A stretch of 64,000 bases of DNA from assembly GCA_018857735.1 (NCBI GenBank), contig JABMCL010002757.1:726501-790500 (forward strand). The letters run 5' to 3'. The position numbers and the translations under genes are program-made. Below the pieces are notes generated by a model, which did no database searches, was not told the DNA's origin, and saw only the letters and a list, made by a program, of their open reading frames with translations. Positions 1 through 64,000 of this stretch are shown here, piece after piece. This DNA comes from Alviniconcha marisindica (Eukaryota > Mollusca > Gastropoda > Provannidae). Each line of letters opens with the position of its first letter. Positions within the stretch are counted from its first letter, which is position 1.

Positions 1-483
1 TAATTTTCCCGAAGGAATAAAACCTTAAATTTTTTAATATACACTCAAAGCGCTTTACAATTTCCACACCAGTTCACTATAAAATAAAATAGCTGTAAAC
101 AATCTCTCATGAAGTACTATGAAACAGGCACACGCAAGTATAGCTCTGGCCATCAAATGAGTGCAGGCAGACTTCCCTTTCTCAATGCAAGGTACTGCAA
201 ATCGTCATTAAACTCATTGATTATCTCAAGGAGCTCACTGCATGGAAACCTGAAATAATCCTAGATCATCGTACACGTCCAATGGATTTATTCAGTTACG
301 AAAAATATCTCTTCATATTCTTCAATTGTGCATGTGGTGGGCGGATGGTTTGAAAGACACTAGGCTAGCTGAAATCTCTCTCTAGATCTCTTCAACATTT
401 TGTCTCCATGTTAGACTTGTCTTCTGTGGTACAAAACCAAACCAGAAAACAAAGCCAAGTTTTGACAACTTTTGTTTAATGCA
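1..483. other. Intron or upstream sequence of ERGIC2 copy 1; repeat-like left end
   Basis: No exon is visible. The reverse strand of bases 1-65 carries the motif TGTAAAGCGCTTTGAG followed by AT-rich sequence, which resembles the 3' tail common on invertebrate LINEs and SINEs, so the left edge may be a retroelement end on the - strand. In gene copy 2 the interval between exon 2 and the G-rich array is only about 320 bp. Here I find no match to exon 2, so copy 1 exons 1-2 lie left of the window or are missing. Confidence 0.4.
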
Positions 484-1140
484 TTAGCAGGGTAGGGGTG
501 CAGAGGATGAAGGGGAGGGGGGGGGGGGCTATGGGTAGAATGAATGGGGGTCAGTTGGGGGTGGGGGGTGAGGAGGAGGGGGGTAGAAAGGATAGATGGG
601 AGTAAAGAGGATGGATAGGGGTAGAAAGAATTGATTGGGGCAGAAGATGGGGATAGATTTGGTGGATGGGGGTAAAGAGGATGGAGGGGAGGGGGAGGAT
701 GGCTAGGAGTTAGAAAGGATGGCTGGGGGTAAAGATGTGAATGGGGGGTGGGGGGGAGGGAATGGATGGAGGGTAGAATCGATGGATGGGGGGGTGAAGA
801 GAATGGATTGGGTGAAGAGAATGGATTGGGTGAAGGGAATGGATTAGGGGTAGAGCGGATGGCTAGGGGTTAGAAAGGATGGCTGGGGATAAAGATGTGA
901 TGGAGGGGGGAGGGGAAGGATGGTAGGGTGGTAGAAAAGATGGATGGGGGGTAAAGAGAATAGTTTGGGTCAGAGGATGTGGATAGATTTGATGGATGGG
1001 GGTAAATAGGATGGATGGGGGTTAAAAGGATGGCTTGGGGTAAAGAGGATGGGTATGGTAGATGGGGTGGATGGAGGTAGAGATGATGGGGGGGGGGTGT
1101 AAAGAGGATGGATGGAGGTAGAAAGGATGGCTGGGGGTAT
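484..1140 (+). repeat. G-rich purine minisatellite, first block (ERGIC2 copy 1 intron 2)
   Basis: Degenerate tandem units of about 18-25 bp built on GGATGGATGGGGGTAGAAA, with many runs of 4-10 G. The G-rich strand is the sense strand of the gene, so the intron RNA could form G-quadruplexes. The matching intron of copy 2 has the same kind of array, so the array is older than the gene duplication. Long proline- and histidine-rich reading frames on the other strand come only from this repeat. Confidence 0.9.
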
Positions 1141-1536
1141 CAACATCTTCTCTCAAGCAAGCCATAAAAACTCATCTCTTCAAATCTGCATATAATTAAT
1201 AACCCCCCCCCCCACACACACACACACACACCTATGTGTGTGTGTGTGTGCAATATCCCACTGTACATTTTTGTATTTGCAGTATATCTACTTGTATCGT
1301 ACATGTGTGCTCAAATCAGAGTTTGGTCATGTTTGGTTACTGACAACTTTGGTTTATTTACTGAAATTGCTGTATGTAAATTCTTGCGTGGTTGGCGGTC
1401 GTATGGCCTGGAACCTTTTTATTTTATCCATTGTATGTGTTTGTACATTTTTCTTGAGCTTTTTGTACGGCACACTGTGCCCTAGATCATGCTAGGGATC
1501 ATGCGCCATAGAAATGTCCATTATTATTGTTATTAT
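1141..1536 (+). mobile_element. 5'-truncated LINE 3' end inserted in the G-rich array
   Basis: Bases 1149-1199 read SLKQAIKTHLFKSAYN followed by a stop, which resembles the extreme C-terminus of ORF2 of L2/CR1-like LINEs (usual form SFKxxLKTHLF). A short 3' UTR follows, ending in GCGCCATAGAAATGTCC and an ATT-type microsatellite tail, as in many invertebrate LINE ends. The piece sits between two halves of the G-rich array; the array in gene copy 2 is uninterrupted, so this is a copy-1-specific insertion. It also contains a (CA)n/(TG)n inverted pair at 1213-1250. Confidence 0.6.
1213..1250. repeat. (CA)n-CCTATG-(TG)n inverted microsatellite
   Basis: About nine CA units, a short spacer, then about eight TG units, so either strand can fold into a hairpin. 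A run of 11 C lies just before it (1203-1213). Confidence 0.9.
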
Positions 1537-1925
1537 AAAGAGGATGGGTACGGTAGATGGGATGGATGGAGGTAGAGATGATGGAGGGGGTGTAAAGAGG
1601 ATGGATGGGGGTAGAAAGGATGGATGGGGGTAGAAAGGATGGATGAGGGTAAAGAGGATGGATGGGGGTGGAGATGATGGAGGTGGGAGGGGACAGAGAG
1701 GATGGATTGGGGGAGAGGGATGGGGGTGGTACAGAGGATGGATTGAGGGAAGGTAATAGGATGGATGGAGGGGATTGGTGGGTGGAATGGATGATAGATG
1801 GGCTGGAGGAAGAAGAGGGGGTGGGGGGTTAGAGAGGAGAGATGGGGGGTATGGATGTGGAGGGGGGTGTAGAGAGGATGGATGGTGGGTGTAGAGGACT
1901 GACACAGAGGGGATAGAGTTTGCTT
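1537..1925 (+). repeat. G-rich purine minisatellite, second block
   Basis: Continuation of the array at 484-1140 after the LINE insertion, with the same GGATGGATGGGGG-type units. It ends where ordinary intron sequence shared with copy 2 begins (TAACAAACACCA, matched near 22,694). Confidence 0.9.
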
Positions 1926-2502
1926 ATGTAACAAACACCACTAGGGCAGTAGAACGCCATTAAATCCACAACTATTCTCACACTTTGTAGCCAGCATGTT
2001 ACCACTGTTTTGCACCCTTTCTATAAGAAATGCAAGAGGTAACATTTTGGTTCTTGCTTCTTGACTTTTAGATCTATTTCTACTTTCATACCTAGCTAGT
2101 TTACTGACTCAGGGAAACTGTCAGACTAGAAGTAGAAGTCAGACTTTTAGCTGTATGTAATTGCAAGCTCAGGTAGTATGCTGGTGTATATAAATTATAA
2201 CACAGCTAATACTAATAGTAGTAATTATTATATCATTATTTATGTTCTGAATGGGCTAACAGTTTTATTTTTCTTCTGTGTCTGTCACATATGGGTGTTT
2301 GGGGAGAGGGGGCAGGAAATGTGTTGATCTACCTTCATCTTCATCCATTTAGTGGCCACACTTGTTGATTGCACTACTACTTTTACTTTCATCTTTGCAG
2401 GTATTTGTTTGTTTTCCAGTCGGTGTCACTAGTTGAGAATACCTTTGCAGTTTGACACTTTCTGAAAGATCTTTCTGAAAGCTTGTTCTGATATTGTTGC
2501 AG

Positions 2503-3151
2503 GAAAATCAAGATCAATGTTGACATCACAGTAGCCATGAAGTGCATGGGTGAGTATTTAAACATGACCATGTTAATAATGATTATATATATATATATAT
2601 ATATATATTATATCATGATATGTATGTTGCATTTGCAGAACATACCTGCAGATTTAATGTTCTGAATGTATTGAACTTTGAAGGACAAAGGAAGCTAGAT
2701 AGACATTTAAAGACAGCGTCTGGCTAAAACAGGTCTATGTCATTTTTAAAAGGCATTCCAAGGGAAGACACGTTGGCCTGAGATTAATGAGAACAGAGGA
2801 AATGCACAAATGTTTTTATTTGCAGGCTCCAGACACAAAATGACAACACTTGCAGCTATATTTTTGTGACTTTTTAATGTTTCCTTTTTAACAAATGAGA
2901 CCATAAATTGACTGAAAAACTTCTGTGAGTCTTTCTTCTTCTTTTTTTATCAACAGGGTTTATGATATTTCTTCATCAGGGGCCCTTTTAAGTTTTTTGA
3001 TAGCGAACTCCAGAACTGGTCAACTCACTTTGTGGTAAGCAGCAGATGGTTGTGGTTTGTGACAGACTGCATTGCAAGCTGCATCAACATTAACACCAGC
3101 AGTTTGCAACAGATTAAGTTTACACCGAAAGTAAAAATATCTTTTGGCTGA

Positions 3152-3182
<31 letters not shown>

Positions 3183-3990
3183 AACCCCTCTTCCATCTGT
3201 GTAGTGAGAATCATAGCTCATTGCTTTTGCCTGAAAAGGGTTTTTGGATAAAAATATGACATGAAGGAAAATTTTGAACTATGTCTGTTGTGATAGATTT
3301 TTAAAAAAAGAAGAAGAAAAAGAAGAAGCTAATGCACTGTGATAAGCAGACCTGTCATTGTCAGTCAAAAACATCTTTAAATGAGAACATAAGAATTACA
3401 TTTAGACTGATAAAAACAACTGCTGTGTACATCATGTGGAGCTATCATGCCATTACTTACTTACATGCTGCCTTTACACCTAACAGAATATTGGGCAAAC
3501 ATCCTCAATAATTATCTGGTCAGTCACTCAATGGTGCCCAGCTGTTGCCGAGATCCTTCAGCCCCGCCTCTACCATTCTGCACCACGTTGTTTTGGGCCA
3601 CCCTTTTCTCCTCTGCCCGTGTAACATGAAAAGGTCTCACTGAGCTAACCTCTCTTTCACATCTCACTCCCAGCCCCCAACACCTTCCCATCCTGTCTTG
3701 TCCCATTGTCTTCGCTTTCTGACCCACCCACACATAGATAAAAAACAGCAGCAAAATATCTTGTTGCACAGATATAGGAGCAGATGTTCTGGACCAGACT
3801 GGACAAGATGTGTTCAGCTACGGGATACTGATGGAAGAGCCAGCATACTTTGAGTTGTCACCAAAGCAGCAGAAGTATTTGGAGTTCATGCAGCTGAAAA
3901 ATGATTACCTGCGGCAAGAATACCATGCCCTTCAGGAGTTAATGTGGGGGTCTGACGAGCCTACTTTTTTGGGTGGTATGCCTCCCAGGT

Positions 3991-4034
<44 letters not shown>

Positions 4035-7000
4035 ATGTGTGTGTGTGCATGTGTGTGTGTGTGTGGTACTAGAAAACAAACTATATATACTTTGTTAAGT
4101 ATGCCGATTATTTGTTACTTTGTCATGTGTATTATTCACGTGACATTAACCCATTAAAAGGCTATGTCTGTCTTTAAAACTACTTATTTTGTTGTTGCTG
4201 ATCTGCTGCCAGCTACAACCTAAGAGTGGTTAAAACTTACTACTTCAACTGATTTTTGCCATCATGTTTTATCCACAAAGCTTTTCTGGCAGCTGCATTT
4301 TGGCTTCAGAGGGCAGACTGACATTTTGGCTTGGGAGGGCAGACTGGCTTTGTTGTTGTTAATTTGTTTTGCTTTTGTCCCCACAGGGAAGACATGAAAT
4401 CTGGGGTACCAGATGCATGTCGTGTTCACGGAAGCCTGGAGGTCAGCAAGGTGGCAGGCAACTTCCATATTACTGCAGGAAAGTGAGTCTCTCTGCACTG
4501 CCTGGGTGGAGTGGGTAGAGGGTTCCTGGCTGCCAATCACCAGTGCAGCTTCAGCCAATCAGAACCTTGCAAATAATATTTTGCCCCAAACGTTTTTTCT
4601 AGTACCACACATTTGCCTCACAAGCTAAAGTATTGCAACAAAGCGGAAGACTGTTTGAGCCAAACATAACCATCCAAGTAAGCAGTAGCTCACATTCACT
4701 GATGGCGGGAGGTATCAGCTGCAATGAAATGAGGCAAATTAAGTTCATCTGATTGCTGGGTTCAGACTCTAATCAGCACACTCCGCCAGTCAACACAGTA
4801 CCACATGGACACCAGGTCAAAAGCTGGTGTGAATCTGTTGGAGGCAGGGCCTAGAGCTCAGCACAGAACCCTCAATTGGGTCCACTTGCATGTGCCTTTG
4901 CAAGTAAGTATTATCAAGGAATCCCATGCCATTTAAAGTGTTGAACAGAAAGAATGCTGCAGTTTTTCAAAAGTCTGAAAATGTGTTGGTTATCTCCCTT
5001 AAAGGGACAGCCACCTTGTTAAAATATCTTGTCTAGATCTCCCTATGCAGCATTGTCTCCTTTGAGTGACAGTGAGGTGAAGTTTTTCCAAATTTGCATG
5101 TTTACACTTGCATGTCACTTTCAGCAACTTTGCTCAGATTTTAAGGTAACGGCAGTGGTGGAAAGATGAAAGTGAGAGACTTCAAGATTTGTGCACTTGA
5201 CAGGTTCAGCTACTTGACTTCAACATTGTTACACATTATTGATAGGGCACACAAAACTTTCAATGTTTTATAAATTATATGCAGCATCTTGTAAAAGAGA
5301 TATAACTGGTGCATTTTCTACATCAGTGGAAAACTTGATATTGGCATTATATCAGATTATTTGAGGGAGATCTTAGAAACTCAGTGAGTTAGATTTAGAG
5401 ACAATGTCAGCTGAGTACTTGTTCTTCTTGTATTACTGTATGCTTATTATCATGCATCACTCTCTTTCAAAGACATGTCAAAATGATGGAGCAGAGGTTT
5501 AAATTTTTTACAGATTTTCACCCATTCCAGTGACCCTCTTTACTGTTGTTACAATGAAGTCTGTCATTTACTGATTGGTGGTGTATTTTAGGTCAGTGCC
5601 TGTGATACCCAAAGGACACGCCCACATTGCATTTATGATTGAAGGCAGTGGTAAGCAGTGCATGTTGCATTTTTACCCTCCATTACCCAATGGTATGGTG
5701 TTGTATTTTAGGTCAGTGCCTGTGATACCCAAAGGACACGCCCACATTGCTTTTATGATTGAAGGCAGTGGTAAGCAGTGCATGTTGCATTTTCACCATC
5801 CATTGCCCACTGGTGTTGTATTTTAGGTCAATGCCTTCATCCCAAGGATACAGCCACATTGCATTTATGATGGAAAACAGTGGTAAACAGTGCATGGCAG
5901 CTCTCCTAGACTTGCCTTTCCTAAGTCGTTTATATGTATTCCTGGCATGTAGTGGTTGGTGCATTTATTTTGCAAATCTTCTGGTCTGTCACTGTGTGCT
6001 TTAACAAACTAACTCAGTGTTTGTGCATGTAGGTAATTGTTTGCATTCTCATACCAATCGCACCAATCCCCCCCCACCATCCCGCCCCCACCCCGACTGC
6101 TTTTGGTTTATACCTGTTGTTCAGTTTCACTGCATTTGTGTGTGTGAATTTTGTGGATTGGTGGGTGAGTGGGGGGCTTCTTTTGTGTATGTGAGCATGT
6201 ATGTGTGTTTTTGTTTCAGTGCTTGCCCAGCTTCTTGCTAACAGTAACATTTACTAATTTCATATTGGGTGGCATGTGACGTATGGATCTTTGACCAGTA
6301 AAGGCAGTTGAACCTCTTCACTGCATGGTAGCTTCTTTCATTTGATGGGGAGAATGTTGCCTATTGTAGAATGAAGGGCTATCACTTGCATTTTGCTTTG
6401 GTGTTTAATGAACCATGAGAATGAAATGTAGAGATATGGGGTGCAGTAACTGCCTGTGATGCATTGTTTGGTGTTGATATTAACACAGAGCAGTGGACAT
6501 CCCTAGCCTTGGTCACACTCACTATGCAGCTCTTTTAGACATGGAGGGTAAGTTCATGGGGGCTGCACGGTATGTATAAAAACAGCAAGGACGCAGAGCA
6601 TAAACTGAAGGGGGTTAGGTTGTATGTACTTGAAACTGACTTTCTGCAGAGAGAAAAAAATTGTCCACAGGGAAAAGAAATCTGCGGTAAGAAGAAGAAG
6701 GAAGCACCAGATTTAGTTCTGCACTGAATCACTTGCAAAACATATGGAGTGTGTTCACATGTGGCTATCACCCGTCTTGGTCACATTGTGAAGTCAGTCA
6801 CTTGCTGTTACTCTCAAGGGCAGGTAATAGGCTTGAACGCAGGCAATAGGCTTGAACGCGGTCATTCCTACCGGCTTCTGCACCATGTTTTGGCCAAGTT
6901 CAAGAAACTCACCTTGTTGCCATGTGCTGTCTTTGCAACAGAAGTAAATGGTGAAACATTTATTTTGAGTCTGGATTTGTCCACGCCCACCTGTTACATA

Positions 7001-10000
7001 CCAAAACAGCAAGGACAGAGATGGTAAGCTGAAATGGATTGTTATGTGTGTACAAAAACAGCTTGAAGCTAGGCTAACTGCTTTCGGGGTGTTCATGGCA
7101 CTAACGATCAGCGGTTGGTGCCGTGAACACCGACCGTCGGTGCCGTGAACACCCCGAAAGCAACATCAAGGAAACACTGTGTGTAAAACTTAAAGCTAAA
7201 AAGTGACCACAGATGCAATTCTTTATGCACATTTTAGAAGGAGAAATGTCCCACACCAACAATAGAAGTTCAGAGAAGCATCAACCAGTCAGAATACTTC
7301 AACAAATATTCCACACACAAAAATGGAAACTAAAGCTGAGCAATGGAATGAAAGCTTTGTTCAAAAGCCAGCTGTCTATTGACAACGAAAGACATCCACA
7401 GCTACACTCAAATGAAGGAAATAATATTTGCTTGAATGCTAACATCAGACTTAAATCAATGCAATAAAATGAAAGAAATTACATTCATCAGACTTGAATG
7501 ATCATGCATTTCACCTGTCAGCATCATGCCTCATGGTTGTCAAACAGAGTTTGTGATGAGAGAAGGGGGCTTAGAGCTTACCGCAGAACCCTTCACTACT
7601 TTCCCCCAGTAGACCAGTCATGCCAATGTTATGAGAATTGTGGATAAAATGTGTTGCCCTACTTTCTACAAAGCAGATTAAAAGATAAACATTTGCTTGT
7701 GGAACAATAATCATCTGCTACAGCCAGTCAGTAAATCAGGTCACTTACAAAGATGACCCACTTGTCCTATGCGACCTGGGCAGCCTCAGAACTTATACAA
7801 ACATAGTTCCTTGCAGCTGTACACCATTTCAATAGTAAATACCGATAATAAAACCTCAAATCAAACCCTGTGAGAACTTAGCTGTTTCATCATGTCATTG
7901 TTTCAGTTTGTGTTTTGAACATCTGTCAAATTTGCCAGAAAGAAGACGTACCACCAGGCGGTACATCATTTGCTTCCCTCTTTGATTTTGTCCTTGACAT
8001 GTTTAGTCACTCAAGCAGCAAACTGAATATATGGATGGCGTAGCCTACTGCTGTAAGCAAACACACCATGTAGGCCTACTTATGCTTTATCCCACTTCAA
8101 GTGGTTGTGGCAGCCAGCAAAGTGGGAATACAGTGCAGAAAACTGCAACTACGTTTCTTGATGTCAGTGGCATTGGCATGCTTTTGTTCTTCAGCTGTGT
8201 GAAACAAACATGTACAAGTCTGTAACTTTATTCCATCTCATTGCATAAACATAGCTGAGCTCCATAAAAATCTTTCCAGCACCGGCTGAGTCAACACTGT
8301 TCAGGCATTGACAAATCTGCTGCTTTGTTCTGGATAATCTTACTAATGCACACATTAAGGTCAACATGCTTTCAAAATGTTATGTAAAATACCAGAAGCT
8401 AAAGCACAATTACAACGTATTGTGGCTACTTTTGTGATGTCCTGTGTGAGAGACACAAAAACAAATGACAATCTACTTACCGCAGGCCAAAATGGTCTGA
8501 ATATTATGAGGAGAATATTTCACAGCTACAAATAAAATATACATGTTCTATTAGGCTCTGGTTGTCCTATTTTATATGTGTCAATAAGCATACTTTTGGG
8601 AAGCAGGTGCCACCAGATTTAGCATTGCTGCTTGCTTTTTTAACCAGAACAGTAGATTGACTAGACAAGTTACTTAATTACTTGCCCTGAGATATGTCTG
8701 TGCATTTGAGTCTTTGTTGTCAAAATATGTGTATTTGTAAAATAATTAGTAATTGCTTTGGGCCATTACAGGTTAGGTGTGCTGTCCGTTATTATTAACA
8801 TGGTTAGTTTCATGTAGTCTTGGTGGCCTATATGCTGTGTAACTAAAATGCATATCTATAGCATGGCATCTCCACCAACAAGGGATTGGCACTGCATGCT
8901 TTGCAAGCTGATAAACAAAATAAATAGTAATTAAAAAAAAAAAAGTGCCAGATGACATAGTGTTTGTATACATGTACACAATTATCTCCTATGATTGTCA
9001 TCTGCTGTACCTCATTTGTGCATACGCTGTGTTTCAGACTACAACTTCTCCCACAGGATTGATCACTTCTCTTTTGGCGACCCTGTCACTGGAGTTGTCT
9101 ACCCTTTGGATGGAACCCTTTACATCACAAACAGCAGTAAGTGAAGTGGGTTATTAGCACAGAAGGTGTGGAATGACTAGAGAAACTTCAAGCAACTTGT
9201 TCAGGTGAAAAATCCTGCCTTTGCAACCTTGCCACTAAAAAAGTGCATCCAGGTGTAGCAACAAAGTCTAATGCTGTTCATTTCAGTGGTAAAGCATTTG
9301 CCTGCCTGTACAGTCAAGGGACGAACAGATGGTGGGTGGATGGTAGTTGTATGAAAAGTTGATTGGCTTCTGGACCCCAACTGTGCTGGATCAGAAAAGG
9401 GAAGGGAGAAAGTTTGGACAAGTCAGAGCCTGGTTGTAAAGACAAACACTAGCTTTACCCTCATGCCTGCTGACCCCTCAAGCCAGTAATGGGTTGCCTC
9501 TGGACTGACTGCAGGGACCTTATTAGTCTTCACTGTGTCTAAGAAGAGGTTACTTTTGTCCACAGACTTCCACTTCTACCAGTACTTCATCCAGGTGGTG
9601 CCCACAGAAGTGCGCACCTACACCAACAATGTGGACACATACCAGTTTGCTGTCACTGAGCAGGTAATAAATGATTCTCTTCCCAAGTTCTGGTCCACAC
9701 TGAACCAGAATGATTTGAGACTTGCAGCCAGTCTGAGACTTGCCTGAGACTTGCAGCCAGTCTTAATATGACTTCATGGACTGTTCATGAAGTCTGAATG
9801 ATTGACACAGCGTATCATGCATCCAGGACACTATTTACTAGCATTGTTCAAGCTTTGCAGTTTGGGTTCTGTGAAGGAACCTTTACAAGCTCTCAAGAAT
9901 GCTACTGGTTGACTGGTTTCAAGTGCTGATGAGACATTGTGCATATGAAGGGGGGATTAATTAAAAAAGGTTTTACAATTTGCTGTGCAGTGCAACCTCA

Positions 10001-13000
10001 GCTTACAGTTGGCCATGCAATGCAACGTCAGCTTGAGTTTGCTGTGCAATGCAACCTCAACCTAGTTTGCTTTGCGGTGTAACCTGAGCTTATAGTTGTT
10101 TTGTGAAATTCAGCCTCAGCTTTCAGTTTGCTGTGCTTGCAACCTTACATTTCATTTTGCAATGTAACATCACTTGCAGTTTGCTGTGCAATGCAGCCGT
10201 AGCTTACATTTTGCTTTGCAACCTCAGCATACAGTTTGTTGTGCAATCCATTTGTGGTACAGTGCAATCTCAGCTTGCAGTTTGCTATGCAGTGCAGTAC
10301 CAGCTTTCATTTGCTGTACATGCAATCTCAGTTTGCAGTTTGTCATGCACTGCAGTCTCAACTTACGGTTTGCCGTCCCATGCTGTCAGCTTTCAGTTGT
10401 TGTAAAATGCAACCTGGTTGATCAGAATGCTTTGGTTCCCCCAGCAAATATTTTTGAATTAGCAAGTTTGTTAAATGAATTGTAGGGAAGCGGGATGGGG
10501 AGTGAGGGATGCAGGTTGGAAGCATAAATGAAGAGTCCCAATTCAGAGGTTGCTGTAACATAACTTTTGTTTACACCAACCAGGAAACAGCGTCTGTATT
10601 GGAAAAGACACAAGCAAAGAAAGCAGTTAGGACATGACAGCAAGAGTAAAGAGTAAACAAAAGCAGTTAACTAATAAAGAGAAGAATAACCATGTGGTTT
10701 ACTGGTAGGCTACTATAATACATGATAGTAACAAAATCGTTAATAATCAAGGGTAGAAAATGCTTGCATGACTTGCACTCAAAACCATTATCTCACAGTG
10801 TCGTGGTAAGCATCAAAGACACAGCAGCATCAATTAAATGATGTAAGCTCACAGTGTCACAACAAGTGTAGAAGAAACACCCAGTATCAATTAACTGATG
10901 AAGGCAAACTTACTACATAACCACTGAATATATAATAGTATACAATGAAGTAACACAATGAGAAATACAGATTACAAATATCATCATTAACTAAACAGGG
11001 AGAGTGAAATGATTGTTACAGCAGTTCCACTTAAGCACACAGAGAGACTGACAGTGACACGGGTAGTACTTGGGATCAGGCCACAAGTGGGAGGAAGTGC
11101 CAGTCATAAACTGACTGGCTCAAGCCTCTGTACTCAATTGTGTACAAACTGGCTACAGCACGTCACTGTTACTGACTAGCAGAGCATATCCGTGAACAAG
11201 GACTCAAGGTCAAGGGTATTACCGATGCAGGCAGCGTATCAAGAATCTAAGCCGCTGATCTGGCTGTAGCAGTCTGCTCAGTCAGTGAACAGATACAAGG
11301 ACGCTGCACATGACCTCGTTGCCACAACTGACACGCATCACTCCCGTTTGGGTACACACACAAGGACCCAGAAGGGCTTACAAGCTAGGCAGAGTGAAAG
11401 AGTCTACGCACCCAAGACTTGGCCATACAAAAGCCGGATCAAAAACAGAAATGTTTCTCACAGTTTATAATCAACTCCTATGCACTAAACCATATTCAGC
11501 TATTAAAATGAACATACAAATATGAAATAAACATCTTCAAAGTGTCAGCCATGATATACCACTGATTGCATGTAGAAAAATAGATCGGTAGGAAACAGAT
11601 AAGTTATGCCACACAGAGATCTGCATAGCCGCACAAAGGAACCATACTTAGTTTAGAGGGATAACTTTGCATTGGCAAAGCATCACTCAAACTGAACATC
11701 CAACAATGGCAACATAACATACTAGTTACATATCATCTAACCAGGATTAGCTGCATACTTGTTGGAAGCACTGGTCACTTTGCGGCATAAAGGCTTCAAA
11801 TTTGAACACACATACAATGTACACCTATGTCATGGTGGCAGTAACCAGGCAGCAATCACGCCAAAATTTCCCACGTGTTTGAACCAAAATCAAGGCACAT
11901 TGTGAACATGGTAACATACATCATTTACATCAGTGAGAAACAACAGAACAACAAGCCACAGAAAATAATACTTACAGGCTCTCCCCTGTGAAATCAGACA
12001 CATGGGTGCCCAGGCAGCAGCTCCCAACAACTCGGCTGCTTCTGTAGGGACAGTGGTGCGGTGGGGTGGGGGGTGGGGGGGGGGGGGGGTGCGTGCAGCC
12101 CAAGTACACAGGTTTAATATAACAACTCCATAAGTTAAGGCCATAAAACTTTCGCCCAATCAAAAAAGAGAAAGAAAGGTTAAAATGTCATGGGCCTGGA
12201 AAATGTAGTGCACTTGGCTAAGGAAGTATGCACATCTCCACTCATCTTTGCTTGCTGGTTGGTGTGCAGTGATGCAAGGATACAATATAAAAATTAAAAT
12301 ATATTATTGTGTCTATAATATACATGTCTTACAGTCACAAGTAGTACAACTGAAAGCACTGTCCTTTTATGACTCTTGCTTTATGGATGTTAGAATTATT
12401 TACCTTTTTAAATTCTGGATTGTGATGTTTTTGAGTGAAGGATGGTTCGGTGCACAGTTTGGACTCTCAGAACACTTATTTCTGGATTTAAAAGGAGTAT
12501 GAGCATTTGCAAATTGTGTTACTGTGGAATTACATTTGGATGCTGAGGTTTCCAGACCTGGATTAGTGAGGGTCCATTGTTCATGTAATCTTTGCAGTGT
12601 GGATTCTTTCGGCGTACTTGCATTTAAAAAGAAAAGGCAGTGTGCCTGATCATGATATATATTGTAACAAGCATTAGTAGTGATTTCTTACAAAACATGT
12701 TGTGATTCAAGAACAAGTATGGATGTTTTCCTTTTTTTGAATACAAATTATTTTGATGCATGCCAAAATACTTTCTTTACAGAATCATGCCTTCAAACTC
12801 AGTGAAAGCACCCATGGTCCAGGCATTTTTGTTGGATATGATCTGTCGTCACTTATGATCCGAGTCCGTGAGGAACACAAACCATACAGGCAGTTTCTTG
12901 TCCGCCTGTGTGGCATCATAGGTGGCGTATTCCATGTCTCAGGTCAATGCACTAGTACAATAATTTATTACCTTTTAACATAAACACATATATGCACACA

Positions 13001-15229
13001 CATACACACATACATTTACATGCACACAAATGCACACATGCATGCATACACACACACATGCACACACTGTGTGTACTTATTGAAGTTAAAAAAGTCTTTG
13101 TATTGATAGTAGTTTTTGCACACATGCATGCATACACACACACACATGCGCACACTGTGTGTGCTTAATGAAGTTTAAAAAGTCTTTGTATTGATAGTTG
13201 ACTGGGTGTAAACACCAACTTACTTACTTACTTGTATTGATAGTAGTTTTTGCACACATGCACACACAGTGTGCGCATATCGAAGTTAAAAAAGTCTTTG
13301 TATTGATAGTAGTTTTATGTCGTGTTTTGAGGATGCAAATGTCAAGGCAAGCTGTAAACCATCTGCTCTTTTTATGAATAGAGTGATCTTGTTTTAGTTT
13401 CACCAAAACTTCATAGTCTCTGTCTTCAAATTAATCAGAATTTGTAGCAGGCCCTCAAACCCCCTGAAAGTATAGCCTGATAAATTCTTTTGAACTTTTG
13501 TAGTCATTGTGGTACGAAATGCAGACGCCACATTTTAAGTCTCCTCAGTATTGACACTGACTGACTGAGATTAACTCAACACAAAATATGCATGTATTTT
13601 TTTTATCATGTTAATATAGCCCCTGAGTTTACATAAATCTTTTTTTTTAAATGAGTCAGTTCAAGTTCAACTTTTGTCGTTCTCTATTTTCACAGTTATG
13701 TAGTGCACACAAACAGAAAATGATCTAACCCAAAACAAGCAAGACATTTCCTAAGGTTAAGATGTTTGTTTATGCTGTTAGTTTGGCACATGACAGTTTG
13801 AAGGATTCCAACCAAACAAACATCCAAGTTCTTATGATACTTTTTAAATTGCATTGTATGCAAGTGTCCTTCATCATCAAGATGCAAAGTGATGCAGTGT
13901 AGCTGATCTGGGTTGAGCGCATGGGGCTGTGACAGTCTGCTAGTTTGTGTATTTTTTTCCAATTTTATTTATAACTACTGGTGACATCAAGATTCCTGGC
14001 TTGTGGGCGAAATTATAGTAGCAGACGATATTGACGGCCATTTTGCTTTTTGATTGCCGGCTTTACAGCCGCAATGATGTATTTATTTATAATTTTGTAA
14101 AACTTCAGAAATTAGGTATTTATTGTAATTTTATATATTTATAGCTAGTATTTATGATGTAGACTTTCAAAATATTTCATAAAAGTAGGAACAGGGCTTA
14201 GATTAGATGGATTTGGGATTTGCAGATTTAATCGGTTGCAGAACTTTGAGTCTGGCGCCGAATTTGGTGTGTGTGTTTGTTATCCAGGCTTATTTCTTGA
14301 TTTTTAGGTAAATAAGTAGGAGGACTGCGTATATAGTGAATGTTTGGTGTATTTTAGGGCCCTAGGTTCAAACCTGTAATAGTGTTTAGGGGTATAGGTC
14401 ATGTTGTAGTTAATAAATTTGAGGTTAATTGCTGCGAATGCGGTTCCACGGCTGGGCTCACAGAGTTAATCTTATTTTAGTTTCATTTGATAGACTAGAT
14501 AACAAGGATAATTTTTGATAGATAAAAAGATAATGGTCCGCAGTTTTTGGCATTTTAAACCGTGTTATAATGTGTTTAGTACTTTTTGAGTTAGGGCCCA
14601 ATCAAAAGTTAGAAGAAACACAAGCTAGTAGTTTGAAGTGCCTCAGGCAGCCTGCACAGATTTTGCTGGACAGTGCTGTTTGTGCGGTCCGCCCAGCTGA
14701 TATAAATAAGAGGTGAGTGCAGCAGGTGGCAGCTATCTTGATTTAGTGTTCCATTGGCCCGGGTCCATGACTGCATTTTGGCCACAAGTTCGGGAGAATC
14801 ACCTCGTTGCCACATGCTGTCTTCACAACAAATAAAATGGTGAAACATCTATTTTGACTCTGGAGTGAATTCCCCACAACCTGTCACAGGGCTTTAAGTT
14901 ACCCTTTCACCAATCAGTTAGTTATGAAAGAATCAGTTTATATAGTCCTCATTCCAGAGAACACACTAACATTTTAGCAGCCAATACCATTTAGTTTTTG
15001 CTGTTGATCCCATGCAGGAATGCTTCAGTCGCTGGTCACCTTCATCTACGATGCAATGTGCTGTCGCCTTAAGCTGGGCAAATGTGGCCACCAGGTGACC
15101 TACGATGAAGCAGTGAAAGGCCTTCCAGCAATGTCACTGCCCACTGAAATGCCAGCTGCTCCTTTGCTGGATTCAGCAGAAGAACAAGATGCACAGGATG
15201 GATTTCCACTTCACAGTTCTAGTAACTGA
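2503..15229 (+). CDS. ERGIC2: ERGIC2 copy 1 (ERGIC/Golgi intermediate compartment protein 2), 5' exons outside window
   Basis: Exons: 2503-2549, 3772-3988, 4387-4482, one of four alternatives (5592-5650, 5712-5770, 5827-5882, 6489-6547), 9038-9136, 9566-9663, 12783-12942, 15018-15229 (TGA stop). All have AG/GT borders and compatible phases. The product matches ERGIC2, a two-pass membrane protein cycling between ER and Golgi in the Erv41/Erv46 cargo-receptor family. Visible family segments are DITVAMKC, VHGSLEVSKVAGNFHIT, YNFSHRIDHFSFG, QYFIQVVPTEVRTY, YDLSSLMIRVREEH and the second membrane segment (FLVRLCGIIGG onward). The start codon and first membrane span lie upstream. Compared with copy 2, exon 9 is one codon shorter and has diverged (PYRQFLV for PYWQFLV; NHAFKLSES for NRTINHKEGS). 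No premature stop is seen, so it may be functional or diverging. Its tandem paralogue starts at 20,514. Confidence 0.93.
2584..2609. repeat. (AT)n microsatellite
   Basis: About 13 uninterrupted AT units in ERGIC2 copy 1 intron 3, 35 bp after the exon 3 donor; absent from the matching place in copy 2. Confidence 0.95.
3158..3182. repeat. Poly-C run of 25
   Basis: Uninterrupted homopolymer in copy 1 intron 3. Length is likely polymorphic or assembly-sensitive. Confidence 0.95.
3989..4066 (+). repeat. (GT)n microsatellite starting at the exon 4 splice donor
   Basis: The intron begins GTGGGTGTGTG and continues as GT units with a few CAT interruptions for about 78 bp. The repeat therefore includes the 5' splice site of ERGIC2 copy 1 exon 4. 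Copy 2 has only a short GTGTGTGTATATC version. Confidence 0.95.
5592..5650 (+). CDS. ERGIC2: ERGIC2 copy 1 alternative exon 6a
   Basis: 59 nt between TATTTTAG and GTAAGC. Entering in phase 2 it reads (K)SVPVIPKGHAHIAFMIEGS, matching the lumenal segment that in vertebrate ERGIC2 reads about GKAIPHPRGHAHLAAL. It leaves in phase 1 and joins exon 7 to give DYNFSHRID. Confidence 0.9.
5712..5770 (+). CDS. ERGIC2: ERGIC2 copy 1 alternative exon 6b
   Basis: 59 nt, 61 nt downstream of 6a and almost identical to it, with the same predicted peptide (SVPVIPKGHAHIAFMIEGS). Acceptor TATTTTAG, donor GTAAGC. The flanking intron is also duplicated, so 6a/6b look recently copied or gene-converted. Using 6a and 6b together would shift the frame. 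Confidence 0.85.
5827..5882 (+). CDS. ERGIC2: ERGIC2 copy 1 alternative exon 6c (diverged)
   Basis: 56 nt, 56 nt downstream of 6b, with TATTTTAG acceptor and GTAAAC donor. It reads SMPSSQGYSHIAFMMENS: one codon shorter than the others, with the GHAH core changed to GYSH. The frame stays open and phases match, so it may be a usable variant or an exon starting to decay. Copy 2's 6c keeps PKGHAH. Confidence 0.65.
6489..6547 (+). CDS. ERGIC2: ERGIC2 copy 1 alternative exon 6d
   Basis: 59 nt between TTAACACAG and GTAAGTTC. In phase 2 it reads (K)AVDIPSLGHTHYAALLDMEG and leaves in phase 1, so it can replace 6a-6c exactly. GHTHYAAL aligns with the vertebrate GHAHLAAL, making 6d the variant closest to the vertebrate form. 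I see no difference from the copy 2 version over all 59 nt. Confidence 0.8.
6631..6993 (+). mobile_element. Insertion with LTR-like 3' end in ERGIC2 copy 1 intron 6
   Basis: Copy 2 intron sequence runs through this point (about 25,920) without it. The last 110 bp or so (from CACCATGTTTTGGCC to CCTGTTACA) resemble the 3' part of the solo LTR at 13,928-14,888 (CTTGTTGCCAYRTGCTGTC, GGTGAAACAT), so this is probably a truncated relative of that LTR. The left border was estimated only from paralogue alignment. Confidence 0.45.
7081..7160. repeat. CpG-rich 80-nt perfect-length hairpin
   Basis: CTTTCGGGGTGTTCATGGCA at 7081-7100 pairs with TGCCGTGAACACCCCGAAAG at 7141-7160 with one mismatch (a G-T pair in RNA). 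The loop holds a further direct copy of GGTGCCGTGAACACCG, so a second fold is possible. Its GC content contrasts sharply with the intron around it. It is absent from the matching intron of copy 2. Confidence 0.85.
9975..10420. repeat. Degenerate ~30-bp minisatellite
   Basis: Units of the form CAGTTTGCTGTGCAATGCA followed by ACCTCAGCTTA, about 15 imperfect copies. Several overlapping open frames here (Cys/Leu/Ser-rich) are repeat translations, not genes. Confidence 0.85.
10485..12205 (-). mobile_element. LTR-related element, - orientation
   Basis: Both ends match the element at 18,093-18,412: the left block around GCAGGTTGGAAG / ACACCAACCAGGAAACAG and the right block around AGGCTCTCCCCTG / ATAAAACTTTCGCCCAATCA / GGGCCTGGAAAA. 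Here a 1.37-kb A- and C-rich stretch separates the two blocks, while at 18 kb they touch. It is either a long LTR that the 18-kb copy has lost part of, or an LTR with a nested insertion. No coding capacity is seen. End positions are approximate. Confidence 0.5.
12957..13315 (+). repeat. CA-rich tract and ~85-bp tandem unit, three copies
   Basis: A unit consisting of a CATGCATGCATACACACAC tract, CACTGTGTGTGCTTA, then GAAGTTAAAAAAGTCTTTG and TATTGATAGTAGTTTT occurs near 13,030, 13,117 and 13,250. Copy 2 has one such unit (about 30,130-30,237). A SINE-like tail (TTGACTGGGTGTAAACACC plus ACTT repeats) interrupts the array at 13,198-13,232. Confidence 0.8.
13928..14888 (+). mobile_element. Solo LTR, 961 bp, with 4-bp target duplication
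   Basis: Begins TGTGACAG and ends CTGTCACA, perfect 8-bp inverted ends, flanked on both sides by GGGC. Copy 2 intron 9 shows the near-empty site at about 30,855. Inside are a TATA box (TATAAATA, 14,701) and a polyadenylation signal (AATAAA, 14,831) in the order expected for a + strand LTR. There is no internal coding region, so this is a solo LTR left by recombination, probably of a Ty3/gypsy-type element (4-5 bp duplications are usual for these). Confidence 0.8.
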
Positions 15230-15368
15230 TAATGTCAGCTGACCACTTCCATGCTGCTGTTATAAAACTGTGGTGTTGGTATATAAGCTGAATGGGGGGT
15301 GGGTGGGGGGGGGGATTGCAGCAGTTCATTTTATCATTGTTGTGAAAAGGTGTGTCTAAAGGTCAGGA

Positions 15369-15430
15369 AATAATGATCGCCCTGATATTACCGTACTGGT
15401 TGACTGGGCATAAAACACTAAGTTACATAC
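15369..15430 (+). mobile_element. SINE-like 3' tail in ERGIC2 copy 1 3' UTR
   Basis: ATCGCCCTGATATTACCGTA then TGGTTGACTGGGCATAAAAC and ACTAAGTTAC. A near-identical tail occurs at 46,097-46,165, and shorter ones at 13,198 and elsewhere. It lies within the transcribed 3' UTR; copy 2 lacks it. Confidence 0.5.
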
Positions 15431-16490
15431 TAGTCCAAAGTGTCAAAGACTGTTGTAGCCCTTTGAACAGTATGACTTGAGAGTCTGTTCAGTTTAAATG
15501 ATTTGGAAAGGTGCGAAAATGGTGTTGTATTCATTTTTTGGTTGTTGATTGTTTGTTTCCTTTGGTTTCTCGTGTATTTTCTAGCTTTAAACAAAAGTGA
15601 AACAGGAGAGCTTTTGTGCAACCTTTAGATGTAAATCTCACAAAAATGTTTGAGATTTCATAAAAAGAAGTATTTTTCAGTGTATAGTTTGCATGTTTCT
15701 TACCTCAAGCACACCTGTGCCTTTTCACGTGTTTTGCTGTCTTTTTAGGAAAAGGAAAATATTTAACACCAATTGGAAATTGTTCAAGGAAGACAACTTG
15801 TGTACACATCTGGTCTACAGAAGGATCAACAAATATGGGAAACATTAAACCTAGAGATGTGCATTTTCACTAAGTTTATGGTCAGTTAGCTTTAGACTTC
15901 ACATGGTTGTGCTGTGCATAGACAAGATTATGTACATAACCTTTAGTGACAGTGTCATGTCCTCAAGAGAAAGAAAGAAAAAAAAAAGGACTTGATAGCA
16001 ACCTAATGAGAAAGTCAAACATATTTATAAGTCTTATTTTAAGATACTATAATTATTTTTTCATGATGTTGGTACTTTTTTTCTTTTCTTTGTTTTTTTG
16101 CATCTAGGATAAGTTACAATAGATGTTTGTTCTTTTTTTCTTTTTAAGTTGTTTAACATTTTCGTGCCAGGTTGTGCTGTAATGCAGCTCTCATAGTTTA
16201 CTGGGTGTTAAATATTAAGCAGCTAATTTCAGGTGCATGCCAATTTGGATGACCATCACCCTTCCGAAGTTACAACAGAAAGTTGTATTTTCTCATTTTC
16301 AGTGCAAGTTGACAGAGCATCAGATCTTATTTGAACCAAAAGGATTTTGAGATTTTGTTTGAATGGGTCCAAACAGGGTAAGCTACATATGCAGAAGACA
16401 GAATGTGAAAGTGCATGTATGACACAGGACTGTAAATGATCTGCAGGTGAGATATTTGCTGTTCTTCTGGACCGACACGTTTACAAAGAC

Positions 16491-16496
16491 AATAAA
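16491..16496 (+). promoter_or_regulatory. Polyadenylation signal, ERGIC2 copy 1
   Basis: AATAAA inside AATAAATAATGCTGTTATC, followed by a T/GT-rich stretch (GTGTGTCTTTATG). It is conserved in copy 2 at 32,885. Confidence 0.6.
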
Positions 16497-16799
16497 TAAT
16501 GCTGTTATCTTTTCCACGTGTGGACCAGTGTGTCTTTATGTCCCTTTTGCTCTTCTTTTTTGCTATATAGGGAATTTTCCATCGTCATGATGATAGTTCT
16601 GAACCAGTTCCTTCCATTTTCTCTGAGCCAGTTGACAATAGGCCACTGTTGGTGTTATGTCTAGTCTTAAATAGTAAACATGGGCATGTGCCTATCAAAT
16701 GGCTAATTTCAATAGCAAACACTCTTAGCATGTAAATGGTACAGTCCAGACTGACCGGACAAAAACAAGTCAACCATATATAGACATAAGAAGATAGCT

Positions 16800-16975
16800 A
16801 TACTCAAAGATTCCCGCCATACGGCATTCCCAGGGCAAGCCATTGTCTACAAGAGACAAGCTTCCTTCCTCCGTATTGCCTGTGGCATCACTTTGCCTGA
16901 ATTCCAATAAAGTAACTAAATAACTGATTCAGTCAGTGTGTTATGTCAGTTTGAACCGGGCAAACATGACAGTTG
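16800..16975 (+). mobile_element. Possible LTR 3' end fragment
   Basis: CAAGCTTCCTTCCTCCGTAT and CCAATAAAGTAAC, then GTTATGTCAG...CATGACAGTTGGTAC. A polyadenylation signal followed by a CA end and a TTGGTA-like primer-site start is typical of the LTR/internal junction of Ty3/gypsy elements. The internal region does not follow, so this would be a fragment. Confidence 0.35.
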
Positions 16976-17389
16976 GTACTTTTTTTATACAATATATAGA
17001 CACACACATGCACACATACACACACCATACACACATTTACTTGAGGTAGGCTGGAGACAGTTGGAGGTCCTAACTCCAGGCACTGGTTTACAACATCCTT
17101 CCTCCAACCACTGCCATAGATGATTACGCCATAGGTCTCAAAAAACTGTTGGCTAAAGAACAGTTTTTCGATGACGCTCAAACGGCAGTAAGTTTGTAAC
17201 AGACAACTCAAATTACATCAGAAGTTTCTAATAACTGACCACGTTTCATACACCAGCACAAATAAAACCAAAATCATATGAATTGAGACAGAACTTCTTC
17301 TTTTTTCCTGTGGCAGATGCATCTCCTGTTTACGTGGGTGCTTGGGCGCTATGTTGCTTCCACAGTCTTATCACTACCCAAGGCAACAG

Positions 17390-18065
17390 GTTATCTCAAC
17401 TCAGTGTCTGCTCCTGCCCACCAGAGAATGGTTTGACTCCATACACATGCATGCCGGGGTAGGGACGTGCCACTGTCACAACGTGCAGTTCAGGATGCCA
17501 TTGGTCTTGGATCTTGCTCCTGCCAAGGATACGGTTTCTCAGGTAGACCAGGTCACCAAAGTGTAATGAGTGATCTGCAACTTTCTGGTCCATCTGCTTT
17601 CGTCTGTCCGCTGCAGCTTCTTGGGGATGTTTCAGTGCCCTGGCATGTGGATCCTGCAGCTGCAGGTGCAGTCGATGCTGCTGTACCTAATGAGTGGGTC
17701 CAGCCATAGATGTGGTTGTATGCCCAAGCAAGTGGTCAACTGGTAGCTGAGGTTGCCTGGACGAACAGGAGGAAGTGGGGTGAAACCCCAGTGGAAATGT
17801 GAGGCGTGTTGTTATATGCCTGCACAAGCTCTGGGAGGTACTGCAACCACTTGGACTTCTGTTCTGGAGGCAGGGTTCAAAGCAGATGATGCAAGGAGTG
17901 ATCGAATCACTTGCACTGTGCATTGCCATGGGGGTACGGTGGTATGGGGTTGTCCGGGTCTTCTTGATGCTATAGAGTCCACACTGTGGATCTTCTGGGG
18001 GACCCCGTACGGTGTTGGAACCAATCAGGCATGAACCAATACCTTGGCCACCGTCCCTGCATCCT
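17390..18065 (-). pseudogene. Broken Ty3/gypsy integrase
   Basis: Read on the - strand from 18,065 down: DAGTVAKVLVHA, then a stop, YGVPQKIHS, IKKTRTTPYH, HGNAQC with a stop and frame change, [14 protein letters not shown], and finally HFGDLVYLRNRILGRSKIQD followed by GVKPFSGG. These are in the order of the retroviral-type integrase core and the C-terminal GDLV domain of Ty3/gypsy polyproteins. Several frameshifts and stops make it non-functional. Reverse transcriptase, protease and gag are not seen, so only the 3' end of pol remains. It lies between the two ERGIC2 copies. Confidence 0.8.
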
Positions 18066-18092
18066 GCTAGCCAGCACCAAACCGCTTTGTAG

Positions 18093-18412
18093 GAACTGAA
18101 GTGGGGTGGGTAGTGAGGGAGGCAGGTTGGAAGTATAAATGAAGAGTCACAAGTCAGAGGTTACATAACTTTTATTTACACCAACCAGGAAACAGTGTAG
18201 GCTCTCCCCTGAATCAGACACATGGGTGCACAGGCAGCAGCTCAAAAACGACCTGCTGAAGTTCTGCAGGGACACTGGGGGAAAGGATGCAGCGGGCCCA
18301 GCACGCAAGTTTTAACATTTTGTATGTTAGGACCATAAAACTTTCGCCCAATCAAAACTGAAAGAGAAAGAACAACAGAAAGAAAGTTAAAAGGTCATAT
18401 GGGCCTGGAAAA
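18093..18412 (-). mobile_element. LTR-related sequence next to the integrase remnant
   Basis: Shares GTGAGGGAGGCAGGTTGG, ACACCAACCAGGAAACAG, AGGCTCTCCCCTG, ACTTTCGCCCAATCAAA and GGGCCTGGAAAA with the element at 10,485-12,205, but lacks that element's 1.37-kb middle. It sits on the pol-upstream side of the integrase, not where the 3' LTR of that remnant should be, so it is a separate or rearranged insertion. Confidence 0.5.
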
Positions 18413-18420
18413 CGCACAAT

Positions 18421-20513
18421 GGACCCAGTTACATAGATGCACAAATCCACATGTTTATCTAGAAGGTTTTTGAAGGATTTAGTGTTCTTGCTAATAACAA
18501 TGCTTCTCCTCTTTCCTGCTTCACGTAGTGTCCAGCTGGGATTGCAGTTCTTGTGGTGGAATCACTGACCTTCAGTCTTTAGTTCTAGAACACTACATGT
18601 CCGATCCATCTCCAGCGCCTTGTGACCGGCATGGCTGTGTGCCTGTCTTCCTTGGTGGTTGCTCTGGTCGACTTATTGCCAATTTACAATCCTTGTTTGG
18701 GCCCATGTGGCAAGCTAGTTAATGTTATCCGTAGTCATTGTACTACATGTATCAGTGCCGCCAGATGAATATCCCCATGGGAATGATGAAGTTGTGGTGT
18801 ATTGTATGTATGTCCAGAGCACGTTAACTGTCCTTTGCAACATGCTACGGGCACTTCTTCAGTCTTCTTCTTCTTCTTCTTCTTTCTGTGTGTGTGTCAG
18901 TATCACAGTCAGTCTGTGTGTAGTGTGTGTGGGTCATTTTTTCTTCTTCTTCAGTTGTGTGCGTCAGTGTGTACACATTTTTCCGTTTTGTTGTTGTTGA
19001 CAGTATTATTATTATTATATGTTATTTTTCACAACACCTCTCTCTCTCTCTCCCGTCCGCACCCCGCTTCAGGCCCCCCCCCCCCTTTTTTTTTTTTTTG
19101 TGGGGAACAACTGCTGCTAACAAAGTATGAAGCGAATTGGACTTACTTCCCTTCTGAAATGAAATGGTGCAAGAATTAATTTAGTTTTTGTATTTTATTT
19201 CATCTTCAACATATATGGAAATGTGTTGCCTCTTGTCATTTTTGCAACTTAATACCTTTGAATTTACTCATGTTCAACAATATATTTTAATTTTTGTTTG
19301 CGTAATCTATAAAAAATTAAAAAAAGTTTTAAAAGGAGAGGCTTGTTAATCACAGATGGCTTTGGCTATTGTGATTCTCTGGTACTGCTTCCGTTAACAT
19401 GTAAAGCGCCGAAGATTCAAAGAACTTATCTATGTAAGTCTTGTGTCTGTCACTCACATTTGGTATTGTTTTGCTTAAATAATGGTGACACACTCATAAT
19501 CATGATGATCTTCAGCTTGCTACGGAAAATCTGTGCGAAATGATACCCCCAGATCCTAAGTACTAAACTGCGGCATTTCCAAACAGCTGCAGACGAATTT
19601 TTGCAGTAACAACTAACATCAGTGGCTTTGTGTTGCTAGGTTGGTTTTCTTTGACTTGGTTCTCGATGACATTACAAGGGAGTTCCAGCAGTAAATCATG
19701 ACGAATGACGTGCAGAATTTGGGCCTGCCATGTACTGCACCAAAAGTGCCTATTTACTGTTATGTCCTCTCATTCCATTACTAGACAAGGATCACATTGA
19801 GTTATTGAGGTATTTGTTCAGTGTGTCCCAGAAGACAGTGCCTAGGGATGGAAGGACCTCCAGTGCAGTGTAAGCAGGGAAGAGACAGAGGGGTGTGGGA
19901 CCAGGGAGAAAAGGTGGGAGCTTATCTACACACGCTCGAGGGTTCCAGACTAGAACAGGCCCAGGAAATCAGGCCTGTGCAAAACTGCTATTACTACTGC
20001 AGGTCGTAACATTTACCGAGATTTATAAAATTGGAGCGGGGTGGGGGGATCAGCCAATTGGTAGAAACACTGCTGGTATATAAGTACATAATATCCACAT
20101 TTAGCCCTGTTGTTTCAATGTACTCAAAAGTTACTCTTGTTGTTCACAGCCATAAAACCAATTGAATTTATGACTATGTGAAAATAGTTAACACTTGAAA
20201 GTCATTCCATTAAGTACTTATAGAACTTTTGCAAGGTAGCATCTGCATGCTCGCAAACGCCTTGCGAGAGAATCTGTGAGAATTGTCACCAGTGTCTCTA
20301 GTAAATTGGTACTTTACACTAGTTTACAGGCACACGTGCAAGTGGAGGAAGAACTGAGAGGGCTATTTTTTGTTAAGTGTGATAGTTTGATCAATTTATT
20401 TCATAATTTGTTTGTTTAAATGCTTTATCATATATATGGTTTTTGATTTTCTCCTTCATGTATGTTGAACTAATTCCAGCCAAGTTTGAGGGTACTGATC
20501 ACATGAAATCAGA
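18421..20513. other. Intergenic and upstream region of ERGIC2 copy 2
   Basis: Contains a TTC/TTG-rich stretch (18,860-19,010), TC and poly-C/poly-T runs (19,038-19,100) and mostly unique sequence. The promoter and 5' UTR of ERGIC2 copy 2 should be here, but I see no convincing TATA box or initiator. The start codon context is AGAATGC. No coding exon was recognised. Confidence 0.5.
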
Positions 20514-20922
20514 ATGCGGCGACTAAATGTCAGCAAGAAAGGAGCACTGAAAGTGGTTAAGGAGCTTGATGCATTTCCTAAAGTTCCAGAGGACTGCAAA
20601 GAAACGTCTCCCTCAAGAGGAGGATGTAAGTCACAGTTTTAATGAATATTACAAAATGTTCTTGTTACTTGTATACAAACTGGCAACTTTTCTGTTTACT
20701 TCTGTGATATTAATTTTTGTTATGGTAATTATACATGGAAATTTATTTAGAAAATAAAATACTCACAGACACCTGGAGGTACCAATTAAAACTTAATGTA
20801 GCAGACCTTTTGATAGCAACTCCTGAAAGAATAGCAGGAGGAAAGAAAAAAAAGGAAAGAAAAAAGTGACCATTAATTAATATAATTATAGACTCTTGGC
20901 CTATGAAATAGTTGGCCCAGTT

Positions 20923-20962
<40 letters not shown>

Positions 20963-23900
20963 TCACATTCTTGGCATTTGCTTATAAATATTGTTAGAAA
21001 CAGCCAAAATGAAAAAATATGTGGGATCTGAGATCATTGAGTGAGTGTACAGTAGAGTATTATTTTGCTCATCTTTGACACAGTGTCACCAATCATTGCT
21101 GAAGTGAAAAATATGTGGGATCTGAGATCCGTGAATGAGTGTACAGTGAAATATTATTTTGCTCTTCTTTGACACAGTGTCACCAAGTGAGAAAATTATA
21201 CATGTATCATGTATACAATACTTATCCACATTAAAATGACAGCCTATACATGTATGTTTTGTTAACAATGATGGATCCTTATGAATGTTAAACAGTCAAG
21301 CTGATCACACAAAGACAAAAATATTCTTTTGATAGTGACTTCTTGCATTTCAATTTTGATTATGGTTTTCATTTTTTTCATGGGGCATAATGCTGTGTAA
21401 GGCCATAAGGGTAAGTAGTACTAAGAAGTACTATGTATCTATTCAGAGAAATCACTGCTTTGACAGAAGAAGAAGAAATGTATACATGTACACCTATGTA
21501 CAGTGATACAGACACTGAGACAGAGAAGCACCTAAAGACGTGCACATTCACATACACATGCACAGCCATTGTACACATTTTGAAATGTTGACTGTGTGTT
21601 TGCAGTGTCCATCATGACATTCTGCCTGATCATCATCTTGGTACTGTCTGAAATAGAATACTACACCAGCACTGAGTTGCAGTTTGACTATGAAGTAGAC
21701 ACCAATTTCTCCAGGTACACATGGTGATGTATTACATGATTCATAGATTTTACATCAACAAGGGCTGGTTTAATGAACAAGGTAAATGCTAGTGGAAAGC
21801 CCTCCATCCCACTGTGCAGTTATAGTTGTACTTTGTATGCACAGTTTGAAGTTACAACAGCCTGATTGATAACTGAAAGTGTATGCTTTCAATCCTTTGT
21901 TTGATAGACATCATTTAACCCTCAGAGACCTGAGCACTCTTGCAGCAAGGAGAAAATGATGAAACTTGGTGTGGATTCTTAACTTGGCCCCAATATCTCA
22001 CTTCACTTACCACTTAATTTTTTTTTTTTTTTTAGTGACCTGGACCTGGATTTCCTCTGTGGAAAAGATTGATGGATGGAATAGAGGATAGATGGGCGGG
22101 GGAAAGATAAGGGGGGGGGGGGGGGTGATGGGAAGAAGATTGATGGATGGAATAGAGGATAGATGGGCGGGGAAAGATAAGGGGTGGAGGGGGTAGATGG
22201 GATTGATGGGAGGATTGATGGATGGAATAGAGGACAGGGGGGGGGGGGGAGGGGTAGATGGAGGTGGAGAGAGATGAATAGGGATAGGATAGATTGGGGG
22301 GGGGGGGGGTAGATGGAAGAGGATTGATGGGGGGGGGGGGGGGGAGGGGTGAGATGGGAATGGATTGATGGATGGAATAGAGGATAGATGGGCGGAGGGA
22401 AAGATAAGGGGGTGGAGGGGTAGATGGGATGATGGGAGGATGATGGATGGAATAGAGGACAGGGGGGGGGGGGGGTAGATGGGAAGGGGTGGATATGGAT
22501 GGAATAGAGGATAGGGGGGGGGGGGGGGGGGTAGTGGGGAAGGGTTGATGATGGGAAATAAGGGATGGGGTAGGATGATGAAGAGGATCAATGGGTGGAA
22601 TAGAGGATAGAGGGCTGTAGAGAGGATGGATGTGGAAGGGGGAAGTAGAGAGGATGGATGGGGGGGTATACAGGATGGATATGGAGGGTGTACATAACAA
22701 ACACCAGTAGAAAGCCATTAAATACACACTTTCCTCACACTTTGTAGCCAGCATGTTACCACCATTTCTTTGCTTTGCACCCTTTCTATAAGAAGTGCTG
22801 GTAACATTTTGGTTCTTGCTTCTTGGCTTTTAGCGGTATTTCTGCTTTCATGCATAAGCTAGTTTACTGACTCAGGAATCAAGTCAGACTAGAACTAGAA
22901 GTCCGAATTTTAACTGTATCTAAATTGTAATTGTAAGCCAGGTAGTATGCAGGTGGATATAACACAGCTAAAATTAATATTATTATTGATGTTCTGTATG
23001 GGCTGACAGTCTTATTTTTCTTCTGTATCAGTCATATGTGGGTGGGGGGATGTGTTGCTTTACCTTCATCTTCGTCCATTTAGTGGCCACACTGGTTGAT
23101 TGCACTGCTACTTTTGTCTTTGCAGGCATTTGCTTGTTTTCCATTAGATCATGATGATGATGTCATCAGTTGAGTACTTTTGCAGTTTGACACTTTATGA
23201 AAAGAGTCTTTCTGAAAGCTTGTGCAGAACATTTTGATATTGTTGCAGGAAAATCAAGATCAATGTTGACATCACAGTAGCCATGAAGTGCATGCGTGAG
23301 TACTTAAACATGGTCATGTCATGATGTGTAATAAATACATAATTTTGTACATATAAATAAGCTGCATCATGATACGTGTGTTGCATTTGCAGACAATTCC
23401 TGCAGATTTAATGTTGTGAATGTATAGAAGTGCGAAGGAAGTTGAATATGTATTTAAAGACAGTGTCTGGCTAAAACAGGTCTGTGTCATTTTTAAAAGG
23501 CATTCCAAGGGAAAACACATGTTGGCCTGAGATTAATGAGAACAGAGGAAATGTGCAAATGTTTTTATTTGCAGGCTCATGTAACATGAAAATGTTTTAC
23601 TGATTAACCTAGTCTACACCTGCCACTGTCTTTCACATGTATCTCACTCCCAGCCCCCAACACCTTCCCATCCTGTCTTGTCCCATTGTCTTCACTATCT
23701 GACCCACCCACACATGGATAAAAAACAGCAGCAAAATATCTTGTTGCACAGATATAGGAGCAGATGTTCTGGACCAGACTGGACAAGATGTGTTCAGCTA
23801 CGGGAAGCTGAAGGAAGAGCCAGCATACTTTGAGTTGTCACCAAAGCAGCAGGAGTATTTGGAGTTCACGCAGCAGGTTAACGATTACCTGCGGCAAGAG

Positions 23901-26900
23901 TACCATGCCCTTCAGGAGTTGATGTGGCGGTCTGACAAGCCCACTTTTCTTGGTGGTATGCCTCCCAGGTGTGTGTGTATATCTGTGTGTGCTTGTGTGT
24001 GTGTGGTACTAGAAAAGAAACCATATATATAAATATATATGGTTAAATATACTGATTATTTATTACTTTGTCATGTGTATTATTCATGTGACATTGACCC
24101 TTTAAAAGGCTATGTCTGTCTTTTAAACAGCTTATTTTGTGCTCGAAAGGTTGCTAGTACTTTGTTGAATAAAACCACCACTACAGGTTCTGCTTTGCCG
24201 ATCTGCTGCCAGCTACAAATTCACAAAGCTTTTCTGGCAGCTGCATTTTGGCTGGGGGGGGGCGGGGGAGCAGACTGGCTTTGTTGTTAATTTGTTTTGC
24301 TTTTGTCTCCACAGGGAAGACATGAAATCTGGGGTACCAGATGCATGTCGTGTTCATGGCAGCCTGGAGGTCAGCAAGGTGGCAGGCAACTTCCATATTA
24401 CTGCAGGAAAGTGAGTCTCTCTGCACTGCCTGGGTGGAGTGGGTATAGGGTTCCTGGCTGCCAATCACCAGTGCAGCTTCAGCCAATCAGAACCTTGCAA
24501 ATATTTTGCCCAAAAGCCCCCACCATGTTTGCCACACAAGCTAAAGCATTACAACAAAGTGAGACTGTTTGAGCCAAACATAACCATCCAAATAAGGAGT
24601 TCACATCCACTGAAGGCTAGAGGTATCAGCTGCAATGAAATGAGGCAAATTAAGTTCATCTGAATGCTGGGTTCAGACTCCAGTCAGCATACTGATGACC
24701 CATTTTTTCTCAAAGTGCCTCAAGCTTTTCCAAATGACAGTGGTGAGTCACAACTACATTTCACAGCAAAAATTCAAAGAGACTTGGAATCCATGTCAGC
24801 TAAGTACTTGCTTTTCTTGTATTACGTAATGCTTATGATCATGTGTCATTCTCTGTCAGAGACCTGGCAGAATAATGGAGCACAGGTTTGAAGGTTTGAC
24901 AGATTATCACCTGTTCCAGTGACCCTCTTTACTGTTGTTACAATGAAGTCTGTCATTTACTGATTGGTGGTATATTTTAGGTCAGTGCCTGTAATACCCA
25001 AAGGACACGCCCACATTGCGTTTATGATTGAAGGCAGTGGTAAGCAGTGCATGTTGCATTTTTACCCAATGGTATGGTGTTGTATTTTAGGTCAGTGCCT
25101 CTCATACCTAAAGGTCATGCCCGCATTGCTTTTATGATTGAAAGCAGTGGCAAGCAGTGCATGTTTACCCTCCATTTCCCATTGGTGTTGTATTTTAGGT
25201 CAGTGCCTGTCATACCCAAAGGACATGCCCACATTGTGTTTATGATGGAAAACAGTGGTAAGCAGTGCATGGCAGCTCTCCTAAGCTTGCCCATCCTATT
25301 TCCATATATTCCTGGCATGTCATGGTTGGTACATGCATTTTGCGTGTTTTCTGGTCTGTCACTGTGTGCTTTAACAAACTAACCTTTAGCTAAGTGTTTG
25401 TGCATGCAGGTAATTGTTTGCATGCTCATACCAATCCTTCCCCCCCCCCCCCCCCACCCTTCTTTTGTATATATGTGTGTGTGTGTGGGCATGTGTGTTT
25501 TTGCTTGAACACTTGCCTGGCTTCCTGCTAGTAACAGTAACATTTACTATTTTCATTTTGGGCAGCATGTGAAGTATGGATCTTTCACCAGTAAAGGCAG
25601 TTGAACCTCTTCACTGCATGGTAGCTTCTTTCATCTGATGGGGAGAATGTTGCCTGTTGCAGAATGAAGGGTTGTCACTTGCATTTTGCTTTGGTGTTTA
25701 ATGAACCATGAGAATGAAATGTAGAGATATGGGGTGCAGTCACTGCCTGTGATGCATTGTTTGGTGTTGATATTAACACAGAGCAGTGGACATCCCTAGC
25801 CTTGGTCACACTCACTATGCAGCTCTTTTAGACATGGAGGGTAAGTTCATGGGGGCTGCACGGTATGTACCAAAACAGCAAGGATGCAGAGGGTAAGGTT
25901 GTGTGTTCAGTGTACCTAAACAGCTAGGACGCGGAGGGCACGCTTAAAGGGGCTATGTTGTGTGTACCAAAACAGCTTGGAGCACTGAAAACGGAGTGCA
26001 GGGGTTGAATAAAGATTCTGAAGAAGGTTGAGGTTTGGGTGTGCTGGTCACAGAACCAGGACCCAAAGCTCAAACCACAGGTCTTGTTCAAGTTCTGCTT
26101 GGTGGATGAACAAACTTGCATGTGTGTACAGTCAAATACTGAAACGAAGGTGACTGGCAGTATTAAGAACAAAACAACAGCCAAGAGGAAGCAGATTAGA
26201 ATGCACAAAGATTAACAATGAATGCTTTTTGTTGAGGTGGGACAAAACAGTACACATTTTTGATAAATATTCAATTTCATAGTGACTAGCAGACGGAGAA
26301 GGAACAGAGTAATCCATTTGTAGCTTGTAAAAGGCAGAATTGCCCTCAGTTTGCACAATATTTTGTTCTATCTCTATTATATAAAGAGTGTTGATTTTAT
26401 TTCCTGGGTTTTGTGTGTTATGATTTCTGTGTCATATGCACAATATTCTCTGCGTGTGGTCTGTTTGCTGGAGGTGATAAATTTCACCCTGAAGTTCGAT
26501 AAAAAGACTGGTGTTGGTGGCACAGAAGGCTTGGGCTCTTTGGTGTGATTGGATGATGGAAGGGGGGGGAAGAAGATTGTTTGAGCAAGTCACAGTAGTT
26601 GGCACAGTTTCTGTATGAATTAAGGTACATGATACCAGGTTTATGGTTGTTTTTGTTTTATTTTTTAATTGCTTTATTCCTTTCAGCTGATTCAAAATAG
26701 ACGTGTTGTCTTTGATGTTGCATGTATTTTTTTTTTAATCATTTCATTTTAAAATTAAAACTGGGCAGCAGTTTTCATTGTTCCTGTCTGATGGTTAAAT
26801 TGATGTGCATAATAAGTAACCCACAGAGTGGGAAGATAAGTACCTTAATGGCATATATATCTGTGCATATTCTGCCAGTGAATGGTTAGTTGGGCTAGGC

Positions 26901-29900
26901 AGTGTGGCTCTGTGGCAGTTGGCTTTCCAACAGAAAACAACCAGATTTTTTTCAAATTACAAAGAGTTTTGACATGTTTACCACAGTTTGTTGGTGCTAG
27001 CTTCAGGAAGGTTCATACAGTCTTTAAAAATCTGCAAAAACTGAGGTGCCTTTCTCTGGGCCTGGAAAGTTTGGGGAAAATGACAGTTAGCCAATATCTT
27101 GGCAAGTTTGGGAATTTCATGATACTGATAATCTGCTTAACAGTGGGTGATAAAAGGAACAAAGTAAATTTGTTGACTTGAAACCCAACTGTTGAAATTG
27201 TGTGCATAGCTGAGCAGCAACTTGGTCTGGGAAACTGGTCATTAAATTTGTTTTGGAAAAGTTAGAAAGTTTGAATTAAAAATCTTGTACAAACCAGTTC
27301 AGCTAAGAGATTTAAGATGATTTTACACTGATCCAGACAGTCATGATTGCCTAGCCATATTCCTTTGACTCAGGCCGTAGTATGCTTGCTTTCCTTGTAA
27401 TTTATGCTGTGCTCTGTTCAAGTTCTATGTTGCTTTACATCCACAGAGACCCTAAGGACTATTAGGGATGTCACTGTGCTCTGGTTGTAATCATTCTTAG
27501 TATCTTCACTCTGCAAAGAAAAAAGCTGGTGTTTTTTTAGCAGGCCCTTGATACAATGGTGTCAACATACACTTGACTGCCATCAACCATGGGAATTATA
27601 ATAAAGAAAAACAGCTTGTTTAGAGTGCAGTAACATTTAGTTCAACACTTTTTTCATCTTGTCTTTTTAGCACTCTTCTTCCAACGTTGCCGTATGTAAA
27701 TGTGTGTGTATTTTCTAACTTTGTAACTTTCCTGTTTTCTAACAATATTCATGGTTCAAAACATCATTGAATGTTGTTAATCCTGGGTTGAGTTTTGATT
27801 TTTTTTTAGGGGGGGAGGGGGGGGGGGTGTATCACTTATATCTTTGCAACCAAACTAGATGTGTTGATGTACTATTATTAATAACCAGACCTAGTGCAAG
27901 CAAAGTGGGCCTATAATTACAACAGTGACTTACAGTAACAAGGCATACAACTGGGGCATTTTTCCCTGAAGGCAACAAACCTTGTTTTGTAAGTATGTAT
28001 GCCAGTATGGTCTCAGTTGAAGTGTATATTTTCAGTTCATAATCATAGTCATTTTTACAGGAATCTTATCCTGCATTTGGTGCATCTTTGAATACAATAG
28101 CATGGTCAGATTGTCAAAGCAAAATAACTCTGCATAATCCTGCACACAGCTGTAGAACTGCTTTTTCACAGTCACCATCTAGTGATATTCATTTATCTAA
28201 CATGTTTATACCCTTCTCTTACCAGGCTCCAACTACCTGCAGTCCACTGCTTCTTTCCATCTGTCATGCTACCTCTGTCAGTTCTTTGAAATTTTTCATG
28301 AAAACACAACTCTTTTTTTCAGTCCCGTTGCCCTGGGATTATTGTTAGATTATACATTTGAATATTTGAAAGAAATTAACATTTTTGCAAGATTATGATG
28401 CTGTGATCAGTTTTTCATTCTGTTTATGTTTGAACCCATTTTACCTGTTTAAAAAAAATTGAAGATGTACCAGTTTTAACATGTATTTTATTTTGAGTGT
28501 TTATTGTGTTCTAATGAAATGTTTCAACCTGTTATAACCTTTCTGGTATAGTGGGCATAAGAAAACAAGTTACTTTCTTGCCCTGAGATGTGTCTGTGCA
28601 TTTGAGTCTTTGTTGTCAAAATATGTGTATTTGTAAAATAATTAGTAATTGCTTTGGGTCATTACAGGTTAGGTGTGCTGTCCGTTATTATTAACATGGT
28701 TAGTTTCATGTAGTCTTGGTGGCCTGTATGCTGTGTAACTAAAATGCATATCTATAGCATGGCATCTCCACCAACAAGGGATTGGCACACCGTGCTTTGC
28801 AAGCTGATGAACAAAATAAATAGCAATTAATTATTATTTTTAAAGGTGCAAGGTGACATAGTGTTTGTATGTACACAGTTATCTCCTATGAAGTATGACT
28901 GTCATCTCTGTTTGTTGTTACCTTTCATCTTTTCTATTTGCTATACTTCACTTGTGCATCTGCTCTGTTTCAGACTACAACTTCTCCCACAGGATTGATC
29001 ACTTCTCTTTCGGTGACCCTGTCACTGGAGTTGTCTACCCTCTGGACGGAACCCTTTACGTCACAGACAGCAGTAAGTGAAGTGGGTTATTAGCACAGGT
29101 GTGGAATGACTGGAGAAACTTCAAGCAACTTGTTCAGGTGAAAAATCCTGCCTTTGCAACCTTGCCACTAAAAAAGGGCTTCCAGGTGTAGCAACAAAGT
29201 CTAATGCTGTTTATTTCAGTGGTAAAGCATTTGCCTGCCTGCCATTTGACTGTACAGTCAAGGGACAAACAGATGGTGGGTGGATGGTAGTTGTATGAAA
29301 AGATGATTGGCTTCTGGACCCCAACTGTGCTGGATCAGAAAAGGGAAGGGAGAAAATTTGGACAAGTCAGAGCCTGGTTGTAAAAACAAACACTAGCTTT
29401 ACCCTTATGCCTGCAGACCCCCCAAGCCAGTAATGGGTTGCCTCTGGACTGAATGCAGGGACCTTAGAAGAGGTTATCTTTGTCCACAGACTTCCACATC
29501 TACCAGTACTTCATCCAGGTGGTGCCTACAGAAGTGCGCACCTACACCAACAATGTGGACACATACCAGTTTGCTGTCACAGAGAGGGTAATTATTGATT
29601 CTCTTACCTAGTGTTGGATACGGAACAACCAGTCTTGTTCAATGGCCTGGGAGAGGCAGAGGCTTACATCCCTTCTTAATATGACTTCACGAGCTGTTCA
29701 TAAAATCTCTGAATTATTCACAAAGCCTGTCTTGCATCCAGGACACTATTTGCAAACATTGTTCTGGCTTTGTAGTTTGAGTTCTGTGAAGGAACTTTCA
29801 CAAGCTCTAAAGAATGCTGATTGATGTTTCATGCAACCTCCTTTCAGTAAAAATGATTTTGATGCAGTGCTGAAACTACATGACGAAATACCTTCTTTAC

Positions 29901-31207
29901 AGAATCGCACCATCAACCACAAGGAAGGCAGCCATGGTGTTCCCGGGATTTTTGTCAAATATGATCTGTCATCACTGCTGATACGTGTCCGTGAGGAACA
30001 CAAACCTTACTGGCAATTTCTTGTTCGCTTGTGTGGCATCATAGGTGGCATATTCTCTGTCTCAGGTCAGTGTACTAGTGCACTACTTCATTACCTTTTC
30101 ACATAAACACACATTAAGGCACACACATTTACATGCATGCACACACAAATGCACACATGAATACATACACACACATGCATGCACACACTGTGTATGCTTA
30201 CTGAGGTTAAAAGATCTTTGTAATGATAGCAGTTTTGTGTTTTGAGGATGTAAATGTCAAAGCAAGCTGTAAACCATTTGCTCTTTTTAAGAGCGATCCT
30301 GTTTTAGTTTTGCTAAAACTTCATAACCTCCGTCTTCAAATTAATCAGAATTTGTAGCAGGCCCTCAAACCCCCTGAAAGTGTAGCCTGATAAATTTTCA
30401 AACTGTTGTAGTCATTGTGGTACAAAATGCAGACAGTACCACATTTTTAGTCTCCTCAGTATTGACCATGACTGACTGAGATTAAATGAACACAAAATAT
30501 GCATGTATTTTTTATCCTGTTAATAATATAGCAACTGAGTTTACATGTAGATCTTTTTAAAAAAACAGTCAGCTCGAGTTCAACTTTGCCTTACTCTGTT
30601 TTCAGTTATGTAGTGCACACAAACAGAAAATGATCTAACCCAAAACAAGCAAGACATTTCCTAAGAGTAAGATGTTCATTTATGCTGTTAGTTAAACACG
30701 TGACAATTTCAAGGATTCCAACAACAAAATTGCCCAAGTTCTTATGATCATTTTGAAAGTGCATGGTATGCATGAGTACTTCATTATCTAGATGCAAATT
30801 AATGCTAATCAGTGCAAATTACATGTTTTACAACAATTCACACTGGATTGAGGGCATAGGGCTTTAAGTTACCCTTTTAGTTTTACCAGTGAGCTAGTTA
30901 TGAAAAAATATGTTTAAATAGTCCTCATTCGAAAGAACACACTAACATCTCAGCAGCCACTACCATTTAGTTTTGCTGTTAATCCCATGCAGGAATGCTT
31001 CAGTCACTGGTCACCTTCATCTACGATGCAATGTGCTGTCGCCTTAAGCTGGGCAAATGTGGCCACCAGGTGACCTACGATGAAGCAGTGAAAGGCCTTC
31101 CAGCAATGTCACTGCCCACTGAAGTGCCAGCTGCTCCTTTGCTGGATTCAGCAGAAGAACAAGATGCACAGGATGGATTTCTACTTCACAGTTCTGGGTA
31201 CCGATAG
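20514..31207 (+). CDS. ERGIC2: ERGIC2 copy 2 (ERGIC/Golgi intermediate compartment protein 2), complete
   Basis: Exons: 20514-20625, 21606-21714, 23249-23295, 23752-23968, 24315-24410, one of four alternatives (24981-25039, 25091-25149, 25199-25257, 25782-25840), 28974-29072, 29490-29587, 29903-30065, 30993-31207. With one 59-nt exon 6 this is 1215 nt, 404 aa; vertebrate ERGIC2 is about 377 aa. It starts MRRLNVSKKGALKVVKELDA, close to the vertebrate MRRLNRKKTLSLVKELDA, which fixes the start. First membrane span about 38-52 (SIMTFCLIIILVL), long lumenal domain, second span in the FLVRLCGIIGGIFSVSG...FIYDAM region, cytosolic tail with an acidic EEQDAQDG stretch. The family helps ER-Golgi cargo traffic with ERGIC3-type partners. 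INHKEGSHGVPGIF is closer to the vertebrate protein than copy 1, so this copy probably keeps the ancestral role. Confidence 0.95.
20923..20961. repeat. (TC)n microsatellite
   Basis: About 19 uninterrupted CT units in ERGIC2 copy 2 intron 1. Confidence 0.95.
22037..22690 (+). repeat. G-rich purine minisatellite (ERGIC2 copy 2 intron 2)
   Basis: Units like GATTGATGGATGGAATAGAG followed by GATAGATGGG and G runs of 9-18. Orthologous in position to the arrays at 484-1925 but with different unit variants, showing independent turnover since duplication. Very long proline-rich frames on the other strand (up to about 240 codons) are artefacts of the repeat. Confidence 0.92.
24981..25039 (+). CDS. ERGIC2: ERGIC2 copy 2 alternative exon 6a
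   Basis: 59 nt, acceptor TATTTTAG, donor GTAAGC. Reads (K)SVPVIPKGHAHIAFMIEGS, the same peptide as copy 1 exon 6a. Phase 2 in, phase 1 out. Confidence 0.9.
25091..25149 (+). CDS. ERGIC2: ERGIC2 copy 2 alternative exon 6b (GC donor)
   Basis: 59 nt, 51 nt after 6a. Reads SVPLIPKGHARIAFMIESS. The donor is GCAAGC rather than GTAAGC; GC-AG introns are a known minor splice class, often weak and regulated. The exon is otherwise open and in phase. Confidence 0.75.
25199..25257 (+). CDS. ERGIC2: ERGIC2 copy 2 alternative exon 6c
   Basis: 59 nt, 49 nt after 6b, acceptor TATTTTAG, donor GTAAGC. Reads SVPVIPKGHAHIVFMMENS. The MMENS end is shared with copy 1 6c, so the 6a/6b/6c identities were already set before the gene duplicated. 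Confidence 0.85.
25782..25840 (+). CDS. ERGIC2: ERGIC2 copy 2 alternative exon 6d
   Basis: 59 nt, 524 nt after 6c, acceptor TTAACACAG, donor GTAAGTTC. Reads (K)AVDIPSLGHTHYAALLDMEG. Identical by eye over all 59 nt to copy 1 6d at 6489-6547, while nearby intron sequence has diverged, which argues for a functional coding exon. Confidence 0.82.
25841..28973 (+). other. ERGIC2 copy 2 intron 6 (longest intron)
   Basis: Mostly unique AT-rich sequence. It holds a G-rich run at 27,809-27,829, a LINE C-terminal relic (28,185-28,345) and a last block (28,565-28,973) that aligns well with copy 1 8,660-9,037. I searched it for further 59-nt exon 6 variants (GGNCAYNCNCAY pattern with flanking AG/GT) and found none. 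Confidence 0.6.
28185..28345 (+). mobile_element. LINE ORF2 C-terminal relic
   Basis: Reads FSYQAPTTCSPLLLSICHAT followed by SVSSLKFFMKTQLFF. This resembles the C-terminal pattern of L2/CR1-like ORF2 (FSxxAPxxWNSLPxxIR then SxSSFKxxLKTHLF). It is diverged and 5'-truncated, of the same family type as the piece at 1141-1536 but much older. Confidence 0.55.
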
Positions 31208-31688
31208 TGTCAGCTGACTGCATCCAAGCTGCTGTTATAAACTGTGGTGTTGGTATAATCCAAATGGGCTGGGGGGGGGGGGGGGGGGGTGGAGGGAATT
31301 ACAGCAGTTCATTTTCATTGTTGTAAAATGGTGTGTCTGAAAGTCTTTGAGAGTCTTTTCCCAGTTTAAATGATTTGGGAAGGTTGTGGGAAGATGGTGT
31401 TGTATTCATTTTTTGGTTGTAGATTTGTTTGTTTCCAATGGTTTCTCATGTATTTTCTAGCTCTGAAGAAAAGTAAAACTCTAGAGCTATTGTGCAACTT
31501 TTAGATGCAAATCTCACAAAAATATGTGCAATTTGATAAAAGAAGTAACTTTTAGGGTATAGGTTCTTACTTCTAGCACATGTCTATCTCTTCATGTGAT
31601 TTGCTAGTAGACCTTTCAGGAAAAGTGAAATATTTAACACTAATAGGAAATTGTTTAAGGAAGACAACATGTGTAAAAATCATGTCTA

Positions 31689-32192
31689 TTGGGCGGTTCA
31701 GGTGGGGTTGTTAACTCCCTTGACTTTTGCCTGGCATCACTTAGTCCCTTGGCTGCCTTTATTTCCAGTGCGTACTTTCTTCACAATGGAAGGCGGTGAT
31801 GGTGAATTTGCAAATTTTACACTGCCAACTTTAAAGGCTTTCTGGGAGGTCCGTAGTCAGAATGTGTCTGGCAACAATCAATAACTTGTTGCTCATGCTA
31901 TAGGATGCCCCAAAACGCATTTTTTCCATGAACTCATGATCTTCTGGTCAGCTGAAAATCAACACTTTTTTTCCACCCTACATCCCCTTTCCCTGGTAAT
32001 TTTTGCAACTGCATCAGTGTTGGCATTTGTATTGCTTCGCAATTCTAGGTTCAACTTTCAGTTATACACTGTGTGAAGCAACGCCTACTCAGAAATTGGC
32101 CCGGAAGTGAAGCTGCGACCTCTCGCGACTTCTTGCACGAAAGATTACAAAGGGCATTCACTCGTGCAAACCAGCTTCACTGAACCGCCCAT
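31689..32192 (+). mobile_element. Non-autonomous TIR DNA transposon with SAP-like ORF start
   Basis: Perfect 12-bp terminal inverted repeats TGGGCGGTTCAG / CTGAACCGCCCA, bordered by TCTAT on the left and TAGAAGG on the right, compatible with a TA-type target. Copy 1 has a near-empty site at about 15,815 (GGTCTACAGAAGG). Inside, an ATG at 31,788 opens MEGGDGEFANFTLPTLKAFW then EVRSQNVSGNNQ, a stop, and LVAHAIG: this resembles the start of a SAP DNA-binding domain (LKxxLKxRGxxVSGNKxELV). I infer an internally deleted derivative of a larger transposon that encodes a SAP-domain protein. Confidence 0.65.
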
Positions 32193-32884
32193 AGAAGGAT
32201 CAACAAATATGGGAAATGTTTAACCAAGAGTTGCGCTTTCTAAGTTCAGTCAATTAACTTCTGACTTTGTATGATTGCTCTGTGCATAGACAAGATTACA
32301 TGCATATAACCTTTGGTGACAGCATTATGTCCCCAAGGGAGGTAAAATAACCTGACTTGATAGAAACTTAATGGGAAAGTCAAAAGATATTAAACATAGT
32401 CTTATTTTTATAACACTGTAATTTAAAAAAAATCATGACCTGGTACTTTTGGGGTGGGGGGGGGGGGTGGCAGCTATGATAGTATTGTCTTATTAGTAAC
32501 AATAGATGTTGGTTCTTTTTTTATTCTTGTCTTTTTAAGTTGTTTAATATTTTTCATGCCAGGTTGTCCTGCAATACAACTCTCATGGTTGACTAGGTAT
32601 TAAATATCAGGCAACTAATGTCAGATGCATACCAGTCTGGATGACCAGGACCCTTCTGAAGTTAAACAGAAAGTTGTATTTTCTAATTTTTAATCCAAGT
32701 TGACTGAGGATCAGATCTTTGAATCAAAAGGATTTTGAGATTTTTTTTGAATGGGTCTAGTTCCAAACAGGGTAAACTACATATGCAGAAGACAGACTGT
32801 GCAAGTGCATGTATGACACAGGACTGTAAATGATCTGCAGGTGGGATATTTGCTGTTCTTCTGGACCAACACATTTACAAAGAG

Positions 32885-32890
32885 AATAAA
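32885..32890 (+). promoter_or_regulatory. Polyadenylation signal, ERGIC2 copy 2
   Basis: AATAAA conserved with copy 1 (16,491), followed by a GT-rich stretch (GTGTGTGTTTATG). Paralogue homology ends about 80 bp later. Confidence 0.6.
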
Positions 32891-32970
32891 TAATGCTGTT
32901 ATCTTTTCCATGTGTGAACCAGTGTGTGTTTATGTCCCGTTTGCTCTTCTTTCTTGCTATAGGGAATTTT

Positions 32971-35012
32971 ACTTTCCTTTGCTCAACAAATCTTTTGAAA
33001 TCAGGGGTCGCGAACATTTTAGAATTGCTTACAGCAAACGCAGCATCTTTAAAAAAAAAAATGCATACCACCAAACGCGACGCTACACATGCTGACAGCA
33101 ATATTTAAAGAACAACCCTGCATTTATCTAGGTGATATTCTGCCTCTGTGTCATGCCTACTGCAAAATTATGTGCATGCCTGATGGACAGCAGCACTACT
33201 TTCAGTATCCTCAAACTTGGGTTCCTCCATGGCAATCAACATTTTTCACTGGTGCCTTGTTAGATCTCTGTTTTTCGCTGGAACTTGCAGATTCCTGGCT
33301 GGTTTGTTTACTTTCCTGAGTAGGCGGCCTGTTGTCAACTGGCTCGGAGCTAGTGGAAGGAACTGGTTCAGAACTATCATCATGCCTATCAAAAAAAGAA
33401 GTCAGTCTTCTGCATTGTCTTCTGTGACATTATGCTGAGCTGCAAAATGTGGTCAGTCCCGCAAACAAATGAATGGCAGGAAAGTAGTAATGCGGCTGGA
33501 AACTGGCATAGGCCGTGAACTACCACTGATCTTGTTCAGTGTCAATGACCCTGGCCTGGCAGCTGTCAAAGTTGATATGCTCTGGCAACCAACTTTACAC
33601 CATGATGCTAGAGAGACTGTGACCATGTGAGAGCAAGACACTGCTTACATCCTTTCATTAAAACACATTCTGTCAATGTCATACAAATCAGGGCTTTTTT
33701 TGCATATGATAAATGCATAGGTTTGAGTAGCTCTGCGAGAGGGGTTTATTTTGCGTTTAAAACACCTGGAAATGCTCAAAAACTAGAGGAATTGAAAAAA
33801 AAGCTTCCAGCAGGTTGAACAGCAATTTTTTCAGTTCAGTATTAAAATAATATTAGTCTCGTTTGCTTTTACTTCTGCCCCCAGAAAATTAGCCATTTTA
33901 GTGCACTCAATGGTAATCGAAGCTGAATCTCAGATGATGTGGCACCTCAAAAAATAATTTTCATACATGCCCCACTTCGCTGAACCTGTGCAATACATGT
34001 ACATAAATCACTTTTTGCCACTTATGGTTACTGTCACTGGGTGAGCCAGCATACTTTAAATAAAACAGGTTTAGGCCCTACCTTTATTGTTTTTCTTAAG
34101 TTGTTGATGTACTGAAGCCCATTATGGGAGTATACCTCAAAATGCAAGGGGATTTGTTGTTTTTATGAAAATTTTGTAAATTTCCTGAGAGCAAGACTGC
34201 TGGTGGATGGCCTACTGAAGGTTTTTTTTTTTTTTTAATGAAATGACCTCTGTGCAAGCATGTGATTGTGAAGAAAAATGATCAGACAGAATAGACCAGT
34301 CATGTAGGACTTGAGACTTGGATATAATGTTTCAAGTTGATGGATGATTTGGTTCATTTAGGTTACAAACTTACAGGAAAGATTAACAATCAAAGCTAGC
34401 TTTGTTTCCAACAACAAAACAATTCACGTTCACAAGACTCAAAACTGTCAAAGTTTATTCATTCCATATGCTAAAACCTGCCTGAACTGGATGACAAAAG
34501 AGAATGATGCTGAAGCTCTTGATCACTCTGTCACAGTAAATGTTGCTCCAGTGGGTTCACTTCATTAATGGTAAAACAAAGGAAACAATCAATGTTTCTT
34601 AGGTTAAAGACATTTCAAAAGTTGAACATCATCATGGCTCACACCATGTATGGGTTTGCTTCTTGTGTGCATGTGAGTGGTCCCCAAGTTGCAAGCCACT
34701 TCTTCAGTGCAATCTGACAGCATGAGATTAACAGGCAACAAGTCAACAATATGATAACCCCAAGCAAAGGTTTATATTTTTATGCTTGTTTGATCTTGAC
34801 TGACATTAATCCTGTGGCATAACCTATGGGTCAGTCAGTATTATCCATTCATCCATTCTAGCTAGTTTTTCTGCGTGTGTATATTTTTTGTTGGGGGGGG
34901 GCGGGCGGTACATGTAATTGGACATACATGCATTCTCTGTATAAAACTGTTGTTGTTTTTTAAGCCTAAAGCTGCCTTGCCTGACGGCATGCTACTACAC
35001 CACAAACATACA
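32971..35012. other. Intergenic region between convergent ERGIC2 copy 2 and METTL15
   Basis: Contains a 59-bp inverted match (33,326-33,384) to 16,586-16,644, a coding-like 63-codon frame (33,439-33,630) and otherwise unassigned sequence. The METTL15 3' UTR should lie at the right end. A - strand AATAAA at 34,459-34,454 is a possible polyadenylation signal about 0.55 kb after the stop. Confidence 0.5.
33439..33630 (+). other. Unrecognised coding-like frame
   Basis: 63 codons ending in TGA, including RKVVMRLETGIGRELPLILF followed by SVNDPGLAAVKVDM. The composition looks protein-like, but I do not recognise the family. There is no clear start or acceptor, and the opposite strand is also open here. 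It could be a terminal exon, a retrocopy fragment or a transposon piece. Confidence 0.25.
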
Positions 35013-38000
35013 TCATAACTTGACAGCTGCTCTCAGCTTTGCTGACCTGCACCTAGGGTTGCAAGCAAGTTCATCAAATGACGGCGTGGTCACTTTCTTT
35101 GACACTGGCTGCCATTTTTTCCCAAGCAGTTCCTCCAAGGCATGCAGAGGCTGAATTAGGGATGGATTGCGATGGTGATCTCCCACAGTCATGTTGGCTT
35201 GCGCATCCATCTCAATGCCATGGAAGTGCCGCTTCACAATGCGATCTTCTAATGAGTGAAAGGATATTACCACACAACATCCTTGTGGGCGAAGATACCT
35301 CCAGGCAAGTTCAAGGCCATTGTGGAGTTCATTGATCTCATTGTTGACAAAGATTCTGAGGGCCTGGAAAACTTTGGTGGCTGGGTGGGCACGGCGCTGT
35401 AGCTTGTCCTTTTTGTAGTTTCTGGAGGGGAGGAAAACAGAAAAAGGATACCCCTTACAGACTGGGATTCCGACCCTTCATGTACTGACAGTGTCAGGCT
35501 AATTACTCCAAAAAATCTTCCTCTGCAACTAGTTAATTCTGTTGAGCTGGTGGAGGGGGGGTGGCTTGCATCTCTGTTGAGCTGTTTAAAATTCTGTAAT
35601 TCAACTGTCTGTTTGAAACTGAGCAAAACCAGAGTAATCTGACTGATGCAAGTTATTCCACTGACAACATCACTTTCTCAACCACTTGGTGCACCAGTTA
35701 TATTTGAGCTGTCCTCAGTTCTGTATGACCATCACTTCAGAGTGGCATCAGACTCCACTCTGGAAAATAGTTAAGGCTAGTGTTTGAACCTGGGTCTCGA
35801 CTCATTGTGGCTTTGGCCATAGCACTTTGCACAGTTTGGCCTGCTGTTACCATTTTGACAAGACCCTCACCGTTAATAATCGATGTCACAAAAGTCAAAG
35901 TTTTGAAAATAGGCTGTGGGGGGCCATTTAATACTTGTTTTCCTTGAACTGCTCTGTTTAGGTGCACTGTGTCAAAAAACACTAATTTTAACTCTGAATC
36001 ATCTGTTGTTTCTTCTTTTTTCTTTCTTTTTAAAAAAAGAAAAATGTAAACAGTTTTGTAAAACTGTTATTAGTTTTGTGCTCATGATTTGAGTTCACTA
36101 TGTTACCAAGAGGAAGAGAATTTGAAATACTGTAACCAGTTCTGTATACCCCTTTTGAAGTCATTACTACAGGGAGGACCTGTTCATGTGCACTTACCCC
36201 TCAAACACAGCATCAACAATCTTTGCCAACTGCAAGGTGCGTGAGATGTTGCCAAACGCGTAGCGTGCCTCAATGATAGCCTGGGCAATTTCTTTTGCTC
36301 GCTTCTCCTCCCCGTACTCTTTCAGAATGAGGCTGAGCTCTTTAACATCCAGGTGGTTAATGACATCAGCTGCTGTTGGCTGGTCAGGGAATCTAGAAAT
36401 AAAGACTTGACATCATCAAATCCATGTGGCAGGATATCAAGACTTGACAACATTAAATCCATGCTGCAGGATACCAAGAAATGACATCATCAAATCCATG
36501 CCACAGGATATCTAGACATAACATCAAATCTATGTCACAGAATATAAAGATGTGACATCATCACATCCATGCCACAGGATATAAAGACTTGACATCATCA
36601 CATCCATGCTACAGGATATAAAGACTTGACATCATCACATCCATGCTACAGGATATAAAGACTTGACATCATCACATCCATGCTGCAGGATATAAAGACT
36701 TGACATCATCACATCCATGCTGCAGGATATGAAGACTTGACATCATCACATCCATGCCACAGGATACAAAGACTGTCCATCATCATATTGCAGGATATTG
36801 TCAGGACATTGCAACACACCTGCAGGTTGTACATTTAAAATTTTGGGATGCTCAGAGAATCTTGCAATGTCATACTTTATATTATTTGATGCATACTGTG
36901 GGTGGTCAGGGAATCTAGATACAACACACAGATGGTATTAAAAGAGAAAAATTGTTTTGATACCTTTACATTTACTCATGAATACAACTTTTGCATACCT
37001 GTCATTTACATATGGTTTAATTTTGATCAGACAAAAGCTTGCTGAGCAAAAATCAACTTGGGTTAAAAATCAAAATCAAAGATTTTGCTGAATCTGGATG
37101 AGCATACATTTTATGTTGCTTGAGTACTACTACATGCCGAACTTACGAAAAGCTGGCATGTGCATTTTTTTAATTCTTGATACATTTTACAATCCTACTA
37201 AGTTCAAATTTGACTGAATAAGAAACTACTGAGAAACTGCACCAAGGGATCTAAAATGTAATGTGAAAGCTTTCCTCAGACCCAAGAATATGTCAGTTAT
37301 GTCCCTCAAATATAGTTACACCAAAGTCAAAAATAGCAATTAGCATATGATTATGTGTAATCTAGTGCATGCATTTTACAATTTTCATCTTTCGCTGTTG
37401 ACTGGGCATTAAATCTTGACAATATATCTCTCTTTGAAGCTTGGGTTAGGTAAGAACATAGCTTTGCGTGTTTTCTTGACTACTGTGCATTGGGAATTTT
37501 GTCTTTTTAATGTCTGCCTTCCTGGTTCATTCAGCCTAATAGTAATACTTTCCAGATCTTCTTCAAACATAAAGACATTGTGACAACAGTGAATCAGACT
37601 GTACTTGTGACATGCTGAGATGCGTTTCACCTTGATGTGACCTTTGCAGTTGACTGGGTAATGAATATCAAATAACTCAACTACATGACATGCCCGAGTA
37701 CATAATCCTATCAATGACTGCCACTGTAGCAACCAGGTGTGTGGAGACTGGAGAAACTTGGCAGCAACATCCACACTCTGTTGGGAACATTTATCAAGAC
37801 ACACACATAAAGCAGTCTCTTGTCTTGTTCATTACCAGATGCTTAGACCTCAAGGTAAATAAAAACTAAAACCAAACAACAAAAAACTCAAAAAGATGAT
37901 TATGCTAAACATGAACTGGATCATTGATGGAATGATATCTTCTTTTGCTGTATGAATTAAATTAGCTGAAATCAAATCAGTAGTAATTGTAGTAACACAT

Positions 38001-41000
38001 GGACACACACAAATGATAAAGATTACCTATCACCAGGATTATATTCTTTTGCAGTTTAAACTTGTATTAACACTACAGTTATATCACGGATACACATGCA
38101 CACACAAATCAAGTCTTTCTGCACACAAATGATAAAGACTACCTGTCCCCATCCATGCGCATGTCCAGTGGGCCATCCTTGTTGATGGAGAAGCCTCGCT
38201 TAGCAGTGTCAAACTGCATGGATGAAGCTCCAAGATCAAACAAAATCCCATCCACTGTTCCTTCCTCGATTCCATGCACTGAAAGGTGTTGATGCAGCTC
38301 AGAGAACCTTCCCAGCACAGGAATCACTGTTGAATTTCTGGAATATTAAGCTTTTAGTAAGTCATTAACTGGTTGTTTTGGAGTCAGAAACTAAGACAGG
38401 AAAAATACTGTAAAAGGGTAACAACTGCTTTGCATTTAAGAGAAGTGAATAAAGATGCTATTCAACCACCATGCAAAGTTTGGACAGGATATAAACTCAC
38501 AAAGACACAAAACTTTCAGTTTCTGATGCTGAAGTAATGGCCAGGCCAAGGTCACTAACAGTGGAATGAATTTACAGACCACTGCACAGCTCAATTGGGA
38601 CTACCATTGTGCAGTTTGAAAGTGACTGCGTTTATAGTGTTAAAACAATTGCAACATTAAACTTTTTAAAAGCTTTTGCCATGCCTGGACAACCCAAAAC
38701 ATCATTACAAAGACACTCTCAGTCTCACTCCAGTCAGAAATCAGATTCTCTGATGACAGAGCAGGTCCAGCTCTTTGCTCATATTTATTCAGAAGAGACA
38801 GACTGCTGAGGGATGGGGAAGGAAGGGAGGGGGCTCATCAAGGTCAGCCACACTGAGAGAGTGAAAAGGCTGTGAGAGCCATTATACCCATTCAGTTCCC
38901 ATGACAGTGACTGTGACAGTTGAAATGCCAATGGGTCTCGGTCCACTGCCACCAACCGCACACCAGGTGCCCGCTGCAAAATTGTCCTTGAGTGGCCACC
39001 TCCTCCAAAGGTCATGTCAATAACAGTCTGTAGAAGCAAAGGGGGAAAAACAGAACTGTGTCCAACAACAGTATAAAATGAAGGGGTGGTGAAAAGTCAT
39101 CCTAAGTTATATTTTAAGAATTTAACTCTGATATTGAATACAAAATACTTGAAGCCAATGCACCTTCACAGATTTAGTCATTCTGCAATAAATCTTTTAA
39201 GTACAGTTAGTGTAACCTGATGAACAACTACCTTGATCCAAGAGACAACCTATTCTTAATCTTTAACTAAACTGAAGAAGCATCACAGGCTCTACTGATA
39301 CTAGTATTTTAGTACTAGTAATGACTTATAAGAGTGGAATAAAAAATAATATTAAAAAAAAGGGCAGTTTTTCACTCAATTTCTGAGCATGCTGGTAAAG
39401 ACTGACATTTGGAAGTTGCAAAAAATGACTGTGAGTACCGGCATTTTATCCCAGCAGTCTGCATACTGTCACTAGTATTAGTGACATCATAAGCAAATGC
39501 CCGGCAGACCTGAACCAGAACAGGCCCAGCAAGGTACTCACACATGCAGATGACATGCTCACATACAAAACATCAAGGGACACCCAGGAGGTAGCCAAAG
39601 CAGTGCAACAACAACGGGATAATGTATTCCAGTGGTACCATGACACCGGATCTCAAATAAACCTGTACAAACACTGCGGTGCATTCTTGATGACAGAGCA
39701 GCAGGCAATGTGATGCCAGTAGTCACTCTTGATGGAGCTGCAGTCAAACAAACAACCCATCTGAGATACCCTGGGACACCTTGACAGAATGCTGACCTAC
39801 AGACAACATGTGAAACATCACTGAAGTGCAAGAATGGCCTGTCAGCCCTGAAGGATAATGGCTGCAAAGGGTACTGAACTCTGCCACCTCTTACTATGGA
39901 CTAAGCCTCACAACAATGGCACAGACAAATCTGATAACCCTGGTCAGAGTGAATGAGGCACTGGGAATCATACTAGGAACTGCCACGGGCACACTCACTG
40001 AGCCCACGAGGTTCATGCTAGACCTCCCACCAATGCAAGCCAGTCAGAAACTGGAACAGGTTAAAGCATACTTCAGAGCAATAAAAAAAATCCCCACAAC
40101 CTACTTTATGGAGAGGTGAAAGACACAACGGGATGCAGACTGGGACAGGGCAAGTCTTGGATGGGTCAAACAGAGGACTCAATACTGAAAGTAGGCCAGC
40201 TGACAGAGCTCAAGCAAACCAAACAGTGGGAAAGGGACCCAAACTGATTCTAGCATATATCCATGTGACACTCTTGCCAAAACACTTGGGGAAAGGCAAA
40301 AGCATTGTCAAAAATGGCCAGCAGGCAAAGCAGAGTCAGACTACAGAGATCAAGCTTTTCATTCAGGAAAGCAGCAAACTGCAAGATCGCATGGTGTACT
40401 CTGATGACTGACACCAAAGACCTGTCACTGTGTCAGGGTGGGGTTTTACTGTCACAGTCTTTTCCAGTTTGTCACCTTGTGATTCCCTTTCCATGGTAGC
40501 ACACACAAGCATAGGCATACACTAAAGCCACAGTGAAACAGAACACACAGAGTGACTCCTTGCTCACCACCACCCCAGCCTGATTGATCATCAGGGAACT
40601 GTGCCATCAGTTTTTGTTGCAGATGGTAAATCGCTTCTACAATGTGTGTGTGTGCCTGATAGGGGCAAATGGGTGTTTCACATGTATATCAGCTGTTCAT
40701 AAGTTACCCTGATCATCGAGGAAATGTGCTGTCATTTCTTGTTGTAGTATTGTTTCCACAATATCACTGAAAAACGGCTGTTTTACTTGTTTGCACGTGT
40801 GTATGCATGCCCCCCCCCCCACACACACACATCATTAGATACTACAAAAAGAGAGCTTGTGTGTTATGTTCCTGTGGCAGAAAAGATGCCAGCATCAAGA
40901 CGATCCTGACAAGCCATTGCATGCTGGGCAGTGCCATTATGTAATTCTTCTTGAACGTTGCTTTATGTCCACAGAGACCATAAGGACTTAGGGACAGGGA

Positions 41001-41659
41001 GCTCAGGATGGCCACCTAGCCTTTGACACAGCTCCTGGGCTCTGCAGTATATAATGGTCAACCTGGCATAGCATGGCTGTGAGCCGGTTTGGCCTAGCGG
41101 TAAGGCGTTAGGCTGGTAAGCGGAAGGACCTCGGTTCGATACCACTTCGGCTCTCCTTTCTCTTCAAAAATTGTGGTTTGTGGACACTGTCTTGTGACTT
41201 TGTCCCTCACAATTAATGAAACATTAAAATGGCTCTCATCGCTGCCCATCTTAATGCAGGTCATTCTGATGGTGACAGTGTAGCGATAGGCATATACTCT
41301 CCCCCTTCCCCCCATTCTCCCCGTCCCTAATAAGCCTTATGGTTTCTGTGGACGTTAAGCACCATGTTTACTTATAGCATGGCCTCTTGGGGTCTCATAT
41401 ATATATATGTACAGGCGCTGCGCTGGTATACAAGATCTTGTAGCAGCACTTGCGCTCAAGAGCTGTGTGAAAGTCGAGGTGGCTGTCCTGGGCTCCTCAT
41501 CGCTATCAATGTATCATTGCTCCTCATTGCTCCTGTCGCTTTTATACCTAAAGTTAGGTCCAGTGATGTCTCACATCAAGAACAATTCACACAGCCTCTG
41601 TGGACGTAAAGCAACATTGTACAAACAAGCTTGCGCCAGTATTATATACCGGGCCGTTT

Positions 41660-41712
<53 letters not shown>

Positions 41713-42050
41713 TCGCAACATTGTCCACTTCAATTTCAAAGTTCAGTTCAACATGCATGCAGTTTTATTTATTAACCTTTCTTTAAGCACTCGTGGAATA
41801 CGACACATCTTTTTCAAGCCAACTTGCAACATACATTTCCTTTGCTGGGCGCCAGTAACTCTAGCACTTCTTTTTGCATCACAGGAATATGCATGTGTTG
41901 AGCCAGGCCGGTCACTTGCGTCGATATAGAGTTCGCTTGGCTTTCCCGCCCACAGTTAGACTGGCGAAAAAAATGTACGCCTTTTTTCACCTCTCTAGAT
42001 CTACTTAGTCTAAGCAGGCTTTTCGCGTATCTCCTTATGCAATACGACAT
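35013..42050 (-). CDS. METTL15: METTL15, mitochondrial 12S rRNA m4C methyltransferase (RsmH/MraW family)
   Basis: Coding exons in order (- strand): 42050-41835, 39027-38888, 38337-38143, 36392-36198, 35421-35013; 1155 nt, 384 aa. All borders are GT/AG with matching phases. The first 30 residues are Arg/Lys/Ser-rich without acidic residues up to E20, fitting a mitochondrial presequence. Then come [13 protein letters not shown], the SAM-binding loop [10 protein letters not shown] (76-85), VDRDP (100-104), [23 protein letters not shown], the [15 protein letters not shown] helix, [29 protein letters not shown] and the C-terminal [11 protein letters not shown]. These are the RsmH signatures in the correct order. 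Human METTL15 (407 aa) adds N4-methylation at C839 of 12S rRNA, needed for small mitoribosome assembly. The gene is divergent from the tetraspanin and convergent with ERGIC2 copy 2. Confidence 0.96.
36400..36790. repeat. 37-bp minisatellite in METTL15 intron 4
   Basis: Unit GGATATAAAGACTTGACATC followed by ATCACATCCATGCTACA, about ten copies with sharper identity in the middle. It begins within about 10 bp of the exon 4 acceptor (- strand), so the array lies right beside the 3' splice site. Confidence 0.92.
39440..40440 (+). pseudogene. Non-LTR retrotransposon reverse-transcriptase relic in METTL15 intron 1
   Basis: Reads (+ strand, with frame breaks) [14 protein letters not shown], then [20 protein letters not shown] with the catalytic ADD motif at 39,546-39,554, [37 protein letters not shown], then [18 protein letters not shown] and [16 protein letters not shown]. 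This is the order of the palm, thumb and downstream region of LINE ORF2. Multiple stops and frameshifts; 5' part and ends missing. It is antisense to METTL15. Confidence 0.75.
40955..41000 (-). mobile_element. SINE-like end, inverted relative to 41,330-41,370
   Basis: GTCCACAGAGACCATAAGGA with flanking CTTAGGGA matches, in inverted orientation, TCCCTAATAAGCCTTATGGT at 41,323-41,343. A third, diverged copy is at about 27,440 (CCACAGAGACCCTAAGGACT). Confidence 0.4.
41081..41370 (+). mobile_element. tRNA-derived SINE
   Basis: Bases 41,081-41,153 form a 73-nt tRNA-like head: GAGCCGG pairs with TCGGCTC as an acceptor stem, GGCCTAGCGGTAA resembles RNA polymerase III box A with a D-loop, and GGTTCGATACC resembles box B. 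The anticodon and T stems do not pair well, so it is not a working tRNA. A non-tRNA body and a tail ending GTTTCTGTGGACGTTAAGCA follow. Confidence 0.65.
41663..41708. repeat. (AT)n microsatellite
   Basis: About 23 AT units in METTL15 intron 1, 127 bp past the exon 1 donor. Confidence 0.95.
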
Positions 42051-42504
42051 TTTCAGTGCTGTTGTCTGCGGAGTCCTGAGAAATCTTTATGTTTTGTGAC
42101 TTTGTTCGTCACCAGCGTGTGCTCTGCAATGTCGTCTGCTACACAAATAGTGCAACGGACAGTTGTCGAACTTTATATATCTTATACATATTGTTCAACA
42201 GGTATATCTAAAGACAATGCAGCCATATACTTCTGTCTAAAACTAGCCGTTTCAAACTCTTTCACACTTGGAATAAAGAAACAATGTGACGGTGACTTTA
42301 CACCAAAGCAGAAGAGGCCAGTTTGTGTCACATGGCAACTTTCTACGCAGAGGACTCCGCAGAGCGGAAATGCAAACGCGCCCCCTTGTGTGATTGGATG
42401 AGGTCACACGGAAGTGAGCTCCAAAACAAAGTCTGAGATGAGGCGGTGTGGAGTGTGATTTGGAGAAGTGCCGTCTGTCTGGATTTGATCGTCGACAAGG
42501 CAAA
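42051..42504. promoter_or_regulatory. Bidirectional promoter region, METTL15 (-) and tetraspanin (+)
   Basis: Only 454 bp separate the two start codons. The interval is CpG-richer than its surroundings, has no clear TATA box, and on the tetraspanin side carries an inverted CCAAT box (ATTGG, 42,393-42,397) and an ETS-type site (CGGAAGTG, 42,409-42,416), a common pair in divergent housekeeping promoters. A perfect 12-bp inverted repeat, CTGCGGAGTCCT (42,066) / AGGACTCCGCAG (42,351), brackets the middle. Confidence 0.6.
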
Positions 42505-45500
42505 ATGAGGACAGACCAGAAGCTTTTGTGCCTCAAATGTCTGCTCACCATTTTCTTGATTATCTTATGGGTGAGTTGAATACTTACTGTCTTGTATGTT
42601 GCCATAAATTAAAAAGATTGATGGATTTTTTTGCAAGCAACTTGACACGTCCGTAAAAAAAATATATAAAAAAAGAGGGGGTGATGTCGGTGTCAAGTCT
42701 CGATTTGCAAGACTGCCTGTTTGATCGCTGGAGCTGTTCTCGAACTGTTATTTACTTCACTGAATAAACAAACCGCTGATAATGTCATACTAGATTGTTT
42801 ACAGAAGAGTCCATTTCGTTTTCATTGTTTTTGGATGGTAAAATTACATTGAGTTTACACGAAATATATCGTTTTATGCTTTCGAGTGGAAAGCTGAGAC
42901 AACCTAGAGACCGTTGTTAGTAGGACTAGGTGGGGCGGCGGTGGGGGAGGGGAGGGACATAGATGGGACAGTCAGGCCTGGCCTAAAAAAATGTTGAGGT
43001 CATGACTGTGTAACCGTGTTCTGTGTTTTATCTAACATTCATAATTCACTGGCCTTTCAGACAACCCTACTAGTACCAACAATAGTTCAATAGTTACAGT
43101 ATCACAATTAGAAAACAAGAACTAAATATCGTGATATCCCACCTAGACAAAGCTTTTTACTATGTGGGTATGATGGTCAAGAGTAAGAACAGCTATTTGT
43201 GTGCTAATATATTGATGTAATCTTAATCTTAGGGTGTGCTGAACCCTTGAGTCTGAAAGTGAAAATAACTTCATTAACACTTATCAAAAAGTTATATATT
43301 CTTTCACATCAGACTCAAGAACTGTAGAAGCAGACAGTGGCTTTTTGACCCATTGTATTTTGTACTGTCACTGAACTCTTCTTCTCTACATCAGTACGTG
43401 GTCATTCCTATTTATAATCTTAAGCTCAAGTAGATCAATGGTTTGACTTTGAGTGTGCAAGCTTCAGCCTACTAAAATCAAAGGGTCTTAGTTTTAAGGC
43501 CTTTGGAGGCAGGAAAGCAAGAGAGAAGGTGTGGCTGTGATGTTTTTATGGGACTGGGAGTGCTAATATTGCAGCATAACTTCTGTGCCCCAAGGACAGG
43601 TTTTACACTGATGAATTGGCATTTCATAAGACTGTGACTGGTATACATTACATGCTGACTGATGTCAGTCCCAAATGGAGGGATGTACTAGTGCATGTTC
43701 ATGTTGGTCACCATGATTTGACAAAGGAGTCATGTCAGTTTCACTCTTACTAGCATTAATTAAGTGAAGTGTATAATCTTTTCTACACCTACATCTGTGC
43801 TTCATCAATCACATAGTGTATGCCCCCTGGCCCATGTACTGTTACAGTGTTACTGTTAGTGTTACACTATATTCTAGTTTAGTTTCATAATGTACTGTTG
43901 TTACTAAAATTTGTGAAAAATAACAAGAGATCTATGTGAACTTTGCTCTTTAATTTTATTCATCTTACTCTCAATTACTGGCTGATACAAAAAGAGGAGG
44001 TTATACAGACTGATTTTGCTCTCATTCTTACTAATATTATTCATAGTCATACTGTCAAGTGTCATTGTCACTCAAATTCATTCTCAGTCAGTGGAATGCA
44101 GAAAAGCTTGTAATCAGTTCAGCAAATTGCTCTTAGGACAACACAAACTAAGTAACAACTAACATGAAATGGAGTCAGGGCAACCTAAAATAATGATCTT
44201 TTGTTTAATATGGTATTGATAACTTGTATTTTTATAGATTGTAAACTGTGTATCCTGGAATTTGAAACTGAATCAAAACAGTGGCACCAGCATTCCCAAT
44301 AGGTTGATTAACACAGATCTATATGTGTCCCTTATACTTATAGTTATACAGTTATATTTTTACAGTTGAGTTACACACCAGAACTGAAATGGATGCACTA
44401 AACTTAGAATACATCTTGAGGGTCTCAGTGGGATGCACTAAACATTGTCAGGGTTGGTGTATTTTTAAAACCCAGACCTGCTGAACTTTGCTGACTGACT
44501 AAAAATGCATCATGAAGAAATTTGTCACTATTCATTTGACTGACTTCTTTTGAGATCCCATGAATTTTCTTAACATTGCATGGTCTTGAGGCTGTTGGCA
44601 CCACACTGCTCTCCAAAGCCACTGGTTAGGAAACATGCACATGTGCGTTCATGCACATGCTTGCATTTGCTTACATGTGTGCACACTGTACATGATTCAC
44701 TTGTAAGCACTCAGACACACCTGCATGTGTGCATGTATTCATGCATGCACGCACATGTTCTCTCGCTCTCACTCTCAACCAGGTTTGCTTCTCTCTGTAT
44801 GTACAGGTCAGGTTCAAGCTAAGTCAGCAGTCATGAAAAGTACTTTTTTCATTGCTTCTAAAGTATCTAATTTAACCTAACCTAGGTTCATTATGTGCTG
44901 TTGCTATAGTTTATATAAATTGTGTAGTTCGTTCCTCAGCTTATTGCTGTATTAATTTCTGTGTTGTTTTGTTTTTCCCCTACTGCTAACCCAGGGTAAT
45001 CCCATTTATTGAGTGTCAAACTTTGGAGTAGAAAAGGTATGAGATCACACTTTGACAGGTGAGTGAGTGAGTCTCATTGGTCTAAAAAAATAATGAGCTG
45101 TATTATGTATAATTTATACTACTGTATTAAGCTTATTATACTATTTATACTTCTAAAAACATAATTATATATATATATCTTTACATAGAAGTTCTATACA
45201 TGTAAAGATATATAATTATGTTTTTCTCAATCCGGTGATTACGCTAGACATTTTTTAAACCGGTGTGACATGGTGAAATTGGTTTATGAAAAACAGTCAG
45301 ACACTGACTGAGACAGTCACTGTAAGTTGTAACTGGTCAAATATATGCACTGCCGTCCATACTACAACTTTGTTAGTACAAGTTCTACAACTACTAGAGC
45401 TCTACAGTCAAACAAGCTGTTCAGAGTTCTATTCCCTGTCTAGAACACACACACACACACACGCACGCACGCACGCATGCATGCGTGCACACACACATTC

Positions 45501-48477
45501 TCATACATGCTGTGACACACACATGTATGCATGCGCATACACACACACACAAGTAAGACTTATTACACACGCACACACTCACACACACACACAAACCTGC
45601 ACATAAACACATAGTATACATGTGCAAATTTAATTGGAATGATGTTGCTATGGCCATTATGGGTAAAACAGCTAAACTAGAGAGTAGAGTACCTGTGCAC
45701 ATTATGTATATGAGTTTTTATGACTGGGTTAGAAAAATATTAAGGAAATTATTGTTATGGTGTATAATCACTAATGGGACTATTTTGTATTTGTTAGGTG
45801 TACATTGCCAAAACTTGTATCAACTGTACAAGTGGCTAGGCACCCATTTCTTGCTTGATGTATGAACACTTTCCTCTGAATAGGATTACCACAACCACCC
45901 TGTCTCCACATGCAGAGTTGGTGAATGTTGGAAATAAATCAGGGTTGAAATCCAGACGACCAGAGTAATCATCCTGAAGTGCCAGGGCCATTATCAGAAA
46001 TTGCTCTCTAGTTTCTGAATCATGACACTTCAGTGCATGGGAAAAATCATTATACTACAGTATAACTATAAATAATTAATACCCACCCCCATAACAATCG
46101 CCGTGATATTACTACACTGGTTGAGTGAGCGTAAAACACCAATTTACTTACTTACTTACCCACATAACAACGGTTTTTTTTTTTGGGGGGGGGGGGAATT
46201 AAAAATATTTTGTGTGTGTGTCCAACACACTTTTTGTCTGGGTATCTTGAATCAGAGGTGTAGAACCTTTTGCAACCAAAGTTAGTTATAACATTAGTAT
46301 CCATGGTGGATATCATGAATCTGTTTGCATTATATAAATTATAATTTATAAAATCTATAATAGTATGAAAAATGTGGATTGCTGCTAGTGCTACTACTGC
46401 TAGTACTACCAAGTACCATCTTCAACAGCTGTCTTAGTTTATAATGAGGCTTGAAAACCACAATGGGTTCAATTTAAGATGATATCTGCATGCTTAGGAA
46501 TAGGATAGCCAACATACACTCCACCCTACCTCAGAAGTTTAGTTTAACTCAAGACAGGTCCAGTGTTCATCTGATTGAATAGGACCCTTTTTCGTCAAAT
46601 GCTTCCTCCTTCTGCGCCTCTCTCCTCCAGGTAGTTGATGGCCTGGTGTCCATGGTCTTGTGCCCACAAATAGCATCTCAAGGTCCTCAACACTTCATAT
46701 CTTACAAGCTGCAAATCATTTGTCTTGGGATGCTTGCTTTGCCAACCAATCTATCTACTGGGTTATTTCCTTTGATTCTTTAATGACCGGGACAATGCAT
46801 CCACAGTCTTCAGAGGAATCAGCCTCAGGTGGATGTTGAACATTGACAAATGCTAGTACTGCTAATTTGGGCTTCCGTAATGCCATGCATATTATCACAT
46901 TCTCTTGCCTCATTACTAAACTTACTGTGCATTTAATTAGTACTAGTAGAAGAAGAGAGAGATGTGTGCATGTCTATACAGTGTCTCTGAAAACACTTGC
47001 ACAGCTGCAGTCAAGTTGAGCATTCATTTGCCTCTGGCTTTGATTGGTACATTGCCCTCCCCAAGAGGATCATCTCATCACACACTCTGTTTTAATTGCT
47101 TCATAAACTAAAGAATATTTGCTGCTTCCCTTACCCTCACCATACCAGCCTCAATAAAGCCAAGGGATGCTACAGTGCTAGTGTGACCAAGGCTCATAGC
47201 TGAATCTCACCAGTATGGAGCTGAGAGAAAGAGAAAAAAAAAGGAGGGGTGGGAGGGGGTTGGGTAGTGCACCAGAAAAAAAATCAATAGAGTGGTTTTG
47301 CTGCTTGCTCAGACAGAGAGCTAATGCCACCACTGCTAAGAGAGTGGGGACAGTGTGTGATGATGAACTAGAAGGCACCAATTACTTGCTCTTTGAGCTA
47401 GAGCTCCATCCTTGCTCTGAAATACATTGTTGGTAGTCCAGCATGGCTATAAAGTATCAGACTTATCTGTGATGAAACTGACCTGTGCTCTGTACAGTGT
47501 TATTAGAAGTGCAGTATTAGAAACTTAAATTTCAGTCATTTGGAAATTCATGTTTAGTTTTAATGGTTAAAAAAAAAACATATCTCTGTTTCACAGATGT
47601 TTTTGTTTCTTTTGGATTCAGTTGTGTGGCCAGTATGACTTGCGTGAAACATAGAGAAGGTGTTCACTTTAAGATAAGCATGGGAGTAAGAAGATCTCAA
47701 ACAAAGTTGATTGCGACTGCCAGCATTCTGAGAAGAACAAAACACATGAAAGGTTAAAAAGAACAGATTTTAACATTAGTGAATTAATTAATTAAAACTG
47801 GACTACAAAAGAACACAAAAACATGCAGGTATACTCTGTATAGCTAGCATAATAATTGCTTGAGCAATCAGTCAGTGTACTGATACTGTGATAGTTATAT
47901 TATTTATTATTGTATTAGTTGTTACTGTACTTGAACTTGTGGTGAGTACTTTTCTTTCTCTCTTTTTTTCAGATACTGGGAAGTGCCGTGTTTGGAGTAC
48001 TGCTATGGTTACGGCTTGATTTCTGGACCAATGAGTATCTGGAGCTGGACAAGTCGTTGGATCGTTACCTGATCCTGATTTACGTCAGTTTGGTGGATGG
48101 GGCCCTCATCCTCATTTTCTCCCTCTTTGGGCTGATTGGAGGTCTCCGCACTGTCAAGTGGTCTCTGGTTGTGGTAAGTCTTCCATCTTTTGACGCTCTT
48201 TTATGATTATATGTCTTCTCTGTAGACTAAGAGGATTATGACTGCCTACACAAGATGCTGTCTGTGAATATCATGTGTGTGTTTGTGTTGAGGGATGTGC
48301 CGGTGTGGGTGCACTGATTTATATTCTATTGATTTGTGATTCGCTGTTGCATGCGTCTGTTGCTGCCATGTTCCTTGATAGGTTGGGTGCATTATATTTA
48401 TAAATGTCCTTTATAATAATTATTATTATACAAGAGCAGAAGTACTGCCACTAATGAGAAATAGTGATTATATTATG

Positions 48478-48546
<69 letters not shown>

Positions 48547-50296
48547 CCATGTTGACAGGATGTATGAAGTAACAACTGCTTCCTGTTACCTGTATGAAAA
48601 TGGCTATGTTGTTCTTTGATGTGTGTACTTGGGGTGTAAAACTAAAAGTGTAAAACCACCTGAGATTTTTTTTAATTTTAAATCTGTAGTTTAATATAGA
48701 TAGATCGATCTATACAGATAGAAATATGTATGTAAAACTAACTCTGTTTGCTAATTGTGTAGATCAGTGTGTGTCTACTCTAGTGTCAAGCAATCATTTT
48801 CCTTTTGTTTTTAGGCTGTCCATTACAGTCAAATTAAAGTTATGAATTGTAATAAAATCAGCAATAAAAATAGATTTATAGCTAGTTAATTATATTATAT
48901 ATATATATATAAAATATATCTTTTTGTATGTAATGGTGTGGAGTGGTAGGACAGGACACAGGCAGCGGAGTCTGTCGAAATGGAGACCACAGCAGGTGGA
49001 TGGCAGCAATCGGGCTTTATTTGCTCAGCAGCAGACAATTTCTCAGCACACCCAAATTCCTCACGCGCACGCATAGATAAGAGAACAGCGCGGGCCGCAA
49101 GGAACACACGCTATCGCTACAATAAAATCGGCCCTCTGGACCACAAAATGGCTGACAATTGTGTTTCCTTGGCCCGCACAAATCCAGTTTCCTCTACAAT
49201 AACTAAACTAATTAAAACATGAAAAACATCAAATGAAAGCTACAGTTACAACCTTTTAAACCGTATAAACAAAATGTACACACATGACTTATTTTATTTA
49301 CAACAAGAGTGGGAAGCATGGCTTGCACCTATCTATAAGCAGATCTGTACAACTAAATCACAACTAACACAATGTACAAAATATAACTGTCAATAAAACT
49401 TACATTAGAATAAAGTGCATGCTCCCATGGTTAAAATGGTACATAACAATTACAATACAACACTCTGTAAGAGAAGCAAGACACACTCAAAGACTAGCAC
49501 TAAAACAATCGGTGAGAACTTTCGCCTGGGGCACGTTATCTTAGTCGCAACAGCGCTGATAGTGATACCAAGTAGTCTATGAATACAACTTAGCTTCTAC
49601 AGTACACAATACTTAATAAGTTAATTTCAACCCAAAATAAACACTAAACATGAAGTCAGCTAAGCAAAATACTATACGACAAAGCATTGAGCGACACAGA
49701 ATTACTTTAATCGAGTCAAAAAACGATTCACTACTATTCACTAGTACTAAACAGAGAACGCACAATGCAGATATCGGCTATAAAAAGAATGGAGGCATCG
49801 GCTACTGATTAAGCTCAAACGTGCATCTAAATAAAATCTAAATAGACATTTTAAGATGCCAAATTATATTACACATGGCTTAGTGCATAAAAAGGACTAG
49901 GTGAACAAAGAGTAGGTAAACAAACAAGCGGTCAAAATATTAAGGGAGAAAACAGATTTGAAAATGGCGCGCACCAACGGCTATCGCTGGTCAGCTGTGT
50001 GAAGGCCATGTGGCGTTACGCAACACGCAGCGTTTCAAAACAAAAGCATTGTCTGCTCTGGTTCCCAGGTTACTAACAATACAGTAATGAAATTGCACAA
50101 ATCTGATAACCGGGGCGGGATTGCCGTTAAAACGTACAAAGAGCACTTGCTCACATGTAAAAAACAGAAAGAAAAAAGCAATAAATTTAAAATAAAATAA
50201 CAGGTTTGAAAAATGAATTAAACAGAAGACTAACACTGGGGGTATGACTTTGAAGGGAAACAGTATGCATTAGAGTAAAATGCTCCATTACAAATG

Positions 50297-50327
<31 letters not shown>

Positions 50328-53300
50328 TATTTTACTATTACCCAATGAGGAGCCTGTGCTTGACAAAGTTTGAGTTTCCTTGATAATGATATTGATATGA
50401 TTTGAAAGATGAACACCTAATCTCTTTCTAAAACATGAGCAGAGGTGATCTCATGACAGTGGCACTGGCATCCTGACTGCATACAAATACAAAAGTCCCC
50501 ATTCCTGCAAGTTTCTGGAAAGGAGAACACCACAGGAAAGATGAAGCTAGTTTTACCTCACATGCTTTATAATGTTTATCCTGCTGATTGCTTGATTGCA
50601 TTCAGAAAACCTTCTCCCTCCCACTCCTAGCCTGGGACAGGAAAAGTCTGGCAAGGATTCAGATTACACTGACTCACTTGGCTTGGCAAATATCTGAGGC
50701 AGCTGTAAATTTGATTTCACAGCCTTTGGCTACCTGGCCAAGCTTATTTTGGGAAGATGTTTCCTGTTAGCTTAGAAAACCATATTCTCATGCAGAGGCC
50801 CAAGCTTATTAATAAAAACAGTCTTTGTTCTCATGCTGTAGAAATTTGTAATGAATAATTTAACCACATAAGAAATAGACTGTGTCTCTGGGCAGATTTA
50901 CTTCTGATCGACAGTGTGTCATGTTTGATTTCATTGGTGCAAAAGTTTCGGGCATATAAATTATATATATTATTATTTAACAAAATTAACATGCAAGCTT
51001 TCCATGAGATAGATTTTTAAAAGATGTGATGCAGAGCTCGTGTTTGCAGTTTTTGTGCTGTCTTTTATTGTTTATTTTGTTTGTGAGGGGGGTGGGGGGG
51101 GGGCTTTCTCTTCTTCATTTCAGAATTTGCTATAAATTTGTCAGCTTTTAATTATATATTGTTTTTTTTACTTCAGTCAGGAGGCCAGCTGAACATAACA
51201 CTTAGACCCACCCCCCCCCACCCCATCATGTTCTTGACTGAATACTGGGAATATGTTATTGTTACACTTACAGCCATGATGAAGTGTGTTAAAGATGGGT
51301 GGAGCACTGGTTGAACAATACACTTATGATAGTTATAAATATTGTTATAAAGTTGCAGTGATTTTCTTTCAGTATCTGACTGCCCTGTGCTTTGCCTTTG
51401 GACTGACAGTGACTGGTTCTGTCTATGGATTTGTCTATCAGACCGAGGTTGGTGAACATATTCCAAAATATTTTGTGTTAAAAGACATGAAACGTGCTTC
51501 ATTTGTTGCTGAGACTGAATAGAAATACAGTATCTGTGTGCCTTTTAGGAGCATCTATTTTTGTTTGTTTTGAAGGTGCGATCTTGGACTTGCTGGTTTA
51601 AAAATGTAACTTTCTTGTGTGAGAACTTAACAATGTGTTACAGTTATGTTTGGACTGAATGTGTGGATATATCTGACTTGGGTATACAGTTTTGACTTGG
51701 AGTAGGTCAGAATATAGCCATGCATGCTTTGCCTACTGCCATACATTTCTTCCTCGGCTTAATTTCTACCTTTCTGATCTATTAACCTTAATTTTTTTAA
51801 CAAATCCCCTCCCTACTTTTTAGCTGAATTACTTTTGGCTAATGCAGATTTTTGTGTGGGCCAGCAGAATAAAATAGGTCACCCTGCTCATAGTCACAAG
51901 CAAATGAAGCAGTTCCCTGGTGAGTGCCTAGGAATATAAATATTAAATAGGTTCCAAAGCATGTGTCACTGTGCACTGGTGGGTGGATAGATGGTTGGTT
52001 TTTAATGTTGTCACAATGTCAGTGATTGAGACAGACTTGTGATTCAGTGGCTTGTGTTTTGAACTTGTGTAAAAGAATTTTGAAAGTGTGATTTGTCCTG
52101 AGGTGACCCTATGTCAGTATGTGGGTGATGGGCCATTAAAATCCAAGAACTAACATTACAACAATGACAGTGACAGTTTTGAAAAAGATGTAGATTTACA
52201 TTGCTACAATGACAGTGACAGTTTTGAAAAGTATATTTTACATTACTACAATGACACTAACAGTTTTGAAAAATATTGTATGTTATCACAGTGACAGTTT
52301 TGACAGTAACAGTTTAAAAAAAAATAATTAAATTGACATTACCATAAAAAGGCATGATGTCAGTGACAGTTTTGATTTAATTAAAAAAAATTTTTTACAT
52401 TACCACAATGACAGTGGCAGTTTTGGAGGGGGAAAAAACATGATCACAATGACAGTGATAGTTTTGAAAGAGATGGTTTACATTATTACAGTGACAATGA
52501 CAGTTTGAAAATAAAATTATCTTGCAAAATGACTGACAGTTTTGAAAAATACATTTCTACATGGATGGTGACAGATTTGAAAAATATATTTTGCAGTACT
52601 ACAATAACAGCAACATCTAGTTTTGAAAAAGGTATTTTACATTACTGCAATGACAGTGACAGTTTTGGAAAGGTTATTTTACATTTCTGCAAAAGCACAC
52701 TGCACAGTTTAGTCAATTCTACACACACACAAAAGCAAAGCAAAAAGTTAGGAAACTTGAAGGAAAGGGTGAAAGCAGAGAAAGGCACAACATGGGACCC
52801 AGAGCGGGAATAGTTTGGGGAAAGCTGTTGCTGACCGCATGTTTACAATGTGAAAGGGAAGTGCTGACAGAGCACCACGAATTGTCAACATTGTCACCCC
52901 TGTGTTGGACATCCAGCTGTGTGTCCAGAGCTGTTTGAAGAGAGGGATTATGGGATGCTGAGCTGTCTGGGCAGTAGATCATAGGGCCTTCAAGTGCAGC
53001 AGGGGGGAAATGCACATCCATATTCTTTTTGTGTCAGTCTGCATGTTGTGGCCGCATTGCTGAACGGGGCGTGTGCAAACACTGCCAAAACTGTTCAGGT
53101 TCCATAACCTCCTGCTCCAAAACCACTAGGGTTACATCATCTTATTATTATTTTTTAAAAATGTTTTAGGAATAGAACTTACTTTCAGAATTCTTTTACC
53201 TTCTGAAGCATAAAGGCCTATGATGATGAGTGCAGCATTGAAGGTAATCAATCAAAACCAGTATGGTTACATCATTTTCATTTCTTTTCTGACTCAGTTT

Positions 53301-56300
53301 GAGGAATAAAACTTACTTTCAGAGTTCTTTCACCTTCTAAAGGCCTATGATGAATCAGAAGCAGTGGGAAAAATAAGCTAAGCTGGTAAAAAAAAAAAAA
53401 AGTACTTAAAAGCTTGTCGGATTTACTTTTACTGAATATTGAGTTGACACTATTGATTAAAGATGATCTGATCCCAAATGGAGAAGCATCACAGGCCCTG
53501 CAGATAGGAATGGAATTTTTTTAAATGAGAAAAAGACAAGAAAAAAAGACCCACAACAGTTGTTCAGTCGATTAATGGTTTAGTTTATTCATTATCAACA
53601 TTCAAAAGTTACAAAAAGACCTGTGTGACCACAGAGTGACAGACATTTCCTGTCAGGCAGTCTGTGTTTGTGGTGCATGAACACGCCAGCATGTGTGGCA
53701 GAAGTGCAGATGACATCATGCACCAGCCTTGTTCTGCACTTCATTGGTGATTAAAGACATCATGCACCAGCCTTGTTCTGCTCTTCATTGGTGATTAATG
53801 ACATCATGCACCAACCTTGTTCTGCTCCTGATTGGTGATTAGTGACATGCACCAACCTTGTTCTGCTCCTGATTGGTGATTAGTGACATCATGCACCAAC
53901 CTTGTTCTGCTCTTGATTGGTGATTAGTGACATCATGCACCAACCTTGTTCTGCTCTTGATCGGTGATTAGTGACATCATGCACCAACCTTGTTCTGCTC
54001 TTGATTGGTGATTAGTGACATCATGCACCAACCTTGTTCTGCTCTTGATCGGTGATTAGTGACATCATGCACCAACCTTGTTCTGCTCTTCATTGGTGAT
54101 TAATGACATCATGCACCAGCCTTGTTCTGCTCTTCATTGGTGATTAATGACATCATGCACCAGCCTTGTTCTGCTCTTCATTGGTGATTAATGACATCAT
54201 GCACCAGCCTTGTTCTGCTCTTGATTGGTGATTAGTGACATCATGCACAACCTTGTTCTGCTCTTGATTGGTGATTAGTGACATCATGCACCAACCTTGT
54301 TCTGCTCTTGATTGGTGATTAATGACATCATGCACCAGCCTTGTTCTGCTCTTCATTGATGATTAATGACATCATGCACCAGCCTTGTTCTGCTCTTCAT
54401 TGGTGATTAATGACATCATGCACCAGCCTTGTTCTGCTCTTCATTGGTGATTAATGACATCATGCACCAGCCTTGTTCTGCTCTTCATTGGTGATTAATG
54501 ACATCACGCACCAGCCTTGTTCTGCTCTTCATTGGTGATGAGTGAACCAACAGGGCTGTGCGCCCTGAGGAGCTCAGAAGTGAAGAAGAAGAGAAGGAAA
54601 GAAAAAAGGACAGCAACAAAAAACTTCCATTTTTCTTTCGCTTTACATTTTAGTCATTTATACCACTAGAACAACTAGACAGGAAATATTTGCACATCTT
54701 CTACTGTTTCAAGCTAGCGTGCATCTTTGTTTGGGGTTCCCTTTTAGTTATATGTACGCATATGCAGCTGTGTTTTGAGCAGAGTAAAAAATGTTTTTAA
54801 TTTCTGTCTTTTTTTATATTATTGAAGTAAAACATTAAGACTTTTGTTCTGGGTGTGGTGGTCAACAGGACACCTGCCTCAACTGTTAGTGGTTGATGGT
54901 CCCTAGTGACCTGGAATCATGTGTGACATCAGACAGCAGTAGCAGAGAAGTATAACTATAATCATATGCGCGTTTAGATGCTAGTGTGTCCTTTTCAGCT
55001 CATCAGAGACATACATTTGTGCAAAAATGATGAACCCTGAATAACTTTTAAAGTATTGTAATTATTATGATTTTTTTTCTTTTTCTTATAATACAGATAT
55101 ATATTATATGTAGTCAAAACTAAGTTCCTCATGCTTCTTATTCCTTTATGGTTAATGTGAACATGTCCTAGTTCCTCAGTATCTTTGCTTCCTGGTTTGT
55201 GTTGGTTTTTGAAATTTTATTTCTGTTTTGTATATTTTCAGCTGAAAGATACCGTTGGTAAGAATGATCTGATCCGTGATATCGTCCAAACCCGCTTCAA
55301 TGATGAGCCTATGAACAAGATCACCCGTGCTGTCAACATCATGCAGTCAGAGGTATGTAGGTGATTCTTCAGGTATTTTTCAGTCTCTGTTGTTACGCAA
55401 TGGAGACCACGTTCCCCTGTTTAATCACACTTTGGTATCCCACATTGATATCATGTATAGGTCAAATTGTGGGGGGGGGGGGAGCTAGTAATTAATTGTT
55501 GAGGTGTTATATTTAGATCTGCAAGACCTTATACAGAGTAAATCTGAAGGAGCAAAACAAAACAAAAACAGAGAGAGGGATAGATGACTAAGTGCCAAAA
55601 GGTGGGTCTGCAATGGGTGACTTGGTTGTGCTGAGAATAAAAGATGTTTAAACAAATATTTTGTCATTAGTGTGGGTTGAATGTGTGTGAAAATGAACGA
55701 GGATATAGCTGAAATAATAGCAGCAGAAATTTTGAAGCCGTTTGGGAAATATGTCCATTAAAGTGTGATTTTACTGCTGAAATTCAACCATGAAAAGCGG
55801 ACAGTGGCACAGAGCCCGTCTCTGTCGGCGTGGTTTGGTTAAAGAAAACAAGGAAAAGTTATATTTATCACATCTGTTATGTTCGCGAAAGATCGTTTTA
55901 CAAGATCCATGCATCAGAAAAACTTCCAACAAATTATGCTTTTGCAAAAAGCATATCGAACTTTATTTGATCGGACGTCATCTGTGTCGTAATACGAAAC
56001 GCGAACTTTCGACAACAGACTGAAAACAACTCTGACCCTTGACATGAGCGGAAGTGACGTCATATGCACATCAGACTCGCGGTCAGTCACTCAGCAGCTT
56101 TGAAAAGATTTAACCAAACAACTTTTGTTACAGTAACAAAATTTGCCGCTCCTCAAATTTTGTCGTAATATATGACGTCCGACTATCTAACAAGTTGTGA
56201 GCGAAAAACAAAACATTATAGGTTTACACTTGTCAACAAACACGAAGGTACCACGTGACACTTCCCGGTCACATTTGATTTGAATGGCATCGAAGGAATC

Positions 56301-59300
56301 TTCTGCTGCGAACATTGAAAGGTACGTCGCAATTATTGTCATGAGGCTGACGTCCAACCATTCTTGACGTCCGATCACAATTTTACACCGTTTATTTTAT
56401 TAAATCAGCTAGTTAATAGTTATTTAGATGATCTTTTGGGCTCAGGTTAGAGCGCAGTAGGACGAAGTGTCGTTTTTACGCAACGGGTGAGATTTGCGGT
56501 GGCTGACGTTGTGCTAGTATTGCAATGAAGAATTATATTGCAGCATGAGCTCTTGCTGTAATCTGGACGTCCGATCACCATGTGGCGTAAAACTAACTTC
56601 CAGTTGCACAGTGCAGACATTTGTGAAATATGACAGTTGCCATCCCAACATTGCATAGCGCTTCGTTTGACAAGATCGACCTGTGAAATCGGGGACGGCC
56701 AGTAATAACATTAAAAAAATATAAAAAAATTACGAGGATTAAGTCGGTCGGACATCAGGGTTACCCCAAAATTGGTGCTGATGACATTTGACACCTTTTT
56801 GTTTAAGTTTTGTAAGGCTACTAAGAGTCATTTACTGATGGTTTAGTAAGTACTCCTAGACTTTTTATTTTGCTTGTTTGGTTTTAGTTTAGGTTTGATA
56901 CTTTTAATTTTATTGAATTATTCATTGTATTTTATGGATACATTATGTTTGTGGATAGGAATTTTTGTTGATGATGTTTCTCATGTTGGTTGTTATTGTC
57001 TTATTATTTCAGACCAATAACTGCTGACATGACCAGGAGTAGGACAAAATTGTCCCTGCTATGAGTATGACCTTGATCATCAACTCCTCATTCAGTAGCA
57101 GCACTGTGCCTGAAGATTGGAGAACCACACTTATCACACCTGTCTTTAAGAATGCTACCATTCAAAAAAGTTCGACCAGTTTCCTTCACAAGTGTCATCT
57201 GCAACTAGTGCAAGATCCTCGCATATTGTCATCAGTAGCATCATGCACTAAGACAACATCATCATAGCTCCTGAACAACATGGCTTCAGACATGGTTGCT
57301 CATGAATGTGAAACCCAACTCCTTGGCCTAATCACTAAAATCAGTGAACTCGCACATGACTTTCAGGCAGGGAAACTGGTAGACCTTGTGGGCTGGACTT
57401 CTCCAAGGCCTGCTTCACAAGTTGTCCCATTATGGGATCACCGGTAGAACAAACACATGGATCAAGAGCGTCCTGAGAGATCAACAAGCTGTCATGTTGA
57501 TGGTATGAAGTCGAACTTTGTCCCATGGGACTCAGAGGTGCCTTAAGGCAGTGTTCTTGGCCCAGAATTGTTTGTCCTATACATCAGTGACCTAGCTGCC
57601 ACAACAGCCTACCTCCAGACTGAGATTGTTTGAAGATGACACCATCTGTCAGTGCCCCATCTCCACAGCTGAAGATCAAGCAATACTCCAAAATGATCTA
57701 AACAATTTCTGTATGGGTAATGAGAAAGCAGATGGAACATGTGCTTCTACCCGGACAGATGTGACATCCTAAGTGTTACTAAAAGCAAGAGGAAACACTA
57801 CCATGCTCTGCATGGCCAGATGCTCAAGTCAGTCAACAGTACTCACTTCTTGGGTGTCACACTGACCTCAGACGCCACCTGGGAGACACATCAACATCAC
57901 CAACAAAGCAAGCAGGACCCTGGGTTCTGGTAAGAACACTGAAGATCAGCACCTCTTTAATAAAAGGCAAGGCCTACAAGGCAGTTGTCACACCAGTTCT
58001 GGAATATGCAAGCTCTATCTGGCACCCAGCAGCTGGATTGACCTAGTTGGAGATGTGACATACACAAAATTCAATGTTGTTTCATGTTTGTTTGTAAGAG
58101 TTTTTCTTTTTCTTAGTGCTGTGCTGTTTGGTGTGCTTTCTCTTGAAACATTCAAGGTGCAGTTTCTTTTTATACTGTAGGAGGTGGTATGGTGTTTTAG
58201 ACTTCTGTTAAATGTTGTTGTTTTGACTGAAGTATGAGATAGCCAGTCGGAAGTGCTCAACAGGGTTACAATGCTATAATTACAAGCCAATTGTATGTAA
58301 TGCCTATCAAAAAGGAAGTTGCATGCAGTACTCTGGATCTAAGTACATACTACTTTACTACATTATGTGTATTTTTATAGCTGAAGAGAAAGTTTAATGT
58401 TGTACTGTCAAGTCTTATGACTGTCGCAAGCTGATGTTCGACATTTTATGATTCTGCAGTAAAACAAAGCCAACAATCATAAGTTGAATGTAGCACTGTG
58501 TTTAAATATATGTTTTTACATTTGTAGTTGAAGAGCAATGTAGAATCTTCAATAATTATTGCACTGTCAAGTCACATTTATGACATTGTCATACTTTGCT
58601 GTAATGCTGATGTTCGACACTTTGTGTAGTTTTTTTGTGCTATGTCAAGAAAAGAAACAAATTCCTCAAAACTGACTTTCCAGTGTGTCTGTTACCTATG
58701 CTTGAATGGCAGAATGGATGAAACTTTGTGTTTTTTGTTGTCAGAAAGAAAAGGTAAAATATTTAATTATGTCGGATGTCAGGTATTGCGACAAACAGTA
58801 CATGTCAATATTTTTGTAAGAAGTCAGGCTGCAATAAATTTATTTGAAAATACTTATGAGGACATCCTTAATCTGTTTAAAGTGGTTAGGAATAAAAATA
58901 ATAATTTACCAGCCATACAGTAGCACTTTTGTGTCGCAATCCCTGACATCCGACATAATACACTTTTCATCTTTTAAAGCTCATTTTCTCAAAAACTAAT
59001 AAAGTCGTTATCTTCCACTTTGAAGTGATGATTACCAATATAGTAAACATTCTAAAAACCTACTTCTTTTTACTTTATTTCATACTTTTTTTCTGACCTA
59101 CTGTGTCCTCTTTTCATGCACACCTTTTGGCACTTAGTCAGATAGTCCTACTCCCTTCACAAAGAGCCTACTGGGTGCATCAGTCCCCCCAGAGTAAAAT
59201 CCAATTTTTGGCTCACAGTGCTAGGCAGAGAGCAGTAGGGGTTACCAAAAACCTGATCCTGGCTGGGGCCACTATTATCTTGGTTGCCTAGGTCAGACAC

Positions 59301-60147
59301 ATGTTTCTGCTATCTCAGTACTTCAGCTCATTGGTGACCACCAGTACATAATGGTGAGACTGAGAAGATATCAGCCCAGTACCAAGGAAAGAAAACCACT
59401 GTCTAGGTGGTAGACTCCATTAGCATGGGAGAATAAATGCTCTTGGCTGACACACTTAAGAAGCTCTAAATTATGGGAGACATATAATCGGAAGAAAAAA
59501 GTTACGTCATTAATTAGCAGTAACTTGAATGTTGGGAAAGCATACTTTTTGGAAATGCTAATTATTTAGAAATTTTAAGAGTACTTTGCAAAGGAAAGTA
59601 ACTCTGCAATTACACTCTGCCATTGATATGTGTTTGATTCAGATGTATACTGACAACAGTCTCCCTATGGCCCATTCTAGTGCTGGATCCCAGACTGACA
59701 TTCTGTGACTAATTCATTTTATTCAGATGTATGCCAACAACAGTCTTCCCAATTTTCTAGTGCCAGATCCTTGATTGATGTTATGTGTCTAATCCAGATG
59801 TATGCTGACAAGTCTGCCCAGTTTTGTAGTGCCAGATACTAGATTGATATTATTTATCCAATTCTGATGTATGCCGGCAACAGTCTCCCCAATTTTCTAG
59901 TGCCAGGTCCTAGACTGGTGTTATGTGTCTAATTCAAATGTATGCCAACAAGAGCTTCCGGAGTTTTCTAGTGCCAGAGCCTAGATTTACATTATGTGTC
60001 TTCATATGTATTTTCATTGACAGACTGTCTCTTCAATCATTATGCAGTATTCCGCTGAACTTCACACATTCTTTCCTGTTTCAGTGGTCTTGCCTCACCA
60101 TCAGGAGACATTGTAGAAGGAATTTTGTTACATAGATTTTCAAGTTT

Positions 60148-60183
<36 letters not shown>

Positions 60184-62173
60184 TTGATATTGACCGTATT
60201 TGCACTTCTTGATACTGCATAGTGATTGAAGAGACTGTCAATGAAAATGTGAAGTAAATCCTTAGGAGTTAGATGCTTGGCATCCTTGCCCTTCTCACCA
60301 TCACCTAATAATAATACACAGAGGAAGTGTTTGATGAGATTTGTGTGTACTATGGTTACAGTTGAAGTGCTGTGGTGGGGATGGCCCAACAGACTACGGG
60401 ATGTCCAACTGGAAAACTGCCAGCCTTGACCGAGATGGTATGGCACCAGCCTCCTGTTGCAAAGACTACTTCCGCTACCAGGATGCCGCTCAAACATGCC
60501 CCGTTTGGGAACCCAATACGAGCGGATCAGAGCAGGTTTACAATCCAAATATACAGACAGAGGTTGGTTGAGAATTTGTTTGGTACTAATGGTAGAGGTG
60601 GCACAGTTTCTTGTGCAAGTCTGTTTAAACGTCATAAAGCCTTTTTTTAAACTTTCTTTTGTCTTAATTCTAATTCAGTTTCTACATGTAATGAAGTATG
60701 CTTACTGTGCACAGACAGGATTGGTTCTTTACGCGCATAGCATTGACGGCAAATCATAATGTCACTATAGGTGCAGGGTATGACTCATCAAGACTGAATA
60801 TCATGTGGTGAATGAATGGGAAGCTGTTCATGCTTTGCATTAGCACTATGGATGTCTGTAACTCGTTTTGTAGATGAGCTCCAAAGATTCCCAGAGAAAC
60901 CAGCTGGCCATTCCCAGTCACAGCAGTGTCACGCTCATAGAGATGAGCCGACACTGACAGCTGTATTCTTAAGGGAAGTTCTAATTCTGTGTGTGATTGT
61001 TGGATGGACAGGAGGCTTTAGTGACCCTGGCATGGATTTCTCGCAAGATTGCTGGGTTCTTGTTGTCTTTGAAGGTCTTTGAAAGTTTGTGAAAAATGAT
61101 GTGCCATTTTCATCTTCAAGTTCGGCCTTGAAAGTCTGTGTAAAGTTAACAATTCAACTGCAGTCTTTTGAAAGTTTGAATTTTCATTTCTCCTCTCAAA
61201 CTGATTTCCTGGCTGAGAAATAATTAGCTGGGCAGCCTCATACATTGGCTATTTATTGTTATGTGTAAAATATAAATATAAATGAAACAGCAGTATTTTG
61301 ACATCTGGTTGCTTGTGCATCACATGGACTGAATTAATCCCAAAAGGTCAAATAAAATATCAAATTTTGTCTTGAATTTTGAAAGCAAAAGGTCTTGATA
61401 GTGAGTGAGAAGTGTGTTAATTTTGGACTGAAACGTTTGTGTGAACCCTGGATTGACTTTGTTGCAGGGATGCAAGACAGCTCTTGTGAGCTTCTTTGGA
61501 AACTACATCATCATTGTGGCTGGTGTGGCTGTTGCCATTGGCATTTTGCAGGTGAGGGGCTGCATTTTTGTTTCTCCCATTCATTTCCACCGTTGTAGCT
61601 GTCTCTGCATTTTTATCTCTCCCATTCGTTTCCACTGTTGTAGCTGTCTCTGCCTTTTTGTCTCTCCCATTCATTTCCACTGTTGTAGCTGTCTCTTCAA
61701 GACACAAGGAAGATAATTAAGTCATTGATCCATTTGCTGCTCATACATCTTAAGATTTCAGTGAGGCATTGTCTCCTTTAGAGACAAATGAAGGGTACAT
61801 GTTTCATTGTTAATTGTATTGGCCCACATTAATGTGTACAATCTGAATATGCGCAAAAATACAGACATGCATAATGAATGCACATACACATGTGTACGCA
61901 TACATGCATAACAGTTCAAGTATTATCAGTTATTCCATTTTAGGGTCGTGTCTGTGTAGATGTAGATCTATATATAATGATGCAAGGTGCTTTTTTACTA
62001 TTACACCTGGTCTCATTGTGCAGCTGATCTGCATCGTCGTGGTCTCCATCTTGATCCATGTCCTCAACAACCTCTACGTCCCTCAGCCTGACGACATAGT
62101 CTATGACATGGCGCGCAATCAGGAAAAGTCCCCTTACCCTTCACGTGGTGACTACAGAGACTACTACAGATAA
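42505..62173 (+). CDS. Tetraspanin family membrane protein
   Basis: Exons: 42505-42570, 47973-48173, 51373-51447, 55242-55352, 60362-60562, 61468-61551, 62024-62173; 888 nt, 295 aa, all introns phase 0. The ATG (CAAAATGAGG) gives [20 protein letters not shown] with juxtamembrane Cys 9 and 12, likely palmitoylated. Membrane spans: about 9-35, 53-80, 84-109 and 228-258. The large extracellular loop (about 110-221) has the diagnostic CCG (154-156), SCC (182-184), C197 and C220: six cysteines. N203 (NTS) is a possible glycosylation site. The cytosolic tail is rich in Tyr/Arg/Pro (about 260-295). Tetraspanins organise partner receptors into membrane microdomains. I cannot assign the exact subfamily; a CD9/CD151-like member is possible. 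Introns are long and repeat-filled. Confidence 0.95.
45155..45225. repeat. AT-rich palindrome / hairpin
   Basis: AAAAACATAATTATAT...ATCTTTACAT pairs with ATGTAAAGATATATAATTAT GTTTTT-type sequence across a loop of about 13 nt; arms of about 26 bp. The extra AT units in the left arm are the main mismatch. Confidence 0.8.
45445..45600. repeat. CA/CG-rich microsatellite tract
   Basis: Runs of CA mixed with CGCA and CATG repeats. It gives cysteine/valine or histidine/threonine open frames on both strands that are not genes. Confidence 0.9.
46097..46165 (+). mobile_element. SINE-like 3' tail
   Basis: ATCGCCGTGATATTACTACA then CTGGTTGAGTGAGCGTAAAA and CACC followed by ACTT repeats. Near-duplicate of the tail at 15,369-15,430. 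The ACTT microsatellite end is typical of a retroposed SINE. Confidence 0.5.
48482..48540. repeat. (AT)n microsatellite
   Basis: About 29 AT units in tetraspanin intron 2. Confidence 0.95.
48929..50292. mobile_element. Probable solo LTR, about 1.36 kb, inside AT-rich sequence
   Basis: Starts TGTAATGG and ends CCATTACA, perfect 8-bp inverted ends. Composition changes sharply to CpG-containing, A/C-rich sequence between two AT microsatellites. A TTTATT near the left end (reverse strand AATAAA) suggests - orientation. No coding region and no clear target duplication were seen, so the call rests on the inverted TG...CA ends and composition. Confidence 0.55.
50297..50324. repeat. (AT)n microsatellite
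   Basis: About 13 AT units immediately right of the LTR-like element. Confidence 0.9.
52130..52690 (+). repeat. Degenerate ~40-bp minisatellite in tetraspanin intron 3
   Basis: Repeated ACAATGACAGTGACAGTTTT followed by GAAAAAxxTATTTTACATTA, about a dozen diverged copies. Any reading frame through it is a by-product. Confidence 0.85.
53695..54545. repeat. 44-bp minisatellite in tetraspanin intron 3
   Basis: Unit GACATCATGCACCAGCCTTG followed by TTCTGCTCTTCATTGGTGAT and TAAT, about 19 copies. At least two unit types (CAGCC/CTTCATTGG and CAACC/CTTGATTGG) occur in blocks, indicating unequal exchange. 44 is not a multiple of 3, so frames rotate and coding is unlikely. Confidence 0.95.
55780..56750. 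mobile_element. CpG-rich block with repeated GACGTCCGA motifs, possible DNA transposon
   Basis: CpG frequency is visibly higher than in the flanking intron. GACGTCCGA-type motifs occur at about 56,174, 56,367 and 56,563, and a related GTCGGACATCAGG at about 56,736. A 77-codon + strand frame (55,790-56,023) is basic, with Cys/His spacing like a zinc-binding end ([19 protein letters not shown]). I do not recognise a transposase. The sharp composition change suggests a fairly recent insertion. Confidence 0.4.
57010..58045 (+). pseudogene. LINE reverse-transcriptase relic (CR1/Jockey-like)
   Basis: With frame corrections the + strand shows [21 protein letters not shown] (57,396-57,410), [17 protein letters not shown], the active-site variant FEDD (57,629-57,640), [18 protein letters not shown] and [16 protein letters not shown]. 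These are RT motifs and the C-terminal region in the right order. Stops and indels interrupt it repeatedly; the endonuclease and ends are missing. It lies in tetraspanin intron 4 in the sense direction. Confidence 0.8.
58377..58632. repeat. Imperfect ~150-bp direct duplication
   Basis: Two diverged units share TTGAAGAG, ACTGTCAAGTC, TATGAC and GCTGATGTTCGACA-TTTTATG/CTTTGTG (58,380-58,450 and 58,528-58,627). Confidence 0.5.
58768..58957. mobile_element. Possible MITE with ~25-bp inverted ends
   Basis: ATGTCGGATGTCAGGTATTG plus CGACA on the left pairs with TGTCGCAATCCCTGACATCC plus GACAT on the right, with one mismatch; total length about 190 bp, AT-rich centre. The core TCGGATGTCAGG is related to the motif at 56,736. 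Confidence 0.5.
59636..60005. repeat. ~70-bp tandem repeat, five copies
   Basis: GATGTATGCCAACAACAGTC followed by TCCCCAATTTTCTAGTGCCA and GATCCTAGATTGATGTTATG recurs at about 59,642, 59,726, 59,797, 59,866 and 59,937. The first unit is longer. Confidence 0.88.
60152..60181. repeat. (AT)n microsatellite
   Basis: About 15 AT units, 180 bp before tetraspanin exon 5. Confidence 0.95.
61557..61695 (+). repeat. 45-bp tandem repeat directly after tetraspanin exon 6
   Basis: Three units of TTTTTGTCTCTCCCATTCAT followed by TTCCACTGTTGTAGCTGTCT and CTGCC. It starts about 6 bp inside intron 6. Because 45 is a multiple of 3, the frame continuing from exon 6 stays open through it until a stop at 61,714-61,716. 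Confidence 0.85.
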
Positions 62174-62491
62174 GGCAGCACTCTTTCATGCCATGTACAG
62201 CCATCATCAGACAATAGTTGTTGCCCTTCCGGATGTAGCCAGGACTCAAAAGTGACTGCCCTTTCACATGTTAATTAGGATTATCCTGCCAATGGGGATG
62301 CAGATGTACTGGAAGTAAGGTGGGAAGTTGCTTTATTTTCTGGATCAGATGCCCTACTCGGAGCTGAACCTGTGCATTAATTATACTCAAGGATTAAAAT
62401 GAAAACGGACCAAGACAGTGACAGGAAGCAAGAATGAAAAAGAATATGCCCCAAAACATGCAGGAAGATTCAGTCCCTTTGAATGAAGTTA

Positions 62492-62497
62492 AATAAA
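62492..62497 (+). promoter_or_regulatory. Polyadenylation signal, tetraspanin
   Basis: AATAAA in GTTAAATAAACTCTTTACCC, 319 nt after the TAA stop, the first canonical signal downstream. T/GT-rich sequence follows. Confidence 0.6.
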
Positions 62498-63477
62498 CTC
62501 TTTACCCTTGCTTATTGCCACACTGTCATTTCTGTCCTGTCTTCATATTTTGCAGAGTCCAGCCAGAACTGTTGGACTGAAGCAAAAGACATTTGTGTTA
62601 AAATTCCCATATTGGGATTTCTTTCAGCCACAGTGATCTTCATGGCATGACAAACCCTTTTACTAAAATCCTGGTATTTGGAGTTAGGCTGCTCACATGG
62701 TGAGCAACACTGCATTTGTATATGTGACAGTATTTACAAAGGTGGGGAGACAGTAGCATGCACTACTGTCTCAGCCAGCAGTGGCCAGCTTCAGCATGTT
62801 GCTTGCCTTGTTTCAGGCTTGGGCCTGAAAATCAGGCTTTCAAGAAATCCCAGACAGAAAATGGACTGGGGGGGGGGGGGGGGGGGGGGGTTATATTGAG
62901 AGCAGAAAAGTGAGGGGGGAAATTTGGACAAAGGGAGCATATTGTGTCCATTGGGTATCCAATCCAAATTTTGGCATGTTTGTCTGATTCAAGTTTTGAT
63001 GCTTTTCTGCATTACAGTACAATTGCTCCCTATGCACCTGACAGGGTCTAATGCTATGTGGCTGCCAGACCACAGCTGATTTTCAGTTTTTTCACAATTG
63101 GAAAGTGGCAAGCATACCTCGGCTTTTGGGCCAAACACTGACAAGCAAACTATTTGTGTTTTGATCTCATACATCAGTACACAGTAGTTTTCTTCCAGTA
63201 CCCTTTGATTAATCATACATGTCAGTGTGGTGTAAAGCATTGTGCTGCCAACTGGTCAGTCACCTTAAGGTGACTGGCATTAACAGCTGTGGTTGTGTTT
63301 AGGTGAAAGAGCTTACATAGAAGAAGAAAAAAAAGGAGCTGTTTACCTCTTGTGTTGTGTATGCTGTCCTGATCCTGTATCTTGGGGAACGCAGGACTGG
63401 TGTTGCAATGCTTACATCTTTGACAGCAGCATTTTACCCCCCTCCAAAATAGAAAACAGGAAAAGCTGCTGCAAAGC

Positions 63478-63692
63478 TTGGAAGCATCAGTCCAGGACCT
63501 GTAAAGAAGTGAGCACTGGTCTTTGGGGCCTGCCTGCATGGTAAGCTGCTGGAAGCATCAGTCCAGGACCTGTAAAGAAGTAAGCACTGGTCTTTGGGGC
63601 CTGCCTGCATGGTAAGCTGCTGGATGCATCAGTCCAGGACCTGTAAAGAAGTGAGCACTGGTCTTTGGGGTCTGCCTGCATGATAAGCTGCT
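63478..63692. repeat. 71-bp tandem repeat, three copies
   Basis: GGAAGCATCAGTCCAGGACC followed by TGTAAAGAAGTGAGCACTGG and TCTTTGGGGCCTGCCTGCAT, starting at 63,480, 63,551 and 63,622 with very few differences, so recent. Confidence 0.92.
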
Positions 63693-63741
63693 GGAACAGA
63701 GCAGCAAATATTGGCTGGTGTTAGGTGATTTTCAATTCAAT

Positions 63742-63810
63742 TTAAAAAACTTTAATCATCCCACAAGGGGCAATTTTGTTGTGGTCATGGTGGGCTTGTA
63801 AAACAAACAA
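63742..63810. mobile_element. Retroelement-like tail fragment
   Basis: AATTCAATTTAAAAAACTTT then AATCATCCCACAAGGGGCAA and TTTTGTTGTGG. The (AATTC)n / ACTTTATTAATCCC-AGGGG-AAATTG pattern is common at the ends of interspersed elements in invertebrate genomes. The family was not determined. Confidence 0.35.
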
Positions 63811-64000
63811 AAAAATAACATAAAGTTAAGAGAACAATACAATAAACACAACACCACCATTAGGTTTTAAAAACACACACAATTAGGTGAATTAACTAAG
63901 CTAGGACTTTTGGGTGTTTTATAGGGGGGGGGGGGGGGGGGGATATTGTGTTCCTCCACTATCATCAGTAAAAGTGAATACTAGGTTGACCCATAGGTTG

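Follow-up and report, generated by a model that had tools for sequence, protein, structure and literature searches.

Both of the tandem ERGIC2 genes that we found in the window, the whole 64,000-nucleotide stretch of Alviniconcha marisindica DNA analysed here, appear to carry a cluster of mutually exclusive exons (rough probability 0.8), as judged from exon anatomy and from comparison with relatives. The cluster would encode alternative versions of a hairpin of about 20 residues in the lumenal domain. The initial annotation had described such a cassette for copy 1 only, where it is indeed present; missing from it was the second, complete gene, which holds the same cassette, again between exons 5 and 7. 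Exon 3 is the first exon of copy 1 within the window, exons 1 and 2 lying before the window start, and the stop codon of this copy ends at 15232. Copy 2 is complete, its coding region running from the ATG at 20514 to a native stop at 31207 on the + strand. The features of copy 1 are as follows.

2503..2549 (+): exon 3, recognised by its match to copy 2; open frame
3772..3988 (+): exon 4
4387..4482 (+): exon 5, ending in phase 2 (..AGK, codon split as AA/x)
5592..5650 (+): exon 6a, SVPVIPKGHAHIAFMIEGS; branch-site match before the acceptor, branch A 18 nt from the intron end
5712..5770 (+): exon 6b, peptide identical to that of 6a; 58/59 nt
5827..5882 (+): exon 6c, 56 nt, SMPSSQGYSHIAFMMENS; the first His of HxH, elsewhere near-invariant, is missing
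6251..6488 (+): intron sequence before 6d, with TGCATG at 6322
6489..6547 (+): exon 6d, AVDIPSLGHTHYAALLDME; alternative type
9038..9136 (+): exon 7
9566..9663 (+): exon 8
12783..12942 (+): exon 9
15018..15232 (+): exon 10 with stop

The features of copy 2 are as follows.

20514..20625 (+): exon 1 (ATG)
21606..21714 (+): exon 2
23249..23295 (+): exon 3
23752..23968 (+): exon 4
24315..24410 (+): exon 5
24981..25039 (+): exon 6a, encoding the peptide of copy 1 6a
25091..25149 (+): exon 6b, SVPLIPKGHARIAFMIESS; GC donor (gcaagc); Arg replaces the invariant His
25199..25257 (+): exon 6c, SVPVIPKGHAHIVFMMENS
25782..25840 (+): exon 6d, 59/59 nt shared with copy 1 6d
28974..29072 (+): exon 7
29490..29587 (+): exon 8
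29903..30065 (+): exon 9
30993..31207 (+): exon 10 with stop

The identification of the gene as ERGIC2, proposed earlier, is well founded. The full-length copy 2 protein, 404 residues long with any one of its four cassette exons, carries both domains that mark ERGIC2 membership, ERGIC_N (PF13850, 83.7 bits, cut-off 27) and COPIIcoated_ERV (PF07970, 155.6 bits, cut-off 23.6). Among the top database matches listed, the named ones are ERGIC2-like and the others are unnamed gastropod proteins; the Babylonia and Littorina matches, both 82% identical, belong to the former, and a Nucella match, also at 82%, is named “hypothetical.” Erv41p (3zlc) was the only PDB sequence match (E 9e-19), and it was also the top fold match of a structure model of the Babylonia orthologue.

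Self-comparison of the window indicates that the two genes are tandem duplicates with interrupted similarity. The tandem arrangement would also fit an assembly artefact, with the second gene or the tandem exons representing uncollapsed haplotypes, yet this is scarcely credible: in much of the aligned intron the copies differ by about 15% or more, with many indels, and dS in exons 3–5 and 7–8 is about 0.12–0.17, which is more than expected of alleles, and in either copy 6a, 6b, and 6c are unlike one another in sequence and spacing. Between the two duplicates, exon 9 (12783–12942 versus 29903–30065) is the least conserved exon, with 132/160 identities and a 3-nt gap. GGATGG-rich low-complexity stretches occur upstream of exon 3 in both copies (495–1920 and 22061–22614). 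Fragments between the two genes (17282–18160, -) resemble, by eye, a retroelement tail, and further along the window lie open frames that we take, by eye, to resemble an RsmH/METTL15-like methyltransferase (35013–39096, -) and a tetraspanin (42505–48206, +), as well as a tandem array (53710–54545) with a spacing of about 88 bp and repeats 91–94% alike. No matches were obtained in tRNA and Rfam scans of the window.

The anatomy of the copy 1 cassette is as initially described, with four AG/GT-bounded candidate exons of 59, 59, 56, and 59 nt that are entered in phase 2 and left in phase 1, each completing the Lys codon begun in exon 5 and leaving one base to exon 7. The four exons of copy 2 are likewise in phase with one another, and all cassette exons in both copies are 59 nt long except copy 1 6c (56 nt). 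The proposal that exactly one exon fits the frame was also supported, as 16 patterns are possible in each copy and the frame runs through to the native stop in just the four that include a single exon (from exon 3 onward in copy 1, whose exons 1–2 precede the window). The remaining 12 end early, such that double inclusion and skipping are unproductive; joining all four exons restores the downstream reading phase, yet an early stop is met. The claim of four alternative versions holds only in part, because 6a and 6b yield the same peptide in copy 1, as the annotation itself had said while still counting four, and copy 1 would thus make three products.

Exons a–c are clear homologues, adjacent and in the same phases, as is typical of mutually exclusive clusters, and they resemble the usual molluscan segment with its GHAH core; exon d encodes a different version, with GHTH. 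As d and a of copy 1 agree at only 34/55 nt, the case for their homology is made from position, phase, and the HxH core. We scored 59-nt open segments bounded by AG and GT/GC in introns 5–7 against a profile of known segments, mostly of the usual type, a scan that leaves out the 56-nt copy 1 6c. Copy 1 6a and 6b and copy 2 6a–6c scored 48–61, 6d of both copies came next at -10.0, and the best other segment there reached -35.9; no further 59-nt exon-6 candidate in these introns came near the known ones. Against printed maxima of -7.6, -10.5, -12.9, and lower from 60 simulated 64-kb sequences, the 6d score taken by itself stands out only modestly for 64 kb. Further support comes from the position of 6d in the intron, its complete identity between copies, and its likeness to Littorina X2.

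The real switch is likely between the a–c type and the d type rather than four-way, given that 6a and 6b of copy 1 are equivalent (1/59 nt differs) and that copy 2 6b and copy 1 6c seem partly degraded. In an alignment of 72 relatives, HxH always keeps its second His and almost always its first; copy 2 6b has Arg in place of the invariant His, and copy 1 6c has Tyr in place of the first. Relative to copy 2 6c, copy 1 6c also lacks three bases, and its peptide has SSQGYSH where the other has VIPKGHAH, a difference that either three 1-nt deletions or one 3-nt deletion plus substitutions would explain. These two exons look relaxed or specialised. The frame of copy 1 6c (5827–5882) is intact despite the net loss of three bases and the scrambled core peptide.

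The state of these two exons, copy 2 6b with its GC donor and lost His and copy 1 6c altered and shortened, would also suit a rival reading in which only one exon type is used (e.g., 6a, which has the best branch site) and the rest, including d, are unused duplicates. In addition, among a–c a complete branch-site match precedes only 6a, in both copies at 18 nt from the exon, and the last 60 nt upstream of 6b and of 6c contain no such match. Use of a single type nevertheless seems improbable: the 6d frame is open and its donor reads gtaagt, an annotated Littorina isoform is of its type, and all 59 of its positions agree between copies that differ elsewhere. Between the copies, 6a shows two synonymous and no amino-acid changes, and 6d shows none. 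The 250 nt before 6d are likewise similar (238/250, gapless), but blocks equally alike are found before exon 4 (97/100 nt), after exon 5 (94/100), and after exon 7 (93/94 aligned nt, with gaps), and conservation around 6d therefore counts for less as evidence of regulation. Such blocks of identity would fit gene conversion.

An alternative version of the segment seems to be common to more than this species. A first protein search found 1046 relatives, 120 of them among the matches listed, in clusters at 90% identity, a level at which the two forms of a single species could not both appear. From the 62 best relatives (P0001–P0062), 60 segments were parsed: 47 are usual (score of 62 or more against 6a, all GHAH), three are intermediate (P0052, P0057, and P0060), and ten are strongly different, scoring 33 or less; the unparsed P0043 and P0046 read GHAH. 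The strongly different ones are P0004 (Littorina saxatilis X2), P0014 (Patella caerulea), P0044, P0045, P0047 (Mya arenaria X1), P0050 (Tubulanus X3), P0051 (Dreissena X2), P0055, P0056 (Lineus X2), and P0058 (Lamellibrachia). Outside the segment, Littorina X2 is 87% identical to copy 2, and the usual-type snails in P0001–P0005 are 87–89% identical; inside it, Littorina X2 matches d at 8/18 positions versus a at 4/19. As the proteins are closely related overall, exchange of the segment accounts better than drift for the gap between scores of 33 and 62. Consequently, the view that ERGIC2 is switchable “in this lineage” was probably too narrow in scope, with 10/60 parsed relatives strongly different. 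That vertebrates carry one segment here, as the initial annotation also held, is supported by Xenopus (P0069, GKAIPHPRGHAHLAAL), and in 171/172 relatives, whose sequences are mainly predicted or translated open frames, the flanking motifs enclose one segment no longer than 32 residues. In 29 clusters of P0001–P0062 the longest contig falls short of 5 kb; a gene with such introns would not fit into it, so these clusters are probably cDNA. Two of them (P0045 and P0055) are of the different type, and the other 27 are not.

How far exon d itself can be traced is a separate matter. The motif [LV]GH[VIL]H, the class of the exon d LGHTH, occurs in 5/10 of the different segments (P0004, P0045, P0047, P0050, and P0051). 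Orthology of d across phyla is a conjecture, as only P0004 and P0050 prefer d over a and many usual segments have equally high raw scores to d. Searching with the exon-d region gave 117 proteins from 121 candidates; most were relatives of the usual type, and because the method relies on shared 5-residue words, Littorina X2 was not listed. No d-type snail fragment was seen among 40 matches of a short-fragment protein search for same-species pairs, in which some matches resemble unspliced genomic reading frames of close relatives.

The alternative segments of other species might instead come from separate ERGIC2 paralogues, with d a lineage-specific gain and its likeness a case of GHxH convergence. 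Such paralogues would accord with the tandem ERGIC2 duplication seen here and with the preference for d in only two of the ten divergent relatives. We consider this unlikely, as each gene copy here contains both types, and as the divergent entries from Littorina, Mya, Dreissena, Tubulanus, and Lineus (X2) bear the isoform names X1–X3, which NCBI gives to several products of one gene. For the exclusive cluster in Alviniconcha, the ancestral state would be two choices, the usual segment (type a) and the alternative one (type d), with type a amplified in tandem to three copies, some of them decaying, before or during the gene duplication. As a tentative extension, which could well be wrong, a two-way exclusive pair encoding a lumenal hairpin with [RK]GHAH or [LV]GHxH may have arisen early in lophotrochozoans and been kept in gastropods, bivalves, and nemerteans, allowing tissues to re-tune ER-Golgi cargo; in some snails, one side may have grown to three exons and the gene may have been duplicated.

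Exclusion would operate in two ways: the introns among a, b, and c (49–61 nt) would be too short for mutual splicing, and any pattern but exactly one exon would lead to an early stop. In copy 1, intron a–b has 61 nt and intron b–c 56 nt; the copy 2 counterparts have 51 and 49 nt, and the remaining listed introns measure 315 to 3133 nt. YTNA branch candidates in the short introns, which are consensus guesses with those 2 nt from the intron end ignored, lie 24, 24, 24, and 17 nt from the donor. Such short spacing between donor and branch point blocks splicing in vertebrates and would do so in snails too. The steric criterion in a human survey is under 50 bp (PMC5740500); with the predicted branch points, the distance is under about 50 nt for a–b and b–c but not for c–d. 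With an intron of 606 nt (copy 1) or 524 nt (copy 2), c and d could be joined, and would have to be kept apart by regulation or removed via the early stop.

Other multi-exon clusters use docking-selector RNA pairing, as in Dscam (PMC8042237 and PMC6071210), and exclusion by such pairing is highly improbable here, since in each copy intron 5 and the cassette have just one pair of exactly complementary 10-mers, a different one in the two copies, and 11-mers for the intron after d are likewise unshared. This rejection is based on exact pairs only, none of which is common to both copies.

The choice between a–c and d would instead be set by regulators. Exon d, with a gtaagt donor and a putatively weak acceptor within a conserved intron block, would need activation or release from repression. 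At positions -20 to -5, pyrimidines number 8/16 for a, b, and d and 10 for c versus 9–14 for 15 other acceptors, a modest gap. Candidate elements are Rbfox-type UGCAUG motifs beside a–c and upstream of d. TGCATG follows each a, b, and c donor by 9 nt in the two copies (6/6) and occurs at +9 of none of the 16 other listed donors; it also lies about 167 nt before d in both copies (6322 and 25615), with others between c and d. The sites at a–c are probably one inherited event, and the motif is frequent (70 in 64 kb; 0.11 expected per 100 nt), so that the pattern is treated as a lead only. The effect of Rbfox follows the position of the motif relative to the exon, and by this rule the candidate sites would favour a–c and disfavour d. 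An upstream UGCAUG represses egl-15 exon 5B in C. elegans (PMC3585155).

In models of the Babylonia (P0001, usual) and Littorina (P0004, alternative) proteins, with a mean pLDDT of 79.4 each, the segment folds into a short hairpin (strands 194–197/203–206 in P0001 and 194–198/202–206 in P0004) that is flanked by two strands of the lumenal domain. Confidence in the segment is lower in the Littorina form, with block means of 74 and 65 versus 85 and 79. The swap is predicted to keep the fold and change the surface; it would alter the cargo or partner preference of the lumenal domain, and may affect cargo or ERGIC3 pairing. Beyond Erv41p, the next fold matches of the P0001 model are PAC/ASOR/TMEM206 chains (E about 1e-8 to 1e-5, probability 1.00, TM about 0.3), followed by ASIC and P2X chains; a relation of the ERGIC2 fold to two-helix trimeric channels is possible.

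ERGIC2 is usually viewed as a constitutive part of early secretion. An exon-encoded swap of one lumenal hairpin would concern a receptor piece that may set selectivity, and a membrane-traffic receptor would join the genes with exclusive exons. Human ERGIC2 acts in the ER-Golgi transport of Sonic hedgehog and is reported to be cargo-selective, for Shh but not IGF2 (PMC13229121). We found no description of an ERGIC2 exon cluster among the matches listed in open-licence PubMed Central (for ERGIC2 splicing and isoforms, exclusive exons, and ERGIC/Erv trafficking, partly with loose terms), and “ERGIC” is absent from the main text of the human survey of exclusive exons (PMC5740500).

Compared with known systems, copy 2 shares both domains (PF13850 and PF07970) with ERGIC2 and yeast Erv41, but the known proteins have one segment version each among the matches listed, whereas the snail gene encodes several. 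Muscle myosin heavy chain differs from the snail ERGIC2 cassette in that its one long gene contains several clusters, backed by transcripts. Its clusters of exclusive exons extend across metazoans (PMC3912159), and such a cluster is also what we propose for the snail. The oyster alternative oxidase (PMC5589949) is a molluscan case of a tandem duplicated exon with alternative use, as proposed for the snail, although in another gene and with another exon number. The C. elegans genes unc-32 (exons 4a–4c and 7a–7b) and egl-15 (5A/5B) show exclusive use, and RBFOX proteins with UGCAUG act on unc-32 7a and egl-15 (PMC3585155). Like these, the snail cassette is an invertebrate exon set with (predicted) exclusive use; unlike these, for which there are reporter and mutant data, its UGCAUG is a sequence match only. 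Overall, this kind of system is known, and the news is the gene and the likely breadth.
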